NCBI RefSeq assembly: GCF_010091945.1
Contig: NZ_WVIE01000011.1
Coordinates: forward strand, 62,001-126,000
Reading direction: 5' to 3'
Length of the DNA stretch: 64,000 bases
Source of the DNA: Myxacorys almedinensis A
GTDB lineage: Bacteria; Cyanobacteriota; Cyanobacteriia; Leptolyngbyales; Leptolyngbyaceae
The notes under the pieces were generated by a model. The model was not told where the DNA came from. It did no database searches and saw only the letters and a list, made by a program, of their open reading frames with translations. Shown here one piece after another: positions 1 through 64,000 of this stretch; position 1 is the stretch's first letter, and the number at the start of each line of letters is the position of its first letter. The translations under genes and the position numbers were made by a program.

Positions 1-1
1 A

Positions 2-931
2 CGAGCTAGCGGACGTCGGCTTTCTCCCGGTGGACGCTTCATCGCAGAAGTCCAAGCTTCGATCGAAACAGCATTTGGACGACTAATTGAATCGGCGATC
101 GTAATCATTCCACGCGCCCTTGCTGCCCTGTTGGTAACTGGGTTGTTTTGGGCGATCGCCACTTTCGTTCGCTGGTTGATGCGGATCATCTTTCGTCATA
201 TTGTGGAAGACCTCACCGTTGAGAATCTGATTAAACAGGTGGCTTACTATGCGGTTTGGATCTTGGGGTTGATCGTCGCGCTCGATGCCTTTGGCTTTGA
301 CCCACAAGCAGTCGCTACGGGCTTAGGGTTGACCAGTCTAGCACTCGGTTTTGCCCTCAAAGACATTCTCTCTAATTTTATTAGCGGGCTCTTGATTCTG
401 GTGTTACGCCCCTTTGAGCTAGGCGATCAAATCATTGTGGGAGAAACAGAAGGCAATGTCGAACGGATTGATCTAAGAGCAACACAGCTTCGCACCTATG
501 ACGGTCGCGTGGTGCTGGTTCCGAATGCAGAAGTCTTCACCTCACGTATCATCAACAACACAGCCGCTCCCATTCGTCGGGGCAGTGTGGCTCTGTTCAT
601 GGGTTATGATAGCGATTTACCACAAGCGATCGACGTAATTCAAAAAGCCGCTCAAGCCACCGATGGAGTATTAGAGGAACCTGCTATCTCTATCCGCGTT
701 CAGGAGCTAGGGCAAGATGATATTGTCATTGAAGCTCGGTTCTGGACAGATTCGCGCCGATCGGACTTTGTAGCCACCACGTCTCAGGTTAGACAAGCGA
801 TCGTAGCGGCGCTCAAAGAAGCTGAAATAGGGTTACCCGATCCTGACATCAGGATGTTGATACCTCGTCAGCTAGACCAATGGCAAGCCGCATTAAAAAC
901 TATGAATTCAAATGTACACTGCGACGATTAG
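2..931 (+). CDS. MscS-family mechanosensitive ion channel (5' end outside window)
   Basis: Inner-membrane small-conductance mechanosensitive channel, which releases solutes on hypo-osmotic shock. The frame is open from base 2 with no stop, so the gene begins left of the window; the TTG at 131 is only an internal codon. Visible parts in order: an amphipathic stretch and a hydrophobic helix (IVIIPRALAALLVTGLFWAI), a second hydrophobic helix (YYAVWILGLIVALDAFGF), the Gly/Ala-rich pore-lining helix (TGLGLTSLALGFALKDIL), then the MscS beta domain beginning at RPFELGDQI, and an alpha/beta C-terminus. This order is canonical for MscS (seen in sequence plus family knowledge). About 195 bp without a recognisable gene follow before the convergent PhzF gene. 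Confidence in family is high; the total length is unknown. Confidence 0.9.
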   Translation, partial: RASGRRLSPGGRFIAEVQASIETAFGRLIESAIVIIPRALAALLVTGLFWAIATFVRWLMRIIFRHIVEDLTVENLIKQVAYYAVWILGLIVALDAFGFDPQAVATGLGLTSLALGFALKDILSNFISGLLILVLRPFELGDQIIVGETEGNVERIDLRATQLRTYDGRVVLVPNAEVFTSRIINNTAAPIRRGSVALFMGYDSDLPQAIDVIQKAAQATDGVLEEPAISIRVQELGQDDIVIEARFWTDSRRSDFVATTSQVRQAIVAALKEAEIGLPDPDIRMLIPRQLDQWQAALKTMNSNVHCDD

Positions 932-1125
932 GTGAATGAACTAGACAGTGATTCTTTCATTCGTATCACTACCAGCTAAACAAAACAGTTCAACTCTGGC
1001 ACATCTTTTGTTTATTGCAGATGTATGAATAATGGTGTGATGGGAAATGTCACCGCTGCGAAGTGCATCGTGCCCCTCAAGGTAGGTTGCCTGCATCTCC
1101 AGAGAGTCACTTGCCCACAATCGAA

Positions 1126-1941
1126 TTATTTTTGTTCTTCCGATAGTTCTCCTCGCAATACGGTCACAGCTTGCCCACTCAAATAAACTCGATCGTCCCC
1201 GTCATACCGGATCTTGAGAATTCCGCCTCGCTTTGACGCTTGGTAGGCTAAGAATGTATCTTTACCTAAGCGATCGCGCCAGTAGGGAGCCAGACGACAA
1301 TGAGCAGCGCCAGTCACCGGATCTTCAGGAATGCCCAATCCCGGTGCAAAGAAACGTGAGACGAAATCGAATTCTGAATTGGCATCCGCTACACTGGTGA
1401 CAATCACATTAGCGATCGGCAATTGGAGCATCAGGTTGAGGTCGGGCTGCATCTGTCGCACTAAAGCCTCAGACTCTACCTCCACGAGATAGCCCAAAGA
1501 ATCTTGCAGCACTGCTTTGACAGACTCAATCGAAATGCCCAGTACGTTGTCAAGTGGGGTAGGAACTGTGGTAGGTTCGGGGCGGTTGACGGGAAAATCC
1601 AACTCAATCCAGTCATTCTGCTTGCAGGCAATGAGCAATCCACTTTGGGTGTGAAACCGGGCTGGCTGACCGGGTAACAAATGCCCTTCCGACCACAACA
1701 CATGAGCACTGGCTAGAGTGGCATGTCCGCAGAGCGGGACTTCAACCGTAGGGGTAAACCAGCGCAGGTTAAATCCATCGGGTTGCTGAATTAAGAACGC
1801 GGTTTCGGGCAAGTTCATTTCTTGCGCCACATTTTGCATCCACTCGTGCGATCGCAGTTCTGGCAAGACACAAACGGCAGCAGGATTTCCCTTGAACGGT
1901 GTAGTGGTAAATGCATCTACCTGAACGATCGTCTGGCTCAT
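1126..1941 (-). CDS. PhzF-family (phenazine biosynthesis-like) isomerase/epimerase
   Basis: 271-aa protein of the PhzF/DAP-epimerase-like fold. The start (QVDAFTTTPFKGNPAAVC) is the family signature, MNLPETAFL carries the expected catalytic Glu near residue 46, and PLCGHATLASAHVL is the second family motif; the C-terminal half has PVTGAAHC. PhzF itself isomerises DHHA in phenazine synthesis, but most relatives act on unknown substrates and no other phenazine genes are present, so the metabolic role is not inferred. The ATG start is supported by AGGAG nine bases upstream. A 25-bp perfect palindrome lies about 40-65 bp upstream of the start and may be its operator. It is convergent with the MscS gene. 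Confidence 0.88.
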   Translation of the reverse strand: MSQTIVQVDAFTTTPFKGNPAAVCVLPELRSHEWMQNVAQEMNLPETAFLIQQPDGFNLRWFTPTVEVPLCGHATLASAHVLWSEGHLLPGQPARFHTQSGLLIACKQNDWIELDFPVNRPEPTTVPTPLDNVLGISIESVKAVLQDSLGYLVEVESEALVRQMQPDLNLMLQLPIANVIVTSVADANSEFDFVSRFFAPGLGIPEDPVTGAAHCRLAPYWRDRLGKDTFLAYQASKRGGILKIRYDGDDRVYLSGQAVTVLRGELSEEQK

Positions 1942-1981
1942 GGGATTAAACTCCTTTTAGTTTACGAATGCATATTTAGCT

Positions 1982-2006
1982 AGTATGAAAACACAGATTT
2001 CATACT
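1982..2006. promoter_or_regulatory. Operator-like palindrome upstream of the PhzF-family gene
   Basis: Perfect inverted repeat: AGTATGAAA, 7-nt spacer, TTTCATACT (arms 1982-1990 and 1998-2006). There is no T-run on either side, so it is not a terminator. Its position about 40-65 bp upstream of the PhzF-family start fits a binding site for a dimeric repressor or activator (inference). Confidence 0.45.
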
Positions 2007-2047
2007 GCCACTGATCGTACAGAGGCATCTTTTCTAGAAAACTGGGC

Positions 2048-2779
2048 GTGATCATTGTGTTTACCAACTCTCGGTTTTGGATGCTTCAGCAGTTCTCTGC
2101 CTGCTGTGCGTGGGCGGTCAGGTCGCGCTATATTCCCTCAAACCCGTTTGAGGGACTCGACAAGGACTTTCGCAAAAAATCCTCTCAAGACCGTCGGGCA
2201 TTCACGGCAGGGGAGCGAGAGAAGATTTTGAGTGCGATCGCAGACGATCTCTATGTCGATCGCTCCTCGCATTTCCCCCACTCCTTCTACTTGCCCTACC
2301 TCCAGTTCCTCTTTTGGAGCGGCTGCCGATTAGAGGAAGCGAATGCCCTGCACTGGAAAAATGTTTCACCAGACGGCTCACGGGTGCGATTTTGCGAGGC
2401 GCTGCCGTCCGACACTCGCCTTCTGGGAGACATCAAAACCCACCGTCAGCGAGAATTCCCGTGCAACGGTCGGCTCGTGGGACTGCTGCAACGCCTCGAA
2501 CGGGTCGATTCCTTTGTCTTTCTCTCACCTAGGGGCTATGCGATCGACTCACACAATCTGCTCAATCGCACCTGGAGACCTGTCGTAGAAGAATTAGTGG
2601 ATATAGGAGAAGTTCGAGAGTACCTCCCACTGAAGCACTGTCGCCATACCTTCATCACCTTGGCACTAGAAGCGGGCATCGAGGTAAAGGATGTAGCGGC
2701 GCTGGTGGGCAACTCCCCCGATGTCATTTATCGACACTATGCCGCTCGTAAACCGAGGCTAGATCTGCCAGAGTTCTGA
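2048..2779 (+). pseudogene. Tyrosine recombinase (phage-type integrase), N-terminally truncated
   Basis: The reading frame encodes the end of a SAM-like DNA-binding domain (CAWAVRSRYIPSNPFEGL) and then a tyrosine-recombinase catalytic domain. The catalytic Arg I is in SGCRLEEANAL, the H-x-x-R box is KHCRHTF, and the nucleophile is the Tyr of RHYAA near the C-terminus. The position usually occupied by His/Trp before the Tyr is Asn (VGNSPDVIYRHY). Full-length relatives are about 100 residues longer at the N-terminus; here the frame is closed by a stop at 2012-2014, so the arm-binding domain is missing and the product is probably inactive. It ends 47 bp from the 3' end of a tRNA gene, the usual position of an integrase of a tRNA-integrated element. 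It lacks the extra helix region expected of an integron IntI and looks phage/ICE-like. Confidence 0.75.
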
Positions 2780-2825
2780 GGGGATAATTCCCCGCCGAAA
2801 TTTACACCTAGGAATTCTGAAACGA

Positions 2826-2898
2826 TGGCTCAGGCGGGATTTGAACCTGCGACCTTGGGCTTATGAGTCCCCTGCTCTAACCACTGAGCTACTGAGCC
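2826..2898 (-). tRNA. tRNA with CAU anticodon (elongator Met or Ile2)
   Basis: 73-nt cloverleaf on the minus strand. It has a perfect 7-bp acceptor stem (GGCTCAG / CTGAGCC), a GCTC/GAGC D-stem, anticodon loop CTCATAA with CAU, a T-loop TTCAAAT and discriminator A. CCA is not encoded. The anticodon stem has only three clean pairs (27-43 G/A and 31-39 A/G are mismatched) and the T-stem has an A/C mismatch at 51-63. Identity as Met versus lysidine-modified Ile2 cannot be decided by eye. A truncated integrase lies immediately beyond its 3' end, suggesting use as an attachment site. Confidence 0.85.
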
Positions 2899-3148
2899 AA
2901 GCAAAAGTTTTACCTTACAGGCATTATCCGTCATAGTCATCTCATAGTCAATTATCCTCGACATGTATTTCGTTACTCTGCTATTTTTGGCGGTTTTCGC
3001 CGAGGTGCACTAGCGTAGAAAAATGCTGATTGACCGTTTTTTCTAGCTGCATTAAACGCCTCTCGTGCTTCTTCCTAACTCTCAAAAATCGAGGAGTTTT
3101 AGTGTTTTTAACGGCTACCCTTATTTCGTGATCTTTCCAGTCAGGCAG

Positions 3149-3181
3149 TGACATCGCTACATATAAAACTTTGCGATGTCA
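3149..3181. repeat. Inverted repeat in a 470-bp gene-free stretch
   Basis: Between the tRNA and the Crp/Fnr gene (2899-3369) I see no convincing gene. The one clear structure is a perfect 9-bp inverted repeat TGACATCGC ... GCGATGTCA around a 15-nt A/T-rich spacer. There is no T-run, so termination is unlikely. It may be relic DNA of the tRNA-linked element, but nothing in it identifies a function. Confidence 0.35.
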
Positions 3182-3369
3182 AGCCATATTTGGTAATGCC
3201 AAATCGGTATCAAATGTTTCTAGAAATAATTAAACCTTCGCGTTAGGATCAAGCTGACTCCTATTAGCTTACGCCTCTCAGCTTTTAGCATTGCTCAATT
3301 GAGCGCCACCAGGATCAGGCTCTGAATTCCCCTCCTTGTGCCGTGGGTTCCCCCCATCAAGGAGGCTTC

Positions 3370-4086
3370 ATGCCCCAACGTCCAAATACTCCTCAAAACC
3401 AGATCCTCTCTGCCCTTCCGGCTGAAGAATATCAACGCCTCTTACCTCATCTAGAAGTGGTGGACTTGCCGATTCGGAAAGTTCTCTTTGGGAGTGGCGA
3501 TCGCATTGAATATGTCTACTTTCCGCATCGCTCGATCATCTCGTTGGTCACTATTTTAGATGATGGAGCAACCGTTGAAGTAGGCTTGGTGGGAAACGAA
3601 GGCATGGCGGGCGTCGAGGTGTTTTTGGACGATGCGATCGCAACCAATCAAGCGATTGTGCAGGTTGCAGATAGTGCAACCCGTCTCCCTGCTAGCGTGC
3701 TGAAGGCAGAGTTCAATCGCTGCGAAACCCTGCAAAAGCTGCTTTTGCACTATATGAACGCCCTGTTCTTTCAGGTGTCTCAAGGGGCAGCGTGCTATCG
3801 ACGGCACCCGATTGAAGAACGGTTGGCACGGTGGTTGCTCATGGTGAGCGATCGCGTCGGGTCTGACGAAATAACGCTGACGCACGACTTTATTTCTCAA
3901 ATGCTGGGTACGAGGCGCGCCGGAGTTACGATCGCGGCAGGGGCACTGAAACAGGCAGGGCTGATCCGCTATCACCGAGGCAACATCATGATTCTAGAGC
4001 ACCAACAGCTAGAAGAAGTTGCCTGTGAGTGTTATCAACTGACCAAATCAATGTTTAAGTCATTGTCCATCGCTCAACTCAGTTAG
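3370..4086 (+). CDS. Crp/Fnr-family transcriptional regulator
   Basis: 238-aa regulator with an N-terminal cyclic-nucleotide-binding-like beta barrel (about residues 20-130, with VLFGSGDRIEYVYFPHRSII) and a C-terminal Crp-type winged helix (FISQMLGTRRAGVTIAAGAL is the recognition helix region). The barrel lacks the classical cAMP phosphate-binding signature, and no Fnr-type N-terminal Cys cluster is present, so the ligand is unknown. The start chosen is the ATG at 3370, because AAGGAGG lies five bases upstream; an in-frame GTG at 3343 would place that ribosome site inside the gene. It stands alone, with a rho-independent terminator about 165 bp downstream. Confidence 0.88.
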   Translation: MPQRPNTPQNQILSALPAEEYQRLLPHLEVVDLPIRKVLFGSGDRIEYVYFPHRSIISLVTILDDGATVEVGLVGNEGMAGVEVFLDDAIATNQAIVQVADSATRLPASVLKAEFNRCETLQKLLLHYMNALFFQVSQGAACYRRHPIEERLARWLLMVSDRVGSDEITLTHDFISQMLGTRRAGVTIAAGALKQAGLIRYHRGNIMILEHQQLEEVACECYQLTKSMFKSLSIAQLS

Positions 4087-4251
4087 TGGTCTGTCAAGTT
4101 GAGGATATTCGTACAAAATCGTACCGACGTAGGCGAATGCTGAGGTTACGGTAGAAATAAGCCGTTCTTATCTGAGTCTTCATAAAATAAGAGTCAGAAG
4201 TTTGATAATAAGGCTTTGGAACCTAAAACTTAGATTTAGAAGAGCGGCGGG

Positions 4252-4280
4252 AGTGGGTGCAGTGTCACCCACTTCTTTTT
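4252..4280 (+). terminator. Rho-independent terminator downstream of the Crp/Fnr gene
   Basis: 8-bp perfect stem AGTGGGTG / CACCCACT with a 6-nt loop, followed by TCTTTTT. It lies 165 bp after the stop of the Crp/Fnr gene and before the convergent 441-aa gene. Confidence 0.8.
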
Positions 4281-4410
4281 ATGACCCGATGCCGAGATAA
4301 CCTGATGGCAACGCTAAGTTAGCCCTCATCCACTAGTAGATTGTCAACGTTGAGTTGAGGGGTAGAGGGGTGAGAGGGAGATGTTACCCATCCACCCATC
4401 CACTCATCGA

Positions 4411-5736
4411 TTAACGCTGAAACCCTTTAACCGACTTCTTCTTTTCTTTCGCCTTCGATTTGCTCACCTCGGCTAATGCCTCTTGAAACAAATTATGCAG
4501 ATGGAGCGGCACGCTGGCGATTTCGGGCAGTTCGGGTTCTAGGGGTTTTTGGTGCGATCGCAGCAGATCAGGCAAATCTTGCGCGAGATCAAAGTCTGGC
4601 TGTTGCAAAAACTCTCGTAAAACCGCTTGCAGTTGCGTGGGGTAATCTTTGGCTAACCGCTTCCACACAAAGGTATTGATTTCAGGGCGTTCGAGATAGT
4701 TGCGAAGCAATTTGTCTGCCCCTGCGATCGCCGTCCAATTTTCGGCTTGCAGCAAATCGATAAACTGATTGTGATTGGGCAACAGCATTTGCCCCCACCG
4801 GGGATGCGCCAAAATCGTTACCTGTTCGGCTTTCTTGAGGTCGGGAGGCAGTTCAATCTGAGGGGTCACCATTTTTGCCGCCGCTTTATCCGTCATCATC
4901 TTGGCAGCCGTTTCGGCATCCATGCCCATCGCCTCCGCCATCTCCGCGATCTCTTCATCACTCACGCCTGCTTCTTGGGCGAGTTCTGCCATCGATTTAT
5001 CGCGATCGACGCCTGCCTCATCTAGCCGCCTTTGCGTTAAGAAATCTTGAAACTCAGGAATTTTTTTGCTCAATTGGTATCCGGGTAGCGTTAGTTCTTC
5101 TGTTTCAAAAAAGTCGAGAAAATCTTGGTGATAGCGTTCTACCGACTTCCATGCTTCTTCTAACAACTCTGGAGCATCGCCATAGAGTTCTGATCGATAG
5201 TTCTGTTTAAAGTTTCCGATCGCCACTGCTAATTTTGGCTTACCCAACTTGCCTAACTGAACGTAAGGACTGAAGAAGATCCACTGTTCATCATCAAGGG
5301 CAGCAAGGCGCGTCAGAAGAATTTCTCCTGGCGTCAGCTTCATCATGGTGTCTAGCGTTGCTTCATCTATGGGTTTAGCAATATAGGTTTTTGTCGTTAG
5401 CCAATTCATCACCTTGAAACCATCGGGCAGAACTTGCTGAATTAAAAACAGCCCCGCAAAGTTGCGGCTCCAGCCTAAAACCAGGGTGCGATCGCGCTCC
5501 GATAGCCCCGCTTCGCTCTCAACAAAGCATTGCAGCGGCGTCTGATCGCCTACATGCCCCTGACCGAGAAACGTATCAACAGCAAGGTCGCGATGTTTCC
5601 GATCTTTGGCTTGAGATTTGGCGAGATGGTCGGCAACAAAAGACTCTAGGGCAGTTGCTAGCTCACCTTCCGCATCGTACACAAAATCGGTTAGCGCTAG
5701 CTTTAGCGCCTGCGATCGCTTTAAAAGTTCATCCAC
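4411..5736 (-). CDS. Unrecognised 441-aa protein, probably cytoplasmic
   Basis: I do not recognise the family. The protein is soluble in appearance, with no signal peptide or membrane helix. Residues about 1-230 are mixed alpha/beta with many aromatic residues (e.g. DDEQWIFFSPYVQLGKLGK). Residues about 235-300 form a charged helical segment containing VSDEEIAEMAEAMGMDAETA, reminiscent of a UBA-like or coiled helical hairpin. The C-terminal third has Leu-rich helices and a very basic tail (KSKAKEKKKS). HIP1 sites and codon use match the surrounding genes, so it appears native. It is convergent with the Crp/Fnr gene and followed (in reading order) by 325 bp with only that gene's terminator. No function is inferred. 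Confidence 0.7.
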   Translation of the reverse strand: MDELLKRSQALKLALTDFVYDAEGELATALESFVADHLAKSQAKDRKHRDLAVDTFLGQGHVGDQTPLQCFVESEAGLSERDRTLVLGWSRNFAGLFLIQQVLPDGFKVMNWLTTKTYIAKPIDEATLDTMMKLTPGEILLTRLAALDDEQWIFFSPYVQLGKLGKPKLAVAIGNFKQNYRSELYGDAPELLEEAWKSVERYHQDFLDFFETEELTLPGYQLSKKIPEFQDFLTQRRLDEAGVDRDKSMAELAQEAGVSDEEIAEMAEAMGMDAETAAKMMTDKAAAKMVTPQIELPPDLKKAEQVTILAHPRWGQMLLPNHNQFIDLLQAENWTAIAGADKLLRNYLERPEINTFVWKRLAKDYPTQLQAVLREFLQQPDFDLAQDLPDLLRSHQKPLEPELPEIASVPLHLHNLFQEALAEVSKSKAKEKKKSVKGFQR

Positions 5737-5815
5737 ACGCTCATCCTCGCTTTGTTTTTCGACACCATAAAGTTCGTTTTACCAAAAGGCAAGCCTCTTG
5801 AGACAGATTCCACGC

Positions 5816-6322
5816 TCAGTCAAAAATCTGCCGGAGGCGATGCAACGCAGAGTAGATCTGCTCTAGCTCTGCCGATCCGAGGCGATCAAACCGTTGTTTC
5901 AAGTAGCTGATGTGCGCTGGAAACACGTCTCGAAAGACGCGATCGCCATCAGGGGTCAACACAATTAAAAAGCAGCGTCGGTTTTCTGGCGGCACTTCTC
6001 GGCGGACTAATCCCTTCTGTTCCAAGCGATCGACGATGCCGGTCAGCGTCCCTTTTGTCACTAAAGTTTTTTCAGCTAACTGGTTCATAAACATGCCTGC
6101 TGTGTTGCCCAGCGTGCAGAGAACATCAAACTGGGGCGGTGTCAGCCCCAGTTCGCGAATGTGAGGTTCATCGTAAGAACAGAAGGCTTGATAGGTCATT
6201 GCCAGTTCTCTCAGGGCTGGCATAAACGGCTGACAAGCCGCGCTTTGGGCATCTAATTGAGGGTCTAGGTTATGAGGGTCTGATTTTGGTTTTTCTGAGG
6301 TTAAATTTGCTTTTTTGGGCAT
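5816..6322 (-). CDS. MarR-family transcriptional regulator
   Basis: Winged-helix regulator of the MarR type. After a polar N-terminal tail come LGLTPPQFDVLCTLGN (helix leading into the HTH), FMNQLAEKTLVTKGTLTGIVDRLEQKGLV (HTH) and the wing VRREVPPENRRCFLIVLTPDG. C-terminal helices would form the dimer interface. The ATG at 6322 is annotated; the frame continues to a TTG at 6382, which has an AGGA four bases upstream and could be the true start. It is divergent from the MOSC gene with about 100-160 bp between them, so it may regulate itself and that gene (inference). No ligand is suggested by the sequence. Confidence 0.85.
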   Translation of the reverse strand: MPKKANLTSEKPKSDPHNLDPQLDAQSAACQPFMPALRELAMTYQAFCSYDEPHIRELGLTPPQFDVLCTLGNTAGMFMNQLAEKTLVTKGTLTGIVDRLEQKGLVRREVPPENRRCFLIVLTPDGDRVFRDVFPAHISYLKQRFDRLGSAELEQIYSALHRLRQIFD

Positions 6323-6485
6323 TTCTGATCGGTTGATCTTAGTGGCTGAGGTATGGCTGTCGCTTTTAGTATTGCATATCAAACAGTCCTAGTTAAAACA
6401 TTAATTCGATCATTTACGAATCTTATCGGTTGTTGCCTAAACAGAGATTTTAGAGTAGAAGCAATCAACCTCGCAGACAGAACCC

Positions 6486-7271
6486 ATGCCCACCCTCGAT
6501 CGCATCTTTATTCATCCGATTAAGTCGCTAGATGCGGTTGAAGTTCGTCATGCCAAAATTTTAGAGGGCGGCGCATTAGAGCACGATCGCGAGTTTTGTA
6601 TGGTTGATGGCACTGGAAAATGGGTCAACGGCAAACGCACCGCCAAAGTGCATCATCTGCGATCGCAGTTTAATCTGCCAGCCCGATTGGTAACGCTTTC
6701 GGTGCAAGGTGATGCGCCAGTTAGCTTTCATTTAGATCATGCCCGATCTGCGATCGCGGCATGGCTGAGCGACTATTTCGGATTTTCCGTCACCCTGCAC
6801 CACAATGCCATTACCGGATTTCCAGACGACATCGCCTCTCCAGGACCGACCCTGATCAGCACCGCAACCTTGGAAACAGCAGCAAGCTGGTTTGAAAACA
6901 TGACAGTAGAAGGGATGCGATCGCGCCTCCGCACCAACCTCGAAATTGGCGGAGTTCCCGCCTTTTGGGAAGATGCGCTCTACACCAAAACCAGCGACCC
7001 CTTGCCGTTTCAAATTGGCGAGGTGCACCTGCAAGGGATCAATCCCTGCTTACGTTGTGTGGTTCCGACTCGCGATTCGAGGTCTGGAGATCCTATTCCC
7101 CAGTTTCAAAAAACCTTTGCCGCCAAGCGACAAGAAACGCTTCCCCCATGGGCAGCCGCCAATCGCTTTCGGTCGTTTTATCGCGTTGCTGTCAACACCC
7201 GCATCGCCCCGTCTGAAGCCGGACGATCGCTCCGAGTGGGTGACGAAATTTCCGTAGATCGGCTAAGTTGA
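6486..7271 (+). CDS. MOSC-domain protein (YcbX-like molybdenum-cofactor sulfurtransferase family)
   Basis: 261-aa protein with an N-terminal MOSC beta-barrel (IFIHPIKSLDAVEV, LEHDREFCMVD) and a C-terminal MOSC catalytic region containing NPCLRCVVPTRDS, whose Cys is the expected persulfide/Mo-ligand residue. Homologues such as YcbX/mARC handle molybdenum-cofactor chemistry or reduce N-hydroxylated compounds; which applies here is not known. It is divergent from the MarR gene. Its stop codon lies inside the left end of an attC-like site, so the cassette cluster begins directly at its 3' end. Confidence 0.87.
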   Translation: MPTLDRIFIHPIKSLDAVEVRHAKILEGGALEHDREFCMVDGTGKWVNGKRTAKVHHLRSQFNLPARLVTLSVQGDAPVSFHLDHARSAIAAWLSDYFGFSVTLHHNAITGFPDDIASPGPTLISTATLETAASWFENMTVEGMRSRLRTNLEIGGVPAFWEDALYTKTSDPLPFQIGEVHLQGINPCLRCVVPTRDSRSGDPIPQFQKTFAAKRQETLPPWAAANRFRSFYRVAVNTRIAPSEAGRSLRVGDEISVDRLS

Positions 7272-7340
7272 GCGGCTGCCAATAACCTTTGTTGCAACAC
7301 CAATCGTTGTCTTTAGTCCGCTCCAATCGGATTGTTGGGA
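7262..7340 (-). repeat. attC-like recombination site 1 (3' of the HEPN gene)
   Basis: Read on the minus strand it starts TCCCAAC (R''-like, at 7340-7334), then has TTGGAGCGG (7326-7318) paired with CCGCTCAA (7275-7268), one extra base lying on the 5' arm. This is the 2L/2R asymmetry that orients attC sites. Its first 23 bases closely match those of site 2 (9349-9327). The R' end (CTTAGCC) departs from GTTRRRY, so this site may be inactive or a recombination scar against the MOSC gene. Confidence 0.55.
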
Positions 7341-7350
7341 TGCTGGAAGT

Positions 7351-9144
7351 TCACGCTGTTTCAGGGTATGAATCAATAACATGTTTTAGCTTGTCAATGT
7401 ACTCATCGCTGCCGAATTTATCAAGATTTTTCCTAAAGGATAACCAATAATGTTGCACAAATCCGCAACGTTCCACAGATTCCCTGAATAGAGAGCAAAA
7501 AGCACCTGGACAGTAAAATGAACCGTAGATCTGGTTATTCTCACAAAAAGCCGCTAATACGCTTTCCCACTGTTCAGCGGTTAGAATATCAGAAACTTGA
7601 GCCAGCAAACCGACGTTAAAATCTGCATTTCTAAATGAACCAGATTTTTCGAACAAGTCTATAACAACTGAAGGCTCTCTCCTCAAAAGAGACTTGAATA
7701 TTCTGTCAAACAGCTCGTTACTATAAGTAGTCTTCGATTTGAGTGTGATTAACTCATCAAGAGGCATACCATTCATGAGTTTTATCATATGGTCTTCAAA
7801 CTTGCTCGTAATCTCTTCTCGATCTCGTCGAGTCGTCCATTGCAGCGCTTCTAGTAATTCACTCAAATCAGATTCATCAATCCTAATTTTCAAAGTTGGT
7901 TCAACAATGTCATTCAATGATCTGTCTTTCCGCCTGACCTCTATCAATTCTTCTAAAGAAGCCTCTTCAATTTTTTCAACTAGGTATGGCATGATCTTTT
8001 CATTGAGTGGATCATTATCGCCTAATTTCATTGCAAGTAGATCATCTAAATCAGCTTGCGCGACATTCTCTTCTAGCAACGGTCTTATAAGCTCTTGAAG
8101 CGATCTATCATGTAACTCGTTCTGGCAAAAATCTTTGAGTAGAATTAACTCCTGTAGTGGAAGTTGTAGCTTTTTTATTACAGATCCTTCTAGAAATCTT
8201 AAACGCGCTGCATTCAACAATACTTTAACGTTATTAGGAGAGAGCTTTCTTCTTGAAGATGCTTCAAATACATCAATCTTTTCAATGAAGATGCTTGCTT
8301 TCAACTGGCATGGCTCACTAAGTTTATCCCAAGATTTAACGCTTCCAAGGTAGATAATCGCCTTATTCCAGTTTGCATCAGTAACTTTTCCAAGAATGAT
8401 ATCAGAAAGCCTCTCATTTAATATGTCTCTTGTCTGTTGAGAATATAAACTTGAAACAGCATTTAATGCGGAAAACTGGCGTGTTCTTTCATCTTCTGAT
8501 CTTTCCTCTGTTAAAAGGCTGACAGTCAAACCGAGTACAACATCTTTTATCAAGCTAGGACGTGCACGAGCTAACAGCCCTTTCTGAAAATATTGTGTTG
8601 CAGACTCTGGATCTTTAGGAAAGTTTTCAGACTGAATATCTTGAAAAATCCTGTCACGAGCAGAACGCCCCTGAACAGGCGGACGCTGCAAAAGATAAAT
8701 TACTGCACTTCTCAGATGGCAGCGTGCTAGCTCTGCTGTGGCTTCAAAAGGTTCTTCTAAAGATGCCATAGAAGGATGAGCACACAAGCTTCGATCTTCA
8801 AATAATCTTTCAATATGAGGTTTTTCTGGATGTGAAATTAATTCAAACTTTTCAAGCGACCATTTTGGAATCTCTTGTTCAAATTGCCACAACTCTCTTA
8901 CTTTCTTTTCCGAACTTAGCTTTTCAAATTTCTGCAATAGACTAGTTGCTTCACCATCACCCAAAAGCTCTAGTTCTCGCATCTTGTGAAGAAAATCGAA
9001 TACAACCGCATTCCACGTTGCAACTATACAAGAACGATATGCTCCTGCTCGGTAGCAAGCGACAGCTTCTTGAATAAACTTTTTGGCTAGCCTGTCCCTG
9101 CAAAGCGCCACTAATTCATCCAAATCAATAAAAGCTTCGTTCAT
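7351..9144 (-). CDS. 597-aa HEPN-motif protein with tandem helical repeats, probable cassette-borne defence/toxin gene
   Basis: Not a family I can name. Residues about 20-150 look like a HEPN domain: helix YRAGAYRSCIVATWNAVV followed at residues 118-123 by RSLCAH, the R-x4-H motif of HEPN ribonucleases. Residues about 328-490 contain about five tandem helical units of 30-36 residues, each starting with a version of (A/S/D)-x-L-x-E-L (LPLQELI, ADLDDLL, ASLEELI, SDLSELL, MPLDELI), an adaptor- or HEAT-like solenoid. The rest is helical, with no signal peptide or membrane segment. The gene is distinctly more A/T-rich than its neighbours and has almost no HIP1 sites, indicating acquisition. It is bounded on both sides by attC-like sites and shares orientation with the other cassette genes. 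By analogy HEPN proteins often cleave RNA in antiviral or toxin systems; this role is inferred. Confidence 0.7.
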   Translation of the reverse strand: MNEAFIDLDELVALCRDRLAKKFIQEAVACYRAGAYRSCIVATWNAVVFDFLHKMRELELLGDGEATSLLQKFEKLSSEKKVRELWQFEQEIPKWSLEKFELISHPEKPHIERLFEDRSLCAHPSMASLEEPFEATAELARCHLRSAVIYLLQRPPVQGRSARDRIFQDIQSENFPKDPESATQYFQKGLLARARPSLIKDVVLGLTVSLLTEERSEDERTRQFSALNAVSSLYSQQTRDILNERLSDIILGKVTDANWNKAIIYLGSVKSWDKLSEPCQLKASIFIEKIDVFEASSRRKLSPNNVKVLLNAARLRFLEGSVIKKLQLPLQELILLKDFCQNELHDRSLQELIRPLLEENVAQADLDDLLAMKLGDNDPLNEKIMPYLVEKIEEASLEELIEVRRKDRSLNDIVEPTLKIRIDESDLSELLEALQWTTRRDREEITSKFEDHMIKLMNGMPLDELITLKSKTTYSNELFDRIFKSLLRREPSVVIDLFEKSGSFRNADFNVGLLAQVSDILTAEQWESVLAAFCENNQIYGSFYCPGAFCSLFRESVERCGFVQHYWLSFRKNLDKFGSDEYIDKLKHVIDSYPETA

Positions 9145-9265
9145 AAATAATTTAAACGGAAGTTACATTAGCCACATAGTAACGCGCTCACTTAATGATA
9201 TGGCTCGTAGAAATTATGAACTCCCATCAGAAATTATAGGGTTGCCTTCACCGATAACCCAAGCA

Positions 9266-9349
9266 GCCCAACGACCAAGTTGAGCGACGATGGATATGAC
9301 TAAAACGAAGCAATCAATCTTTACACGCCGCTCCAACGGCTTGTTAGGT
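9266..9349 (-). repeat. attC recombination site 2 (3' of the Doc toxin gene)
   Basis: Minus-strand reading: R'' ACCTAAC (9349-9343), L'' with GTTGGAGCG, a central spacer, L' CGCTCAAC and R' GTTGGGC (9272-9266). Both core sites obey RYYYAAC / GTTRRRY. The L'' arm has one extra-helical G relative to L', as known for integron attC sites. Its 84-bp length is in the normal range. It overlaps the stop codon of the upstream doc gene, exactly as in integron cassettes. Confidence 0.82.
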
Positions 9350-9730
9350 GACGGTTGTATTTTGTTGTAACCATTCTACAAATGCCTCGCGCCCTAGCTC
9401 ACCCGATGCGATCTCCAAAACCATACGCTCTTGCTCATCCACAGAAGCGTTAATTTCCATTCCATTTAGGATAAGAAAAGTCTCCATCGCAGCATGACCT
9501 GTACGTTTATTCCCATCTACAAATGGATGGTTCATGATGATAGAAAGCCCTAACGCTGCTGCTTTCTCAAGCAAGCTTGGGTATAAATCTTCTCCACCAA
9601 ACGTAATTCGGGGCTGAGCGATCGCTGATTCCAATAACCCAACCTCTCGGATGCCAAATGCTCCACCGGATTGCTTAATGATTCTACGATGTAGTTCTAA
9701 CACCTCAATTAGTGTTAGAAAACGCATCAT
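9344..9730 (-). CDS. doc: Doc/Fic-family toxin (death-on-curing)
   Basis: 128-aa Fic-fold protein of the Doc subfamily. The active-site loop is HPFVDGNKRTG at about residues 68-78, where the His and the Asn-Lys-Arg of the Fic motif are intact. Doc of phage P1 phosphorylates EF-Tu and arrests translation; the same target is plausible here. It starts four bases inside the end of the preceding antitoxin gene (ATGA overlap), the typical translational coupling of toxin-antitoxin pairs. Its stop lies in an attC site, so toxin and antitoxin form one cassette. Such TA cassettes are known stabilisers of integron arrays. Confidence 0.9.
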   Translation of the reverse strand: MMRFLTLIEVLELHRRIIKQSGGAFGIREVGLLESAIAQPRITFGGEDLYPSLLEKAAALGLSIIMNHPFVDGNKRTGHAAMETFLILNGMEINASVDEQERMVLEIASGELGREAFVEWLQQNTTVT

Positions 9731-9924
9731 GCTAAACGCTGATATAACTCAGCATTTTTTGTCAACACATGATCGGCTGCATCAATGAACTCGCTTTTTT
9801 GAGAATTGAGCCAATCCTCTAGGCTAACCTTTAATAAAACTTCAAGCGTAATGCCATGCACTGCCGCCAAATCTCGTAGCTTTTGAAATTGGCTATCTGA
9901 AAGATCAATGGTAATAGAAGCCAC
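9727..9924 (-). CDS. Antitoxin partner of the Doc toxin
   Basis: 65-aa acidic protein immediately upstream of doc with a 4-base overlap. The N-terminus (ITIDLSDSQFQKLRDLAA) resembles a ribbon-helix-helix DNA-binding segment. The C-terminus (DHVLTKNAELYQRLA) is helical and is the likely Doc-neutralising tail, since this tail arrangement is shared by several Doc/Fic antitoxins. The start is GTG at 9924 with GGAGG ten bases upstream. The pair probably represses its own promoter (inference from TA systems in general). Assignment rests mainly on position and size. Confidence 0.78.
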   Translation of the reverse strand: MASITIDLSDSQFQKLRDLAAVHGITLEVLLKVSLEDWLNSQKSEFIDAADHVLTKNAELYQRLA

Positions 9925-9955
9925 TGTGATCGCCCTCCTAACGGGTCTAGGTTAA

Positions 9956-10048
9956 GTCTAACATTCACTGCTAATCGATAACCTCGTTGTTGTACAGTCC
10001 CAACCCAGAAACGAAGCCCGATAACGGCAAAGGTCAGCGGCTATAGAC
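9956..10048 (-). repeat. Degenerate attC-like site 3
   Basis: On the minus strand it ends with a perfect R' GTTAGAC (9962-9956) and begins at GTCTATA (10048-10042), a near-match to RYYYAAC. The internal arms (GCCGCTG / CAGTGAAT) pair only partly. The position between the 94-aa gene and the TA cassette is where an attC is expected. This may be a decayed site; a covariance-model scan would decide. Confidence 0.35.
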
Positions 10049-10300
10049 AACCTTGAACGCAGCACCAGTATGAACTGGCAATACCATGTCAGCGAACTTT
10101 TCACCCCAAAGAATTGACAGTAAACCGCAAGATACAACTAGCACGGATGCAACACCTGCTTGAACTAGTCCAAAATCTTTAGATGCCCCATATGTGATGG
10201 GGATAAGCAGGATAAGAGTGCTAAGTGCACCCCCTCCAAGGAAACGATAGATGACTTTGGTCAATGAACGTTGTTTGGAATCGGTGTTGTCAGAGGTCAT
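10034..10300 (-). CDS. Small membrane protein of unknown function
   Basis: 88 aa from the ATG at 10300, chosen because AAGGG lies seven bases upstream; the frame extends six codons further to another ATG at 10318. A polar N-terminus (MTSDNTDSKQRSLTK) is followed by two hydrophobic helices, GGGALSTLILLIPITYG and VQAGVASVLVVSCGLLSILW, with a short loop between them, and a short polar tail. No family is recognised. It shares orientation with the other cassette genes and is followed by a degenerate attC-like site, so it is probably a cassette gene. Small two-helix membrane proteins are frequent cassette cargo, but no function is claimed. Confidence 0.55.
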   Translation of the reverse strand: MTSDNTDSKQRSLTKVIYRFLGGGALSTLILLIPITYGASKDFGLVQAGVASVLVVSCGLLSILWGEKFADMVLPVHTGAAFKVVYSR

Positions 10301-10392
10301 TAGAAATCCCTTCAACATTATTTAATAATGTGTATGTTCTACCTGTACCCTACACAGTGGGTAGATAAGCAAAATGATTCGATAAGAAATCA

Positions 10393-10605
10393 TCAAACTG
10401 ATGTATTTTGATGCACTGAACCAGCTTGCTTAACGATTGTATAGCCACTGACATATCTTTCACCGCTAGGCAAAAATGTCCATGTCCATTGCACATCCTC
10501 ATCATCATCTAGGTTAACGCTTATGATGCAATTGGCTGGTAGGTGAGAAGACGAAACCACTTGTTGAGGTGCAAGCACGGTGCGCTTCTGGTTTCCTTTT
10601 GACAT
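10393..10605 (-). CDS. 70-aa hypothetical cassette protein
   Basis: Short soluble protein, not recognised. The N-terminus is basic (MSKGNQKRTVLAP), the middle acidic (NLDDDEDVQWTW), and the C-terminus looks like a small beta sheet (FLPSGERYVSGYTIVKQ). GGAT lies seven bases before the ATG. It is 75 bp from the 94-aa ORF with no attC between, so the two may belong to one cassette. An attC site lies upstream of it, between 10810 and 10730. Coding status is plausible rather than proven. Confidence 0.45.
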   Translation of the reverse strand: MSKGNQKRTVLAPQQVVSSSHLPANCIISVNLDDDEDVQWTWTFLPSGERYVSGYTIVKQAGSVHQNTSV

Positions 10606-10729
10606 AGCTTCTATCCAAAAAACAACTTGTTTCCATTTTAGACAATATATGCATAATCAAGAATTCCTGGTTACTTAGATATTGCAATGCAGTTAGACTC
10701 CCGCTTATGTCTAACCAGAGGATTTAGCA

Positions 10730-10810
10730 GTCTAACGGCTCAAATCAGCGGCGGCAAACCAACTTGAACTCAGCACCTTTCAACCGTCCGCTGCATTTGA
10801 ATTGTTAGAC
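10730..10810 (-). repeat. attC recombination site 4 (3' of the lipoprotein gene)
   Basis: The best attC in the window. Minus-strand reading: R'' GTCTAAC (10810-10804), then AATTCAAATGCAGCGG, a central spacer, CCGCTGATTTGAGCC and R' GTTAGAC (10736-10730). The arms TCAAAT-G-CAGCGG-A-CGG and CCG-CCGCTG-ATTTGA pair perfectly, apart from two extra-helical bases (G and A) on the 5' arm, as in textbook attC sites. Length is 81 bp. Further GTTAGAC/GTCTAAC core motifs at 10709-10715 and 10692-10698 suggest remnants of additional sites next to it. Confidence 0.85.
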
Positions 10811-10854
10811 CGCACACTACGGCTCCACAATTACATCTCAAATTCAGTTAATAC

Positions 10855-10975
10855 GGCTCTCCCGGATCTATGGTTGAAACCGTATAGGAGATTACAAATT
10901 TTGACTTGAGCAACAACTGAAACCGTTTACCAGCCCGTTATAAGATTGCCTTATCATCACAAAGCCGGGAGAGCC
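10855..10975. mobile_element. 121-bp MITE-like element at the stop codon of the lipoprotein gene
   Basis: Perfect 11-bp terminal inverted repeats GGCTCTCCCGG / CCGGGAGAGCC bound a 121-bp non-coding segment. The flanking octamers gttaatac and attaacac agree at 6 of 8 positions, compatible with a diverged 8-bp target duplication. Ends starting GGCTCT and 8-bp duplications are features of ISL3-family elements, so a non-autonomous ISL3-type MITE is proposed (inference). Confidence 0.5.
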
Positions 10976-10976
10976 A

Positions 10977-11435
10977 TTAACACCTCTTTGTGTATATTTG
11001 TGAACGCACTTGACGCTCTAGTTTGTTAGCCTGCCTAGCTCGTGCGGTATCTCCGATTCGTAAACTTTGTTCATAAATAGCTTTAAATTGAGCAGCTTTA
11101 GCTGTCAAACTTGCACAAGATAGCAATGTCAAATCAACACCTTGATCCTGTGAGACTTGAATTCTAGCTTCATCCTCTACCGTTCGTGTTAGACTTTCAA
11201 GATTGTCTATTTGATTGTTAGCAGCATCACCAAAAGTTTTCGGTGTTCGACGTGCTTGAGTAGGCGGAATATTTGCTGGCGCTTGACCCTCTCGATTGTG
11301 TGAAGTACTCGGAGATGCTCGACGTACTTGAGTAGGTTGATTTACAGAACGTCGATCTTGTCCTGGACAACCCGTTAGGGAAACAAGAACCAGCAAAGAA
11401 CAGGCGGCTAAACTCTGAACTGAGAAATTTTTCAT
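10977..11435 (-). CDS. Small secreted lipoprotein, cassette-borne
   Basis: 152 aa from the ATG at 11435. A type II signal peptide is clear: MKNF, hydrophobic core LAACSLLVLVSL and lipobox LTGC, so the mature protein is a lipid-anchored periplasmic or outer-membrane protein. A low-complexity Pro/Ser/Thr/Arg linker follows, with two related segments (PTQVRRASPS and PTQARRTPKT), then a helical C-terminal domain (residues about 75-152) with two Cys residues (LLSCASL and the terminal KRC) that could form a disulfide. No family is recognised. The orientation matches the cassette genes; an attC lies downstream and a GTTAGAC core upstream (11489-11495). The MITE-like element ends exactly at its stop. 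Confidence 0.65.
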   Translation of the reverse strand: MKNFSVQSLAACSLLVLVSLTGCPGQDRRSVNQPTQVRRASPSTSHNREGQAPANIPPTQARRTPKTFGDAANNQIDNLESLTRTVEDEARIQVSQDQGVDLTLLSCASLTAKAAQFKAIYEQSLRIGDTARARQANKLERQVRSQIYTKRC

Positions 11436-11488
11436 GATGAGGGTTCTCCACAAACATAAAAATGCTTACCTAGCAGAATACCAAGGCG

Positions 11489-11495
11489 GTCTAAC
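11489..11495 (-). other. Isolated attC/attI-type core site (R' GTTAGAC)
   Basis: On the minus strand the heptamer GTTAGAC, followed by CGCC, lies about 54 bp upstream of the lipoprotein start, where the 5' boundary of that cassette is expected. No partner R'' with arms is visible upstream, so it could be the remnant of an attI or a chance match. Confidence 0.3.
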
Positions 11496-11705
11496 TATGA
11501 GATTTAGTAGATCTATGAGATTTATAAGGACTAAGTAAAGAATCATTAAACTCGTTTACTCACCTTGACTTCTTAGGCATCTCGGCAGAATCTTAGTCGA
11601 GGAAGACCTCTCAGCTTGGGAACTTCCGCCTGAAAATCTGGCAAATTCGTCTAAAACTTAGAAATCGCTAAATTTTAGATGGCTTGTTTTGAGATTGCAG
11701 GCTAA

Positions 11706-13046
<1,341 letters not shown>

Positions 13047-13146
13047 ATTCCATGGCTTGCAGCGTGAAATTCGAGGTTAGCAAATTGCCAAGTTTGGGTT
13101 ACACGTTGCCAGTTTCTTTGTTTGATATTTCTCTGAATCGGTATAG

Positions 13147-13175
13147 ATAGGTTGCTTCATGCAACCTATTTTTTT
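13147..13175 (+). terminator. Rho-independent terminator of ahcY
   Basis: 9-bp perfect stem ATAGGTTGC / GCAACCTAT with loop TTCAT, followed by a run of six or seven T. It lies 100 bp after the ahcY stop. Confidence 0.9.
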
Positions 13176-13276
13176 ATGCTGATTTTTTATGCCAGTAGGT
13201 GAGAGCGTTGGCGACAACGTTGATTTGTGCCTAATCGCTGGGTGAAAAGGTAGGGTAGAGCAACCGCATGATGCAA

Positions 13277-15469
13277 TTATTGTTTTGTGGAATACAACCC
13301 TCGTCCATCCAAGTTGTCTGAGAAGTAGTAGTGACTATGAGGCTCATTTGCAGCAACAAACCCATTGATTGCCTGTCCCAGAACGGTTTGCCCAGATTGT
13401 TCTAAGAGTTCTCTAGCAAAACCTGCGCTGCCAACGTTTGTGAGTCCTGGTCGCACCACCATCAAAATACCATTCGCCATTTTGCCTAAAATGAGGGCAT
13501 CTGTTGCTAGGTTTAGTGGGGGTGTGTCGAGAATTACCGTGTCATAATTTTCAGCCAACTCTTCGATTAAAGTGCTCATTCGCTGAGAGTCAAGCAGCGC
13601 TAAGGTATTGGGCGGCATGACCCCAGCCGTTAAGACATCTAAATTTGAGGTAACACATTTTGCAGCTTTGCCAAAGGCGGCTTCTTCAACTAATAGATGG
13701 CTTAACCCCACATCGTTGGAAATTGCCCAAATCTGATGTTGAGAAGGACAATGGAGATCAGCATCAATGAGGATGACTCGTTTTCCACTTTGCGCGATCG
13801 CGGCTGCTAAATTTGCCGAAACCGTAGATTTTCCCTCTTTAGGGACGGCGCTAGAAACGACAATCACCCGCAAGGGTTGAGAACTCGAAAATTTGAGATT
13901 TGTTTGCAAAATGCGGTAGGCAGCCCCGATCGCCGATGAGGGCGATTGTTCAACAACAATATTCCGCCTTGGTAATTCCTCGCCTGAATGGTGTAGAGCA
14001 GATGAATGCTGTAGCGCAGGTTGCTTGCGTTTGTTCGCGTCCGGAATCACCCCCAGCACTGTAAATCCAAGGACTTGCTTAGCTTGCTCGACCGTTTTGA
14101 TGGTTTGGTCGAAGACCTCTAACCCATAAGCAGTTGCCCCTGCACCTAGCAATCCGAGCAACCCCGCAGCGAGAAACGCCGCCGTGTTTGAAACGGGTTT
14201 GGTAGGCAGTTGAGCGGCTGCCATGATTCGGGCATTACCAATCGTTTGGTTTTCAGCGATCCCAATTTCACCCATCTTTTGTAACAGTTGAGCATAGGTC
14301 GATTGAGAGGCTTCGAGTTGTCGTTCGAGTTCCCGTTGTTCTTTTTCAAGACCTGGGAATAAATCAGTCCGTTTTCGATACTCTGCTTCTATCTGATATA
14401 AAGTTGCTAATTGTTGAGCCAATCCATTTCGTTTACTGTTTAAATCAACAATCGTTTTTGCTATGTCCTGCTGTAAAATACCTATCTGCCAACTTCTGTC
14501 GGGGAATGGTGTTTCTCTGCCCAGCAGTTGTGTGGATCGCTGCTGCAAGAGACTCCTCGCATTTGCTAAACGACTTTCTAGATTCACAATTTTGGGGTGG
14601 TTGGGTTGAAGCACTGTCCGTTGAGCAGACAGTTCTGTTTCTAGCTTCTGAGCTTCGGCTAACGCGCTCTGCACGCCCTGAGACTGGCTCAATGAAACTG
14701 ACTCACTAGCACGTTGAGCATTCATACCAAGCTGATTTTGGTAAGCCATAATTTGGGCATCAGCATCTTTGAGTTGAGTTTGAGTTACAGCAATTTGCCC
14801 TTGCAACTCAGACAACGACTTGACTGCTGAGGTAGATTCTTCTGAAAGCGCAATCACTTGATTGGCTTGCTTAAATTGGCGAAGATTGTCTTCTGCTTGT
14901 TTAACAGTTGTCTCGGTGTGGGGTAATTGTTGCTCAATAAATCTTCGAGCGGCGACCGCTTGAGCACGATGGTTATAAACATTGTGCTCTAAATAAAGGC
15001 TCATCAGTGTGTTTACCACTTCTGTCGCTTGAGCGGGATCAAAATCTTGATAGCTCAAGATCAGAATATCGGTTTCTTTGATAGCACTCACCTGGAGCTT
15101 CTCAAGAAACTCGTTTACAGATAATGGGGCACCCATAGATTGACGTAGCCCTAGTTGATCGATCGTCTGTTGAATCATGGGCTGCGATCGCATCACTTCT
15201 ACCTCAGTCGTGATCGGATTGCTCTTATCCGCTAACGGTTGCATGTTTCCGATTTCTCTGCCCAAGTTCGTAATTGATAAGGTTGCATTGGCTCTTTCAA
15301 ACTTGAGCTTTCCTTCAGCTACATAGACTGGCTTTCTAAATGAAAGTCCAACAGCAGACACAGTACAAATAAGTCCAAAGACAACAGATGCTGGAAGCCA
15401 GCGTCGTTTTGCAATTACTAAATAGTGTTGTAAGTGCATCAATGAGGAAGGCGAATTTTCAAATTCCAT
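13277..15469 (-). CDS. Polysaccharide co-polymerase with BY-type tyrosine kinase domain (Wzc/GumC-like)
   Basis: Inner-membrane regulator of chain length and export of exopolysaccharide. From the ATG at 15469: an N-terminal Wzz domain with a first membrane helix (WLPASVVFGLICTVSAVGL), a long periplasmic coiled coil (about residues 150-420, including the GNVR-type segment near TYAQLLQKMGEI), a second membrane helix (TAAFLAAGLLGLLGAGATAYG), and a cytoplasmic BY-kinase. The kinase has Walker A VPKEGKSTV, Walker A' VILIDADL and Walker B VILDTPP. The C-terminus ends in a small Tyr cluster (HSHYYFSDN...GLYSTKQ), the usual autophosphorylation tail. The frame opens at a GTG at 15592, but the first 41 residues look unlike the family. 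It is transcribed away from the plus-strand EPS cluster across a 980-bp gap. Confidence 0.9.
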   Translation of the reverse strand: MEFENSPSSLMHLQHYLVIAKRRWLPASVVFGLICTVSAVGLSFRKPVYVAEGKLKFERANATLSITNLGREIGNMQPLADKSNPITTEVEVMRSQPMIQQTIDQLGLRQSMGAPLSVNEFLEKLQVSAIKETDILILSYQDFDPAQATEVVNTLMSLYLEHNVYNHRAQAVAARRFIEQQLPHTETTVKQAEDNLRQFKQANQVIALSEESTSAVKSLSELQGQIAVTQTQLKDADAQIMAYQNQLGMNAQRASESVSLSQSQGVQSALAEAQKLETELSAQRTVLQPNHPKIVNLESRLANARSLLQQRSTQLLGRETPFPDRSWQIGILQQDIAKTIVDLNSKRNGLAQQLATLYQIEAEYRKRTDLFPGLEKEQRELERQLEASQSTYAQLLQKMGEIGIAENQTIGNARIMAAAQLPTKPVSNTAAFLAAGLLGLLGAGATAYGLEVFDQTIKTVEQAKQVLGFTVLGVIPDANKRKQPALQHSSALHHSGEELPRRNIVVEQSPSSAIGAAYRILQTNLKFSSSQPLRVIVVSSAVPKEGKSTVSANLAAAIAQSGKRVILIDADLHCPSQHQIWAISNDVGLSHLLVEEAAFGKAAKCVTSNLDVLTAGVMPPNTLALLDSQRMSTLIEELAENYDTVILDTPPLNLATDALILGKMANGILMVVRPGLTNVGSAGFARELLEQSGQTVLGQAINGFVAANEPHSHYYFSDNLDGRGLYSTKQ

Positions 15470-16450
15470 AGTTTCAGAATGACTTTCTAAATTGGATATT
15501 GATACTGGACTAAGTTGAATGAGTTGGTTGTATGAAAGCCCTGTTTGTTGCGACAACAAGGATTGGCACTTCGCAAGCCGCCTGAAGAGCACACTATACC
15601 TGCCAAATTATCAACGTGATAGATACTCATTGGCAAGTTATCTAAACAAACTTTATCTGATCTTACCTGATGTTGTTTTGGTCTTGTAACACAAGATCTA
15701 AGACGGCTGCCTTCTCGAAAAAAAGCTATTTATCTGTTCATCTATCACCTGATTTATACTACACTCCTGTCTGGTGCTTTTGAAGTCTCAAATGGGTTGC
15801 ATGCTGTAAAAATGCTACTAACTATTGAATAAGATAGTTCTTTACCAACCGTCTAGATGCCTGATGAATCAGTAGTTATTAACGCACAGAGAGCAGTCAA
15901 GAAAACTTGTTACTAATTCTTATGACACAGTCTGTTCTCAGTAGGTAACTTTCCTAAACCTATTAAATATTTCCGTAGCAAATAAAATAAAGTTCGGCTC
16001 GCTCACCTACTTATCCATAAAAAATCTACGTAGCATCACGTAAATTTGCCTTGTTTATTATGAACCTAATGTAAATTTCAAGTAAAGTTATGATGAAGAT
16101 ATAGTTTCAGTCGTAGAAATACAGGGATGCTTGCTGATATGTTTCTGATGGTGTGAGCGCTATCTAAATCTGCTTTTCCTTCTGTACTAATCTGCAATTA
16201 GTAGTGAACTTTCAGATTTAGTTACATCAAAATAGATCGTCAAACTTGATGGCTCAATTTGCCTTCTCAATCTCAAGAAAATAGCTAGATAGTAATAAAG
16301 TACGCAGAGATTTAGATTGGGGGCATTGCATCGGTTCTGATGTAAAAACTACCGTCTTTTTTGTAAAATTTTCGCAAAAATAGCTAACTGTTTCGTTAGT
16401 TTCAACTTGCAATCAAGGGTGATTTGAATCTTTAGGATGAGTACTTTGTG
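15470..16450. other. Gene-free divergent regulatory region between wzc-like and capD-like genes
   Basis: About 980 bp of A/T-rich DNA without a convincing ORF, RNA gene or terminator. It must contain promoters for both arms of the exopolysaccharide locus, but I cannot place them with confidence. Confidence 0.5.
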
Positions 16451-18472
16451 ATGAACACTTTTTTGAAGTGGGTGCATCAGGTGAGAAATAATCATTTCTT
16501 TCTCATCGATACAACCATTCTGCTGGGAGTACCGCTCTTAGCTCTAGCTATTCGATCTGATAATTGGGCTGCCTTTACAGCATATTTCCCTAGTATACTA
16601 GCTGTGATTCCTATATTTTTAGGAATCAAGTTAGCACTGTTATATTTTCTTAAATTCTATCGATGCTACTGGCGCTACGCGAGCATCGATGAATTAGTGA
16701 TGGTACTGAAATTTGCAGTGATCACTTTTGCACTAGAAAGCCTAGTACTGGAGATTTTTAATCATTCTGTTGACACCTACAACTTTCCGCGATCGCTACC
16801 CTTGTTAGATGGGTTACTGAGTTCAACTCTTATTGGTGGGGTACGGTTTAGTATTTGCGTAATGGAGCGTTTTCACCAACAATCAAGGCGTTCAAATGGC
16901 GATTCTACCTTAATTATTGGGGCGGGTAGTGCGGGCATTTCCCTCGTGAAAGACATCCAACGCAATCAGAATTGGGGCGGTTGCCCAGTGGCATTTATCG
17001 ACGATGCGCCAGAGAAGTGGAATCTTTGTATTCGAGGCATTCCAGTCATAGGAGATCGTCATAAAATTCCGGAAGCCGTCCGCTCCTTAGACATTCGTAA
17101 AATTGTGATTGCAATGCCAACTGCACCTGGAAGTGCAATTCGAGAAATCTCTGCAATTTGTCGAACAACAGGGGTTTCAACCAGCACCTTACCCGGCATT
17201 CACGAGATGTTAAATGGTCAGGTTCGAGTCGATAGTCTGCGTGAAATCCAAATTGAAGATTTGCTACGGCGAGAATCGATTCAAACTAACCTGAATCAAG
17301 TGGTCAGATTGCTTGAGGGAAAGCGCGTTTTAGTAACGGGCGCAGGTGGCTCAATTGGGAGCGAACTTTGCCGCCAAATTCTCAAGTGTCATCCCGCAGA
17401 GATAGTGCTTTTGGGAAAAGGCGAAAATTCTATCTTCCAAATTCAAGAGGAGCTAGAGCGGGTAGTTAAAACCCTGTATGACGCAGATGCTACTCAGAAT
17501 GGTGTTCCTCAGGTCACCGTTTTCATTTCTGATATTCGCACACCTAGCCGCTTGGAGTATGCCTTTGAGCAGTTTAGACCTGACATTATATTCCATGCTG
17601 CGGCTCATAAACATGTACCCCTCATGGAGTTAAATGCGCCTGAAGCCGTTACTAGCAATGTCTTGGGAACTAAGAACTTGCTCGACATGGCACTGCGATA
17701 TAACGTTGAACACTTCGTGATGATTTCAACGGATAAAGTGGTGAATCCCTGTAGCGTCATGGGAGCCAGTAAGCGAGTTGCTGAAATGTTAGTGTTGCAA
17801 GCGGCTCGAACGAGCGGTAAGCCCTATGTTGCAGTCCGTTTTGGTAATGTTTTAGGGAGCCGAGGAAGCGTGATTCCAACGTTCAAGCAACAGATTGCCA
17901 GTGGAGGCCCCCTCACCATTACCCATCCCGAAATTCGACGCTATTTTATGACGATTCCAGAGGCAGTGCAGTTGGTGTTACAGGCTTCAATTCTGGGAAT
18001 TGGTGGCGAAGTACTCATGCTAGATATGGGAGAGCCAATCAAAATTGTGGATTTGGCTGAAGATCTGATCCGCCTGTCTGGGTGTGAGGTGGGCAAAGAT
18101 ATTGACATTGTGTTCACAGGCTTGCGCCCCGGAGAAAAACTGTTTGAGGAATTGTTTATTCCCGGTGAAAAGTATGAGCGAACAAAGCACCACAAAATTC
18201 TGATTGTTCGCAATGCGAGTTGTAGTCTTCCTAGCAACTTAATGCCTACAGTTGAGGTGCTCCGTGAAGCAGCCGCTAAAAACGACTCTGCCTCAATTCT
18301 CTTTCTGTTAGAGCAAATTGTGTTAGGTTACACGCCTGACTATTCCTATGCTCCCATCCAACCCTGTGGTTCAGGGGAGTTAGAACAAAATACCAGGCTG
18401 CCCGATTTTCCTAAGAGCGAACAGAAGCACATCTATCCACCGGTTTTGAGCCTAGGGCAACGTCCTCAATGA
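16451..18472 (+). CDS. Membrane-bound nucleotide-sugar 4,6-dehydratase (CapD/WbpM/PglF family)
   Basis: 673-aa enzyme with four N-terminal membrane helices (within residues about 15-135), a CoA-binding-like Rossmann domain (LIIGAGSAGISLVKDI), and the short-chain dehydrogenase domain starting at VLVTGAGGSIGSELC. The catalytic region reads MISTDKVVNPCSVMGASKR, where the usual Tyr of the SDR YxxxK triad is replaced by Met, as is normal in CapD/FlaA1-type 4,6-dehydratases. Such enzymes convert UDP-GlcNAc to the 4-keto-6-deoxy sugar. The DegT aminotransferase at 37.5 kb would add the 4-amino group. It is the first plus-strand gene of the EPS locus. ATG at 16451 is preferred over the adjoining GTG. 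Confidence 0.92.
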   Translation: MNTFLKWVHQVRNNHFFLIDTTILLGVPLLALAIRSDNWAAFTAYFPSILAVIPIFLGIKLALLYFLKFYRCYWRYASIDELVMVLKFAVITFALESLVLEIFNHSVDTYNFPRSLPLLDGLLSSTLIGGVRFSICVMERFHQQSRRSNGDSTLIIGAGSAGISLVKDIQRNQNWGGCPVAFIDDAPEKWNLCIRGIPVIGDRHKIPEAVRSLDIRKIVIAMPTAPGSAIREISAICRTTGVSTSTLPGIHEMLNGQVRVDSLREIQIEDLLRRESIQTNLNQVVRLLEGKRVLVTGAGGSIGSELCRQILKCHPAEIVLLGKGENSIFQIQEELERVVKTLYDADATQNGVPQVTVFISDIRTPSRLEYAFEQFRPDIIFHAAAHKHVPLMELNAPEAVTSNVLGTKNLLDMALRYNVEHFVMISTDKVVNPCSVMGASKRVAEMLVLQAARTSGKPYVAVRFGNVLGSRGSVIPTFKQQIASGGPLTITHPEIRRYFMTIPEAVQLVLQASILGIGGEVLMLDMGEPIKIVDLAEDLIRLSGCEVGKDIDIVFTGLRPGEKLFEELFIPGEKYERTKHHKILIVRNASCSLPSNLMPTVEVLREAAAKNDSASILFLLEQIVLGYTPDYSYAPIQPCGSGELEQNTRLPDFPKSEQKHIYPPVLSLGQRPQ

Positions 18473-18634
18473 ATCGCAGAGGTGTGCAGGCGGCTACGCA
18501 GGTAACTCTTTTGTTAACTGAGCGTCTCCGACCTTGCTTAAAAAGCCAGTTCTGATGGCTAAACAAGGTACGAAGCTTTAAAAATATCTCTTTTTGCTAA
18601 GAACATTCCTTTAGGTCATTGAGTGGGACATGGT

Positions 18635-20008
18635 ATGAAAGCTGGACAATTGCAAGCCTTATTGAAGACCTGGAAGCAGTTAACTAGCGGTTCCATCAAT
18701 CGCCAAATTTTGGGCGCTGCGATCGCAGTTGGTTCAGCAACCGCGATGGTTAAACTTCTTGCGTTCGCTAAAGAAGCGATCGTCGCTTGGAGGTTTGGAA
18801 CAGGCGACGCGATCGATGCCTTTCTGATTGCGTTTCTAGTCCCTTCTTTTATAATCAGTGTGGTGGCTGAATCCTTGAATGCATCGCTGATCCCAACTTA
18901 TATTCAAGTGCGTGAACAAGAAGGGATTGAAGCTGCAAAAAAGTTATTTTCTGGATCAACAGTTTGGGGGATTGGGCTACTTGGCATCACAACTCTACTG
19001 ATGGTGATCACGGCTCCAATCTATTTGTCCTGGATCGCAAACGGATTTCATAGTGAAAAGCTAAAGCTAACCTTGCATTTACTCTGGGCGATCGCACCAA
19101 CTGTGCTCATAAGCGGCATCGTCACCCTTTGGAGCGCAGTTTTGAATGCAGGAGAACGCTTTGTCTTAACGGCTCTTTGCCCTATGACAATTCCAGCTAT
19201 CACTATTCTATTGCTCCTGGCATTCCCTGCTTGGGGCGCGTTCGCTTTAGCATCTGGACTCGTCTTAGGCTCAGGATTACAGTTAGTTTTTTTAGGAGTA
19301 GCGCTACATCGACAAGGCATTTCTCTTTATCCACGATGGTATGGCTTTGACACCCATCTGCGCCAAGTTGCAGGTCAATATGCCCCAATGATTGCAGGAG
19401 CACTGTTGATTTGTAGCACTAGTTTTGTGGATCAATCGATGGCTGCCATCTTGTCCCCTGGCAGCGTGGCAGCATTGAACTACGGTAATCGAGCTATTTC
19501 ATTTGCCATTAGTCTCGCCGCGACAGCACTGAGTACCGCAGTGATTCCCTTTTTCTCAAAAATGGTTGCCTATGAAGATTGGATAGAGGTGCATCGTACC
19601 TTAAAGCGCTATCTCTGGCTGATCTTTGCTATCACTGTCCCTGCGACCGGGTTGCTGATGCTCTTTTCTGAACCCGTCGTGCAACTCCTGTTTCAACGGG
19701 GCGCTTTTCAGGCAAGCGATACGCATCTCGTGGCTCAGATTCAAACGTGTTTTGCCGTCCAAATCCCGTTCTACATTGCCAATATTGTTGTGGTCAGGCT
19801 CCTATCATCGATGCGGCTCAATCACATTCTCATGTGGGCATCTGGTTTTGATTTGCTGATTAATACCACGCTCAATTATCTCTTTATGCAATGGATCGGC
19901 ATTAAAGGAATCGCGCTATCCACCAGTTTTGTGTACGTTTTCACATTTTTCTATTCATTCTTTGCAGTTAAGAGAAACTTGAGGCGACTGGCACCGGCTC
20001 CTTCATAA
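18635..20008 (+). CDS. MurJ/MviN-family lipid-linked oligosaccharide flippase
   Basis: About 457 aa, with roughly 12-14 hydrophobic helices spread evenly through the chain, an N-terminal LLAFAKEAIVAWRFGTGD typical of the MurJ/MOP superfamily, and conserved LVPSFIISVVAESLNASLIPTY. MurJ flips lipid II. Here the location between a CapD dehydratase and glycosyltransferases suggests a dedicated exopolysaccharide repeat-unit flippase replacing a classical Wzx (inference). It is shorter than housekeeping MurJ (about 510-530 aa). GTG at 18623 is an alternative start. Confidence 0.85.
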   Translation: MKAGQLQALLKTWKQLTSGSINRQILGAAIAVGSATAMVKLLAFAKEAIVAWRFGTGDAIDAFLIAFLVPSFIISVVAESLNASLIPTYIQVREQEGIEAAKKLFSGSTVWGIGLLGITTLLMVITAPIYLSWIANGFHSEKLKLTLHLLWAIAPTVLISGIVTLWSAVLNAGERFVLTALCPMTIPAITILLLLAFPAWGAFALASGLVLGSGLQLVFLGVALHRQGISLYPRWYGFDTHLRQVAGQYAPMIAGALLICSTSFVDQSMAAILSPGSVAALNYGNRAISFAISLAATALSTAVIPFFSKMVAYEDWIEVHRTLKRYLWLIFAITVPATGLLMLFSEPVVQLLFQRGAFQASDTHLVAQIQTCFAVQIPFYIANIVVVRLLSSMRLNHILMWASGFDLLINTTLNYLFMQWIGIKGIALSTSFVYVFTFFYSFFAVKRNLRRLAPAPS

Positions 20009-20083
20009 GACTTAGTACCCTTTTTTGGTTTAGTTACCTTTCTGATTTAGTACCTCTCTTTGATGTTTATGGAATGTAAGGCA

Positions 20084-21226
20084 ATGCAAGTAACGTTTGT
20101 CATCCATGCTGTGACTTCCGGTGGTGCAGAGCGGGTGATGTCTATCCTGGCAAATGCTTGGGCAGCGAAAGGATGGTCAATCACCCTTTTGACGTTTGAT
20201 GATGGTTCAGCCCCCCCCTTTTACCCGATCAATCCTCAGGTTAAGCACATTCCTCTAGGCGTTCTAGGGTCATCGTCTAACCTACTGGCTGCCACCCGCC
20301 ACAACATCAAGCGAATTCGCACGTTGAGGTCGGCGATCCGTGCTAGTCAGCCAGATATTATTGTTAGCTTTCTCGATACAACCAATGTTTTAACGCTATT
20401 AGCAACCCAGCAATTAGGCATTCCGGTGATTGTGAATGAACAAATTCATCCAGCCATGTGGTCGATCGGCAGAATCTGGGAATGGCTACGCCAGTGGAGC
20501 TATCCCAACGCTAGTCAAGTGGTTGCAGTCACTGAACGGGCGCTCAGCTATTTTTCACCTCAAGTTCAGGCTCGTGGTTGTGTGATACCCAATCCCGCCT
20601 TAGCGGTGGAATCAAGTGAACAGCCGCTCACCCCATACTTGGCTAAACCATCACTGATTGCCATGGGGCGGTTGGATGGGCAGAAAGGATTTGATCTCCT
20701 GCTTGCCGCGTTTGCCCAACTGAAGGATCGCCATCCTGAATGGACACTGACTATCTTGGGAGAAGGAGCATTGCGAGCAGAGCTAGAGTCCCTGCGGGAG
20801 CAATTGGAATTGAGCGATCGCGTCCACTTTTTGGGGGTCGTGAATAACCCGAACGACTTTTTGAAACAGGCAGACATTTTTGTGATGTCCTCCCGGTTTG
20901 AGGGATTTCCCAATGCCCTATGTGAAGCCATGGCGTGTGGGCTAGCCGTGATCTCAGCCGACTGTCCGAGTGGACCGAGCGAGATTATTCGTCACGGAGT
21001 TGATGGCCTCTTGGTGCCGACTGAAAATGTATCAGCATTAGCTGGAGCGATGGAACGATTAATGTCTGATACAGAGGAACGCAATCGGCTCGCTTCGCAT
21101 GCACCAGAAGTTACTGAACGATTCAGTCTAGAAAAAATAATAGAAATGTGGGAGAACTTATTAGCGAAAGTGATTCAAAAAAGAACTAACCAATACGTCA
21201 CTAAAGTTAGTCTGAGCCAAGGTTAA
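20084..21226 (+). CDS. Glycosyltransferase family 4 (1)
   Basis: 380-aa GT-B fold retaining glycosyltransferase. The N-terminal Rossmann domain has HAVTSGGAERVMSILANAW, the nucleotide-sugar side has AMGRLDGQKGFDLLLAAFA, and the E-x7-E motif is EGFPNALCEAMACG. It presumably adds one sugar to the undecaprenyl-linked EPS repeat unit on the cytoplasmic face. The ATG at 20084 gives the typical MQVTFVIH start; the upstream in-frame codons from 20060 have no ribosome site. Donor and acceptor cannot be read from the sequence. Confidence 0.9.
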   Translation: MQVTFVIHAVTSGGAERVMSILANAWAAKGWSITLLTFDDGSAPPFYPINPQVKHIPLGVLGSSSNLLAATRHNIKRIRTLRSAIRASQPDIIVSFLDTTNVLTLLATQQLGIPVIVNEQIHPAMWSIGRIWEWLRQWSYPNASQVVAVTERALSYFSPQVQARGCVIPNPALAVESSEQPLTPYLAKPSLIAMGRLDGQKGFDLLLAAFAQLKDRHPEWTLTILGEGALRAELESLREQLELSDRVHFLGVVNNPNDFLKQADIFVMSSRFEGFPNALCEAMACGLAVISADCPSGPSEIIRHGVDGLLVPTENVSALAGAMERLMSDTEERNRLASHAPEVTERFSLEKIIEMWENLLAKVIQKRTNQYVTKVSLSQG

Positions 21227-21274
21227 GACAACGTAAGTAAAGCAAAAATATCACCTGATACTGAAGGAGCAATC

Positions 21275-22093
21275 ATGGCAACAAGTTATGAGCTGAAAGT
21301 GAAACAAGGCGAACGCTTTCAGTTTGGTGAAAACTGGCGGCACTTTTTGTCAGTTCTCAATGATGAACGCATTGCAGAAGCCGAGAATTCTCTCAAACAG
21401 ATGCTAGAGCTAGAGGATTTGCAGGGTAAATGCTTTCTAGATATTGGCTCTGGGAGTGGTTTATTTTCTCTGGTCGCCCGTCGCCTTGGAGCTAGTGTGT
21501 ATTCTTTTGATTACGACCCTAGCTCAGTTGAATGTACAAAGAAATTGAAACAGCAATATTTTCCTAATGATTCTAGCTGGAAGATTGAAGAAGGATCAAT
21601 TTTAGATGCCGAGTATTTAAAGTCTCTAGGATCATTTGATGTTGTTTACTCCTGGGGTGTACTTCACCACACTGGATCGATGTGGCAGGCGTTAGCAAAT
21701 ACAAGTGAGTTGGTTGCCAAAAACGGGAAATTATTTGTTGCCATCTACCATGACGAGGGCAGAGCAAGCCATTACTGGAGAGCAATCAAGCGAACTTACA
21801 CAAAGCTGCCCAAGGGATTGAAGTTTTTGGTTTTGTTTCCTGCTTTTATTCGTCTTTGGGGACCGACGACGGTGCGGGATTTTGTTCGAGGAAGACCCTT
21901 TTACACCTGGAAGAACTATTCAATAGGACGCGGGATGTCTCCTTGGCGGGATGTCGTTGATTGGGTGGGTGGATATCCCTATGAAGTTGCCAAGCCAGAA
22001 GAGATCTTTGACTTCTACCGGCAACGAAAATTTGCATTATCAAAGTTAAAAACTGGCGGCGGATGTAATGAGTTTGTTTTTGAGAAACTATAA
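21275..22093 (+). CDS. Class I SAM-dependent methyltransferase (1)
   Basis: 272 aa. Motif I CFLDIGSGSGLFSL, motif II YSFDYDPSSV, and the post-motif region FDVVYSWGVLHHTGSMW, which is typical of UbiE/Coq5-like small-molecule methyltransferases. A well-spaced AAGGAG lies six bases before the ATG. It sits in the EPS operon between two glycosyltransferases, so a glycan O- or N-methylation is plausible; the substrate is not determined. The C-terminal third contains an Arg/Trp-rich segment (GRGMSPWRDVVDWVGGYPYE) that seems special to sugar-cluster members. Confidence 0.87.
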   Translation: MATSYELKVKQGERFQFGENWRHFLSVLNDERIAEAENSLKQMLELEDLQGKCFLDIGSGSGLFSLVARRLGASVYSFDYDPSSVECTKKLKQQYFPNDSSWKIEEGSILDAEYLKSLGSFDVVYSWGVLHHTGSMWQALANTSELVAKNGKLFVAIYHDEGRASHYWRAIKRTYTKLPKGLKFLVLFPAFIRLWGPTTVRDFVRGRPFYTWKNYSIGRGMSPWRDVVDWVGGYPYEVAKPEEIFDFYRQRKFALSKLKTGGGCNEFVFEKL

Positions 22094-22098
22094 AAGCA

Positions 22099-23244
22099 AT
22101 GAATAAGAAGATTGCATTTCTCATTCGGGATCTAAATTATGGAGGGGCGCAAAGACAGTTGGTCACGCTCGCAAAAGGGTTCGCCCAACGAGGGTTAGAG
22201 GTCACGGTCTTCTATTTTTATGCTGATGGTCCTTTAGCAAAGGATTTGCAAGAGAGCCAGATACCCGCCATCTGTTTGGAAAAGCAAGGACGGTGGCATT
22301 TATTCAGTTTCTTCTGGCGGCTGATTAGAAATTTGAGATCTATTCGTCCTGATGTTTTACATGCCTATCTTGGCGAGTCAAATCTGATGGCTCTTTTCCT
22401 CAAACCTCTCTTTCCGACCACTCAAATTGTTTGGGGAATCCGTGAGTCCAACACCGATCCAGATCTTTACGGTTGGGTCGGGCGTCTACTGTCTCAGTTA
22501 GAGTGCCGTCTCTCCCGCTTCGCAGACTTGATCATTGTGAACTCTCAAGCCGGGCAGACGTATCACGTTACTCAGGGGTATGCGGCTGACAAAATGGTTG
22601 TGATTCCGAATGGAATTGATATCGATCGATTTCAGCCGAATCCAAGCTTGGGAACCGCATTCCGAGAAAAGTGGAACATTCCCCAGGACACCATTTTGAT
22701 TGGCTTAGTCGGTCGGCTAGCTCCCATGAAAGACCATCCTACTTTTCTTCAAGCCGCATCACTCTTGCACCAAGAACAGCAAGATGTGCGCTTTGTCTGT
22801 ATTGGAACTGGACCAGAAGAGTATGCTCAAGAACTCTATCAACTGACAGATGAGCTAGGTCTTTCTGAAACGGTGATTTGGACAGGGGGACAAGCAGATA
22901 TGCCCACTGCCTACAATGCTCTGAACATCGCGGTTTCTTCTTCTTGTTACGGTGAGGGCTTCGCCAATGCGATCGGGGAAGCCATGGCGTGCGGAGTGCC
23001 CTGCATTGTAACTGATGTGGGGGATTCAGCTTGGCTGGTGGGGAACAGCGCGATCGTGGTGCCGCTTCAAGATCCAGAAGCACTGAAAACAGCAATGGTC
23101 GATCTGATCGAAAAAATTAATCGACACGAATGCAGTTTTGCACCCATTCGACACCGAATTGTCACTCAGTTTTCAGTTCCTCAATTAGTTCAAAACACGG
23201 AAAACGTTCTTCTGAATCTGTCCCATGCTACAAGCAGCTACTAA
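22099..23244 (+). CDS. Glycosyltransferase family 4 (2)
   Basis: 381-aa GT4 enzyme beginning FLIRDLNYGGAQRQLVTLA, with VIPNGIDIDRF at the domain junction, GLVGRLAPMKDHPTFLQA as the donor-side strand, and E-x7-E as EGFANAIGEAMACG. It starts 5 bp after the methyltransferase stop and overlaps the next gene by 20 bp, so it is within a translationally coupled operon. It likely builds the EPS repeat unit. It resembles the GT at 24.5 kb in organisation (GGAxxxL start, KDHxxF), suggesting an old duplication. Confidence 0.9.
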   Translation: MNKKIAFLIRDLNYGGAQRQLVTLAKGFAQRGLEVTVFYFYADGPLAKDLQESQIPAICLEKQGRWHLFSFFWRLIRNLRSIRPDVLHAYLGESNLMALFLKPLFPTTQIVWGIRESNTDPDLYGWVGRLLSQLECRLSRFADLIIVNSQAGQTYHVTQGYAADKMVVIPNGIDIDRFQPNPSLGTAFREKWNIPQDTILIGLVGRLAPMKDHPTFLQAASLLHQEQQDVRFVCIGTGPEEYAQELYQLTDELGLSETVIWTGGQADMPTAYNALNIAVSSSCYGEGFANAIGEAMACGVPCIVTDVGDSAWLVGNSAIVVPLQDPEALKTAMVDLIEKINRHECSFAPIRHRIVTQFSVPQLVQNTENVLLNLSHATSSY

Positions 23245-24484
23245 GAAAGTAAATTTATTGCTGATTTACCAATGCGTCCTAGCGATAGGTGCAGTATTGG
23301 TGTTTTTCACCAATGTCGATCAGTTCTCCTTCATGGCAGGAATGAGTCCGGCTCCTACTTATGTCATCCTGGCGTTTTGTGTTGCAGCGATACCCATATT
23401 GTTGTTCTCACTTGGAAAACTTATTTACTTCTCTCATTTAGTTATTCTTTGGGCTGTTTGTTTTCTCACACTTTCAATGTTTTCATTCGCGTTATCTCCG
23501 TTTTCCGAACTAGCCCGCGAGGAAATTAATCGGCGAGTATTAGCAATTATTTTCATTTTATTAATGCTGATTCTGTTTTCTGGATCACATCTTGTTCAAC
23601 TCTGGGCTAGGCGTGCAGTTTTTATTACTGTAATCATCAATATTATTAATATTGTTTTGGAACTGTTCAATCCATTATTATTTGCAGTGATAGACTTTTC
23701 AGATCGTCCGCCTGATGCCGTGCGATATGCCGATCGTCCAGCCGGGTTATATATCGATCCCAACAAAGCAGCTTTTGCATTAACGCTCGGCATGGTGTTT
23801 TGTACAACTCTACTGCCCCAAAAGTATCGCGTCCCGTTTGTATTGCTCATTGGACTTGCTATCTTTCTGACCTTCTCTAGAGGAGCAGTGCTTTGCTGGT
23901 TGATTCTCTTAGTCATCTTTAGCCTGACAGGGGTGATTTCCAAACAGAAAATACTTTACTGGATCATAGGGCTTGTCGTGTTAGCGCTAGTACTGAGTTT
24001 CTCAGGCGGGTTTGATCTCAGTCAGTTGCGTCACAGTGGATTGCTGACTGACGACATGATGGGGCGATTGGAATGGTTTCAAGATCCCTTTGCTAAGGAA
24101 GGTTCGGCTGACTCTCGTAAGGAAGTTGCGGCTCTGGCGTTTCGGATGTTTCTTGAGCATCCAATTCTGGGCAATGGGATTGGTTCAACCCGTGCTCTTA
24201 GTGTTGGTATTTCTACCCACAACATGTACTTATACTATATGGCTGATCATGGAATTCTAGGAGCGTTACTAGTCCCTGGATTGATTTTTACTACCGTTTG
24301 GAATGTCTGCGGCAACCGTAAGTTTTTTGGGATATCGTTTTTGATTTTAGTGTCTTCATGGTGTCTATTTAGCCATACCGTTTTGGAGGATCGTTTCATT
24401 CTCACTAGTTTTGCACTAATGGCAGCAATGACAGCAACTAGCCAACAAGAACAACAGATGTATTTGGTGAAACAGAGATCATGA
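23225..24484 (+). CDS. O-antigen ligase/Wzy-like polymerase
   Basis: 419-aa polytopic protein with about ten or eleven membrane helices and one larger periplasmic loop at about residues 260-330 that holds FRMFLEHPILGNGIGSTRAL and STHNMYLYYMADHGI. That is the pattern of the Wzy_C/O-antigen ligase family (conserved HPxxGxGxG and HN). It probably polymerises repeat units in the periplasm in concert with the Wzc-type chain-length regulator. It overlaps its neighbours on both sides (20 bp, and ATGA with the next GT). Confidence 0.85.
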   Translation: MLQAATKKVNLLLIYQCVLAIGAVLVFFTNVDQFSFMAGMSPAPTYVILAFCVAAIPILLFSLGKLIYFSHLVILWAVCFLTLSMFSFALSPFSELAREEINRRVLAIIFILLMLILFSGSHLVQLWARRAVFITVIINIINIVLELFNPLLFAVIDFSDRPPDAVRYADRPAGLYIDPNKAAFALTLGMVFCTTLLPQKYRVPFVLLIGLAIFLTFSRGAVLCWLILLVIFSLTGVISKQKILYWIIGLVVLALVLSFSGGFDLSQLRHSGLLTDDMMGRLEWFQDPFAKEGSADSRKEVAALAFRMFLEHPILGNGIGSTRALSVGISTHNMYLYYMADHGILGALLVPGLIFTTVWNVCGNRKFFGISFLILVSSWCLFSHTVLEDRFILTSFALMAAMTATSQQEQQMYLVKQRS

Positions 24485-25671
24485 ACGTTGTCTATATCAT
24501 TACTGATCTCTTTGCAGGAGGGGCTGAAACGATGCTCTATAAGCTCCTGTCTAAGATGAACCGAGAGCAGTTCAGTCCAGTCGTTATTTCGTTGATGGAT
24601 CGGGGGACGTGGGGTGATTACATTGAATCTCTCGGAATTCCGGTTTACACCATTGGCATGACCCCAGGCAGCATCCCGACACCGGCTGCCCTCTGGCGCT
24701 TGCTTAGAACACTCCATCACCTAGAGCCTGACCTGATTCAAGGCTGGATGTATCACGGTAATCTAGCCGCTCAGATTGCCGGACTTGCTTTGCTGGGGAA
24801 AATTCCGGTGCTATGGAATGTTCAAAACTCCATCTATTCACTGACATTAGAGAAGCCTATGACAGCAGCCGTAATTCGAGCGAGTGCTTTGCTCTCTAAA
24901 CTTCCTAGCCAGATCGTCTATGTTTCTCGTCTTGCCAAGTCTCAGCATGAAGCCCTGGGATATTGCGAGAAGCCGGGTTGCATTGTTCCCAATGCAGCTG
25001 ATCCAGTGCAGTTCGTGCCCTCAGTTGCTGCCAGAACGAGCGTTCGAGCAGAGCTAAACCTGCCAGAGCACACGCTATTGATTGGGCTGATTTGTCGGTT
25101 CCACCCAATGAAAGATCATCGCAATTTTCTACACGCTGCTGCATTGCTACTACGAGATGAGCCAGATGCTCACTTTCTGCTCGTGGGGCATGAAGTGGAT
25201 TTAGAAAATGCTGTTTTGGTTCAGACTATTCAAGACCTGGGATTGGGCGATCGCGTTCATTTGCTGGGTGAGCGTCGAGATATTCCACGGCTTACGGCTG
25301 CTTTAGACATTGCTACGTCTGCGTCTGCCTATGGAGAAGCTTTTCCGATGATTTTAGGCGAGGCGATGGCAGCGGAAGTTCCGTGTGTGGCAACGGATGT
25401 GGGAGATGCTGGCTGGATTGTGGGGCATACCGGCAAAATCGTTCCTCCAAGCAATCCGTCTGCGATCGCTCATGCCTGGACAGAAATGATAGGGCTGGGT
25501 GCTGTGGGTCGAAAAGCCCTGGGAAAAGCAGCACGAGAACGAGTGCTGGAACAGTTTTCATTGGATGCAGTGGTGGCTCAATACGAGGCGTTGTATCAGA
25601 CCGTTCTGAGCCAAACGGGAGCAGGACTAGATGAGCCGAGACTCAATCAAAACCTTCAGCTAAGAGGTTGA
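24481..25671 (+). CDS. Glycosyltransferase family 4 (3)
   Basis: 396 aa, start VVYIITDLFAGGAETMLYKLL, VPNAADPVQF at the interdomain turn, LICRFHPMKDHRNFLHAAALL, and a nucleotide-binding E-x7-E region EAFPMILGEAMAAEVP. ATGA overlap with the Wzy-like gene upstream and a 6-bp gap to asnB downstream show operon membership. Retaining GT-B fold; sugar specificity unknown. Confidence 0.9.
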   Translation: MNVVYIITDLFAGGAETMLYKLLSKMNREQFSPVVISLMDRGTWGDYIESLGIPVYTIGMTPGSIPTPAALWRLLRTLHHLEPDLIQGWMYHGNLAAQIAGLALLGKIPVLWNVQNSIYSLTLEKPMTAAVIRASALLSKLPSQIVYVSRLAKSQHEALGYCEKPGCIVPNAADPVQFVPSVAARTSVRAELNLPEHTLLIGLICRFHPMKDHRNFLHAAALLLRDEPDAHFLLVGHEVDLENAVLVQTIQDLGLGDRVHLLGERRDIPRLTAALDIATSASAYGEAFPMILGEAMAAEVPCVATDVGDAGWIVGHTGKIVPPSNPSAIAHAWTEMIGLGAVGRKALGKAARERVLEQFSLDAVVAQYEALYQTVLSQTGAGLDEPRLNQNLQLRG

Positions 25672-25677
25672 GAACCC

Positions 25678-27621
25678 ATGTGCGGAATTACAGGTTTTTG
25701 GAATCCATCGGAGCAGAGTCATCTAGACAGTCTGCAAGCCACGATTCGACAGATGTCAGATAGCTTATGGCATCGAGGGCCCGATGATGACGGCACTTGG
25801 GTTGATGCAGAGGCAGGGCTTGCCTTGGGTCATCGGCGATTGGCAATTGTAGACCTTTCACCCGAAGGGCATCAACCTATGGTCTCTGCTGATCGCCGTT
25901 ATGTCATCGTGTTCAATGGCGAGATCTATAATTTTCGGGAATTACAACGCGACCTGAAACGGTTAGGACATCACTTTCGAGGACATTCCGATACTGAAGT
26001 AATGCTGGCAAGTTTTAGCCAGTGGGGAATCGATCAAGCCCTGCAACGCTTCAATGGTATGTTTGCCTTTGCTCTATGGGATCGTCAGGAGCGAGTTTTG
26101 CATGTAGGGCGCGATCGCTTAGGAGAAAAGCCGCTCTATTACGGCTGGATCGCTCAAACGTTCGTATTTAGCTCCGAGTTAAAAGCGCTAAAAGGTCATC
26201 CTGCTTTTCAGCCCGAAATCAATCGGGATGCCATAACTCTGTTCCTTCGCTATAGCTATATTCCTGCTCCCCACTCCATTTACCAAGGCATCTACAAGTT
26301 GCCCCCGGCTACAGTGCTGAGTTGGAATGGCACAGCCGATCATTGTGTTCCTGTGCCGTACTGGTCTGCTCAGGAAATTGCTCAATCGGGTGCAACCAAC
26401 CCTTTCGCAGGCTCACCATCAGAAGCGATTGACCAATTTGAGACATTACTTCAAAACGCAGTCAACCTCCGCATGGTGGCTGATGTTCCCCTGGGCGCGT
26501 TTCTCTCAGGAGGGATCGACTCGTCTACGATCGTTGCGCTCATGCAGGCTCAAAGTCGTCATCCTGTGAAAACCTTTACCATCGGGTTTCACGAAGATGC
26601 TTACAATGAAGCCCAGTATGCTCAGGAAGTTGCAAAACATCTCGGCACAGATCACACAGAACTCTATGTCACACCCCAACAGGCACGGGCGGTTATTCCT
26701 AAGTTACCAAGCCTGTACGACGAGCCTTTCTCCGACCCTTCTCAGATTCCTACTTTCTTAATCGCTCAGCTTGCTAGACAGCAGGTCACTGTTAGCCTCT
26801 CTGGCGATGGGGGTGATGAATTGTTTGCAGGCTATACCCGCTACTTCCATGGTCGCAAGTTGTGGCGAACCATTGGCTGGGTGCCCAAAGCCCTACGCCA
26901 AGCTTCTAGGCGCACTCTAACTCGCCTCTCCCCTCACGCTTGGAATCGGAGACTGGCTCCGGTGAGTGCCTTCCTGCCCGCCCAACTCAAACAGCCGACC
27001 CCCGGCGAGCAAATGCATCGGGTTGCAGAGGTTTTGGCGTCCCCGGATGCAGACGCTCTGTACACCTGGCTGATATCGGGTTGGAAACACCCGGAAACTG
27101 TAGTTGTTGATGGGCACGAACCGCTAACCACATGCGATCGTCAACATGAGGCAAGCTTACCAACCTTTACCCAACGCATGATGTACCGCGATAGCGTGAC
27201 TTATTTGCCAGATGACATCTTGGTTAAGGTTGATCGGGCGAGTATGGGCGTCAGTTTAGAAGCCCGCGTACCGTTGTTAGATCATCGAGTGGTGGAGTTT
27301 GCTTGGCGCGTCCCCCTGTCTATGAAAATCTGCAATGGTCAAGGGAAGTGGCTGTTGCGACAAGTTTTGTACAAGTATGTTCCTCCTGCTCTAATTGATC
27401 GCCCTAAGCAAGGATTTGGTGTACCGATTGGTCGCTGGCTGCGGGGTGATCTACGAGATTGGGCAGAAGCCCTCCTAGATGAGCACCGACTCCAGCAAGA
27501 AGGTTTTTTAAATCCGCAACCCATTCGACAGCAATGGAAAGAACATCTTGCGGGCGATCGAGACTGGCAATACAACTTGTGGACTGTTTTGATGTTTCAG
27601 GCATGGTTACAGAATCACTGA
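25678..27621 (+). CDS. asnB: Asparagine synthase (glutamine-hydrolysing)-like amidotransferase
   Basis: 647 aa. The N-terminal class II glutaminase has the essential Cys at position 2 (MCGITGF), RGPDDDG and the NGEIYNF loop. The synthetase domain has the PP-loop SGGIDSST at about residues 280-287 and the SLSGDGGDELFAGYTRY motif. In EPS and O-antigen clusters such proteins commonly transfer an amide from glutamine to a glycan or nucleotide-sugar carboxylate rather than to free aspartate; which applies here is not resolved. It follows the GT by 6 bp. The gene symbol marks family only. Confidence 0.87.
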   Translation: MCGITGFWNPSEQSHLDSLQATIRQMSDSLWHRGPDDDGTWVDAEAGLALGHRRLAIVDLSPEGHQPMVSADRRYVIVFNGEIYNFRELQRDLKRLGHHFRGHSDTEVMLASFSQWGIDQALQRFNGMFAFALWDRQERVLHVGRDRLGEKPLYYGWIAQTFVFSSELKALKGHPAFQPEINRDAITLFLRYSYIPAPHSIYQGIYKLPPATVLSWNGTADHCVPVPYWSAQEIAQSGATNPFAGSPSEAIDQFETLLQNAVNLRMVADVPLGAFLSGGIDSSTIVALMQAQSRHPVKTFTIGFHEDAYNEAQYAQEVAKHLGTDHTELYVTPQQARAVIPKLPSLYDEPFSDPSQIPTFLIAQLARQQVTVSLSGDGGDELFAGYTRYFHGRKLWRTIGWVPKALRQASRRTLTRLSPHAWNRRLAPVSAFLPAQLKQPTPGEQMHRVAEVLASPDADALYTWLISGWKHPETVVVDGHEPLTTCDRQHEASLPTFTQRMMYRDSVTYLPDDILVKVDRASMGVSLEARVPLLDHRVVEFAWRVPLSMKICNGQGKWLLRQVLYKYVPPALIDRPKQGFGVPIGRWLRGDLRDWAEALLDEHRLQQEGFLNPQPIRQQWKEHLAGDRDWQYNLWTVLMFQAWLQNH

Positions 27622-27669
27622 TTGGATCTTCAACCGAATGTTTAAGCAATTAAAACCAGAGATTGATCA

Positions 27670-29304
27670 ATGCACTTACTACACATCAAGCAACAGCCCA
27701 AGACGTTGAGGGGTTGGCTGAGAAAGTTTAAATTTCTTTTAGGGCTAACGATCCTTCCATTATTAGCGTGTGCAAGCATGGAACTATCCACGGCTACTCC
27801 CTCCTCTGTCCCCATTATGTGGACTACTTCGGGTTTAGAGCGGATCGGAATCAGCGACCCGCCAGGTTCCTCAAAACGCATTCAACTCTATGCTGCTCGC
27901 GGAGAATACGAGCCTTTTCAAATTGGTATTCGGTCGCCTCAGCAGGAGCTTACAACCGTTAATGTTGCGGTTTCAGATTTGCTGGGTGCTAATCAGCAGG
28001 TGATTTCAAAAACAAATATTACCCTTTACCGAGAACATTATGTCTACGTTAGCCAGGCGAGTCCGAAGTTGTCTGGAAGTACGAATCCATCCTTGGGGAC
28101 AGGCTGGTATGCGGATGGTCTCATTCCCTTCGTTGATCCCATAACCCACCAAGATCTAAGCGGGGCAACGCTGGATGCTGTTCCATTTAACCTCGATGGG
28201 GATCGGAATCAGCCGATCTGGGTTGATGTGTTTGTACCGCGAAACGCTGCCGCAGGAGACTATACAGGAACGTTTACCATCACCAGTGATCAAGGAACAA
28301 CCGAAGGTGAAATCGCCTTGAAAGTCTGGAATTTTGAGCTACCGCTCAAGCCATCTCTCGATTCCTCCTTCTCATTTTGGGAAGAGGACAGCAAAGATGC
28401 CATGATCGAATTGCTCAAGCACAAACTGATGCCTGCAAGCACGCTTAAGCCAGAGTATGAACGGGAGTTGATTGATCACTGGGGATTGCGATCGGTTCGA
28501 CTGCCGTTTTGGAGTGAAGCCAACGTTAATACTTGTCGGATGCAACCTGCCCCTTCTGTTCAAGATATTCGAGCAAAAGCCGCTCTTCACCAACCCGATG
28601 TCTTGCGCTACGCTTACTCGGCGGATGAAATCGATCGCTGTCAAGGGCTTCATGAACCCCTGAAGGAGTGGGCACGCAATTTTCATGACGCGGGGATTCA
28701 GAACCTAGTTGTGATGACTCCGACCCCTGAGCTTTACGATAATGGTGCTGGAACGGGGCGATCTGCTGTTGATATTTGGGTTGTTCTACCCCAGTCTTAT
28801 GATCAGGCGGCTGACCAAATTGCAGCGGTGCTTCAAAAAGGCAACCAAGTTTGGTCGTACAATGCATTAGTGCAAGATAGATATTCACCCAAGTGGGAAA
28901 TCGACTTTGCCCCTATTAATTTTAGAATTCAGCCTGGTTTTATTAGTCAGCAACTTGGGTTGACCGGATTGCTCTATTGGCGGGTTGATCTGTGGACGAG
29001 TGACCCTTGGAATGATCAAACCTATGTTCAGGACAACAACCATTATCCTGGCGAAGGAATGTTGGTGTATCCAGGGCAGCAAGTTGGGGTTTCTGGAGTT
29101 GCGCCATCAATGCGGCTGAAGTGGTTACGAGAAGGTATTGAGGACTACGAATATATTGAGATTTTGAAAAAGCGCGATCGCACAGATTGGGCGTTAGAAA
29201 TCAGCCAACCTGCGGGTCAAGATTGGAAGACCTGGACGCGTGATCCAGAGGTATTAGAGGCAGTTCGTCGTCAGCTTGGAGAGGAGATTGCAAGGCTTTC
29301 TTAA
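27670..29304 (+). CDS. DUF4091-domain lipoprotein, probable glycoside-hydrolase-like enzyme
   Basis: 544 aa. Type II signal peptide with hydrophobic core FLLGLTILPLL and a lipobox ending LLAC, so the protein is probably anchored in a membrane facing the periplasm. The middle has a beta-sandwich-like region (residues about 60-220, VWNFELP at its end) and the C-terminal half is a TIM-barrel-like DUF4091 domain with YSADEID, GLLYWRVDLW and LREGIEDYEYIEIL, the signature of that family. DUF4091 proteins are usually grouped with uncharacterised glycoside hydrolases. Inside an EPS cluster it may trim or release polymer (inference). The plus-strand order and 49-bp spacing suggest co-transcription with asnB. 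Confidence 0.82.
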   Translation: MHLLHIKQQPKTLRGWLRKFKFLLGLTILPLLACASMELSTATPSSVPIMWTTSGLERIGISDPPGSSKRIQLYAARGEYEPFQIGIRSPQQELTTVNVAVSDLLGANQQVISKTNITLYREHYVYVSQASPKLSGSTNPSLGTGWYADGLIPFVDPITHQDLSGATLDAVPFNLDGDRNQPIWVDVFVPRNAAAGDYTGTFTITSDQGTTEGEIALKVWNFELPLKPSLDSSFSFWEEDSKDAMIELLKHKLMPASTLKPEYERELIDHWGLRSVRLPFWSEANVNTCRMQPAPSVQDIRAKAALHQPDVLRYAYSADEIDRCQGLHEPLKEWARNFHDAGIQNLVVMTPTPELYDNGAGTGRSAVDIWVVLPQSYDQAADQIAAVLQKGNQVWSYNALVQDRYSPKWEIDFAPINFRIQPGFISQQLGLTGLLYWRVDLWTSDPWNDQTYVQDNNHYPGEGMLVYPGQQVGVSGVAPSMRLKWLREGIEDYEYIEILKKRDRTDWALEISQPAGQDWKTWTRDPEVLEAVRRQLGEEIARLS

Positions 29305-29367
29305 TAAAAATTTTTGCATCTCTGGTGACCACATTGAATTTAGAAGCAAACAAAGTAGGAAATTGTT

Positions 29368-29634
29368 GTGAAAACAAATTTCAAAATTGCTATTATTAAC
29401 GTTGACTATGCTAATCTACCTAGTGCGTCAACATTTTTTGAAAACTTTTTTAACGGAATTGAAATCAATATCGACATCGGTATTGAGAAATCTGAGACGT
29501 TAAAAACAAACTGCAACTGTGCCGTTATAGTCACAAGCAAAACCATGACAGATCTAATTGATTTTGTGATTGTGCGACGGCAAAGCTTTTTATCGTTGCG
29601 GTTGCCACTGCGATCGCTTCTCATCAGTATCTAG
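29368..29634 (+). CDS. Doubtful 88-aa ORF
   Basis: A GTG-start frame preceded by AGGAA. The first about 60 residues look protein-like (KIAIINVDYANLPSASTFF, then INIDIGIEKSETLKTN) but no family is recognised, and the tail (RRQSFLSLRLPLRSLL) runs through HIP1-type DNA and looks non-coding. It lies in a 560-bp stretch between two intact genes that also contains an epimerase relic, so it may itself be a decayed gene end. Confidence 0.3.
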   Translation: MKTNFKIAIINVDYANLPSASTFFENFFNGIEINIDIGIEKSETLKTNCNCAVIVTSKTMTDLIDFVIVRRQSFLSLRLPLRSLLISI

Positions 29635-29648
29635 ATCTCATTGTCTAG

Positions 29649-29816
29649 AGCGAACGTTCTGTTCCGATGACCTATGCAAACGTGGACGACCTAGTAAAAA
29701 GTGTGGGCTTTCAACCGAATACTTCAATTGAAGTTGGAATTGAACGCTTTGTTTACTGGTATTGCTCTTATTACCCCATTGAACTGACCCCGCAGAGCAC
29801 TGAGCTACTGATTTAG
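29649..29816 (+). pseudogene. C-terminal relic of a nucleotide-sugar epimerase (CapI/UDP-glucuronate 4-epimerase type)
   Basis: The frame ending at 29816 reads VPMTYANVDDLVKSVGF and then a segment ending GIERFVYWYCSYY. This is the characteristic last 40 residues of UDP-glucuronate epimerases (typically TYADVDDL...VGFxPxTxIExGIxxFVxWYxxYY). A stop at 29646-29648 and the absence of any upstream catalytic domain show that only the 3' end survives. It sits between the DUF4091 gene and a glycosyltransferase, where an intact epimerase would have belonged to the EPS pathway. Confidence 0.75.
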
Positions 29817-29863
29817 CACCCGCATCAAGCTCAAAGTTTTGTAATTTATATTCTGGATGTACC

Positions 29864-31033
29864 ATGACTCGTCTTTTAATCGCAACAACAGTTGTTGCTG
29901 CATTACGCGCGTTCTTTGTACCGATGGCTCACCACTTCCGAGCAATGGGTTGGCAGGTTGATGGAATGGCTCAAGGTGCTTCAGGCTGTCCGCAGTGCAA
30001 CGCTGCCTTTGATCATGTTTGGGAGATTGATTGGTCGCGCAACCCGCTTGCAGCACAAAATTTGGTAGCCGTGCCTCAACAACTCCGCAAGGTGGTCACC
30101 AAACAAGCCTACGACTTGGTGCATGTTTCAACTCCCGTAGCTGCTTTTGTTGCCCGGTATGCCCTCAATGGCTTGAGGCAACAGGGCAAGCTCAAAATCA
30201 TTTACACTGCTCAAGGATTTCACTTCTATCAGGGAGGGTCGCCCTGGAAAAATGCGGCATTCTTAACCCTTGAAAAACTGGCAGGACGCTGGACAGATTA
30301 TCTAGTTGTTGTTAACCATGAGGATGAGGAAGCGGCAAAGCACTATAGCTTGGTTCCACCGCCACAAGTTCGCTACATTCCGGGGACTGGATTAAACTTA
30401 GAGCGATTTCACCCGGATGCTGTGCCGGAGTCTGAGGTGGTGCGGGTGCGCCAAGCATTAGGTCTGTCCGCAGAAACACCTCTATTTCTATCAGTTGCAG
30501 AATTGATTCCCCGAAAGCGCCCCTGCGATATTCTACAAGCGTTCGCTGCTTTGCAGCCCTCTACTGCCCATTTAGCTTTTGCTGGTGCAGGAGTTTTGTT
30601 AGAGGAGATGCAACAGTTTGCCATTCATCTAGGAGTGCAAGATCGGGTGCATTTTCTAGGCTTGCGTTCAGATATTCCTACTCTAATGCGGTCTGCGATC
30701 GCAACTATCTTGGCATCAGAGCAGGAGGGATTGCCCAATTGCGTCATGGAGTCTTTGTGTCTGGGGGTTCCGGTAATTGGCTCCCAAATCCGAGGAACGC
30801 AAGATTTGTTAGACGGTGGCTATGGTTTCCTCTTCCCGGTAGGTTCTGTGGCGAAACTGACTGAGGCAATGACACTTGCCCTAGAGCAGCCCGAAGCCAC
30901 TCAGCTAATCGGGAAACGGTCATGGAATCGCATGGCTCCCTACGGGTTGCACCCTGTGCTGAAGCAGTATGAGGCGCTATATACCGAAGCCCTCAATTCA
31001 GTGAGAGCAAACGAAATTCTGCTACCTGTCTAA
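29864..31033 (+). CDS. Glycosyltransferase family 4 (4)
   Basis: 389 aa of the GT4 subgroup close to CapM/EpsD-like enzymes: TTVVAALRAFFVPMAHHFRAMGW start, YTAQGFHFYQGGSPWKN, the interdomain IPGTGLNLERF, and E-x7-E as EGLPNCVMESLCLG. In many bacteria this subgroup lies beside the WcaJ-type initiating transferase, as here, and adds the second sugar of the repeat unit. It is followed 38 bp downstream by that initiating transferase. Confidence 0.9.
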   Translation: MTRLLIATTVVAALRAFFVPMAHHFRAMGWQVDGMAQGASGCPQCNAAFDHVWEIDWSRNPLAAQNLVAVPQQLRKVVTKQAYDLVHVSTPVAAFVARYALNGLRQQGKLKIIYTAQGFHFYQGGSPWKNAAFLTLEKLAGRWTDYLVVVNHEDEEAAKHYSLVPPPQVRYIPGTGLNLERFHPDAVPESEVVRVRQALGLSAETPLFLSVAELIPRKRPCDILQAFAALQPSTAHLAFAGAGVLLEEMQQFAIHLGVQDRVHFLGLRSDIPTLMRSAIATILASEQEGLPNCVMESLCLGVPVIGSQIRGTQDLLDGGYGFLFPVGSVAKLTEAMTLALEQPEATQLIGKRSWNRMAPYGLHPVLKQYEALYTEALNSVRANEILLPV

Positions 31034-31071
31034 GTTTGAATCATTTGAATCACTTGTTGAGGGTAATGATC

Positions 31072-31752
31072 ATGAAACATACGTTGTATAGTGTGCAACT
31101 GCAACAAGGGTTGAAGACGGTGCTGGATCGAGGGATCGCTGCGATCGCGCTGATATTGCTCTCGCCATTGATCAGCACGGTTGCACTTGCCGTCTACCTT
31201 CAGATGGGCAGCCCGATTGTCTTTGCTCAACCTCGTGGCGGAAAAGACGGGCGCATTTTCACGTTCTATAAGTTTCGCACGATGACCAACGAGCGGGATG
31301 CTGAGGGAACCCTTCTCCCCGATGCCCAACGCCTGACCAAGTTGGGTCGGTTGTTGCGTCAAACCAGCTTGGATGAATTGCCCCAGCTTTGGAACGTGCT
31401 CAAGGGTGAGATGAGCATTGTGGGTCCTCGTCCTTTTATCGCATCCTACCTAGATCTTTACACGCCCGATCAAGCCCGTCGTCATGAAGTGAAACCCGGC
31501 ATTACAGGTTGGGCGATTATCAATGGTCGCAACACCATTAGTTGGGAAGAAAAATTTGGATTGGATATTTGGTATATCGATCACTGGAGCTTGGGGCTTG
31601 ATCTCAAAATTCTGGCGCTGACTGTTGTGAAAGTCCTCAAACGCGAAGGGGTTGACCAAAACCAATCTACGACCATGAGCTACTTTCAGGGTAGTTCGCG
31701 ATTAGCGCAAAGTGCAACTCCGCAAGAACCGTATAAGTTATCTCAACGTTAG
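31072..31752 (+). CDS. Initiating sugar transferase (monotopic phosphoglycosyl transferase, PssY/WcaJ type)
   Basis: 226 aa from the ATG at 31072 (the frame opens at 31036). One N-terminal re-entrant hydrophobic helix (GIAAIALILLSPLISTVALAVYL), then the catalytic domain with KFRTMTNERDAEG, LDELPQLWNVLKGEMSIVGP and RHEVKPGITGWAIINGR, all hallmarks of the bacterial sugar transferase family. It transfers a phospho-sugar to undecaprenyl phosphate and so starts each EPS repeat unit. The size corresponds to the small single-domain form, like PglC. The product of the CapD/DegT pathway would be a fitting donor (inference). Confidence 0.92.
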   Translation: MKHTLYSVQLQQGLKTVLDRGIAAIALILLSPLISTVALAVYLQMGSPIVFAQPRGGKDGRIFTFYKFRTMTNERDAEGTLLPDAQRLTKLGRLLRQTSLDELPQLWNVLKGEMSIVGPRPFIASYLDLYTPDQARRHEVKPGITGWAIINGRNTISWEEKFGLDIWYIDHWSLGLDLKILALTVVKVLKREGVDQNQSTTMSYFQGSSRLAQSATPQEPYKLSQR

Positions 31753-31779
31753 GAGTTTACAAAACATAGGAGGTTACCA

Positions 31780-32577
31780 ATGCTGCATCAAATTCTAAAG
31801 TTTGAAACCGGAATGACAGCCAAACAGTTTGCAGAACAAATTCTGGAAGCCCTCCAGACCTCAAGACTGGTTCATGCGATCGGTGTTGATCCCCAATCCC
31901 ATTTGCACCAGTTTTGGGATGATGTGTCTGACGCGCTTGGCGAGTGTCTGCCAATGTCTGAGAGCCTTGCAACCGGAGAAAAAACAGGGGAGAAATGGAT
32001 AGATATTCGATACGATGGCAGTATTGCGAATGCCTATCGACATAGCAAGAATGCACAGCCGTTACACACCGATGGCTCCTATGAGAGCAACACGTCAGAC
32101 ACGGTTTTCTTTTATTGCATCAAGCAAGCAGCCAAGGGGGGAGAAACAGTGTTTTTGGACGCCGACGACTTGATCGCGATGCTGAAGCATGAAGATGAGT
32201 CGCTGCTAGACGACCTCTGCACTACCCCAGTTTGTTTTTCTAAAGCAAGCGACTTCAAACGAAGACCCATTATCTCCTTTGATGAGCGAGGTGCGGTACT
32301 CACCTGGAACTACTATTGCATTGACGCTTCAGAATCAGAATTTGCAAAAGACCTAGCTGAGCGGTTTCATGCTTTTCTGCAATTCAATGTTATGGCAGCG
32401 AACAAGACCTTTCCAGTTAAGTTGATGGCTGGGGAAGCTGTCTTTTTTCAGGATGAACGAGTGCTGCATGGACGGAATGGTTTTGACGCAAGTGAGCAGG
32501 ACGAGCGGTTTCTTCGGAAAACAGGACTGAAGTTGAAACAATACGATCGCAACAAAAGGGTGATGGTGTACCAATGA
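31780..32577 (+). CDS. TauD/TfdA-family Fe(II)/2-oxoglutarate dioxygenase
   Basis: 265 aa. The iron facial triad is visible: His96-x-Asp98 in PLHTDGSY and His230 in VLHGRNGF, with Arg243 of ERFLRK as the likely 2-oxoglutarate anchor. Family members hydroxylate small molecules, amino acids or sugars. AGGAGG lies upstream of the ATG. It overlaps the following aldo/keto reductase by ATGA, so the two are translationally coupled and probably act in one pathway. Its location directly after the EPS initiating transferase suggests glycan or lipid-carrier tailoring, but the substrate is unknown. Confidence 0.85.
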   Translation: MLHQILKFETGMTAKQFAEQILEALQTSRLVHAIGVDPQSHLHQFWDDVSDALGECLPMSESLATGEKTGEKWIDIRYDGSIANAYRHSKNAQPLHTDGSYESNTSDTVFFYCIKQAAKGGETVFLDADDLIAMLKHEDESLLDDLCTTPVCFSKASDFKRRPIISFDERGAVLTWNYYCIDASESEFAKDLAERFHAFLQFNVMAANKTFPVKLMAGEAVFFQDERVLHGRNGFDASEQDERFLRKTGLKLKQYDRNKRVMVYQ

Positions 32578-33518
32578 ACCGTCGTGAATTTGGTCATACA
32601 GGAATTTATTTAAGTCCCATCACGTTTGGTTCAATGCGCCTTGCTCCAGATCGGGTCAGGTTGGATCTGGCAGTAGAAATGATCACTCGCATGGCGGAGC
32701 GCGGCTTAACCACCTTTCACAGTTCCCATGAGTATGAAAGTTATCCTTTTTTCTGCGAAGTCATGCAAGAATTTCGCAGCAAAAAGCCTTCAGCCGAGGT
32801 TGTACACATCGCTAAAATTGCGGTTCCCCATTTTCATGACGCTACGTTTACAGGTAGCCGACTCTCGACCCTAATTGAAGATCAGCTTCGAGCATTAGGC
32901 ACAGAACGCATTGATATTGTTCAGTGGCTCGTGAGACATCAACCCAACGAGGACGAACAACGTTTAACCATTCTGGCTGAATGCCAACAGGCATTAACTG
33001 CGACCTGGGAACGTCTGCATGGTGAAGGAAAAGTTGGCGTGCTGACCTCTTTTCCGTATTCTGTGCCCTTTGCTAGGGAAGTACTGAAGTTGCCGCTCTG
33101 CGAAGGGTTAGTGACTTACTTGAATGCCCTAGAACTTGATATGGTTCCCTTTCTAGACGCAATGGAAAAAGCAGGGCAAGGCTATGTTGCGATCCGACCT
33201 TTTCATGCAGGGTTAATTACCACCGAAAACATGGGTCAATCTTCCTGCGGTTCCTTCGGAGTTGCGCTCTGCGCTAATCGCTCCAATGCTCAGATGGAGA
33301 AACTTGTTTCGACGTTAAGAATCCTCAACGTACCAGAAGATACTGTGACTGATTTTGCACTTCAGTTTCCACTTTTACATCCTGCTGTTGCTTCTGTAAT
33401 TGTCAGTGTAACCAGCCTAAACCATGCGGATGAAGTTATGGATGCGAGCGATCGCGCAATTGTTGACAAAGAGACTTTTACGAAAACCATAAATTCTTTG
33501 TCTCCAAGTTTAGTCTGA
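32574..33518 (+). CDS. Aldo/keto reductase-family protein with atypical active site
   Basis: 314-aa AKR fold: RREFGHTGIYLSPITFG start and LRALGTERIDIVQWLVRH. Of the catalytic tetrad (Asp-Tyr-Lys-His), Tyr54 (SHEYES) and Lys81 (HIAKIAV) are present, but the usual Asp of FDTA is replaced by His49 (TTFHSS), so activity may be altered. Residues about 226-236 (CGSFGVALCAN) are encoded by a copy of a 32-bp dispersed repeat (33249-33280) also present in two non-coding places of this window. It is coupled by ATGA to the TauD gene. Confidence 0.8.
   Translation: MNRREFGHTGIYLSPITFGSMRLAPDRVRLDLAVEMITRMAERGLTTFHSSHEYESYPFFCEVMQEFRSKKPSAEVVHIAKIAVPHFHDATFTGSRLSTLIEDQLRALGTERIDIVQWLVRHQPNEDEQRLTILAECQQALTATWERLHGEGKVGVLTSFPYSVPFAREVLKLPLCEGLVTYLNALELDMVPFLDAMEKAGQGYVAIRPFHAGLITTENMGQSSCGSFGVALCANRSNAQMEKLVSTLRILNVPEDTVTDFALQFPLLHPAVASVIVSVTSLNHADEVMDASDRAIVDKETFTKTINSLSPSLV
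33249..33280 (+). repeat. Small dispersed repeat, copy 1 (inside the aldo/keto reductase gene)
   Basis: 32-bp sequence beginning GGTTCCT and ending TGCGCTAATCG. It matches copies at 59112-59143 (plus) and 47106-47137 (minus) with only a few differences. It is read in frame and adds about eleven codons' worth of sequence to the host gene. Small dispersed repeats of 20-30 bp are known from filamentous cyanobacteria. Confidence 0.7.
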
Positions 33519-33660
33519 ACTGAGTTTATGTTCTGTTTCAAACCATTCAGAAGGTGTTGGTTGACCGCTTAAGTTTTTTAGGCTGTAGGAAGTTAGTTGA
33601 ATTTTCAAAGCGGTGATTTGGCAAACCCTGAGCGAATTTTTAGGAGTGGTGAGTAGAGAA

Positions 33661-34608
33661 ATGCAAATACTTGAATCAGACTTAAATCAGGGCGACTCCA
33701 AGATGCAAGCGAGTGTATGCGAAGTTTCTGAGGCAGCGATCGTCTCCATGAGTGAGACAGACCTGGCGAATTGGTATCTTGAGCGGGGAAAACGAGTTAT
33801 TGCCCATCGCGATCGCTTCTGGGAAGAATTGTTGCCAGGTTTTTATCAACCCATTCACTCTCTAGCGCGTCTGAGTGTCGAGCAAGCGAGTTGTCCTGTC
33901 TGGTTCCATTGGGGATTTCGATCCGTTTTGCGGCAGGAAGATGCAGAAGTTGGGAATGGTTTCTTGCCTGTGCATTTGCTAACGGATGTGCAAAACTACA
34001 CGCTAGAGCGGTTTTCTTCCAATCGAAGACGGCATTTGAAAAAGTGTCAGAAGCAGGTGAAAATTGTTCAGCTTTTGGATGCTCAACCGTTGCGAGAACA
34101 AGGGCATGACCTTATAGTTTCTGCCTCACACCGAACCAACTATTTCCGCGTGCCAACCCAACAAGAGTATGTCGCCAGTCTGAAAAATTATATTGATTCC
34201 AGACGATTAGTGTTAGCTGGTTTTGTGAATGGCAAATTGGGGGGATATTTAGCAGGATATGCTGTGGATGGTACAGCTTATTTCGAGGATTTGTATGTTG
34301 CAACTGATGTGATCACGACCAACATTAATCTGGGATTAATCTTCGAGTTTGTCCAAATTTGCCGGCGTTCTGGCAACGTTCACGAAGTTGTGAACGGGTT
34401 GCATTCTCTGGAAGATGAACAGCTTTGTGTGTTTAAAGATTCGATCGGATTTCCCGCAAAGCAATTGCCGACACGAGTTGGCATAAATGCGATCGCGAGA
34501 CCATTGCTGCGATGGAAATATCCCTATAAATACTATCGTTTAACGGGAATTGATCCTCAGAAAGACCGCTTTGAAACAGCGAATCGGCTCAAGGACAGTG
34601 AAAGCTAG
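33661..34608 (+). CDS. FemAB/GNAT-like acyltransferase (1)
   Basis: 315 aa from the ATG at 33661; the frame also has a GTG at 33613 and an ATG at 33703. The region FSSNRRRHLKKCQKQVKIV and the following RTNYFRVPTQQEYVASL, RLVLAGFVNGKLGGYLAGYAVDG resemble the GNAT half of FemAB-type proteins that attach acyl or aminoacyl groups to glycans or lipids. It has no signal peptide. A second family member follows 24 bp downstream. Function in decorating the EPS repeat unit is inferred from position; the donor is unknown. Confidence 0.68.
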   Translation: MQILESDLNQGDSKMQASVCEVSEAAIVSMSETDLANWYLERGKRVIAHRDRFWEELLPGFYQPIHSLARLSVEQASCPVWFHWGFRSVLRQEDAEVGNGFLPVHLLTDVQNYTLERFSSNRRRHLKKCQKQVKIVQLLDAQPLREQGHDLIVSASHRTNYFRVPTQQEYVASLKNYIDSRRLVLAGFVNGKLGGYLAGYAVDGTAYFEDLYVATDVITTNINLGLIFEFVQICRRSGNVHEVVNGLHSLEDEQLCVFKDSIGFPAKQLPTRVGINAIARPLLRWKYPYKYYRLTGIDPQKDRFETANRLKDSES

Positions 34609-34632
34609 TATCTTCTTAAGTTGAGAAATGCA

Positions 34633-35706
34633 ATGATTATTCAGTTTATTCATCCTTTAGATGATCTCTGGGTGCAGACGCTTCAAAATTTCCGCTATGA
34701 CATCTACCACCTGCCAGAATACGTCAGCCTTGAAGCCTATCGAACCGATGCAATTCCTGAAGCAATTTTAGTGACAGAAGATGAGCGACAATTTTTTGTG
34801 CCTTATCTCTTGCGAAGGTGCGATCGTCTGTTTGACGATCATGCTGAAACGAGTGATTGTTTTGATGTGGTTTCGCCCTATGGTTATCCAGGAATTTTGC
34901 TCAATGATGCGGCAATAAATTCCCCAGAGTTCTTACAAAAAGCTATCCAACAAATAATGGCAGAATTTAGTTCTAAGCAAATTTGTTCTGCTTTTTTTCG
35001 CCTGCATCCTATCCTTAACAAAGGGTTTGAACAAGTGATTTCTACGCAGCTATGTCAAGTTGCTGGAGAAACCGTTTCGGTAAATTTGGAATTATCTGAG
35101 ACAGAAATTTGGAGCCAAACACGTTCGGAACATCGCAATAAAATTAATCGCACTAAACGAGCCGGATTTAGAGCTAGAATTATTCCGTTTGAGCAGGATG
35201 TAGATGAATTCATTACGATCTACAACGAAACAATGGATCGAGTGAATGCATCTGAATCTTACTACTTTGATCGGAAATATTTTCTCAATCTTTCACGCTT
35301 AAATCAGCAAACTCATCTATGCATTGTTGAGCATAACCAGCAGGTTGCTTGTGCTGGACTGTTCACAGAATGTTGCGGAATAGTTCAATATCATCTTGGT
35401 GGAACAAAGAATCAATTTTTGAAGCAAGCTCCTAGTAAATTAATGTTTGATCATGTTCGATTCTGGGCAAAGGAGCGTGGTAATAGAGTTTTTCATTTAG
35501 GAGGCGGAGTTAGTGGTACTAAAGATAGTCTCTACCACTTTAAAGCAGGTTTCTCTAAGCAAAGGCATACCTTTTTAACGCTGCGTTTCATAACTGATGA
35601 AATTAAGTATAACCATCTAGTAGAATTGCAGGCAAAAACGCTAGGAATTGAGACAGAGAAATTGCTTCAGACCACTTTCTTTCCAGCATATCGTTCTATT
35701 CAATAA
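34633..35706 (+). CDS. FemAB/GNAT-like acyltransferase (2)
   Basis: 357 aa with a double-GNAT FemAB architecture. The signature is WSQTRSEHRNKINRTKRAGF (substrate-binding helix pair), then LCIVEHNQQVACAGLF, YHLGGTKNQFL and the C-terminal FHLGGGVSGTKDSLYHFKAG, which is characteristic of this family. Related proteins add aminoacyl or acyl groups to cell-surface glycans or peptidoglycan. The ATG at 34633 is used; the frame opens at a TTG at 34621. A decayed copy of its last 100 residues lies at 36.6 kb after the next gene, evidence of an earlier tandem duplication. Confidence 0.78.
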   Translation: MIIQFIHPLDDLWVQTLQNFRYDIYHLPEYVSLEAYRTDAIPEAILVTEDERQFFVPYLLRRCDRLFDDHAETSDCFDVVSPYGYPGILLNDAAINSPEFLQKAIQQIMAEFSSKQICSAFFRLHPILNKGFEQVISTQLCQVAGETVSVNLELSETEIWSQTRSEHRNKINRTKRAGFRARIIPFEQDVDEFITIYNETMDRVNASESYYFDRKYFLNLSRLNQQTHLCIVEHNQQVACAGLFTECCGIVQYHLGGTKNQFLKQAPSKLMFDHVRFWAKERGNRVFHLGGGVSGTKDSLYHFKAGFSKQRHTFLTLRFITDEIKYNHLVELQAKTLGIETEKLLQTTFFPAYRSIQ

Positions 35707-35714
35707 CTGAGAAA

Positions 35715-36482
35715 ATGATGATGGATAATCAGCAAGCATACAGTACGGTTGACTTTGATTATTGGGCACATAAAAGAGATCTCGACGATATGGAGAGCTA
35801 CCTGATTGAAAAATTCTTAGATAAGAGAAAGAAAACGCTGGAAGCTGGGACTGGAGGGGGTAGAATCTTGTTAGAAATGCAGAAATTAGGATTTACTTCG
35901 CTGTATGGATATGATTTTATTCCCAAATTTATTGAACAAGCGAAACAGAGAGATTCTAGTCAAGATATCACCTTTAAAGTTCAAGATGCGACTTGCTTAA
36001 GCTATGAAGACTACTCTTTTGATCAAATTCTTTATCTACAACAAATTATTTGTACACTCGAAACTAATAGTGCAAGAACAAAAGCGCTTCAGGAAGCTTA
36101 TCGCATTCTCAAGCATGGCGGTATTGCACTATTTTCTTTTCTAAACTTTGATTCAAGAAGTAGAAGCGCAGCTTACTTTCTCTACATTTGGTATCTCCGT
36201 CTTTTAAGAAATCTGAAAGGTTCAAAGTGTTCTATCCAACATCTTCCCCGGCTTAAATTGAATGGAAAGCCTAATTTTTCAGCGCTGTTGGATCGTACAC
36301 CATACACCTATTGGTATAAACCTGAAGAAGTATATGAGGCGCTAACAGAGGTAGGATTTGATATTTTGGCAATCACTTCTGATGTTCGACATGAGCAAAG
36401 AAAGTTGTATCGATCAATGGAAACATTTCGTGAAGTGCCGAGGCAAGGATTTTTCTATTTTGTTTGTACAAAGCGAACCTGA
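35715..36482 (+). CDS. Class I SAM-dependent methyltransferase (2)
   Basis: 255 aa. Motif I TLEAGTGGGRILLEM, motif II LYGYDFIPKF, and acceptor-side FDQILYLQQIICTLE. The C-terminal half is rich in aromatic and basic residues (AAYFLYIWYLRLLRNLKGSK). It lies 8 bp after the FemAB-like gene, so in the same operon. It is A/T-rich with few HIP1 sites, as is the neighbouring FemAB gene, which suggests this sub-block was acquired separately. The methyl acceptor is unknown. Confidence 0.82.
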   Translation: MMMDNQQAYSTVDFDYWAHKRDLDDMESYLIEKFLDKRKKTLEAGTGGGRILLEMQKLGFTSLYGYDFIPKFIEQAKQRDSSQDITFKVQDATCLSYEDYSFDQILYLQQIICTLETNSARTKALQEAYRILKHGGIALFSFLNFDSRSRSAAYFLYIWYLRLLRNLKGSKCSIQHLPRLKLNGKPNFSALLDRTPYTYWYKPEEVYEALTEVGFDILAITSDVRHEQRKLYRSMETFREVPRQGFFYFVCTKRT

Positions 36483-36575
36483 GTTTTAAGCAAACTCGCA
36501 CTTACTTCAATACCTTGTTCTGGCAATTAGACGAAAATTAGAATTTATAAAAGTTAGGAGTTTGATACAGATCTA

Positions 36576-36798
36576 GAGTTACTTTTTGTTGTGTATTTAG
36601 ACCATGAATTTTGGAGCGACTGTAATGAAAAGGGCAAGCTATTCCTAACCGAGACGTAATTTTTTAACACTGCGGTTAATTCCAAACTTAGAGTATGAGC
36701 GATCAGTGCAAGGGCGCTTAAAAGCTTTAGACACGCAACCAGAGTAGTTACTGGCATCTAACTATTTTCCTGATTATCGTGCTTCTACATGCAACTAA
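36576..36798 (+). pseudogene. Decayed second copy of the FemAB/GNAT-like gene (C-terminal part)
   Basis: Two short frames align to the C-terminus of the intact gene at 34633-35706. Frame A (36591-36650) reads VYLDHEFWSDCNEKGKLFL against MFDHVRFWAKERGNRVFHL. Frame B (36649-36798) reads PRRNFLTLRLIPNLEYE... against QRHTFLTLRFITDEIKY..., and ends LLASNYFPDYRAS against LLQTTFFPAYRSI. A frameshift, a deletion of the GGG-loop and an in-frame TAG show decay. It lies between two methyltransferase genes. Confidence 0.7.
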
Positions 36799-36809
36799 AA
36801 GTTTGAACC

Positions 36810-37499
36810 ATGATTAAGGCACTTGCTAAGTTAGCTTACAACGTGTATTACGTTCCTCCAATTCACCTTTTAGGAACTCGTGTCTCTCAAGAGGTACTTC
36901 GTTCTTCTCTAGTTGTTAAATTGATTTTTGGAATGCGGATTTTATCCAAGGAAGAGCTATCTGTTTATTTCTCTAAGCCACCAATCTATTTTGGCTTAAC
37001 AACTTATTTACTAGCAACAGTGCTGAGGAGAAGATTAAGAGAGTTACCAAGTTTAAAACTACTAGAAATTGGAGTTGGTGCTTATGCAGTATTAAGTGGC
37101 TATCTTTCAAGATTTGGAACACAAACGGTTGATGCGATCGACATTGATCCCGCTTGCATTGAGTCTGCCCAAAAGCATGTTGAATTGAATCAGGTTGGTG
37201 TTCGAGTTTTTCAATCCGATTTGTTCTCAAATATTCCTGCTCAAACGTATGATCTAATCTTTTGGAATATGCCCTACACAGAGTTACCTCCTCATGCCTA
37301 CCTGCCCAGATTGTTTGAAGCAGTTCCTGACTTCATGAATAAAAATGCTCAACTTCTACTTAGCTATGGCACTAAAACTTTGCCTCGCGAAACAATTTTG
37401 CAATTTCTGAACCATTACCCACCACTGCGTGTTGATGAGGTTAAAACCTGGGCATGGAACGTTCATGAAGTCATCTCAATTGGATTAGCAAAAAACTAA
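36810..37499 (+). CDS. Methyltransferase of the MTS/HemK-like class (3)
   Basis: 229 aa. Motif I LLEIGVGAYAVLSGYL, motif II VDAIDIDPACIESAQKHV, and motif IV DLIFWNMPYTE, whose N-x-P-Y resembles the catalytic NPPY of MTS-type (RsmC/HemK) N-methyltransferases. Thus amino, amide or base nitrogen is a likely acceptor. The first 80 residues are hydrophobic/basic and may form a membrane-associated cap (VYYVPPIHLLGTRV). It stands in the EPS tailoring block, 48 bp before the aminotransferase. Confidence 0.75.
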   Translation: MIKALAKLAYNVYYVPPIHLLGTRVSQEVLRSSLVVKLIFGMRILSKEELSVYFSKPPIYFGLTTYLLATVLRRRLRELPSLKLLEIGVGAYAVLSGYLSRFGTQTVDAIDIDPACIESAQKHVELNQVGVRVFQSDLFSNIPAQTYDLIFWNMPYTELPPHAYLPRLFEAVPDFMNKNAQLLLSYGTKTLPRETILQFLNHYPPLRVDEVKTWAWNVHEVISIGLAKN

Positions 37500-37546
37500 C
37501 GTTTTGACTCTCTTTAATACACCTACGAGGCTGCTCGAATTAAATT

Positions 37547-38797
37547 ATGATACGCCCCATTCTTCTTTCAACTCCTCATGTGGGAGATGCCGAACTGGAG
37601 TTTGTCAAAGAAGCCTTTGACACGAATTGGATTGCTCCTGTTGGTCCTCATGTTGATGCCTTTGAGCAGGAATTTTGCGACGCTGTGGGTGCAGGCTATG
37701 CAGCCGCCGTTAGTTCTGGAACCGCAGCACTACACTTAGCACTACGTTTGGTTGGGGTTGAACCTGGGGATGAGGTCTTTTGTTCAACGCTAACTTTCAT
37801 TGCCACTGCTAGTCCCATTAGCTACTTGGGTGCTAAGCCCGTTTTCATTGATAGCGATCGCACGTCCTGGAATATGAACCCGAATTTGTTGCGGGAAGCT
37901 CTGACCTATCGTGCCCGCATCGGCAAACTTCCGAAAGCAGTTGTTCTGGTGCATCTTTATGGTCAAAGCGCCGACATTGCACCCATTTTACGAGCCTGTA
38001 ATGACTATGGAGTTCCCTTAATTGAAGATGCAGCAGAGGCATTGGGAGCAACTTACAAAGATCAGTCTCCGGGTACATTTGGACGGGTAGGAATTTACTC
38101 GTTTAATGGCAACAAAATTATTACAACATCGGGTGGAGGAATGTTGGTGTCTGAAGACGCCGATTTGATTGCAAAAGCAAAGTTTTTGGCAACTCAAGCA
38201 CGAGACCCAGCGCCGCATTACCAGCATTCTGAAATTGGCTATAACTACCGTTTGAGTAATATTTTGGCAGGGATTGGACGCGCCCAATTGCAGGTGCTTC
38301 GCGATCGCGTTGCTGCCAGACGGCACAACTTTGAAATCTATCAACGCGCACTGGATCATTTACCCGGCATCGAATTTATGCCTGAAGCTCTCTTTGGGCA
38401 ATCCAGCCGTTGGTTAACGTGTTTGACCATTGATCCGGTTGCCTTCGGGGCGAACCGAGATCAAATCTGCTCTGCCCTAGCACAGAAACGTATTGAGGCG
38501 CGTCCAGTTTGGAAACCCCTGCACTTGCAACCTGTCTTTGCAGAGTGCGAATCGATCGGAGGCGCGATCGCAGAAGATTTATTTTATCGAGGACTGTGCC
38601 TTCCCTCTGGTTCAAATTTGACGATAAGCGATCTAGAGCGGGTGATTGAGGTGATGACTCAAGTTCACAAGTGCAGTGCAACTTACCAAGCTAGAAGCTA
38701 TGAGTTGGATTATGTTGCCAGCGCGCCGAGCAAAGCCGAGCTATGTCCACCCAGTGAAAGTTTGGGTTCTGGCAACCTTAGCAAGTTAACGGGGTAA
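37547..38797 (+). CDS. DegT/DnrJ/EryC1/StrS-family PLP aminotransferase
   Basis: 416 aa. The PLP lysine is K190 in YSFNGNKIITTSGGGM; the N-terminal VSSGTAALHLALRL and the LIEDAAEALGATY motif (with the Asp that binds the pyridine N) are canonical. The closest functional type is PglE/LegC-like nucleotide-sugar 4-aminotransferases, consistent with a CapD-type 4,6-dehydratase at the start of the cluster: together they would make a UDP-4-amino-4,6-dideoxy sugar. The C-terminal about 35 residues are an unusual extension. It is the last EPS gene. Confidence 0.9.
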   Translation: MIRPILLSTPHVGDAELEFVKEAFDTNWIAPVGPHVDAFEQEFCDAVGAGYAAAVSSGTAALHLALRLVGVEPGDEVFCSTLTFIATASPISYLGAKPVFIDSDRTSWNMNPNLLREALTYRARIGKLPKAVVLVHLYGQSADIAPILRACNDYGVPLIEDAAEALGATYKDQSPGTFGRVGIYSFNGNKIITTSGGGMLVSEDADLIAKAKFLATQARDPAPHYQHSEIGYNYRLSNILAGIGRAQLQVLRDRVAARRHNFEIYQRALDHLPGIEFMPEALFGQSSRWLTCLTIDPVAFGANRDQICSALAQKRIEARPVWKPLHLQPVFAECESIGGAIAEDLFYRGLCLPSGSNLTISDLERVIEVMTQVHKCSATYQARSYELDYVASAPSKAELCPPSESLGSGNLSKLTG

Positions 38798-39231
38798 GAG
38801 CAATGTTAACCCAGGTTTGGTGTACTGACAGTATTGATCTACCTGGAGCAAAAGGGTATTTCTCGGTCAGCAACCTTCATGGTTAAGGTGCCCATCCCAT
38901 GGATTCTGATGAGACGGGTTGTTGCGATCGCATCTCTATTCCACCCTCGCGGCTCAAACGGTAAACTGACGGGCAACAAATTGACGGGCAACGTTTGAAG
39001 CGACCCCTCACCTGCTTCCAAACGTTTTTATCCCATCGTTAAGCAGCACCAATCGCTTATCTGTCAACAAATCCATTGCCACCCAGCACAACTTCTGAGA
39101 CTCTACGAAGAAATGTGACAGTTGTTGTGACAGTATAAAAAATGGGTGATTTCAGCCTTGCCCAATCCGCCCATGGCATTAGAGTAAAACCTATATTTAC
39201 TTGACGGGTAGAATAGTGCCCGGAGGTGGGA
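38798..39231. other. Intergenic region before the large membrane protein gene
   Basis: 434 bp without a plausible gene. It contains a short direct repeat TGACGGGCAAC twice with a 15-bp period near 38965-38990 and A/T-rich promoter-like DNA around 39110-39145, and ends with GGAGG at 39222-39226, which sets the downstream start. Confidence 0.5.
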
Positions 39232-42200
39232 ATGGAGTCACCAGAGACGCGCATCACGTTAGACCTTGATGCCAACCATCCAAATTTGCTACGCGGGCTT
39301 GAGGTTTGGTTGCACCTTGGCTTGCTGACTCAGCACCAGATTGATCAGCTAAGCCGTCGATACTTGATTTGCGCGTTGCCTGAAGTTGTCGAGGCTCAGC
39401 CCTCTTTACCCCCTTCAAGTCTGACTGGGGCGCTAGAGCGGTCTTCACCTGCTGATTTTGTTGTGGCGGATGTGCCAGAACGGCGAGTTGATCGACGGCA
39501 ACCAACCGTGTCTTCGGGCAATGTTTCAGACAACATTTCAGATCGTGTTTCAGACAATGTGATGACTCGCATCCTGCGATCGCTGCAACAAGAACTCAGC
39601 GTTGTATGGCTGCTAGTGTTGGGAGTATTTTTAGTGGTGGTTTCTTCGGCAGTGCTGGCGGCGAGCCAGTGGCAGAATGTTTCCCCAACCGGGCAGTATC
39701 TCGTGCTGTTGGGCTACACGCTCAGCTTTTGGGGCGTTTCGGCTTGGGCAAGTCGCCAGCTAAGTTTGAGGTTGACCACAGCAACCCTAAAAACGCTGAC
39801 TTTGTTGTTGATTCCAGTTAATTTTTGGGCAATTGATCGATTTCTCTTACAAACAATTGAGGTTCAATCTGTTGTTGTAGCTGCGATCGCATCTCTTGTT
39901 TTAAGCGCGATCGCCGTTCTATTGCTAAAAAACTCTTCGAGTGATCATCCTCGGTTTGCTTTAGTTTACTTAGGTCTGAGCTATCTTCAGTTAGGATGGG
40001 CGGTTCCAATGATTCCGCTTGGGTCGGTTTATCTGGGTTCGCTGCTGTTTATCATTGCTCCAGTTCTGGCACTGTCTCGTGTTGCGGTTGTGGCATGTGC
40101 CATTGCATTGCTATTTTTACGAGCCATTTTTATCGTTGATGTTGATATTGCTCAGTTAGGGCTGGCGATCGCGCTATGCGGTGGAGGGATCGCTCGGATT
40201 GCTCAACGCCAACCGGGGTCAACAGCATGGATGTTCAGCGGCGCGGTGCTGTTGCTTGGTTGGGGGGTGTCTGTTGGCGCGGTGCCGTGGCAAGCGTTAG
40301 TAACAAGTGGTATCGCGCTACTGGTGAGCTATTGGGCGTTACAGCGATTTTGGCGGCGATCAGATGTGGCCCTATTGCTGACGATCGCGTTACAAATGAT
40401 TTGGCTGGGTTGGCGGTTGGTTCCGGCGGTGCTGCAAACCCAAATCATCACTAGCGCCACCCAAATCACAGAGACCGAATCCACCGCGATCGCGCTGTTA
40501 GGCATCGCCTTATTTCCGTATTTGCTGGTGATTCTAACGGTTTCAGCGTGGCTACGGCGGCAGCAGCATTCCGATTTGGCAACTTTTTCTGAAGGGATTG
40601 CGCTAGGGTTTGGCATAGTGCTGTTGGCGCTGAGTGCGATCGCCCCTGCAACCCGAACGCTCAATCTATTCGCCTCGACTGCTACCCTAGGCTGGCTGAT
40701 GCATCGCCGCCAATCTCAGCAGCAAGCCATCACCTCTCTGGTGTATGCCACCCATTTAGGTGGGTTAGCGACCGCGATTTCAGCGATTCATTATCGGTTT
40801 CCAACACTGAACAGTTCGACGTGGGCGTTTCTATTTTTAGGCGGAGCGATCGCACAGTGGATATTTAGCACGGTTGGTGCCCCAACGCTTTGGCGGCGCA
40901 GTGCATGGCATCTAGGACTGGGGCTTGCAGGTTTATCCTACGTCCTTTGGGTGGAGCCGATTGGCGCTGCCCCAAGGCTTGCTAGCAGTTGGTTAGCGGT
41001 GCCGCTAGCGCTAACGTGGATGGCAGCCCAGCGATCGCAACAACGGGAAATGTTGGCTGGGCTGAGTGCGCTCTCGATTGTGATGGCGCAACTGCTGACG
41101 CTCAACCGCCCCGAAACCGGGTTACTGGGATGGGTTGTGGCAACGGTGCTAATGGCAGTTAACACGGGCTTTCTTCAGCGTCAGCTATTTGCAAATCTCA
41201 CGATTGGCTATGGGCTAGTTGCCGTAGGTTGGGGATTGTGGCACGGGTCGCCTGCACTCCGCTCGATTGATCAGTGGTTGTTGGTGAATGCGATCGCGCT
41301 TGTGCTACTGGGGGTGGGCGCGCGGTGGGGGCAGATTCAATTACGCCATAGGGAAACTACGCGATCGCACCTGATGATCGCGCTTTTTGTCCAGGCGGCA
41401 AATTGCTGGAAGGCAGTGCTGATAGGTCTTGTACTGTTCGGATCTACGGTTCAAGTCTGGGGTGATTACACGGGTGGCTATGGTGTTGTTCAGCCTTCAA
41501 CGGCGCTGGGATCTGATGGGGGCGTTGCCTTGCGCCTTACAGCGATCGCGCTGACAACGCTGGTTTTGGCAGTGCAAATCTGGCGATCGTCTTCTATCTT
41601 CGTGTTTGTCGGGCTAGGTCTTGGCATCGAACTGCTGACGGCGCAAACCTTGGCAGCGTGGGAACCGTCGCTGATGCGGCTGAGCATTGCCAATGTGGGA
41701 CTAGGGTTAGCACTCCTATTTGGGGGGGATGTTCGCCAGCGACGGGCGGCAACCGAATCGTTATTTTGGGGATGGCATGGGTTGCCGTTGGTCTATGGGG
41801 TGGGTGCGATCGCGCTTCGGGTTGGAACCTTTACAGCCGCGACGGGCTGGATTTCGATTGGGGTTGCTGCGATCGCACTGGGCGTTGGTCGGCGGCACCG
41901 GGCGCTCAAACCTCTCACCGTTTTAGGTGTGTTTGGAACAACGATCGGCTTGAGCGAATTGGTTTTATATTCTCTCCGTAGCCAATCTCTTGGCAATCAG
42001 CTAATCGCGATCGCAGCATTAGGGTTAGCATTAACGCTTGCTTATCGTTATATGTTGATAGAAAAGCTAAACTACTTACACCTCAGTGCCACAGAAGCTA
42101 AATCCATTGCTCATAGCCACTGGGCAATCAGTAGCGTTGTTCTTAGCATTGCAGCAAGTTTAACGTTACTAGTTCCAACTCCTGGAACCTTAGCTCTAGG

Positions 42201-43089
42201 CGGATTTGCAACCGGAGTAGGCTTGGCGCTCTATGCTATTTTTCAGGCGCGGCATCATCCCAGTGCCCAAAGCGCAGAACTGTGGCTCTATGCTGGGCTG
42301 TTAGAGGCGGCAGCCCTAGCTTGGTATCTCACAACCAAACCGTGGTTTAGCGGTCTGTTTGCCCAAGCGCGTCCTTACGCAGGTGCCATCGCTGCGATCG
42401 CAGCCTTCATCTCATTTGTGCTGTCGTGGGAGCGGTTAGGCTGGGCACGCCAACCGTGGCAGCGCGTGTCTATCGCCGTTCCATTATTGGTTTTAGCGGC
42501 AACTGCGGCAGTTATCCACCCAGTTAGCCTCATTGTTTTAGCCATGTTCTATAGCTTAGTGGCATCGCTTCGCCGTCAGGTGCGTTGGACTTATCTCAGC
42601 ATCGTGTTGCTCAATTGGGTTGCGGTTGTGCAGATGCATCGGCTCAATGTCGATCTTTTGTTTTGGCAAGTGTTACCGATCGGGTTATCTGTTCTTTATT
42701 TTGCCACTATTGATCCATCGCTAAAAACAGCTTCAGCAAGGGCATCGCGGCATTATGTTAGAGTGTGCGGGACGGGTTTAATTTGTTTGACGGCGTTACT
42801 CACCCAGAATAACTATGGCATTGTGCCTAGCGTAGTCAGTTTGGTTGCCATTTTTGCGGGGCTAGGATTGCGAATTCGGGCCTTTTCTTATGTAGGAACA
42901 ATTGTGTTTTGCCTTAACGTTGTCTACCAAATCGTTGTGTTAGCAACAACTTACTCGCTGCTTAAATGGGTGATTAGCTTATGCGTTGGCATTTTGTTTA
43001 TTTGGATCGCAGCAAATTTTGAAACCCGCCGCGAACAGGTAACCCTGCTGATGCGAAGTTGGCTAGAGCAACTGCAAGACTGGCAATAG
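39232..43089 (+). CDS. Very large polytopic membrane protein (DUF2157-like N-terminus)
   Basis: 1285 aa. Residues about 1-120 are soluble: a helical segment (LRGLEVWLHLGLLTQHQIDQL) like the cytoplasmic start of DUF2157 proteins, then a Ser/Asp-rich linker. From about residue 125 to the end there are some 30 or more hydrophobic helices with almost no soluble domains. ATG at 39232 is chosen because GGAGG lies five bases upstream; the overlapping GTG at 39226 is part of that ribosome site. DUF2157-type giants are typical of cyanobacteria, and their function is unknown. G+C and HIP1 density are high, indicating a native gene. Confidence 0.75.
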   Translation: MESPETRITLDLDANHPNLLRGLEVWLHLGLLTQHQIDQLSRRYLICALPEVVEAQPSLPPSSLTGALERSSPADFVVADVPERRVDRRQPTVSSGNVSDNISDRVSDNVMTRILRSLQQELSVVWLLVLGVFLVVVSSAVLAASQWQNVSPTGQYLVLLGYTLSFWGVSAWASRQLSLRLTTATLKTLTLLLIPVNFWAIDRFLLQTIEVQSVVVAAIASLVLSAIAVLLLKNSSSDHPRFALVYLGLSYLQLGWAVPMIPLGSVYLGSLLFIIAPVLALSRVAVVACAIALLFLRAIFIVDVDIAQLGLAIALCGGGIARIAQRQPGSTAWMFSGAVLLLGWGVSVGAVPWQALVTSGIALLVSYWALQRFWRRSDVALLLTIALQMIWLGWRLVPAVLQTQIITSATQITETESTAIALLGIALFPYLLVILTVSAWLRRQQHSDLATFSEGIALGFGIVLLALSAIAPATRTLNLFASTATLGWLMHRRQSQQQAITSLVYATHLGGLATAISAIHYRFPTLNSSTWAFLFLGGAIAQWIFSTVGAPTLWRRSAWHLGLGLAGLSYVLWVEPIGAAPRLASSWLAVPLALTWMAAQRSQQREMLAGLSALSIVMAQLLTLNRPETGLLGWVVATVLMAVNTGFLQRQLFANLTIGYGLVAVGWGLWHGSPALRSIDQWLLVNAIALVLLGVGARWGQIQLRHRETTRSHLMIALFVQAANCWKAVLIGLVLFGSTVQVWGDYTGGYGVVQPSTALGSDGGVALRLTAIALTTLVLAVQIWRSSSIFVFVGLGLGIELLTAQTLAAWEPSLMRLSIANVGLGLALLFGGDVRQRRAATESLFWGWHGLPLVYGVGAIALRVGTFTAATGWISIGVAAIALGVGRRHRALKPLTVLGVFGTTIGLSELVLYSLRSQSLGNQLIAIAALGLALTLAYRYMLIEKLNYLHLSATEAKSIAHSHWAISSVVLSIAASLTLLVPTPGTLALGGFATGVGLALYAIFQARHHPSAQSAELWLYAGLLEAAALAWYLTTKPWFSGLFAQARPYAGAIAAIAAFISFVLSWERLGWARQPWQRVSIAVPLLVLAATAAVIHPVSLIVLAMFYSLVASLRRQVRWTYLSIVLLNWVAVVQMHRLNVDLLFWQVLPIGLSVLYFATIDPSLKTASARASRHYVRVCGTGLICLTALLTQNNYGIVPSVVSLVAIFAGLGLRIRAFSYVGTIVFCLNVVYQIVVLATTYSLLKWVISLCVGILFIWIAANFETRREQVTLLMRSWLEQLQDWQ

Positions 43090-43108
43090 CGAGGCAAGGT
43101 GCGATTTA

Positions 43109-43138
43109 CTCAGGGGCAAAGAGTTCCCTACCCCTGAG
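43109..43138. terminator. Hairpin between convergent genes, possible bidirectional terminator
   Basis: Perfect 8-bp stem CTCAGGGG / CCCCTGAG with a 14-nt loop, lying in the 58-bp gap between the convergent DUF2157-like gene and ghaB. There is no T-run on either strand, so termination efficiency is uncertain. Confidence 0.4.
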
Positions 43139-43147
43139 AGCCATTTG

Positions 43148-43870
43148 CTAGAGACGGGGGCTAATCAAAGTTTGCTCTGCTTCTACCTGCAAGCGGCTAT
43201 GCTGTGCTCTAAACGATCGCACCCAATCAAACCAAGTCTGCAACCCTTCTCCTGTCTTAGCAGAAACCGGAATGATAGTAGCACGAGGATTCATTTGTTG
43301 AACGTTTTGTTCAATGCGCCTGACATCAACATCAAGATAGGGGGCTAAATCCATTTTTGTGACTAGCAAACAGTCTGCCTCTTGAAACATGATGGGATAT
43401 TTCAACGGTTTATCTTCGCCTTCGGTAAGGCTAAGCAGGGCGATTTTGGCATGTTCTCCAACCTCAAATTCAGCCGGACAAACTAAATTACCAACATTTT
43501 CAACCAACACTAAATCTAATGCAGAAGGAGTATAGTCGTGCTCAAGCCGATGAATGCCACCCGCAACCATTTTAGAATCGAGGTGACACGATCGACCCGT
43601 GTTAATTGCAATTACGGGAACGTCGTATTGGCGCAGGCGATCCGCATCTAGCTCAGTGGTCATATCGCCTTCAATGACCGCGATCGCAAGTTCTGAACTA
43701 AGCGCGGCTAGGGTTTTTTCTAGCAACGCGGTTTTACCTGCTCCCGGACTGCTCATCAAGTTAAAGCAAGTAATGCCCCAAGCATCAAAGCAAGCACGAT
43801 TGTGATCGGCTCCGTCTTGATTGGCGTGGAGTAAATTGATGCCTAAGGCAGCGTCAAATGTTTGGTGCAT
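43148..43870 (-). CDS. ghaB: HypB-like GTPase for nickel insertion into guanidine hydrolase
   Basis: 240-aa SIMIBI-class GTPase: Walker [12 protein letters not shown], switch/metal segment [15 protein letters not shown], the Cys-His nickel/zinc site GRSCHLD and [13 protein letters not shown], and base-binding TKMDL. HypB proteins hydrolyse GTP while loading nickel. Because it follows hypA-like and a ureohydrolase gene and no hydrogenase gene is near, I assign it to the guanidine hydrolase accessory role known from Synechocystis (Sll1079). It lacks the His-rich N-terminus of hydrogenase HypB. An upstream GTG (43882) overlaps the ghaA stop and is an alternative start. Confidence 0.85.
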
Positions 43871-43878
43871 GGTGGGGG

Positions 43879-44244
43879 TCACAAAGTAACAGACTGCATT
43901 TTATATTCCACTCGATCGATCTTTAGCTCGCGCCCTGATCGAATATCGTCCATTGGCGATCGACAGTCAGGGCAAGCGTACTGAATCCCAATTTCCGGCT
44001 CATAGTCTTTTTGGCAAGAGTGACAAAACGCCACCAGAGGGGTTTCCTGAATCACAAGTTTTGCGCCATCTAAAAAGGTGTTACGAGTTTGTACCTCAAA
44101 TGCAAACTGTAAACTGATTGGCTCAACGCAGGTAAATTTGCCCACAATCAAATGCACATGAGACACATGAGGCTTTTCGGGTTGAGTGTCCCACCAGTCT
44201 TTTAGCGTGATGATCAACGCTTTGGTCATATCAGTTTCGTGCAT
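43879..44244 (-). CDS. ghaA: HypA-like nickel chaperone for guanidine hydrolase
   Basis: 121 aa. The N-terminal Met-His-Glu ([11 protein letters not shown]) is the nickel site of HypA, and the zinc-ribbon has two C-x2-C pairs ([11 protein letters not shown] and YACPDCRSP). In Synechocystis, Sll1078 of this type works with Sll1079 to metallate the Ni-dependent guanidine hydrolase Sll1077. The gene lies 3 bp after gdmH and 8 bp (or overlapping) before ghaB, an obvious operon. A role in hydrogenase maturation is less likely without hydrogenase genes here. Confidence 0.85.
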
Positions 44245-44247
44245 AGA

Positions 44248-45441
44248 TTAAGTCCACTGAACAAGTTCTGGTTCTGCCTGGGCATGAATGTAAGACGGTC
44301 TTTCTTTGCGGGGCAGTTGACCTGATAAAACCAGATTTGCCATCGCATCGCAAATCACGCGAGTTGCCATCAGAGCGGTCATATCGCTGACATCATAGGG
44401 CGGTGACACTTCTACAACCTCTAGCCCACACACTGGCGCACGGCGAATGATTTTTGCGAGCAGTGCCAACGCTTCACGGGGCAATAAGCCACCGGGTTCG
44501 GGCCAGCCCGTACCGGGGACAAATCCTGCATCAATGCAGTCAATATCAAAGCTGATGTACACGCAATCGGTGCCGTCTAGCGCCCGCTCTAGGGCAAACT
44601 CGACGGCGGCATCGATTCCCATATCAACAATGTCGGTGACGGTGAGAATGTTGGTGGCGCGATCGCGGCACACTTTCACCCCATCGCGCGGCACTTGCCA
44701 ACCGCCAATGCCAAGCTGCACCAAGTTTTTAGCTGGCGCATTTTTCATGTTGGTAGCGTGGAACCATGGGCAGGTATGCATCCGCTCATCGAGGTCAGTT
44801 TCTTGAGTATCGACGTGGCGATCAAAGTGAATAATTCCAACTTTCTTATCGCCCAAGTGCCGACATACGCCGCGCAACGTTGGGAAGCCAATCGAGTGGT
44901 CGCCCCCTAGAATAATGGGGAATGCACCCGAATCAAAGATATGAGCAACGCCTTTAGAAATTTGGTCAAACGACTTTTCGTTGTTTCCAGGAATGGTAAA
45001 GATGTCGCCAACGTCACACAGGGTGATCTGCTCACGCAAATCAATACCAAGCTCAAAATTATAGGGAGTGTATAACGCTGAAATCCGCCGGATGCCTTGT
45101 GGACCAAAGCGGGTTCCAGGTCGGTAGGTTGTTCCACTGTCGTGGGGCACGCCAACGATCGCCACATCATAGTTGCCAACCTGGCGCACATCTTCCAGGT
45201 AAGGCGCTTTCATGAAGGTATTGATGCCTGCGTAGTGAGGTAGTTCTCCCCGTGAGAAGGTCGGAATTCTGCGATCGCGGATACTTTCCGCCCCTTCTAA
45301 GCCATATTCTAGACCCCGCGCCACCTCTTGCTGCCAGCCTGTAAGCGGCAGTTGCGTTTCTAGTTCGAGGGCGCGTTGGGCTTGGGAAAGCGGCACTTGC
45401 CCATTGCCATCAGGATTTTGAAATAGCGAATCTTCCGTCAT
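44248..45441 (-). CDS. gdmH: Nickel-dependent guanidine hydrolase (ureohydrolase family)
   Basis: 397-aa ureohydrolase that splits guanidine into urea and ammonia. Metal ligands are visible: GGDHSIG, the HFDRHVD motif (instead of DAHxD), and SFDIDCIDAGFVPGTG. It has the about 70-residue N-terminal extension characteristic of the cyanobacterial enzyme. Database searches would tend to call it agmatinase (speB); three items argue for guanidine hydrolase instead: the extension, the adjoining HypA/HypB-type nickel chaperones, and a guanidine-I riboswitch directly upstream. The same gene order is known for Synechocystis sll1077-1079. Expression should rise when guanidine accumulates. Confidence 0.9.
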   Translation of the reverse strand: MTEDSLFQNPDGNGQVPLSQAQRALELETQLPLTGWQQEVARGLEYGLEGAESIRDRRIPTFSRGELPHYAGINTFMKAPYLEDVRQVGNYDVAIVGVPHDSGTTYRPGTRFGPQGIRRISALYTPYNFELGIDLREQITLCDVGDIFTIPGNNEKSFDQISKGVAHIFDSGAFPIILGGDHSIGFPTLRGVCRHLGDKKVGIIHFDRHVDTQETDLDERMHTCPWFHATNMKNAPAKNLVQLGIGGWQVPRDGVKVCRDRATNILTVTDIVDMGIDAAVEFALERALDGTDCVYISFDIDCIDAGFVPGTGWPEPGGLLPREALALLAKIIRRAPVCGLEVVEVSPPYDVSDMTALMATRVICDAMANLVLSGQLPRKERPSYIHAQAEPELVQWT

Positions 45442-45470
45442 AGTGTCAAGCGTGGGTCAGTGGATAGTTT

Positions 45471-45525
45471 AAAAGCCCAGAAGACGCCGCAGCCCAATAG
45501 CTGCTAACTTCTCCCGGGCTTTTCT
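45471..45525 (-). terminator. Riboswitch-controlled terminator-like hairpin of the gdmH leader
   Basis: Minus-strand AAAAGCCC...GAGAAG pairs with CTTCTC...GGGCTTTT, giving about 14 bp with a small internal loop around an inner GCAGC/GCTGC hairpin. Its 5' arm is the last conserved part of the ykkC aptamer (AAAAGCCCGGGAGA), so the hairpin and the ligand-bound aptamer exclude each other. The U tract is short (four U), so strength is uncertain. Confidence 0.6.
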
Positions 45526-45630
45526 CCCGCCGTGTGACTGTGGATGACTCTGAGCAAGTCTTCTGACAGCCTGCCTCTCTCGGACCAGACGTGTAAACTA
45601 CCGCAGTTTCAACCGGAACCCTAGAGGCGC
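45512..45630 (-). promoter_or_regulatory. Guanidine-I (ykkC) riboswitch aptamer
   Basis: On the minus strand the leader contains all conserved blocks in order: CTAGGGTTCCGG, CTGGTCCGAGAGAGGCAGG and ACGGCGGGAGAAAAGCCCGG followed by GAGA. These are the invariant elements of the ykkC class (guanidine-sensing subtype 1). The aptamer lies about 70 bases upstream of gdmH and overlaps a terminator-like hairpin, so guanidine binding should permit transcription of gdmH-ghaA-ghaB. Confidence 0.92.
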
Positions 45631-45755
45631 TAATTTTTACGTCTTATGCTCATTCAACTTGTAACAAGACTACCACGATAAAACCGTAGCCGAAATTACA
45701 GTTTCTGGCGTTGCTGCATCTAGGGATACGAATCGCTCGATTTGCGCTTACCCTA

Positions 45756-45888
45756 GAGCGTGTCATCAATTAGATAAACTGGAATCAGCACCCCAGCCAA
45801 TGAACCCAGCAGAAACGGAATGCTAGCTCGCCGACACGCGCTACGAGATGACCTGTGGGAACGGATTAAAGAGTTATTGCCCGACCGC
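45756..45888 (+). mobile_element. Relic of an IS5-type insertion sequence (left end and transposase start)
   Basis: Begins GAGCGTGTCATCAATTAG, like the terminal repeats of some IS5-family elements, and 64 bp later has an ATG (45820) followed by LARRHALRDDLWERIKELLP, the typical transposase N-terminus. Homology stops after about 23 codons (45888), where unrelated sequence follows. The catalytic DDE part is absent, so this is a truncated fragment. Confidence 0.6.
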
Positions 45889-46149
45889 TTTTCAAAATAC
45901 TGCTCAGTGAGGCAGAAAAAGAGCAAGCACGAGCAAGATTTGAGCAGCATTTGATCGACATTTTGAGCAGGAAGGGTTTACGCGTTTGTTACAGCCAAAA
46001 GCCTAACACTACTTTGGGGAAGTGACAGGACTGACAAGCGCACAACTCCAACAACTACAAGTGGCAAATCGATCGCTCCTCTCACTCCGTGCGGATGACC
46101 TTTCGATGATAGGATCTGAACCACAACATTGATAGTGCCCCTATCTTGC
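45889..46149. other. Debris region between IS relic and Rpn-like pseudogene
   Basis: About 260 bp with fragments of protein-like frames but no intact gene: LLSEAEKEQARARFEQHLID near 45900-45960, and VTGLTSAQLQQLQVANRSLL near 46023-46082. They look like worn coding DNA of unknown origin. Confidence 0.35.
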
Positions 46150-47096
46150 ATGAGTCGCATTCGCTTTGACCAGTTAGCCAAACAATATCTGGAAGGGTTC
46201 CTCGAACCGATCGGTCAGGTACAACGCAACTTAGAAGTGCTGGGGGAATCCAAATTTGTGGATGTCTGGTTCACACCCACCACACCCGCATCTGCATCCA
46301 GCCCTGATCTGGGACTGCTCCAGCGCCTGACCACGACTCCTTGTTTGCTCGAACCCTTTCGTAATGCGCCCTCTCGGCAGGAAGTCAGAAGTTGTCTGCT
46401 CAAGTTGCTGTGGCTGCAAGAAGACCAGCGCCGCAAACTGGAGCAGGAAGGCAGGACGCAGAGCGAAACGGACTTACCCCGACTTTGGATTCTGGCAGCA
46501 ATGGTAACGAGACCTGTGGTGGCTGAATTTGGCGGAGCGCTTTGAGCCGATTGGCTGGCTGGGATGTATTTTTTGCCAGAGGGACTCAAAACCGCGATCG
46601 TAGCGATCAATCAGTTGCCTTCCACCCCAGAAACGCTGTGGTTGAGGATCTTAGGACGAGATGAAACGCAGCAGCAGGCAATTACGGAATTGCTGGCACT
46701 GCCGACGGATGATCCGCGACGATCAAGAGTCTTACAATTGTTAGTGAACTGGCGGATTACACTAGAGATTACGGAAGAGATCACTGAAGAGGGGGGAGAA
46801 CTGATGGCAGCCTTATCGCAAGCCTATCTGGAGTGGGAACAAAAAACAAAGCAGGAAGGACGACAGGAAGGGGAGCGATCGCTGGTTTTGCGGTTACTGA
46901 CCCGACGAGTGGCGAAGTGCCTGAAGGGATGCGATCGCAAATAGAAACGTTTTCCCTGGAACAGCTAGAGTCCTTGGGTGAGGCGCTGTTAGAGTTTGAG
47001 ACGACCCTTGCGGTATCTGCGCAGCAGCGCGCGGATCTAGAAGCTTGGTTGCAACGCGATCCTTCGGAGCTTGGCGAAGCCAATCGCGCAAGTTGA
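46150..47096 (+). pseudogene. Rpn-type (PD-(D/E)XK transposase-like)/DUF4351 gene broken by a stop and a frameshift
   Basis: Cyanobacterial Rpn-like gene. The first part reads MSRIRFDQLAKQYLEGFLEP, then FVDVWFTP, LLEPFRNAPSRQEVRSCLLK and AEFGGAL. There a TGA (46543-46545) interrupts the same frame, which continues ADWLAGMYFLPEGLKTAIV and so on to LVLRLLTRRV. At about 46915 one base is missing and the frame switches to GEVPEGMRSQIETFSLEQLE...LEAWLQRD, the DUF4351 C-terminus, ending at 47096. So one nonsense change plus one -1 frameshift. Intact relatives are recombination-promoting nucleases that occur in many copies in cyanobacteria. Two further scraps of its C-terminus lie at 58257 and 59235. 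Confidence 0.8.
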
Positions 47097-47105
47097 AGGT
47101 GAGGG

Positions 47106-47137
47106 CGATTAACGCAAAGCGCAACTCCCCAGGAACC
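47106..47137 (-). repeat. Small dispersed repeat, copy 2
   Basis: Minus-strand 32-bp copy of the repeat also found at 33249 and 59112. It lies 10 bp after the Rpn-like pseudogene; the 59112 copy also adjoins an Rpn C-terminal scrap. Confidence 0.7.
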
Positions 47138-47152
47138 ATGCCTCTTTACACA

Positions 47153-47191
47153 TTACTGAAGCAGCGCCAGAATTTGAACAAAGGTCGCAGG
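47153..47191 (-). pseudogene. Short relic of a DUF1636 gene 3' end
   Basis: On the minus strand this reads PATFVQILALLQ-stop, against SATLVQIPTVLL-stop at the end of the intact DUF1636 gene at 59381-59758. The DNA matches the 3' ends of both DUF1636 genes over about 38 bp. It suggests a third, lost siderophore unit. Confidence 0.5.
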
Positions 47192-47257
47192 TTAAACAAT
47201 GGTTGCTTCTCCATCACTTCCTGATAAAGCATTGTAGGATGGTGGAAAGGAGGGAAA

Positions 47258-47485
47258 ATGAATATTTCTGTTATTGATGAGATCATTGAACGGTTAAAAG
47301 TAATGCCACAGCATTTACAATGGCAGGTGCTTGAATTTACCCGAACGCTGTCAAGAACTAAAGTTCGAGGGATTGCAGGGAAGCAATTGCTGCGTTTTGC
47401 AGGTTCAATTCCTCCTGACGATCTTCAGTTGATACGTGAGGCAATCGAGCAAGACTGCGAACAGGTAGATGTTAATGAGTGGTAG
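47258..47485 (+). CDS. vapB: DUF2281/VapB-like antitoxin
   Basis: 75-aa protein with an N-terminal helical segment (IDEIIERLKVMPQHLQWQVLEF) typical of DUF2281 antitoxins, in which the QWQVLEF motif recurs, and an acidic tail (LIREAIEQDCEQVDVNEW) that would wrap the toxin. A very strong ribosome site AAAGGAGGG lies four bases before the ATG. It overlaps the PIN-domain toxin gene by 11 bp. The pair should be autoregulated (general TA knowledge). Confidence 0.85.
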   Translation: MNISVIDEIIERLKVMPQHLQWQVLEFTRTLSRTKVRGIAGKQLLRFAGSIPPDDLQLIREAIEQDCEQVDVNEW

Positions 47486-47864
47486 GTACTTACTGGATAC
47501 TAATATCATCATTGCCCTCTTTGCAGATGAAGCAGTCGTTAAAATCAATCTTGCTCAAGCTGACGAAGTATTTATTCCAAGCCCTGAGATCGGTGAGTTG
47601 TGTTACGGTGCAAGAAAATCGAGGCGAACTCAAGAAAATCTAGCAAGGGTTGATGAGTTGGTTGCCGACAGTATAGTGCTTGGGTGTGATGCTGAAACGG
47701 CTCGGCATTACGGTGAGGTCAAAAACAAGTTAAGACTCAAAGGTCGTCCGTTACCTGAGAATGATATCTGGATTGCAGCCCTTGGATTACAACATGACTT
47801 GATTCTGGTGACACGCGATGCCCATTTTCAAGAGATTGAGAATGGGCAAACAATTGCTTGGTAA
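47475..47864 (+). CDS. vapC: VapC-type PIN-domain toxin ribonuclease
   Basis: 129 aa from ATG 47475 (another ATG two codons upstream). The PIN acidic residues are in YLLDTNIIIALF (first Asp), IPSPEIGELCYG (Glu), LPENDIWIAAL (Asp) and LVTRDAHFQEI (Asp). VapC toxins cleave tRNA or rRNA; the target here is unknown. All active-site residues are intact, in contrast to the degraded DNA on its left. It lies at the edge of the iron-uptake island, and may stabilise that recombination-prone region (inference). Confidence 0.9.
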   Translation: MSGRYLLDTNIIIALFADEAVVKINLAQADEVFIPSPEIGELCYGARKSRRTQENLARVDELVADSIVLGCDAETARHYGEVKNKLRLKGRPLPENDIWIAALGLQHDLILVTRDAHFQEIENGQTIAW

Positions 47865-47914
47865 TTGCTTTTGTACTCGCACCTGCTGACTTGTCACAGA
47901 AGCACCGCCGGAAT

Positions 47915-48271
47915 TTAAACCAAGGTGGCAGATGGAAACAGTTCACGGAGTTTTTTGTATGGAAATTCTCCGGTGTCATGACTGATGTACTGTTGCATCA
48001 AGTCTAGTAATGGGGCGGCAGTTTCATCGGGGGGCAGATCGGTAATCAGGTAGGTTAGTTTTTGGGGGCTGGAAATGGCGATGACACAACCGTGCTTACA
48101 TGCCCACATACAACCTACGGACTGGATCTCTAGTTGTAATGATGAAAAATTTTGACTGGATAAGATATTGAGTCGCTCAAATAAACGAGTGCCATAACTT
48201 GGTTGGCTTTCTGATATTTTTCCGTCTACACAGTAACAGTATTTACAAACGGAGAGTGTGTGTTTAGTCAT
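47915..48271 (-). CDS. DUF1636 metal-binding, ferredoxin-like protein (unit 1)
   Basis: 118 aa from the ATG at 48271, as in its paralogue at 59.4 kb; the longer frame to 48367 is read-through of the upstream gene's region. Cys pattern: CKYCYC near the N-terminus and GCMWACKHGC in the middle, as in thioredoxin-fold 2Fe-2S ferredoxin-like DUF1636 proteins. Overlaps the siderophore-binding protein gene (ATGA). The role is presumably electron transfer or iron release after siderophore uptake (inference). A CAA-to-TAA change ends it seven residues before its paralogue (SATLV-stop versus SATLVQIPTVLL). Confidence 0.8.
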   Translation of the reverse strand: MTKHTLSVCKYCYCVDGKISESQPSYGTRLFERLNILSSQNFSSLQLEIQSVGCMWACKHGCVIAISSPQKLTYLITDLPPDETAAPLLDLMQQYISHDTGEFPYKKLRELFPSATLV

Positions 48272-49335
48272 ACACCTGAATTGCTTTGTACAGGAGAAAG
48301 TAGAAGCTTGGGAAGTTGCTCTAGTATCAGAGAATCGGCGATCGGACCACCAATCACGCTCCCCCACAATTGGTAATCAACAAAGTGTACTCGCCCTTCT
48401 CTCCATGCGCGAGAATTCTGCAAGAGAGGATTTTTAGCCCATTTTTGTTTGAGTTCTTCTAATGGAACATTGTAAGTGGATTTGCCATCCCAATCATCAA
48501 GCCAAGTTTGGACAATGATAATATCTGCATCAAGTTGGGATAGTGTTTCAATGGTGACTTGAGGTCGCACTCCTGACCTTCGTTCCACATCTTTAAGCAA
48601 CACAGATTGAAACCCAATTTCTTCGAGAAGTTGAACCGAATCTCCACTGTAGCTAATTTCAATATAGTCCATTGATTGGTTGCAAACTACAGTTAGCACT
48701 CGCGGGTGACTGTTGACAAGCGGGGCTAATTTAGTGCGAACTTCAGCCAGATGTTGTTTGTGCGAGGCAATAACTTGTTGCACATTGTCTTCACGGTGGA
48801 GCGCTTTAGCCAAAATCTGAATGTTTTCTTGCCAATTTTCCTCCTTGTTGTCGATTAACACAGTCGAGGCAATAGCAGACAATAGCTTACTTTCCTGAGA
48901 TTTCATTCCCAGGATCAAATCTGGCTTGAGTAAAGTCAAACTTTCCAACGAGGGATTATTACGATCGCCTAAATTAATCGGCTGACTTGTGACAAACTTA
49001 CCCAAGTAAGGAATCTGTTTACTAGGGTTGTCAAATTGGCGCGATCGCACCAAATAAGCGTCTGCATAAGCAGAGGGCTGGGCATCAAGCGCCAGCATCA
49101 TACTGAGCAACTTTGGTTCTAATGCAGCTATTTTTTGGGGTTGCCCACAAATCGTGGTTTCACCGCCAGCGTGCTTCACGGCTCGGCAATCAGTAGATGG
49201 TGATTGGCTACTATCTAAATTACGGCTGTTGGGAATACCACTTTGACAAGCCGTAATTAAGATAACTGTGACAATGACTAAACCAATGTATCGATGCAGA
49301 GAAAGTCTCACCTGGCGGCGAAATTCAAAGAACAT
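48268..49335 (-). CDS. Iron-siderophore ABC transporter substrate-binding lipoprotein (unit 1)
   Basis: 355 aa. N-terminal signal with hydrophobic core YIGLVIVTVILI and lipobox ITAC, so a lipid-anchored periplasmic protein. The FecB/FhuD (class III SBP) fold is shown by KIAALEPKLLSMMLALDAQP, LTLLKPDLILGMKSQ, LSQLDADIIIVQTW and a long connecting helix. It delivers ferric siderophore to an ABC importer, but no permease or ATPase gene is within the window. The ATG at 49335 has a ribosome-like GAAAGAG; the ORF extends three codons further. Strongly similar to the gene at 59763-60821. Confidence 0.9.
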   Translation of the reverse strand: MFFEFRRQVRLSLHRYIGLVIVTVILITACQSGIPNSRNLDSSQSPSTDCRAVKHAGGETTICGQPQKIAALEPKLLSMMLALDAQPSAYADAYLVRSRQFDNPSKQIPYLGKFVTSQPINLGDRNNPSLESLTLLKPDLILGMKSQESKLLSAIASTVLIDNKEENWQENIQILAKALHREDNVQQVIASHKQHLAEVRTKLAPLVNSHPRVLTVVCNQSMDYIEISYSGDSVQLLEEIGFQSVLLKDVERRSGVRPQVTIETLSQLDADIIIVQTWLDDWDGKSTYNVPLEELKQKWAKNPLLQNSRAWREGRVHFVDYQLWGSVIGGPIADSLILEQLPKLLLSPVQSNSGV

Positions 49336-49361
49336 TATCAACACTCTTTCGTTTATTAAAG

Positions 49362-51917
49362 TCAGAACTGCATAGAAAAGGAGCCGATGACCGTGAAAGG
49401 CGCGCCGGGATAAATTATATTTCTGCCTTGAGCAGTCTCATAGTAAGTTTCATTAAAGAGATTGCGGAAATTTAGGGCTAACTTCCAGTTATCTCGTTTG
49501 TAATAGATAGCTGAATCTGCTCTAAAATAGCTGGGCAGAATGCTGGTATTATCCAAGTCGGCATTTCTATCTCCCACGTAGTAAAGTCCTAAACCAAACC
49601 CCAAACCCTTTAAATTACCGTTTTGAAGTTCATAGCTTGTCCATAAGCTAGCAGCGTGTTCGGGAACATTAATCAGCCCATTGCCTACAGGAATGTTGTT
49701 ATCTTCTGAGGTAATCGCATCAATATAGGCGTAAGAGGCGATGATGTTCCAACCTGGAAGAATCTCACCGCCAATGTCCAATTCAATACCTCTACTTCTT
49801 TGTTCCCCCACCTGTATAGATAAATCTGGATCGTTGGGATCGGGGGTGACAACATTAGTTTTGGTAATCTGGAAGGCTGCTAGGGTTGCCGAAAGTCGTT
49901 GGCTAAGGTCTGCTTTAATACCCACTTCATACTGTGTCCCTCTTGTTGGCTCGAAGGGATCGTTTGTTGCCGAGCGACCGAGAAATCGATCAGGTTGAAA
50001 TGATTGAGTGTAGCTGGCATAGAGAGAAACTGGTTTAATGGGCTGGTAAACAATACCAACACGAGGACTAAAGGCTGTGAGAGATTCTTCTTCAGGTGTT
50101 CCGAAGTCATCTCTGCGGCGGAAAGCATCAAAGCGACCCCCGACTAAAAGCTTGAGATTGTCTGCAAACGTAATTTGATCTTGAAGATAAATTCCTAGAG
50201 TATCTCTGCGCGTTGTGTAAGAGAACGTTTGTTCATCAGGTATAGCAGGAAAATCAACATCATAATTCGGATTGAAAATGTCTAGCAGTATAGGGTCTGC
50301 CACATCGAACGAGGTATAAGCCCAGTCATTTCTTCTTAGCTCTACCCCAAGCAAGGGTTGATGAACAATCGATCCCGTCTTGAACCGTCCTACTAATTCC
50401 GTTTGCAGGGTATAGATCTTTCGTGAGAAGTCGTCGCGACCGACATAAATTGGAGCAAATTGGTCATTTTCTAGCCCATAGCCTCCAATGGCATAAGTCC
50501 CTGCCGATTGACCAGACACAAACGAAAACCCATTACGAAGTCGCCAGTCTTCGCTAAATTGATGCTCAAGTCTGTAGCCAACCCGAAAAGTGCTATCGTC
50601 ATAAACGCTTTGCGGCAGACCGATGAATCGACTAATGGGGATGGGAGCAGGTCTATCTCCAAGGGATGGAAGTCCGCGATCGAAGAGGTAAGTATTGTTC
50701 TGATATTCAAGGTCAAAGGTTATTGAAGTGCGATCGCTAATATTCCAGGTAATTACAGGCGCAATAAATACACGTTCGGTAAAGTTAAAATCTCGGAAAC
50801 TTTCAGCATTTTGATACGCCACATTCAGCCGATATAACAACGAACCATCATCAGTGAGCGGTCCAGAAATATCAAAACTGGGGCGATAGAAAGCATAATT
50901 GCCGACATTAAATTCAGCTGAATAATAGGGAGTGCTAAGGGGTTGTTTTGTGACAACATTGATAATTCCTCCCGGTTCAGCTTGACCAAATAGAACAGAA
51001 GCCGGTCCTTTGAGGACTTCTATTCGCTCGATATTTGCTGTATCTACTGAAGAGTAAAAGTCATTGTCAGAAAATCCATTGCGGAAATTTCCATCCTGAG
51101 CAAAGCCACGAATATTGTATCCGCCCGCATCTGTACCTCCGTAGTTCCCCTCTTTGCGGACACCACTGACATTCTCCAACGCCTCTTGAATCCGCGTTGT
51201 CTTCTGGTCTTCTAATATTTGACGCGGAATAACTTGAATCGAACCAGGAATATCCCGGATTGGGGTATCAGTTCTAGTCGCAGTCGTCGCATTCGGCACT
51301 CGATAGCCTTGTTGCCCTTCTCCCGTCACCACAATTTCTTCATCGGGTTCATCGGCTTCCGGGTTGAGGCTGTAAGCAAACTCGCCTGTCTTCAACGTCA
51401 CCTCTGACTTTGGCAGCGCATTGTTGCCACTCACACTGACTCGAATTGTAGTTGCGTCCTGTTGAGTCACACGTACCGAGGCAATATCAGGAGCCGGGTT
51501 TTCTGCGCTAAATGCTTGATCATTAGAGAGCGCCAGGACTGCGTTCGGAATCTCTGCAATCAAGCGATCGCTTTCAGTGCGAAAGTTTGTCGCATCGACT
51601 TGCAAAGGCTTACCCTCTGCGGTTTCTAGAGTAATTTCTAGCCCAGAGTCTAGGCGATTGAGGGTCACTCCTGTCACTTGAACCGTAGCGGCTTCGATTT
51701 GCGCCGTCCACTCTTTAATCGTAGTGGCGGGGCGATCGCGGCGTAAGTTTGCAGAAGAACCTTGCTGCTGCAACGAACGAACCTCCATAACCGAGGCTGC
51801 GGATCGATCTACTGTTTCAACTTCCGCCGCTCTTCCCGGTAATGCAAACCCACTCGACAGCACGACCAGCAAGCCGTAAAGCTGAATATTGCCCATCTGT
51901 TGCGAAACCTTGCTCAT
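49362..51917 (-). CDS. TonB-dependent siderophore receptor with AMIN domain (unit 1)
   Basis: About 850 aa, outer membrane. Signal peptide (QLYGLLVVLSSGFALPGRAAE), an AMIN domain (residues about 80-190: VTGVTLNRLDSGLEITLET), a linker with the DEEIVVTGEG TonB-box-like sequence, the plug domain (DIPGSIQVIPRQILEDQ ... LKGPASVLFGQAEPGGIINV), and a 22-strand barrel ending in the aromatic terminus (TVIGSFSMQF). The plug sequence is of the FhuA/FecA-like siderophore type. The frame also permits a GTG at 51926 and an ATG at 51896; conservation with the paralogue supports the ATG at 51917. Probably co-transcribed with the binding protein. Confidence 0.93.
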   Translation of the reverse strand: MSKVSQQMGNIQLYGLLVVLSSGFALPGRAAEVETVDRSAASVMEVRSLQQQGSSANLRRDRPATTIKEWTAQIEAATVQVTGVTLNRLDSGLEITLETAEGKPLQVDATNFRTESDRLIAEIPNAVLALSNDQAFSAENPAPDIASVRVTQQDATTIRVSVSGNNALPKSEVTLKTGEFAYSLNPEADEPDEEIVVTGEGQQGYRVPNATTATRTDTPIRDIPGSIQVIPRQILEDQKTTRIQEALENVSGVRKEGNYGGTDAGGYNIRGFAQDGNFRNGFSDNDFYSSVDTANIERIEVLKGPASVLFGQAEPGGIINVVTKQPLSTPYYSAEFNVGNYAFYRPSFDISGPLTDDGSLLYRLNVAYQNAESFRDFNFTERVFIAPVITWNISDRTSITFDLEYQNNTYLFDRGLPSLGDRPAPIPISRFIGLPQSVYDDSTFRVGYRLEHQFSEDWRLRNGFSFVSGQSAGTYAIGGYGLENDQFAPIYVGRDDFSRKIYTLQTELVGRFKTGSIVHQPLLGVELRRNDWAYTSFDVADPILLDIFNPNYDVDFPAIPDEQTFSYTTRRDTLGIYLQDQITFADNLKLLVGGRFDAFRRRDDFGTPEEESLTAFSPRVGIVYQPIKPVSLYASYTQSFQPDRFLGRSATNDPFEPTRGTQYEVGIKADLSQRLSATLAAFQITKTNVVTPDPNDPDLSIQVGEQRSRGIELDIGGEILPGWNIIASYAYIDAITSEDNNIPVGNGLINVPEHAASLWTSYELQNGNLKGLGFGLGLYYVGDRNADLDNTSILPSYFRADSAIYYKRDNWKLALNFRNLFNETYYETAQGRNIIYPGAPFTVIGSFSMQF

Positions 51918-51939
51918 CTTCCCCACACCGCCGCCTAAC

Positions 51940-51954
51940 TAAGAACTATTCTTA
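51940..51954 (-). promoter_or_regulatory. Fur-like palindrome upstream of receptor 1
   Basis: TAAGAA-CTA-TTCTTA, a perfect 6-3-6 palindrome, starts 14 bp upstream of the open reading frame's first codon (51926). The other unit has a palindromic A/T-rich block at the corresponding place. An iron-responsive Fur operator is plausible, but the match to the classical consensus is partial. Confidence 0.4.
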
Positions 51955-52003
51955 AGAAGGTACTGGAAGACGGTCTAGAGTAGTCGATCGTAACTGTTCC
52001 CAA

Positions 52004-52032
52004 ACGGATTTTTTTGCTGTCTAGACGGATTT
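52004..52032 (-). promoter_or_regulatory. 21-bp-spaced direct repeat, proposed AraC/PchR operator 1
   Basis: Two copies of AAAAAATCCGT on the minus strand (ACGGATTTTTT at 52004 and 52025), exactly 21 bp apart, upstream of receptor 1. The distal copy overlaps the 3' end and stop of the preceding araC gene. Identical spacing occurs upstream of receptors 2 and 3. Confidence 0.6.
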
Positions 52033-53007
52033 TTTGCTGAGCAGGTAGGACTTTGGATTCACGCCAAACTGTTTACGGAAGGCTTCTGCAAAGCTACTTG
52101 GGCTGGCATACCCTACGGTTTGAGCCACTTCTCGAACATTCATGCGCCCCTCAGCAAGCAATTGTCGTGCCGTTTCCATCCGATGCTGATGCAGATAGCC
52201 AAACACAGTGGTGCCAAAGACCTGCCGAAACCCTGTTTTGAGCTTGAAATCGTTTAACCCCACCTGACGGGACAGTTCCATCAGCGACGGGGGATTATCG
52301 GAATGCTCAGCCATAATATTTTTGGCTAGATGAATGCGATCGATATCATCTAGGTTTAACGAGCAAGATGAATTTCGAGGAGATCGTCCCGGCTCTTTAA
52401 GCTGCTCTAGTTTCAATGCAATCAACTCCAAGCACTGACCCTCTAGATAAATTTGTCTCGTTCTTCCTTGAAAGGAGCAGTGTAAAATTTTCTCTAACGT
52501 CGATCGCATTGCCGGTGTGATTACATTCGCCTCATCAAAACACGGCTCATCACTGTCTTCAACACATCGTCTAATCTCGATTGGCAGTTCTTCTAAACTC
52601 TCGGCGATGAGTTGAAATAAAGTGGCTGGAGCCTCTAGGTCGATGTCTACCTTCAGAATGGGTTCGTTAGCATAGGTTATTGACGTATCCGTTGCTTCAT
52701 AGGCTCCCCACTCTAAAAAACTCTCGCCAGTTCGCTTACGGTGTCGATTTCCTGATAGGTTAAATCCAAATTCCCACGATGCCCCAACCCCTTCATCTTC
52801 AATAACGTACAAATCATGGTGCAGATGATAATTAAATAGGCTCAGATCGATTCCCCGAAACTGAATCGTGCGAATGTATCCCTCTCCCAACTGCTCAGGT
52901 ATCACCTCGACTCGCTCACAGTAGCCTGAGTGCTGCGACACTAGGGGAGTAGGGTTGCATTCTTTCCACAACTCGTCGTAATCTGTACGGGAAATCGTAA
53001 TCGCCAT
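52021..53007 (-). CDS. AraC-family regulator, PchR-like (unit 1)
   Basis: 328 aa. An N-terminal ligand domain (residues about 1-220) with the PchR-like GFNLSGNRHRKR and a C-terminal double helix-turn-helix: LMELSRQVGLNDFKLKTGFRQVFGTTVFGYL and VREVAQTVGYASPSSFAEAFRKQFGVNPKSY. PchR-type proteins bind ferri-siderophore and activate their receptor genes. It precedes receptor 1, whose operator-like direct repeat overlaps this gene's end. Its own promoter at 53059-53087 is shared in sequence with the second araC gene, showing duplication. Both HTH motifs are complete. Confidence 0.9.
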   Translation of the reverse strand: MAITISRTDYDELWKECNPTPLVSQHSGYCERVEVIPEQLGEGYIRTIQFRGIDLSLFNYHLHHDLYVIEDEGVGASWEFGFNLSGNRHRKRTGESFLEWGAYEATDTSITYANEPILKVDIDLEAPATLFQLIAESLEELPIEIRRCVEDSDEPCFDEANVITPAMRSTLEKILHCSFQGRTRQIYLEGQCLELIALKLEQLKEPGRSPRNSSCSLNLDDIDRIHLAKNIMAEHSDNPPSLMELSRQVGLNDFKLKTGFRQVFGTTVFGYLHQHRMETARQLLAEGRMNVREVAQTVGYASPSSFAEAFRKQFGVNPKSYLLSKKSV

Positions 53008-53058
53008 GATAAAGTTAGGGACAATTTGCCAGAAAATTCGCTGCTTCTAATGCAACTT

Positions 53059-53087
53059 ATTCTCAGCTGAACTGAGTCAGCCGTCAA
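53059..53087 (-). promoter_or_regulatory. Promoter of araC gene 1 (conserved with gene 2)
   Basis: Minus strand: -35 TTGACG, 17-bp spacer, -10 GAGAAT, inside a block of about 45 bp conserved upstream of the other araC gene (58187-58215). The -10 with the following AAGTTGCATTA may also be a Fur-type site. Confidence 0.5.
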
Positions 53088-53285
53088 GTGTTTCACGCCG
53101 CAATGCGCCATTAGCGAGACTGTTGTTGAGCTTGCCAAAGTGATGCGTAGCGATCGCCGCCTTCATCAGTTCTACATCAGTTCCTTCATCTAGCAGCACG
53201 ATCAGTGCATCTTTGAGAATGGCGCGGACAATCGAAAGGTTTTCAGCGTTAACGTGTTTCGTGAGTTTTTGGTTGAGATCTTCGC
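53077..53285 (-). other. Coding-like frame without a start codon
   Basis: After the stop of the ICMT-like gene a different frame reads SEDLNQKLTKHVNAENLSI, then LKDALIVLLDEGTDVELMKA and HHFGKLNNSLANG up to a stop at 53077. It looks like real protein sequence but has no ATG/GTG/TTG and no recognised family. It may be the 3' end of a deleted gene. It overlaps the araC promoter. Confidence 0.35.
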
Positions 53286-53870
53286 TTAAAACAGGTAAGG
53301 AATGAGTCGGTTGGTTTGCTGCACATAAGCTTGATATTGATCTCCAAATTGATCCAGCATCATTTGTTCCTCGTTGCCAATTCGAGCAACATAGAGAATG
53401 CCAAAGGAGATGATTCCCGCTAAACCTGCAATCCAGTTTGGCAGCAACAATGCCTGAGCAACCCCCCACAACCAAATAGAGGTATACATTGGATGTCGAA
53501 TCGTTTGATAGATCCCATTAGTAATTAGAGTGTGCCCCTCTCTGATCTGTAAAGTTGGCGACCAGTTTTCTCCTAGATCACGATGAGCGCGCCAAAACAA
53601 CCAAAGCCCAATCGCAAAAGATAAAACGCCTAATCCATTCGCCCAGAGGGGTAGCTCGTAGTCTGCAAACCTGAGCCAGGGTGAAAAAACATAGAGTAGA
53701 GGGAGAACAAACATGCCTAAAAAGACCAACAAGAGTAGCGTTTTTTCCAGAGGTGTTTTGCGATCGTCCGCGATCGTGTTCTGTTTATTTTTCCGTTGGT
53801 GAGGTAAGCGAATGGCAGTACTGGCAGCTAATCCAATTAAGTAAATAATCTTCAGTATCACGGTATCCAT
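53286..53870 (-). CDS. Isoprenylcysteine carboxyl methyltransferase (ICMT)-like membrane protein
   Basis: 194 aa with five or six membrane helices and the ICMT/PEMT signature in the C-terminal half: RAHRDLGENWSP, HTLITNGIYQTIRHPMYTSIW and NEEQMMLDQFGDQYQAYVQQ. These bind SAM at the membrane. Bacterial members methylate lipids or unknown small molecules; isoprenylcysteine substrates are unlikely here. It is 14 bp after the PepSY gene on the same strand and belongs to the receptor-2 unit. Confidence 0.83.
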   Translation of the reverse strand: MDTVILKIIYLIGLAASTAIRLPHQRKNKQNTIADDRKTPLEKTLLLLVFLGMFVLPLLYVFSPWLRFADYELPLWANGLGVLSFAIGLWLFWRAHRDLGENWSPTLQIREGHTLITNGIYQTIRHPMYTSIWLWGVAQALLLPNWIAGLAGIISFGILYVARIGNEEQMMLDQFGDQYQAYVQQTNRLIPYLF

Positions 53871-53884
53871 TAGATTTACCTTTC

Positions 53885-54394
53885 CTAGTTAACCCGAAAC
53901 GAACTCACAAAGAGATAAAAACCACTGATGACTAGAATCAGGGTCAACAGCGCTGAAGGCAGCTTAATTAAGTTGCCAACCCAGGGGTGTAGCCATCCGA
54001 GAAACCCCTTTTGTTGCAAAAAATTGCCTGCATTGAAACCGTATTTCAGTACCTTTCCTGTGTGAGCATCCATAAACCACTCAAAAAATCGCTGGTGATT
54101 CTCAAACCGATAAACTTGAATCAAGGGCAAGTAAGCGATTTCGTCGATCTGGTTTGCAACTGCTGGCGAATGCGCCATGAGGATGCGGGTTGCTTGCTCA
54201 CGAGAAAGGACGGTGCTGGTATTTGCTGCGGTAGGCTCAGGTGGAAGTTCATCAATAATTGGCAGACCAGCACTGAAAACCCTGGGCACTGCGATCGCTT
54301 CAATCACCCAGATTAAAGTTAATCCGATTACATACAGTCCAACCCAACGATGCAACCGTCTTGCTAGTTTAATCAACCATTGTGGATGCCTCAT
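53885..54394 (-). CDS. PepSY-domain membrane protein
   Basis: 169 aa. An N-terminal membrane helix (LHRWVGLYVIGLTLIWVIEAIA), a periplasmic PepSY-type domain (residues about 50-125: LSREQATRILMAHSP, QVYRFENHQRFFEWFMDAHTGKVL), and a C-terminal helix (LPSALLTLILVISGFYLFV). The arrangement resembles PepSY-associated proteins next to TonB receptors, some of which are thought to be inner-membrane ferric-siderophore reductases, although this short form lacks the heme-type His set. Located 17 bp after receptor 2, thus a member of that operon. Confidence 0.82.
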   Translation of the reverse strand: MRHPQWLIKLARRLHRWVGLYVIGLTLIWVIEAIAVPRVFSAGLPIIDELPPEPTAANTSTVLSREQATRILMAHSPAVANQIDEIAYLPLIQVYRFENHQRFFEWFMDAHTGKVLKYGFNAGNFLQQKGFLGWLHPWVGNLIKLPSALLTLILVISGFYLFVSSFRVN

Positions 54395-54411
54395 TGCACC
54401 TCTCCTAAGAT

Positions 54412-57000
54412 TTAAAACGCTGCTTTCACTTGGATTCCGAACATTCTGCGATCGCCATAAGTTCCAACGGCTTGGGGAGGCGGAAAGAAGTACGCTGAAG
54501 TTACATACTCTGTATTCAATAAATTCATAGCAAATAAATAAATTCCCCAGTTACTATTTTCATATCCAATCCGAGCATTCACCAACGCAAACGGATGTTG
54601 TTTGAGTTGATTACCATCATCAAAGAAGTATTTTCCTACCCCTTGAAGATCCAATCGAGCAAAAATTCCCCTAACACTGCGATATTGCAAGGCTAGGTTA
54701 TAGGTGAAATTGGGTGCCAAGGTGAGCCGATTACCGTTAAAGTTTTGACCTGTAAATGGATTCGTATAATCGGTAAACTTAGCATCTGCATAGCCAAAGC
54801 CCGCAATCACATCCAGCCCCCGAACGGGTGTTGCTTTGATCTCCAACTCTACTCCGCGAATCCGAGCTTCAGCATTGGCAACGTTTGAAAATGCGCCCGT
54901 ATTATCCGGGAGCAGCACTTGATAGTTATCCAAGTGGTTGCTAAATGCTGCCAGATTGACGGTGAGTCGATCGTCAAGCCAGGACGACTTGAATCCCAAT
55001 TCATAATTCCAGGACGTTTCCGAGGCAAAAGTCAGCAGATTGAGTGATTCCGCCTGAGAGTTGAAACCACCCGGTTTATAGCCTCGTGTAATACTGCCAT
55101 AAGCGCTCACATTCGGATTAAACCGATATTGCGCGGCAAAACGCGGTAGCCAAACCCGATCGCTGGTTTCTACATCACTCACACTCAAACCCGTTGGAAC
55201 TTTTAGGGACGTTCCAGCAACTTCTAGGTTGCGTTGTCGAGTAATGCGGCTTGTGGTCGATTCGTAGCGCAATCCAGCCGTCAAGGTGAGGGGTTGAATC
55301 GGAGTGTAGTCTACCTGACTAAATGCTGCATAGGTGGCTTGATTGGTATCGGCATCTGCGCGGTCAAATCCGGCAAAGGGTAAGCCAAAGGCGGCGGCAC
55401 CCAGATCACTGAACTGAAGCCCAGACCCCAACACTCTAAACGCTCTTGACTCGAAATATCCCCCAAAGAGCCAGCGCAATTGATTGGCATCTTCAGGCGA
55501 TTGAATCCGCAACTCCTGGCTCCAAAGGGTTGAGTCAAATTGTGCTTTCCGCCGAATCAAATCGAGCGATGTAAAATCAGAGTCGATCGGGTTGTCTTGG
55601 AACGTAAATCGACGGGTGGTAATAGCAGTGGCGCGAAATTTAGGTCCATCGTAGGCAATTTTCAATGCCTGAGTGTTGGTGCTGACCTGGTCGAAGCCAT
55701 TGAAGTCATAGTCAATTTTGAACGGATCGGATTGATTGAGGGGAACGAGGATAGTGCTGCCATGATCGCTATAGCTAGCATTTGCATTGAACGAAACAGA
55801 CCATTCCTGATCAGGAGTCCAGAGAATTTGAGCGCGCCCAGATAGACTTGATTTTTCACCCACATTTTCGTTGGTGAATGTGTTTTCAGTAAAGCCATCT
55901 CGCGCAATATAAGCCCCAGCTAGCCGAAAGAATAGGCGATCGGGGATTACTGCATCACTCAAAGACAATTGGAGATTACGATTGTTGGAACTGCCATACC
56001 CGACTAAGGCTCTCACCTCCGGATCATTACTAGGAGAACGGCTAATGATATTGACGACTCCAGCTTGAGAATTTCTGCCATAAAGCGTACTTTGCGGACC
56101 CCGCAACACTTCTACCCGTTCTAAATCAAACAGAGGCACATCAATAAAGCTCGTATAGTCATAAGGCACATCGTCAATGTAGAATCCAACTGCGTCACGA
56201 GCAGCAAAGTTGCTGTTTCCCAGTCCTCGAATACTGTAGTTCAAGAAATTGCCGCTCCCTTGAGGCAGCGCAAAGAAGTTGGGGGTGTTCGCCGCTACAT
56301 CACTAAATGAGTCGATTTGAGCATCCTCAATCGCTTGCCTGGGAATTGCTGTGATACTGATGGGGATGTCCTGCGGATTCTCTGGACGCTTCTGTGCTGT
56401 GACGATGACTTCTTCCTCTGGTTCTACTGCCGACACGCTGAGAATCAACCCTGACTGACTTTGAACGATTCTGCCATCGGGAACATCATCAATTCCAACA
56501 ATGCGAATTTGAATGCTATTAGAATTGCTCCGTTCAACACTAATCGAAGCGATGCCTGCGATCGGATTATCTTGCCGAAACTCCTTACCATCGGCTAATT
56601 GAGCATTGGGAATCAGGACGATCAGGGTATTTCCATTCACATCCGCTGTCCCCTGAAGCGCTTTACCTGCATCCGTTTCTAGAACCACCCTCAACTCACC
56701 TTCGACTGAATTCAGCCTTACACCCGTTACTCGCACGGGTGCCGCGCCTTCTTCTTGCTTTCCGGTTTCTGCTTCCTCTGCCTGAGACAGCCATTGCTGC
56801 ACAGTAGATGCAGGACGGTGGAGGTCGTTGATATGAGGTACTTTTGTCTCTCCCTCAATGTTCTGGATAACGGTCTGAGCCAAAGCCGACTGAACTATCA
56901 GCAATCCAATCAAAGAAATAAGAGAGCCGCCACTGATTTTGCAACAAGCGCAAAGTAAACCTCTGTTCACACCACTCTCCTCAACAACACCGTTCTGCAT
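54412..57000 (-). CDS. TonB-dependent receptor with AMIN domain (receptor 2)
   Basis: 862 aa, outer-membrane transporter of a subtype different from receptors 1 and 3. Signal helix ISLIGLLIVQSALAQ, AMIN domain (residues about 90-190, VTGVRLNSVEGELRVVLE), TonB-box-like EEEVIVTAQKRPE, plug ISITAIPRQAIEDAQ ... LRGPQSTLYGRNSQAGVVNI, and a barrel ending in an aromatic residue (GIQVKAAF). The plug is of the colicin-I/iron-catecholate (IroN-like) group. Its PepSY and ICMT-like companions follow downstream. An AraC-type direct repeat (57051-57079) precedes the gene. Confidence 0.92.
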   Translation of the reverse strand: MQNGVVEESGVNRGLLCACCKISGGSLISLIGLLIVQSALAQTVIQNIEGETKVPHINDLHRPASTVQQWLSQAEEAETGKQEEGAAPVRVTGVRLNSVEGELRVVLETDAGKALQGTADVNGNTLIVLIPNAQLADGKEFRQDNPIAGIASISVERSNSNSIQIRIVGIDDVPDGRIVQSQSGLILSVSAVEPEEEVIVTAQKRPENPQDIPISITAIPRQAIEDAQIDSFSDVAANTPNFFALPQGSGNFLNYSIRGLGNSNFAARDAVGFYIDDVPYDYTSFIDVPLFDLERVEVLRGPQSTLYGRNSQAGVVNIISRSPSNDPEVRALVGYGSSNNRNLQLSLSDAVIPDRLFFRLAGAYIARDGFTENTFTNENVGEKSSLSGRAQILWTPDQEWSVSFNANASYSDHGSTILVPLNQSDPFKIDYDFNGFDQVSTNTQALKIAYDGPKFRATAITTRRFTFQDNPIDSDFTSLDLIRRKAQFDSTLWSQELRIQSPEDANQLRWLFGGYFESRAFRVLGSGLQFSDLGAAAFGLPFAGFDRADADTNQATYAAFSQVDYTPIQPLTLTAGLRYESTTSRITRQRNLEVAGTSLKVPTGLSVSDVETSDRVWLPRFAAQYRFNPNVSAYGSITRGYKPGGFNSQAESLNLLTFASETSWNYELGFKSSWLDDRLTVNLAAFSNHLDNYQVLLPDNTGAFSNVANAEARIRGVELEIKATPVRGLDVIAGFGYADAKFTDYTNPFTGQNFNGNRLTLAPNFTYNLALQYRSVRGIFARLDLQGVGKYFFDDGNQLKQHPFALVNARIGYENSNWGIYLFAMNLLNTEYVTSAYFFPPPQAVGTYGDRRMFGIQVKAAF

Positions 57001-57050
57001 TTGGGATTATTGAGAAGAATAAGCATTAAACACTTTGTCTGCAACTCCAC

Positions 57051-57079
57051 GGTGGAGAGTTTTAGCTCCCAGACGGAGA
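57051..57079 (-). promoter_or_regulatory. 21-bp-spaced direct repeat, proposed AraC operator 2
   Basis: Minus strand TCTCCGTC (57079-57072) and TCTCCACC (57058-57051), 21 bp apart, in the 89-bp gap between araC gene 2 and receptor 2. The half-site differs from that of units 1 and 3 (AATCCGT), consistent with a different AraC protein. Confidence 0.5.
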
Positions 57080-57089
57080 ACCATAGGTT

Positions 57090-58106
57090 CTAAAGCAACT
57101 TTCCGTTGAGTCTGTAAGACGTTGGAGTAATTCCAAATTTTTTCTTAAAAGCACCGGAAAACTTGCTTGCATTGGCGTAACCAACCGTTTGCGAAACCTG
57201 AGTAATACTCATCCGACTGGTTTCTAGTAATAACCGCGCCCGTTCCATCCGGTACTCGTGTAAGCATCCGAACACTGTCGTACCAAAAACTTGGTGAAAA
57301 AGTTGCTTTAACTTGAAGTCGCTCACACAGACGTGCTTTGCCAAAGCAAGCACGGATGGAGGAGCATCGGCATGGCGGAGCAGAATTTCTCTAGCTTGGT
57401 GAGCGCAGTCAATATCGCTGGATTTCAACTGGAGCGTTTTTTTGAGATGGGTTGGTTCATGGGTGAGTTGGTCATACTTGAGTGCGATCAGTTCTAATGC
57501 TTTACTTTCCAGATAGAACCGTCTGATCATCCCTTGGTAAGGGCAGTTCAGAATTTGGTGAAGCGCGATCGCCATCGCAGGCGTGGTTGATCCTGTTTGC
57601 CAGTGAAACCCTGATTCATCTCCCCTGAGAGTTCGCTCTATAGGGGTGGGAAGCGAGGATAATTGCCAATCTGTAAGCGCTCTAAGTTGGTGCGGTGTCA
57701 TACTGATCTGAACTAAAGATATTTTTTGTCCAGCAGCCAACTCTGTGACTGCCTTATCCTCGCCATGCATTACTCCGAAATGACTATCGCCAGACTTAGC
57801 AACCAGATCCGATCCCGAACGGTGAAACGTTCCCCTAAAACGCCCAGACAGACAAAAGCTAAATCCGGCTGAGGAATAAAGTTGTGTTTCCGTCAGCAAA
57901 CTCAGATGCTCTTGTAGTTCCCACTCGGTGATATGTAGCTCAAATTTATCCCACGGATCGAACCAGCGAATCGACCAGCGACCAAATGGCTGGGATAGCT
58001 GGAATGACGTTTCATAATTCTGTACCTGACAGAGGGTGCCTGTCTGTAGCTGCAATTCCTCCAACAACTCTTGAATATTGCTGTAAGAGAGGGAAAGTTT
58101 CATCAT
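57090..58106 (-). CDS. AraC-family regulator, PchR-like (unit 2)
   Basis: 338 aa with N-terminal sensing domain (FSFCLSGRFRGTFHRSGSDL) and double HTH: VLALAKHVCVSDFKLKQLFHQVFGTTVFGCL and ITQVSQTVGYANASKFSGAFKKKFGITPTSY. It is a paralogue of the regulator at 52-53 kb; the upstream promoters are near identical. It probably controls receptor 2, PepSY and ICMT-like genes in response to a ferric siderophore. The start may be the first or second of two adjacent ATG codons. Confidence 0.9.
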   Translation of the reverse strand: MMKLSLSYSNIQELLEELQLQTGTLCQVQNYETSFQLSQPFGRWSIRWFDPWDKFELHITEWELQEHLSLLTETQLYSSAGFSFCLSGRFRGTFHRSGSDLVAKSGDSHFGVMHGEDKAVTELAAGQKISLVQISMTPHQLRALTDWQLSSLPTPIERTLRGDESGFHWQTGSTTPAMAIALHQILNCPYQGMIRRFYLESKALELIALKYDQLTHEPTHLKKTLQLKSSDIDCAHQAREILLRHADAPPSVLALAKHVCVSDFKLKQLFHQVFGTTVFGCLHEYRMERARLLLETSRMSITQVSQTVGYANASKFSGAFKKKFGITPTSYRLNGKLL

Positions 58107-58186
58107 TGAAAATAGGGAGGTGGATGCCGCGTAACTGAGATAGGGTTAGGGATGAGTTTCTAGAAACGCGAATTTTAATGCAACTT

Positions 58187-58215
58187 ATTCTCAACTGAAG
58201 CGAGTTAGCTGTCAA
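58187..58215 (-). promoter_or_regulatory. Promoter of araC gene 2 (conserved with gene 1)
   Basis: Minus strand: -35 TTGACA, 17-bp spacer, -10 GAGAAT, in a block of about 45 bp shared with the promoter of araC gene 1. Confidence 0.55.
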
Positions 58216-58256
58216 GTGTTTGAGATCTGCCTGCGCCATCAAATCGAGTTCCGGGC

Positions 58257-58304
58257 GAGGTGCCTGAAGCAGCGCGATCGCAAACAGAAACTTTCTCCCT
58301 GGAG
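58257..58304 (+). pseudogene. Scrap of a DUF4351 C-terminus (1)
   Basis: Reads EVPEAARSQTETFSLE, matching EVPEGMRSQIETFSLE of the Rpn-like pseudogene at 46.9 kb. Only 16 codons remain, within the leader region of xisH. Confidence 0.55.
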
Positions 58305-58371
58305 ACACGCAAGCGTCAGCAACGGCAATGGGCGTGATAATCTAAATTGTCCTTTTGCTAAAGAATCACCC

Positions 58372-58785
58372 GTGAGCGCGAAGGATCTCTTTCACGATGC
58401 TGTTAAGCAAGCACTGATTCGAGATGGATGGGTCATTACAGATGATCCGCTAGTGGTTCGCTATGGTCCGACCAACCTCAAGGTCGATTTAGGGGCAGAG
58501 CGTATCATTGCCGCACAGCGAGAGACTGAAACCGTTGCGGTAGAAATCAAGAGTTTTCTTGATCCGAGTGCCGTGAATGATTTTCATACGGCTGTAGGGC
58601 AATATCTCCACTACCAACTTGCCTTTAATTACAACCAGTGGAGCCGAAAGCTCTACTTAGCGGTTCCCAAAGAGATTTACGATACCCAATTCGAGAAACC
58701 TCTTTTCCGGGACAGTCAGACTTATCGAATTAGAATTTTGGTGTACAGCACTGAAAATCAGGAGATTTTGACATGGATCGATTAG
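58372..58785 (+). CDS. xisH: XisH-family protein (endonuclease-like)
   Basis: 137 aa. The GTG at 58372 is chosen because SAKDLFHDAVKQAL is the normal XisH N-terminus; the longer frame from 58216 runs through relic DNA. The sequence shows a PD-(D/E)XK-like core: KVDLGAERIIAAQ, then TVAVEIKSFL with the E-x-K, and HTAVGQYLHYQLAF. XisH, together with XisI, was identified as a factor needed for fdxN element excision in Anabaena, but the families occur in many copies genome-wide and are suspected to be a toxin-antitoxin-like or nuclease pair. It overlaps xisI by 13 bp. Confidence 0.9.
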   Translation: MSAKDLFHDAVKQALIRDGWVITDDPLVVRYGPTNLKVDLGAERIIAAQRETETVAVEIKSFLDPSAVNDFHTAVGQYLHYQLAFNYNQWSRKLYLAVPKEIYDTQFEKPLFRDSQTYRIRILVYSTENQEILTWID

Positions 58786-59108
58786 AGCAATACCGAAACA
58801 TTGTCAAGCAGGTTCTTCAACATTACTACACCCTCTATAAGCGAATGCCAGACGCAGACACAACAATGGTGTGTGACCCCACCTCCGACCAGTATCAGGT
58901 GATTCAGACGGGATGGGATGCTCAGCAACGCAGAATCTACACCACTCTGCACCTATCGCTCAAAAATGGAAAAATTTATATTCATAGCGATCCCACCGAA
59001 GAGGGGGTGGCAAACGCTCTAATTGGGGAAGGAATTCCTAAAACGGATATTGTGCTGGAATATCAGACTCCAACATTCAGGAAGCATTCGGAATTTGCTC
59101 AGGCTTAG
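58773..59108 (+). CDS. xisI: XisI-family protein
   Basis: 111 aa of the usual XisI length: MDRLEQYRNIVKQVLQHYY, YQVIQTGWDAQQRRIYTTLH and IGEGIPKTDIVLEYQTPTFR. It begins 13 bp before the end of xisH, as is usual for the pair. Both frames are intact, whereas the DNA on both sides is full of Rpn/DUF4351 scraps, so the pair behaves as a mobile module. Its biochemical function is not known. Confidence 0.9.
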   Translation: MDRLEQYRNIVKQVLQHYYTLYKRMPDADTTMVCDPTSDQYQVIQTGWDAQQRRIYTTLHLSLKNGKIYIHSDPTEEGVANALIGEGIPKTDIVLEYQTPTFRKHSEFAQA

Positions 59109-59111
59109 CGC

Positions 59112-59143
59112 GGTTCCTGTGGAGTTGCGCTTTGCGCTAATCG
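59112..59143 (+). repeat. Small dispersed repeat, copy 3
   Basis: 32-bp copy of the repeat found at 33249 and 47106, located 3 bp after the xisI stop. Confidence 0.7.
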
Positions 59144-59234
59144 TGCTTATCCTGTTGATTAAGTTTGCGTAGAAATGCCCTATTTCTGAAAATTCTGCGA
59201 TCGCGGCGGCTACAGAATTCTCAAAAAGGTTGCG

Positions 59235-59351
59235 CGATCGCAAATTGAAACTCTCTCCCTAGAACAGCTAGAGTCATTGGGTGAGGCGCTGTTGGAGTTT
59301 GAGACGATCGCAGATTTGGAAGCTTGGCTGCAAGGCGATCGCGCAAGCTGA
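59235..59351 (+). pseudogene. Scrap of a DUF4351 C-terminus (2)
   Basis: Reads RSQIETLSLEQLESLGEALL, then LEAWLQGDRAS-stop, nearly identical to the end of the Rpn-like pseudogene at 46150-47096. No upstream domain is present. Confidence 0.7.
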
Positions 59352-59380
59352 GGGGGAGAGCGATCGCGCTTGCTGACTGA

Positions 59381-59758
59381 TCACAGAAGCACCGTCGGGA
59401 TTTGAACCAAGGTGGCAGATGGAAACAGGTCGTGGAGTTTTTTGTAGGGAAATTCTCCGGTGTCATGGTTGATGTACTGCTGCATGAAGTCTAGTAGTGG
59501 GGCGGCAGTTTCATCGGGGGGCAGATCGGTGATCAGGTAGGTTGGTTTCTCTGGGCTGGAAATGGCGATGACACAACCGTGCTTACACGCCCACATGCAA
59601 CCTACAGACTGGATTTCTAGTTGTAATGATGAAAAACTTTGCCTGGATAAGGTATTGAGTCGCTCAAATAAACGAGTGCCATAACTTGGTTGGCTTTCTG
59701 ATATGTTTCCGTCTACACAGTAGCAGTATTTACAAACGGAGTGTGTGTGTTTAGTCAT
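59381..59758 (-). CDS. DUF1636 metal-binding, ferredoxin-like protein (unit 3)
   Basis: 125 aa, very similar to the protein at 47915-48271 and with the same Cys pattern (CKYCYC and GCMWACKHGC), in a thioredoxin-like ferredoxin fold. It ends QIPTVLL, seven residues longer than its paralogue. It follows the siderophore-binding protein gene with a 4-bp gap. Supposed role in handling iron released from siderophore is inferred from constant linkage. Confidence 0.82.
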   Translation of the reverse strand: MTKHTHSVCKYCYCVDGNISESQPSYGTRLFERLNTLSRQSFSSLQLEIQSVGCMWACKHGCVIAISSPEKPTYLITDLPPDETAAPLLDFMQQYINHDTGEFPYKKLHDLFPSATLVQIPTVLL

Positions 59759-59762
59759 ACAC

Positions 59763-60821
59763 CTAAATTGCTTTGGGAGGAGAAAGTAGAAGCTTTGGGA
59801 GTTGCTCTAGTATCATGGAATCCGCGATCGGACCACCAATCACGCTCCCCCACATTGCATGATCAACAAAGTAGACTCGACCTTCTTTCCAAGCTCGTGA
59901 ATAGTGCAGCAGCGGATTTTTAGCCCATTTTTGTTTGAGTGCCTCTAGCGGGACACTATAGGTCGAATTGCCATCCCAATCATCTATCCAAGTATGGACA
60001 ATGATAATATCTGCATCAAGTTGGGATAGTGTTTCAATGGTGACTTGAGGTCGTACTCCTGGTTTCCGTTCCACATCTTCAAGCAACACAGATTGAAACC
60101 CAATTTCTTCAAGGAGTTGAACTAAATCCCCACTGTAGCTAATTTCAATGTAGTCCATTAATTGGTTGCAAACTACATTCAGCACTCGCGGGTGAGTGTT
60201 GGCAAGCGGGGCTAATTGAGTGCGAACTTCAGCAAGCTGTTGTTGATGTGAGGCAATGACTTGTTGTACATTGTTTTCTCGATGGAGTGCTTTAGCTAAA
60301 GTTTGAATGTTATTTTGCCAAGTATCTGCCGTGTGGTCGATTAGCACAGTCGGAGCAATAGCAGACAATAGCTCATTTTCCTGGAATTTCATTCCCAGAA
60401 TCAAATCCGGTTTAAGTAAAGTCAGAGCTTCCAGTGAGGGATTGTTACGACTACCTACGCTAATAGGTTGATTTGTGACAAATTGACCTAAGTAAGGAAT
60501 TTGCTGACTGGGATTGTCGAATTTACGCCCATTGAACGAACCTGAATCCGCATAAGCAGAGGGCTGCACATTAAGCGCCAGCATCATACTTAGCAACTTT
60601 GGTTCTAGTGCAACTACTTTCTGAGGTTTACCGCAAATCGTGGTTTCACCAACTGCGTGTTTCACAACTCGACAATCAGTGGATGTTCCTTGCACATTCT
60701 CCAAATTCGGTCTATTGGGAACACCACTTTGACAAGCCGTAATTAAGATCACTGTGACAATGACCAAGCCAATGTATTTATGCAGAGAAAGTCTCATCTG
60801 GCGGCGAATTTTGGGAAACAT
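59763..60821 (-). CDS. Iron-siderophore ABC transporter substrate-binding lipoprotein (unit 3)
   Basis: 352 aa from the ATG at 60821 (AAAGAGCG upstream), chosen to match the paralogue at 48268; the frame opens ten codons earlier. Lipobox ITAC, class III binding-protein fold with VVALEPKLLSMMLALNVQP, LTLLKPDLILGMKFQ and LSQLDADIIIVHTW. High similarity to unit 1 shows a segmental duplication covering receptor, binding protein and DUF1636. No permease or ATPase is adjacent. Confidence 0.9.
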   Translation of the reverse strand: MFPKIRRQMRLSLHKYIGLVIVTVILITACQSGVPNRPNLENVQGTSTDCRVVKHAVGETTICGKPQKVVALEPKLLSMMLALNVQPSAYADSGSFNGRKFDNPSQQIPYLGQFVTNQPISVGSRNNPSLEALTLLKPDLILGMKFQENELLSAIAPTVLIDHTADTWQNNIQTLAKALHRENNVQQVIASHQQQLAEVRTQLAPLANTHPRVLNVVCNQLMDYIEISYSGDLVQLLEEIGFQSVLLEDVERKPGVRPQVTIETLSQLDADIIIVHTWIDDWDGNSTYSVPLEALKQKWAKNPLLHYSRAWKEGRVYFVDHAMWGSVIGGPIADSMILEQLPKLLLSPPKAI

Positions 60822-60847
60822 GATGAACGCTCTTTTGTTAATTAAAG

Positions 60848-63460
60848 TCAAAACTGGATAGAAAAAGAGCCGATGACTGTGAAAGGTGCGCCAGGATAAA
60901 TGATGTTTCTGCTTTGAGACGTTTCATAATAAGTTTCGTTGAAAAGATTCCTGATATTGAGTCCTAATCTCCAGTTATCCCGCTTGTAATAGATGGCGAA
61001 ATCAGTGCGGAAATAGCTGGGCATAATGCTGGTATTTTCCAAGTCGGCGTATCTATCTCCCACATAGTAAAGTCCCAAACCAAAGCCCAAACCTTTTAAA
61101 TCACCGCTTTGTAGTTCATAGGTTGTCCACAAACTTGCAGCGTGTTCGGGTACATTATTGATGCGATTACCAACAACAACTCTATTGTCTTTTGAGGTAA
61201 TTGCATCGGTGTAAGTGTAAGATGCAATGATATTCAAACCTGGCAGAATTTCGCCGCCAATATCTAATTCAATACCTCTACTTCTCTGTTCTCCAACCTG
61301 CACAGATAAATCTGGATCGTTGGGGTCAGCAGTGACCACATTAGTTTTGGTAATTTGGTAGGCTGCTAGGGTTGCTGAAAGTTTTTCGCTGATATCTGCC
61401 TTGATACCAACTTCGTATTGCGTTCCTCTTGTTGGTTTAAAGGGTTCGTTTGTTGCCGAACGACCAAAAAAGCGATCGGGTTGAAACGATTGAGTGTAGC
61501 TGGCATAGAGGGAAATTGGTTGAATTGGTTGATAAACGATCCCAACACGGGGATTAAAAGCACTGAGGGATTCTTCACCCGTTGTTTCTCCCAGTTCTGT
61601 TTGTTTTCGTTGGAAGGTATCAAAGCGACCACCAACTAAGACCTTGAGATTATCTGCAAAAGTAATTTGATCTTGGAGGTAAATTCCCAAGGTGTCTCTA
61701 CGAGTCGTGTAAAAGTAAGCTTCATCAGATATGGCAGGTAAATCAACATCATAATTGGGATTAAAAATGTCTAGCAGTATGGAGTCTGCCGCGCCAAATC
61801 CTGTATATTCCCAAGTGTTTCGTCTTAATTCCACCCCAATTAAAGGTTGATGGACAATCGATCCCGTCTTGAACTTTCCAACTAGTTCTGTTTGCAGGGT
61901 ATAGATTTTTCGTGTGAATTCTTGACGATCTATAAATATTGGAGCAAACTGGTTGTCAACCAGCGCACGGCCACCACTTGCAGAATCACCAGTTAATCGA
62001 CCAGACACAAAAGAAAAGGCATTGCGAAGTTGCCAGTCCTGACTGAATTCATGCTCCAGTCTATAGCCAACCCGCAAATTGCTATCGTTATAAACACTTT
62101 CCGGCAGACCAATGAAGCGACTAATGGGGATGGGGGCAGGTCTGTCTCCAATGGAAGGAAGTCCCCGATCGTAGAGGTAATCATTGTTTAGATATTCAAG
62201 GTCGAATGTTAATGAAGTGCGATCGCTAATATTCCAGGTAATTACAGGCGCAACAAAGACACGTTCGGTAAAATTAAAATCTCGAAAACTCTCAGAGTTT
62301 TGATAAGCCACATTCAGCCGATATAATACCGAACCATCATCTGTGAGTGGCCCAGAAATATCAAAACTGGGGCGATAAAACGCATAATTGCCGACATTAA
62401 ATTCAGCTGAATAATAGGGAGTGCTAAGGGGTTGTTTTGTGACAATATTGACAATTCCTCCCGGTTCAGCCTGACCAAATAGAACAGAAGCCGGCCCTTT
62501 GAGAACCTCAATGCGATCGATGTTTGCTGTATCTACCGAAGAGTAAGAGTCATTGTCAGAAAATCCATTGCGGAAATTTCCAGCTTGATCGAAGCCACGA
62601 ATATTATATCCACCGGCATTTGAACCTCCGAAGTTATCTCGTTTGCGTACACCGCTGACGTTTTCCAAGGCTTCTTGTACGCGCGTCGTCTTTTGGTCTT
62701 CTAAGATTCGACGCGGGATCACTTGAATCGAAGCGGGAATATCACGCAATGGGGTATCAGTCTTAGTTGCGGTGGTTGCATTGGGCACACGATAGCCATT
62801 TTGCTGACCCGTCACCACAATTTCCTCATCCGGCTCATCCACTTCCGGGTTGAGGCTATAAGCCAGTTCCCCAACTTTCAGCGTCACCTCAGAAGTCGGC
62901 AGCTTACCCGTTCCCGCCACACTAACTCGAATCGTGTTGGCATCCTGTTGGGTCACGCCTAAAGTCGCAATATCTGGAGTCGGATTCGCAGCACTAAATC
63001 CTGGAGCATTGGGGAGAGCCAGCACCGCATTGGGAATATCGGCAATCAGGCTGCTACCTTCCGTCCGAAACTTCGTCGCATCCACCTGGAGCGGTTTACC
63101 TTCCGCCGTTTGCAGCACAATTTCCAGTCCGGTATCGGTACGGTTGAGGCTCACACTTGTCACCTGTACAGTAGCGGCTTCAATCTGCGCCATCCATTCT
63201 TTAACGGTAGTGGCGGGGCGGGGGCGATCGCGAAAATGAGACACAGTTGCTTGATCCGCAAGTCTTGATCCCCCTAAATCCCCCTTGAGAAGGGGGACTT
63301 CAAGCCGCTGTTCAGTTCCCACCTTTTTAAGGGGGGTTAGGGGGGATCTCTCTTCTGCCCTCCCCGGCACTGCCAACCCACTCACCAAACTTCCGGTTAA
63401 AGCAGCCATCAAGCCATAAAATCGGACTTTGCCCATCTGCTGCAAACCTACTCTGCTCAT
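60848..63460 (-). CDS. TonB-dependent siderophore receptor with AMIN domain (receptor 3)
   Basis: About 870 aa, paralogue of receptor 1. Signal peptide (FYGLMAALTGSLVSGLAVPG), AMIN domain (VTSVSLNRTDTGLEIVLQ), DEEIVVTGQ TonB-box-like segment, plug DIPASIQVIPRRILEDQ ... LKGPASVLFGQAEPGGIVNI and barrel ending TVIGSFSIQF. Just after the signal peptide it has about 27 extra residues (SPLTPLKKVGTEQ...PLLKGDLGG) that are encoded by an inverted-repeat element inserted in frame (63267-63348). GTG at 63469 and ATG at 63436 are alternative starts. Confidence 0.93.
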   Translation of the reverse strand: MSRVGLQQMGKVRFYGLMAALTGSLVSGLAVPGRAEERSPLTPLKKVGTEQRLEVPLLKGDLGGSRLADQATVSHFRDRPRPATTVKEWMAQIEAATVQVTSVSLNRTDTGLEIVLQTAEGKPLQVDATKFRTEGSSLIADIPNAVLALPNAPGFSAANPTPDIATLGVTQQDANTIRVSVAGTGKLPTSEVTLKVGELAYSLNPEVDEPDEEIVVTGQQNGYRVPNATTATKTDTPLRDIPASIQVIPRRILEDQKTTRVQEALENVSGVRKRDNFGGSNAGGYNIRGFDQAGNFRNGFSDNDSYSSVDTANIDRIEVLKGPASVLFGQAEPGGIVNIVTKQPLSTPYYSAEFNVGNYAFYRPSFDISGPLTDDGSVLYRLNVAYQNSESFRDFNFTERVFVAPVITWNISDRTSLTFDLEYLNNDYLYDRGLPSIGDRPAPIPISRFIGLPESVYNDSNLRVGYRLEHEFSQDWQLRNAFSFVSGRLTGDSASGGRALVDNQFAPIFIDRQEFTRKIYTLQTELVGKFKTGSIVHQPLIGVELRRNTWEYTGFGAADSILLDIFNPNYDVDLPAISDEAYFYTTRRDTLGIYLQDQITFADNLKVLVGGRFDTFQRKQTELGETTGEESLSAFNPRVGIVYQPIQPISLYASYTQSFQPDRFFGRSATNEPFKPTRGTQYEVGIKADISEKLSATLAAYQITKTNVVTADPNDPDLSVQVGEQRSRGIELDIGGEILPGLNIIASYTYTDAITSKDNRVVVGNRINNVPEHAASLWTTYELQSGDLKGLGFGLGLYYVGDRYADLENTSIMPSYFRTDFAIYYKRDNWRLGLNIRNLFNETYYETSQSRNIIYPGAPFTVIGSFSIQF
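63267..63348. repeat. Palindromic intergenic-type repeat inserted in frame in receptor 3
   Basis: 82 bp with near-palindromic ends: GATCCCCCTAAATCCCCCTT at one side and AAGGGGGGTTAGGGGGGATC at the other, plus an inner CCCCCTT/AAGGGGG. Such G/C-run palindromes are common between cyanobacterial genes. Here it keeps the frame open and is translated; receptor 1 lacks it at the equivalent place. Confidence 0.75.
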
Positions 63461-63473
63461 CTTCCACACACCA

Positions 63474-63504
63474 CTTGAGAGTCTTAATCATAATCACTCT
63501 CAAG
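63474..63504. promoter_or_regulatory. Operator-like palindrome upstream of receptor 3
   Basis: Perfect 9-bp inverted repeat CTTGAGAGT ... ACTCTCAAG around the A/T-rich core CTTAATCATAATC, which resembles half of a Fur box. It lies just upstream of the start region, at the same distance as the palindrome of receptor 1. Confidence 0.5.
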
Positions 63505-63551
63505 AGGATACTGGAAAACAGAGAGGCGTGGTTGAGCGCGATCGCTCATAG

Positions 63552-63580
63552 ACGGATTATTTTGACCCATAGACGGATTT
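63552..63580 (-). promoter_or_regulatory. 21-bp-spaced direct repeat, proposed AraC/PchR operator 3
   Basis: TAGACGGATT at 63550 and 63571 (minus strand AATCCGTCTA), repeat distance exactly 21 bp, 80-100 bp upstream of receptor 3. The half-site matches that of receptor 1, suggesting the same regulator although no araC gene adjoins this unit. Confidence 0.6.
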
Positions 63581-63740
63581 TTTGGATGGATTTAGAACCA
63601 CGATCGCGTTAGCGACTCAACGAGCAAATCGGTTGCAATCTCAATCACCCTAGGGCTAATTCGTTGTCGTAAGAACCTTTGGTTGGCAACGGACGCTATC
63701 AAAACCCGTTGCCAATCTTTCTCCATGCGGCGATTTCACA

Positions 63741-64000
63741 CTATGCCAACACTAATATACTTTCCGATTTTCGCTCTTCAAACTGAATCATCGTGTCAAA
63801 GTTGTCTCGCAAAATCTGAACAATTTTTGATGTTGGACAATTGCCAACCCGAAGATAGATAAACTTCGGTGGATGACCATACAGCAAACTACGCTGATGC
63901 CATACAGCAAACTACGCTGATGAAAGTCGGAATCTTTGGAAACAATGACAAAATCATTTGCCTTTGCATATTCCCAAATGATGCCATCATCAGTATTTGT
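63741..64000 (-). pseudogene. DUF5615 (PIN-like) toxin gene broken by a 23-bp duplication; 5' end outside window
   Basis: Minus strand: DDGIIWEYAKANDFVIVSKDSDFHQRSLLYG, in the style of DUF5615 PIN-like nucleases, whose acidic residues D-x-D are in SKDSDF. Then a 23-bp tandem duplication (63877-63899 and 63900-63922) shifts the frame. Removing one copy restores HPPKFIYLRVGNCPTSKIV and so on to a stop at 63741. The gene begins right of the window. Confidence 0.75.
63877..63922. repeat. 23-bp tandem duplication
   Basis: Two identical adjacent copies of a 23-bp sequence starting CCATACAGCA and ending GCTGATG. The unit is not a multiple of three and disrupts the DUF5615 frame. Confidence 0.9.

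Follow-up and report, generated by a model that had tools for sequence, protein, structure and literature searches.

In AraC from E. coli, the operator araI1-araI2 is formed by two direct half-sites about 21 bp apart, located upstream of the -35 box, and each subunit provides a pair of helix-turn-helix (HTH) motifs. AraC-family regulators of the CdhR/GbdR/SouR/ArgR type recognize direct repeats of GGTCGC with a 15-bp spacer (i.e., a 21-bp period), leave a 34-bp DNase I footprint and exert class I activation (PMC5806209). Closer to the locus presented here are PchR and the PchR-box of Pseudomonas aeruginosa, where PchR is activated by ferric pyochelin (Michel et al. 2005, as cited in PMC9774294), and YbtA, whose repeat sequences have been described as pseudo-palindromes (PMC8725597). 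The closest are IutR1-3 (Sll1205, Sll1408 and Slr1489) from Synechocystis sp. PCC 6803, PchR-like AraC activators of TonB receptor genes that bind directly to the receptor promoters, according to gel shift, one-hybrid and ChIP-seq data, IutR1 being described as a global regulator (PMC11221513). In a single cyanobacterium, the TonB receptors may number in the tens, and the siderophores that they serve are for the most part unknown; a rule linking regulator residues to operator bases would allow the regulator of each iron receptor to be predicted.

The locus lies in a stretch of 64,000 nucleotides (the window) of the genome of Myxacorys almedinensis A. Receptor 1, a TonB-dependent siderophore receptor (49362..51926), and receptor 2 (54412..57000) combine AMIN, Plug and β-barrel domains according to Pfam and TIGR01783, and so does receptor 3 (60848..63469) according to Pfam; the three are encoded on the minus strand. 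Upstream of them, regulator 1 (52021..53007, minus strand, 328 aa) is assigned to the PchR/IutR-like AraC family by the Pfam HTH_18 domain, a structure model and the covariation presented below, and regulator 2 (57090..58106, minus strand, 338 aa), with SDFKLK in its first HTH (HTH1), belongs to the same family. For receptor 3, a separate regulator (regulator 3), 70% identical to regulator 1, is encoded upstream, just outside the window (window-equivalent 65083-66072). Regulators 1 and 2 carry two AraC-type HTH motifs (HTH_18, E values of 5.8e-22 and 2.6e-22), and the adjacency of regulator and TonB-dependent siderophore receptor genes is that of the PchR/IutR siderophore-regulator group. The structure model of regulator 1 places HTH1 at residues 242-264 and the second HTH (HTH2) at 291-314, and structure searches mainly returned AraC-family proteins (ToxT, Rns and CsvR). 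The DNA-binding domain alone superimposes well on them (rmsd about 2 Å), but the full-length proteins do so poorly (rmsd 16-19 Å), which makes the domain arrangement uninformative and supports no claim about the ligand. The genome encodes about 25 regulators of this kind and shows 28 Plug-domain matches; in genomes G169 and G189 the family reaches 62 first-look candidates each. Regarding the surroundings, near-duplicate cassettes at 47915-51926 and 59381-63469 encode a TonB receptor, a Peripla_BP_2 binding protein and a DUF1636 ferredoxin-like protein; a repeat-like palindromic stretch (ccccctaaatcccccttgagaaggggga ... aaggggggttagggggg, 63265-63350) lies in frame within the N-terminal region of receptor 3 and has no counterpart in receptor 1; and the space between regulator 3 and receptor 3 holds, in opposite orientation, a small Uma2-nuclease-like gene (L090:4514-5080, window-equivalent about 64.5-65.1 kb).

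A pair of direct repeats with a period of exactly 21 bp precedes each of the three receptors, at the positions that the initial annotation had given. On the minus strand, which is the coding strand of regulators and receptors, the pairs read AAAAAATCCGTCTAG/AAAAAATCCGTTTGG (receptor 1), TCTCCGTCTGGGAG/TCTCCACCGTGGAG (receptor 2) and AAAAAATCCGTCTAT/AAATAATCCGTCTAT (receptor 3). The predicted operator of receptor 1 (51994..52035) is composed of two 21-bp half-sites, AAAAAATCCGTCTAGACAGCA (52035-52015) and AAAAAATCCGTTTGGGAACAG (52014-51994), with a profile E value of 3.7e-8 and a score of 44.1 with the family matrix introduced below. That of receptor 3 (63542..63583), with AAAAAATCCGTCTATGGGTCA (63583-63563) and AAATAATCCGTCTATGAGCGA (63562-63542) also spaced by 21 bp, reaches a profile E value of 1.8e-7 and a matrix score of 38.5, and these two sites are the only ones in the window with high matrix scores. 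The half-site AATCCGT proposed earlier for receptors 1 and 3 is indeed shared and 21 bp apart, but the repeated unit is longer, about 21 bp. For receptor 2, a probable, degenerate operator (57042..57083, minus strand) is found directly 3' of the stop codon of regulator 2, with half-sites TGGTTCTCCGTCTGGGAGCTA (57083-57063) and AAACTCTCCACCGTGGAGTTG (57062-57042) and the same spacing. Its matrix score is only 1.9, a level shared by dozens of background positions, and its designation as an operator thus relies on the self-repeat (10/14) and on its position. The reading of this half-site as a wholly different one is not supported, since its first copy contains TCCGTCT, in common with receptors 1 and 3; it can be classed as a degenerate member of the family. 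Within the coding sequence of regulator 1 (52056-52036), displaced by 21 bp to the 5' side of the receptor 1 operator, there is a weak third copy (AAAGTCCTACCTGCTCAGC), and three copies are also present at another regulator of this genome, L037.

Is the 21-bp period a property of the whole family? A motif-free scan, measuring self-similarity at each lag from 12 to 45 in the regions upstream of TonB receptors (cut-off, at least 12 of 14 matches), retrieved nine regions of the same genome at lag 21 and six at lag 22, with at most two at any other lag. Among 85 non-identical receptor upstream regions of other cyanobacteria (79 named loci), lag 21 was found in 26 and lag 22 in 14, each remaining lag accounting for at most two. 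This defines 21 bp as the main mode and 22 bp as a second one, and the exact 21-bp spacing once put forward as a rule has to be relaxed accordingly: 21 is the commonest value, but 22 bp is common elsewhere in the family. The underlying idea, that each receptor is preceded by a predicted AraC-family operator of two direct half-sites separated by two helical turns, is upheld by its conservation across cyanobacteria, the same spacing and core recurring in promoters from many genera.

The genome-wide search for ATCCGT-N15-ATCCGT suggested in that annotation returned exactly four matches in 4.96 Mb, more than expected by chance: the window sites of receptors 1 and 3, a third between another TonB receptor and the AraC-type regulator preceding it, immediately 3' of the regulator's stop codon, and a fourth 5' of an ABC exporter pair. 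Allowing one mismatch abolished the enrichment in this genome (29 matches vs 30 in the control), which means that searching with the short consensus is insufficient and only a longer motif is informative. Across 390 genomes, TCCGTYT-N14,15-TCCGTYT gave no usable enrichment either, because the reversed control matches low-complexity repeats, and tests based on genomic context were used in place of the raw pattern count. A matrix trained on 107 receptor promoters yielded the half-site consensus AAAAAnTCCG(T/G)(C/T)TAG and detected a pair of half-sites in 80% of them; among 251 other upstream regions from the same loci and among shuffled sequences, the proportion was 3.2% and 0.2%, respectively. 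About 20% of the receptor promoters are thus left without a recognizable box. In a ten-fold cross-validation that accepted any lag from 16 to 45 and kept the site positions from the full training, 85/107 held-out promoters were matched, 54 of them with a lag of 21 and 23 with one of 22, compared with 2/535 shuffles.

Since the receptor 1 and receptor 3 cassettes are close paralogues, the repeats could be thought of as functionless remnants copied together with the receptor cassettes, by local duplication or shared ancestry. This is hardly credible: the TCCG core and the spacing are kept in non-identical promoters from many genera that show no other similarity, the phase is held at 21-22 bp, and, while conservation extends to about base 20 of each half-site, the upstream positions outside the half-sites are not conserved. 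Copied remnants of a cassette duplication were rejected as a candidate for that reason, the core and the spacing being conserved where the promoters otherwise differ. The boxes are not confined to receptors, either. Out of 91 strong boxes in long loci, 81 stand before a TonB receptor and 10 elsewhere, six of the latter preceding a gene for an exporter-type ABC transporter, which such remnants would not lead one to expect. In a sequence-profile scan of the Myxacorys genome, 22 sites had E<0.02; most were receptor promoters already in hand, and the new ones examined included several before ABC exporters and two beside decayed or unclear ORFs. The boxes before ABC exporter genes (G000:C25:50025, C11:69448, C84:189056, C36:6051 and C8:107454) indicate that the regulon probably includes pumps for siderophore export or import.

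The placement of the boxes with respect to their surroundings is also constrained. The TAG stop codon of regulator 1 (52021-52023) lies within half-site 1 of receptor 1, and this arrangement is recurrent: the TCCG of half-site 1 is found exactly 6 bp before the regulator stop codon in 20/77 pairs and in 20/80 new pairs, by far the commonest offset. In these boxes, the TAG of TCCGnCTAG is the stop codon itself, and the regulator typically ends in Ser-Val/Ala/Gly. About eight further regulator-receptor pairs of this genome bear an insert of about 700-950 bp between the regulator stop codon and the box (box offsets of 718-961 bp). On the downstream side, an inverted Fur-like box preceded by a -10-like element stands 52-55 bp from the second TCCG in 61/73 promoters. 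For receptor 1, the putative promoter (51938..51964, minus strand) consists of the -10-like AGTACCTT followed by the Fur-like box CTTAAGAATAGTTCTTAGT, 52 bp from the TCCG of half-site 2; for receptor 3 (63486..63512, minus strand), of AGTATCCT and CTTGAGAGTGATTATGATT, at the same 52 bp. This fixed distance is the pattern that an activator site would show; a -10 role is suggested by resemblance, and Fur would be expected to bind the Fur-like box. The latter type of box is also detected upstream of half of the regulators of the genome, vs 5% of shuffles. A shared element, TAATGCAACTTATTCTCA(G/A)CTGAA, which resembles half a Fur-like box, precedes regulators 1 and 2 (about 53040-53095 and 58165-58225, respectively).

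The coexistence with Fur-like boxes, together with the fact that cyanobacterial TonB receptors are under the control of several iron regulators, raises the possibility that the repeats bind another protein, such as a Fur-type repressor or a global regulator, the AraC genes being nearby by coincidence. We consider this very improbable. The Fur-like box, an inverted element, is distinct from the repeats and located 52-55 bp further downstream, on which ground the repeats were ruled out as part of a Fur box, and the letters of the half-sites track the recognition-helix residues of the adjacent AraC protein, a correspondence that another binder would not explain. In particular, the base that precedes TCCG varies jointly with a pair of adjacent residues where the first recognition helix starts (MI z=17.9; 80 regulator-box pairs in 53 clusters). 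The resulting rule was fixed before new genomes were fetched: Y/F followed by K corresponds to A, T in second place to T, R in first place to G, and C/H/N followed by K to C. On 71 new regulators of assignable class, it was correct for 128/142 half-sites (permuted mean 49, maximum 75), and for 26/28 (permuted mean 9.4, maximum 22) where the nearest training HTH was less than 65% identical. With precedence given to R, a refinement introduced once the RT cases had been seen, 272/292 half-sites of the combined set agree with the rule. Relatedness was controlled by matching regulator pairs for overall HTH identity, leaving out the two code residues: at 65-75% identity, pairs of the same class shared the base in 799/811 comparisons, and those of different class in 20/925. 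A strict tree-based test of independent pairs contained one supported pair, too little supported branching to be informative, and it is consequently the held-out set and the comparison at matched identity, rather than a resolved tree, that speak for the independence of the covariation. In a Synechocystis-like genome, one receptor box has G before TCC, in agreement with the prediction for its R-K regulator, and a second receptor has a degenerate G-bearing copy and adjoins an R-T regulator. At L336:5469-6487 of this genome (G218), a regulator of the family is split into two overlapping ORFs, and its operator and receptor look intact.

A second correspondence concerns HTH2, where a recognition-helix residue tracks bases 13-16: Tyr goes with AGC/AGT, Arg with G at 15 and Ser with AA at 15-16. 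The corresponding residues in the regulator 1 model, F254-K255 and S305, are near the starts of the two recognition helices, and F254 aligns with W36 of SoxS, a residue at the DNA interface. These positions suggest an orientation with the first HTH on TCCG and the second on the 3' side, nearer the promoter. Taken as a whole, the covariation strongly supports the adjacent AraC regulator as the binding partner of the repeats.

This adjacency modifies the pairing initially proposed, in which regulator 1 served receptors 1 and 3. As receptor 3 has its own regulator beside it, the assignment of regulator 1 to receptor 3 is unsupported as the primary one. Cross-talk between both systems may nonetheless occur, because regulators 1 and 3 fall in one HTH1 class (FK/YK, corresponding to ATCCG). 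Could, then, receptors 1, 3 and others be driven by regulator 1 alone or by a handful of global IutR-like proteins, with the same operator and binding mode and just a different wiring? Both boxes read ATCCG, and in gel shifts IutR1 from Synechocystis bound the promoters of three receptors (PMC11221513). Against this stand the regulator adjoining receptor 3, the difference in HTH2 (S305 in regulator 1 vs H), where the residue correlates with bases 13-16 throughout the family, and the matched comparisons, in which the box letters follow the adjacent regulator. We regard shared control as rather unlikely. The other proposed pair, regulator 2 with receptor 2, fits by position but breaks the code, in that A is predicted and C observed, an exception shared with one other F-K regulator of this genome.

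Our preferred reading, which we hold to be very probably correct, is that the repeat pairs are the operators of PchR/IutR-like AraC-family activators, in general of the activator whose gene lies immediately 5' of the receptor gene. The sequences themselves display the repeats, their spacing, conservation and enrichment, the covariation and the fixed promoter geometry; that the regulator binds, that it activates rather than represses, which ligand it responds to and that Fur also binds are points that we infer. Two regulator subunits would be arranged head-to-tail at a distance of 21 (or 22) bp, with one half-site AAAAAnTCCGnCTAG(n)GnnCA for each; the first HTH would read n-TCCG and the second the 3' portion (around CTAGc/g), which is nearer the promoter. 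Once bound, the activator would occupy roughly -85 to -44 relative to the -10-like element that precedes the Fur-like box. Each regulator would most likely activate its own receptor under low iron, transcription requiring both the release of Fur and an activated regulator. The signal would probably be the ferric siderophore imported via the receptor itself, in a self-reinforcing loop like that of PchR and pyochelin; both the ligand and the direction of control are deduced in this scheme. The two HTH1 residues would set the base before TCCG (R in first place giving G; otherwise, T in second place giving T; Y/F plus K, A; and C/H/N plus K, C), which would let tens of paralogous regulator-receptor pairs per genome differ in specificity. 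Furthermore, with the operator often within the last codons of the regulator (Asn/Lys-Ser-Val/Ala/Gly-stop), regulator, operator and receptor would be tied as one cassette.

In a broader sense, it seems reasonably probable that the cyanobacterial PchR/IutR regulators (about 25 here and up to 62 first-look candidates per genome) constitute a naturally diversified, near-orthogonal set with a two-helix operator code and an operator often placed in the stop codon, where the regulator travels and diverges together with its operator and siderophore receptor as a unit, and whose specificity and regulon may be read from the sequence. A recognizable operator plus a residue-to-base rule would provide a map from regulators to targets for any cyanobacterial genome, extend the predicted regulon to ABC exporters and offer a large natural data set on DNA recognition by the AraC family.

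Compared with AraC from E. coli, the half-site is another one and the ligand of AraC is a sugar; besides, AraC is not known to have an operator within its stop codon, unlike the regulator 1 cassette. The direct half-sites and the 21-bp period are shared with the CdhR type, this geometry being known for AraC-family activators, but CdhR-type regulators have a different half-site, a GATase-1 sensor domain and a role in carnitine/betaine metabolism. The likeness to PchR lies in an AraC-type regulator adjoining a siderophore receptor and, putatively in the present case, paired with Fur control, while large paralogous sets of regulators and receptors and a recognition code are not described for PchR or YbtA in these sources. 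With the IutR proteins, the resemblance includes the regulator upstream of the receptor, membership, by annotation, of the same PchR-like AraC group, and the box that the Synechocystis-like genome carries at one such receptor (AAAAAGTCC..., spacing 21). The main text of PMC11221513 gives three HOMER motifs and, within that text, no footprint, direct-repeat geometry or residue-base code; the operator proposed here would add a concrete predicted site for IutR, so far known from gel shift and ChIP-seq motifs. Searches of an open-access library found, for the cyanobacterial PchR/IutR regulators, no earlier description of a direct-repeat box with a 21-bp period or of this operator sequence, nor of its overlap with the stop codon or of a recognition code. 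All in all, the repeats appear to be a real operator of a known kind, the AraC-family direct repeat, whose sequence, placement and readable specificity are apparently new.
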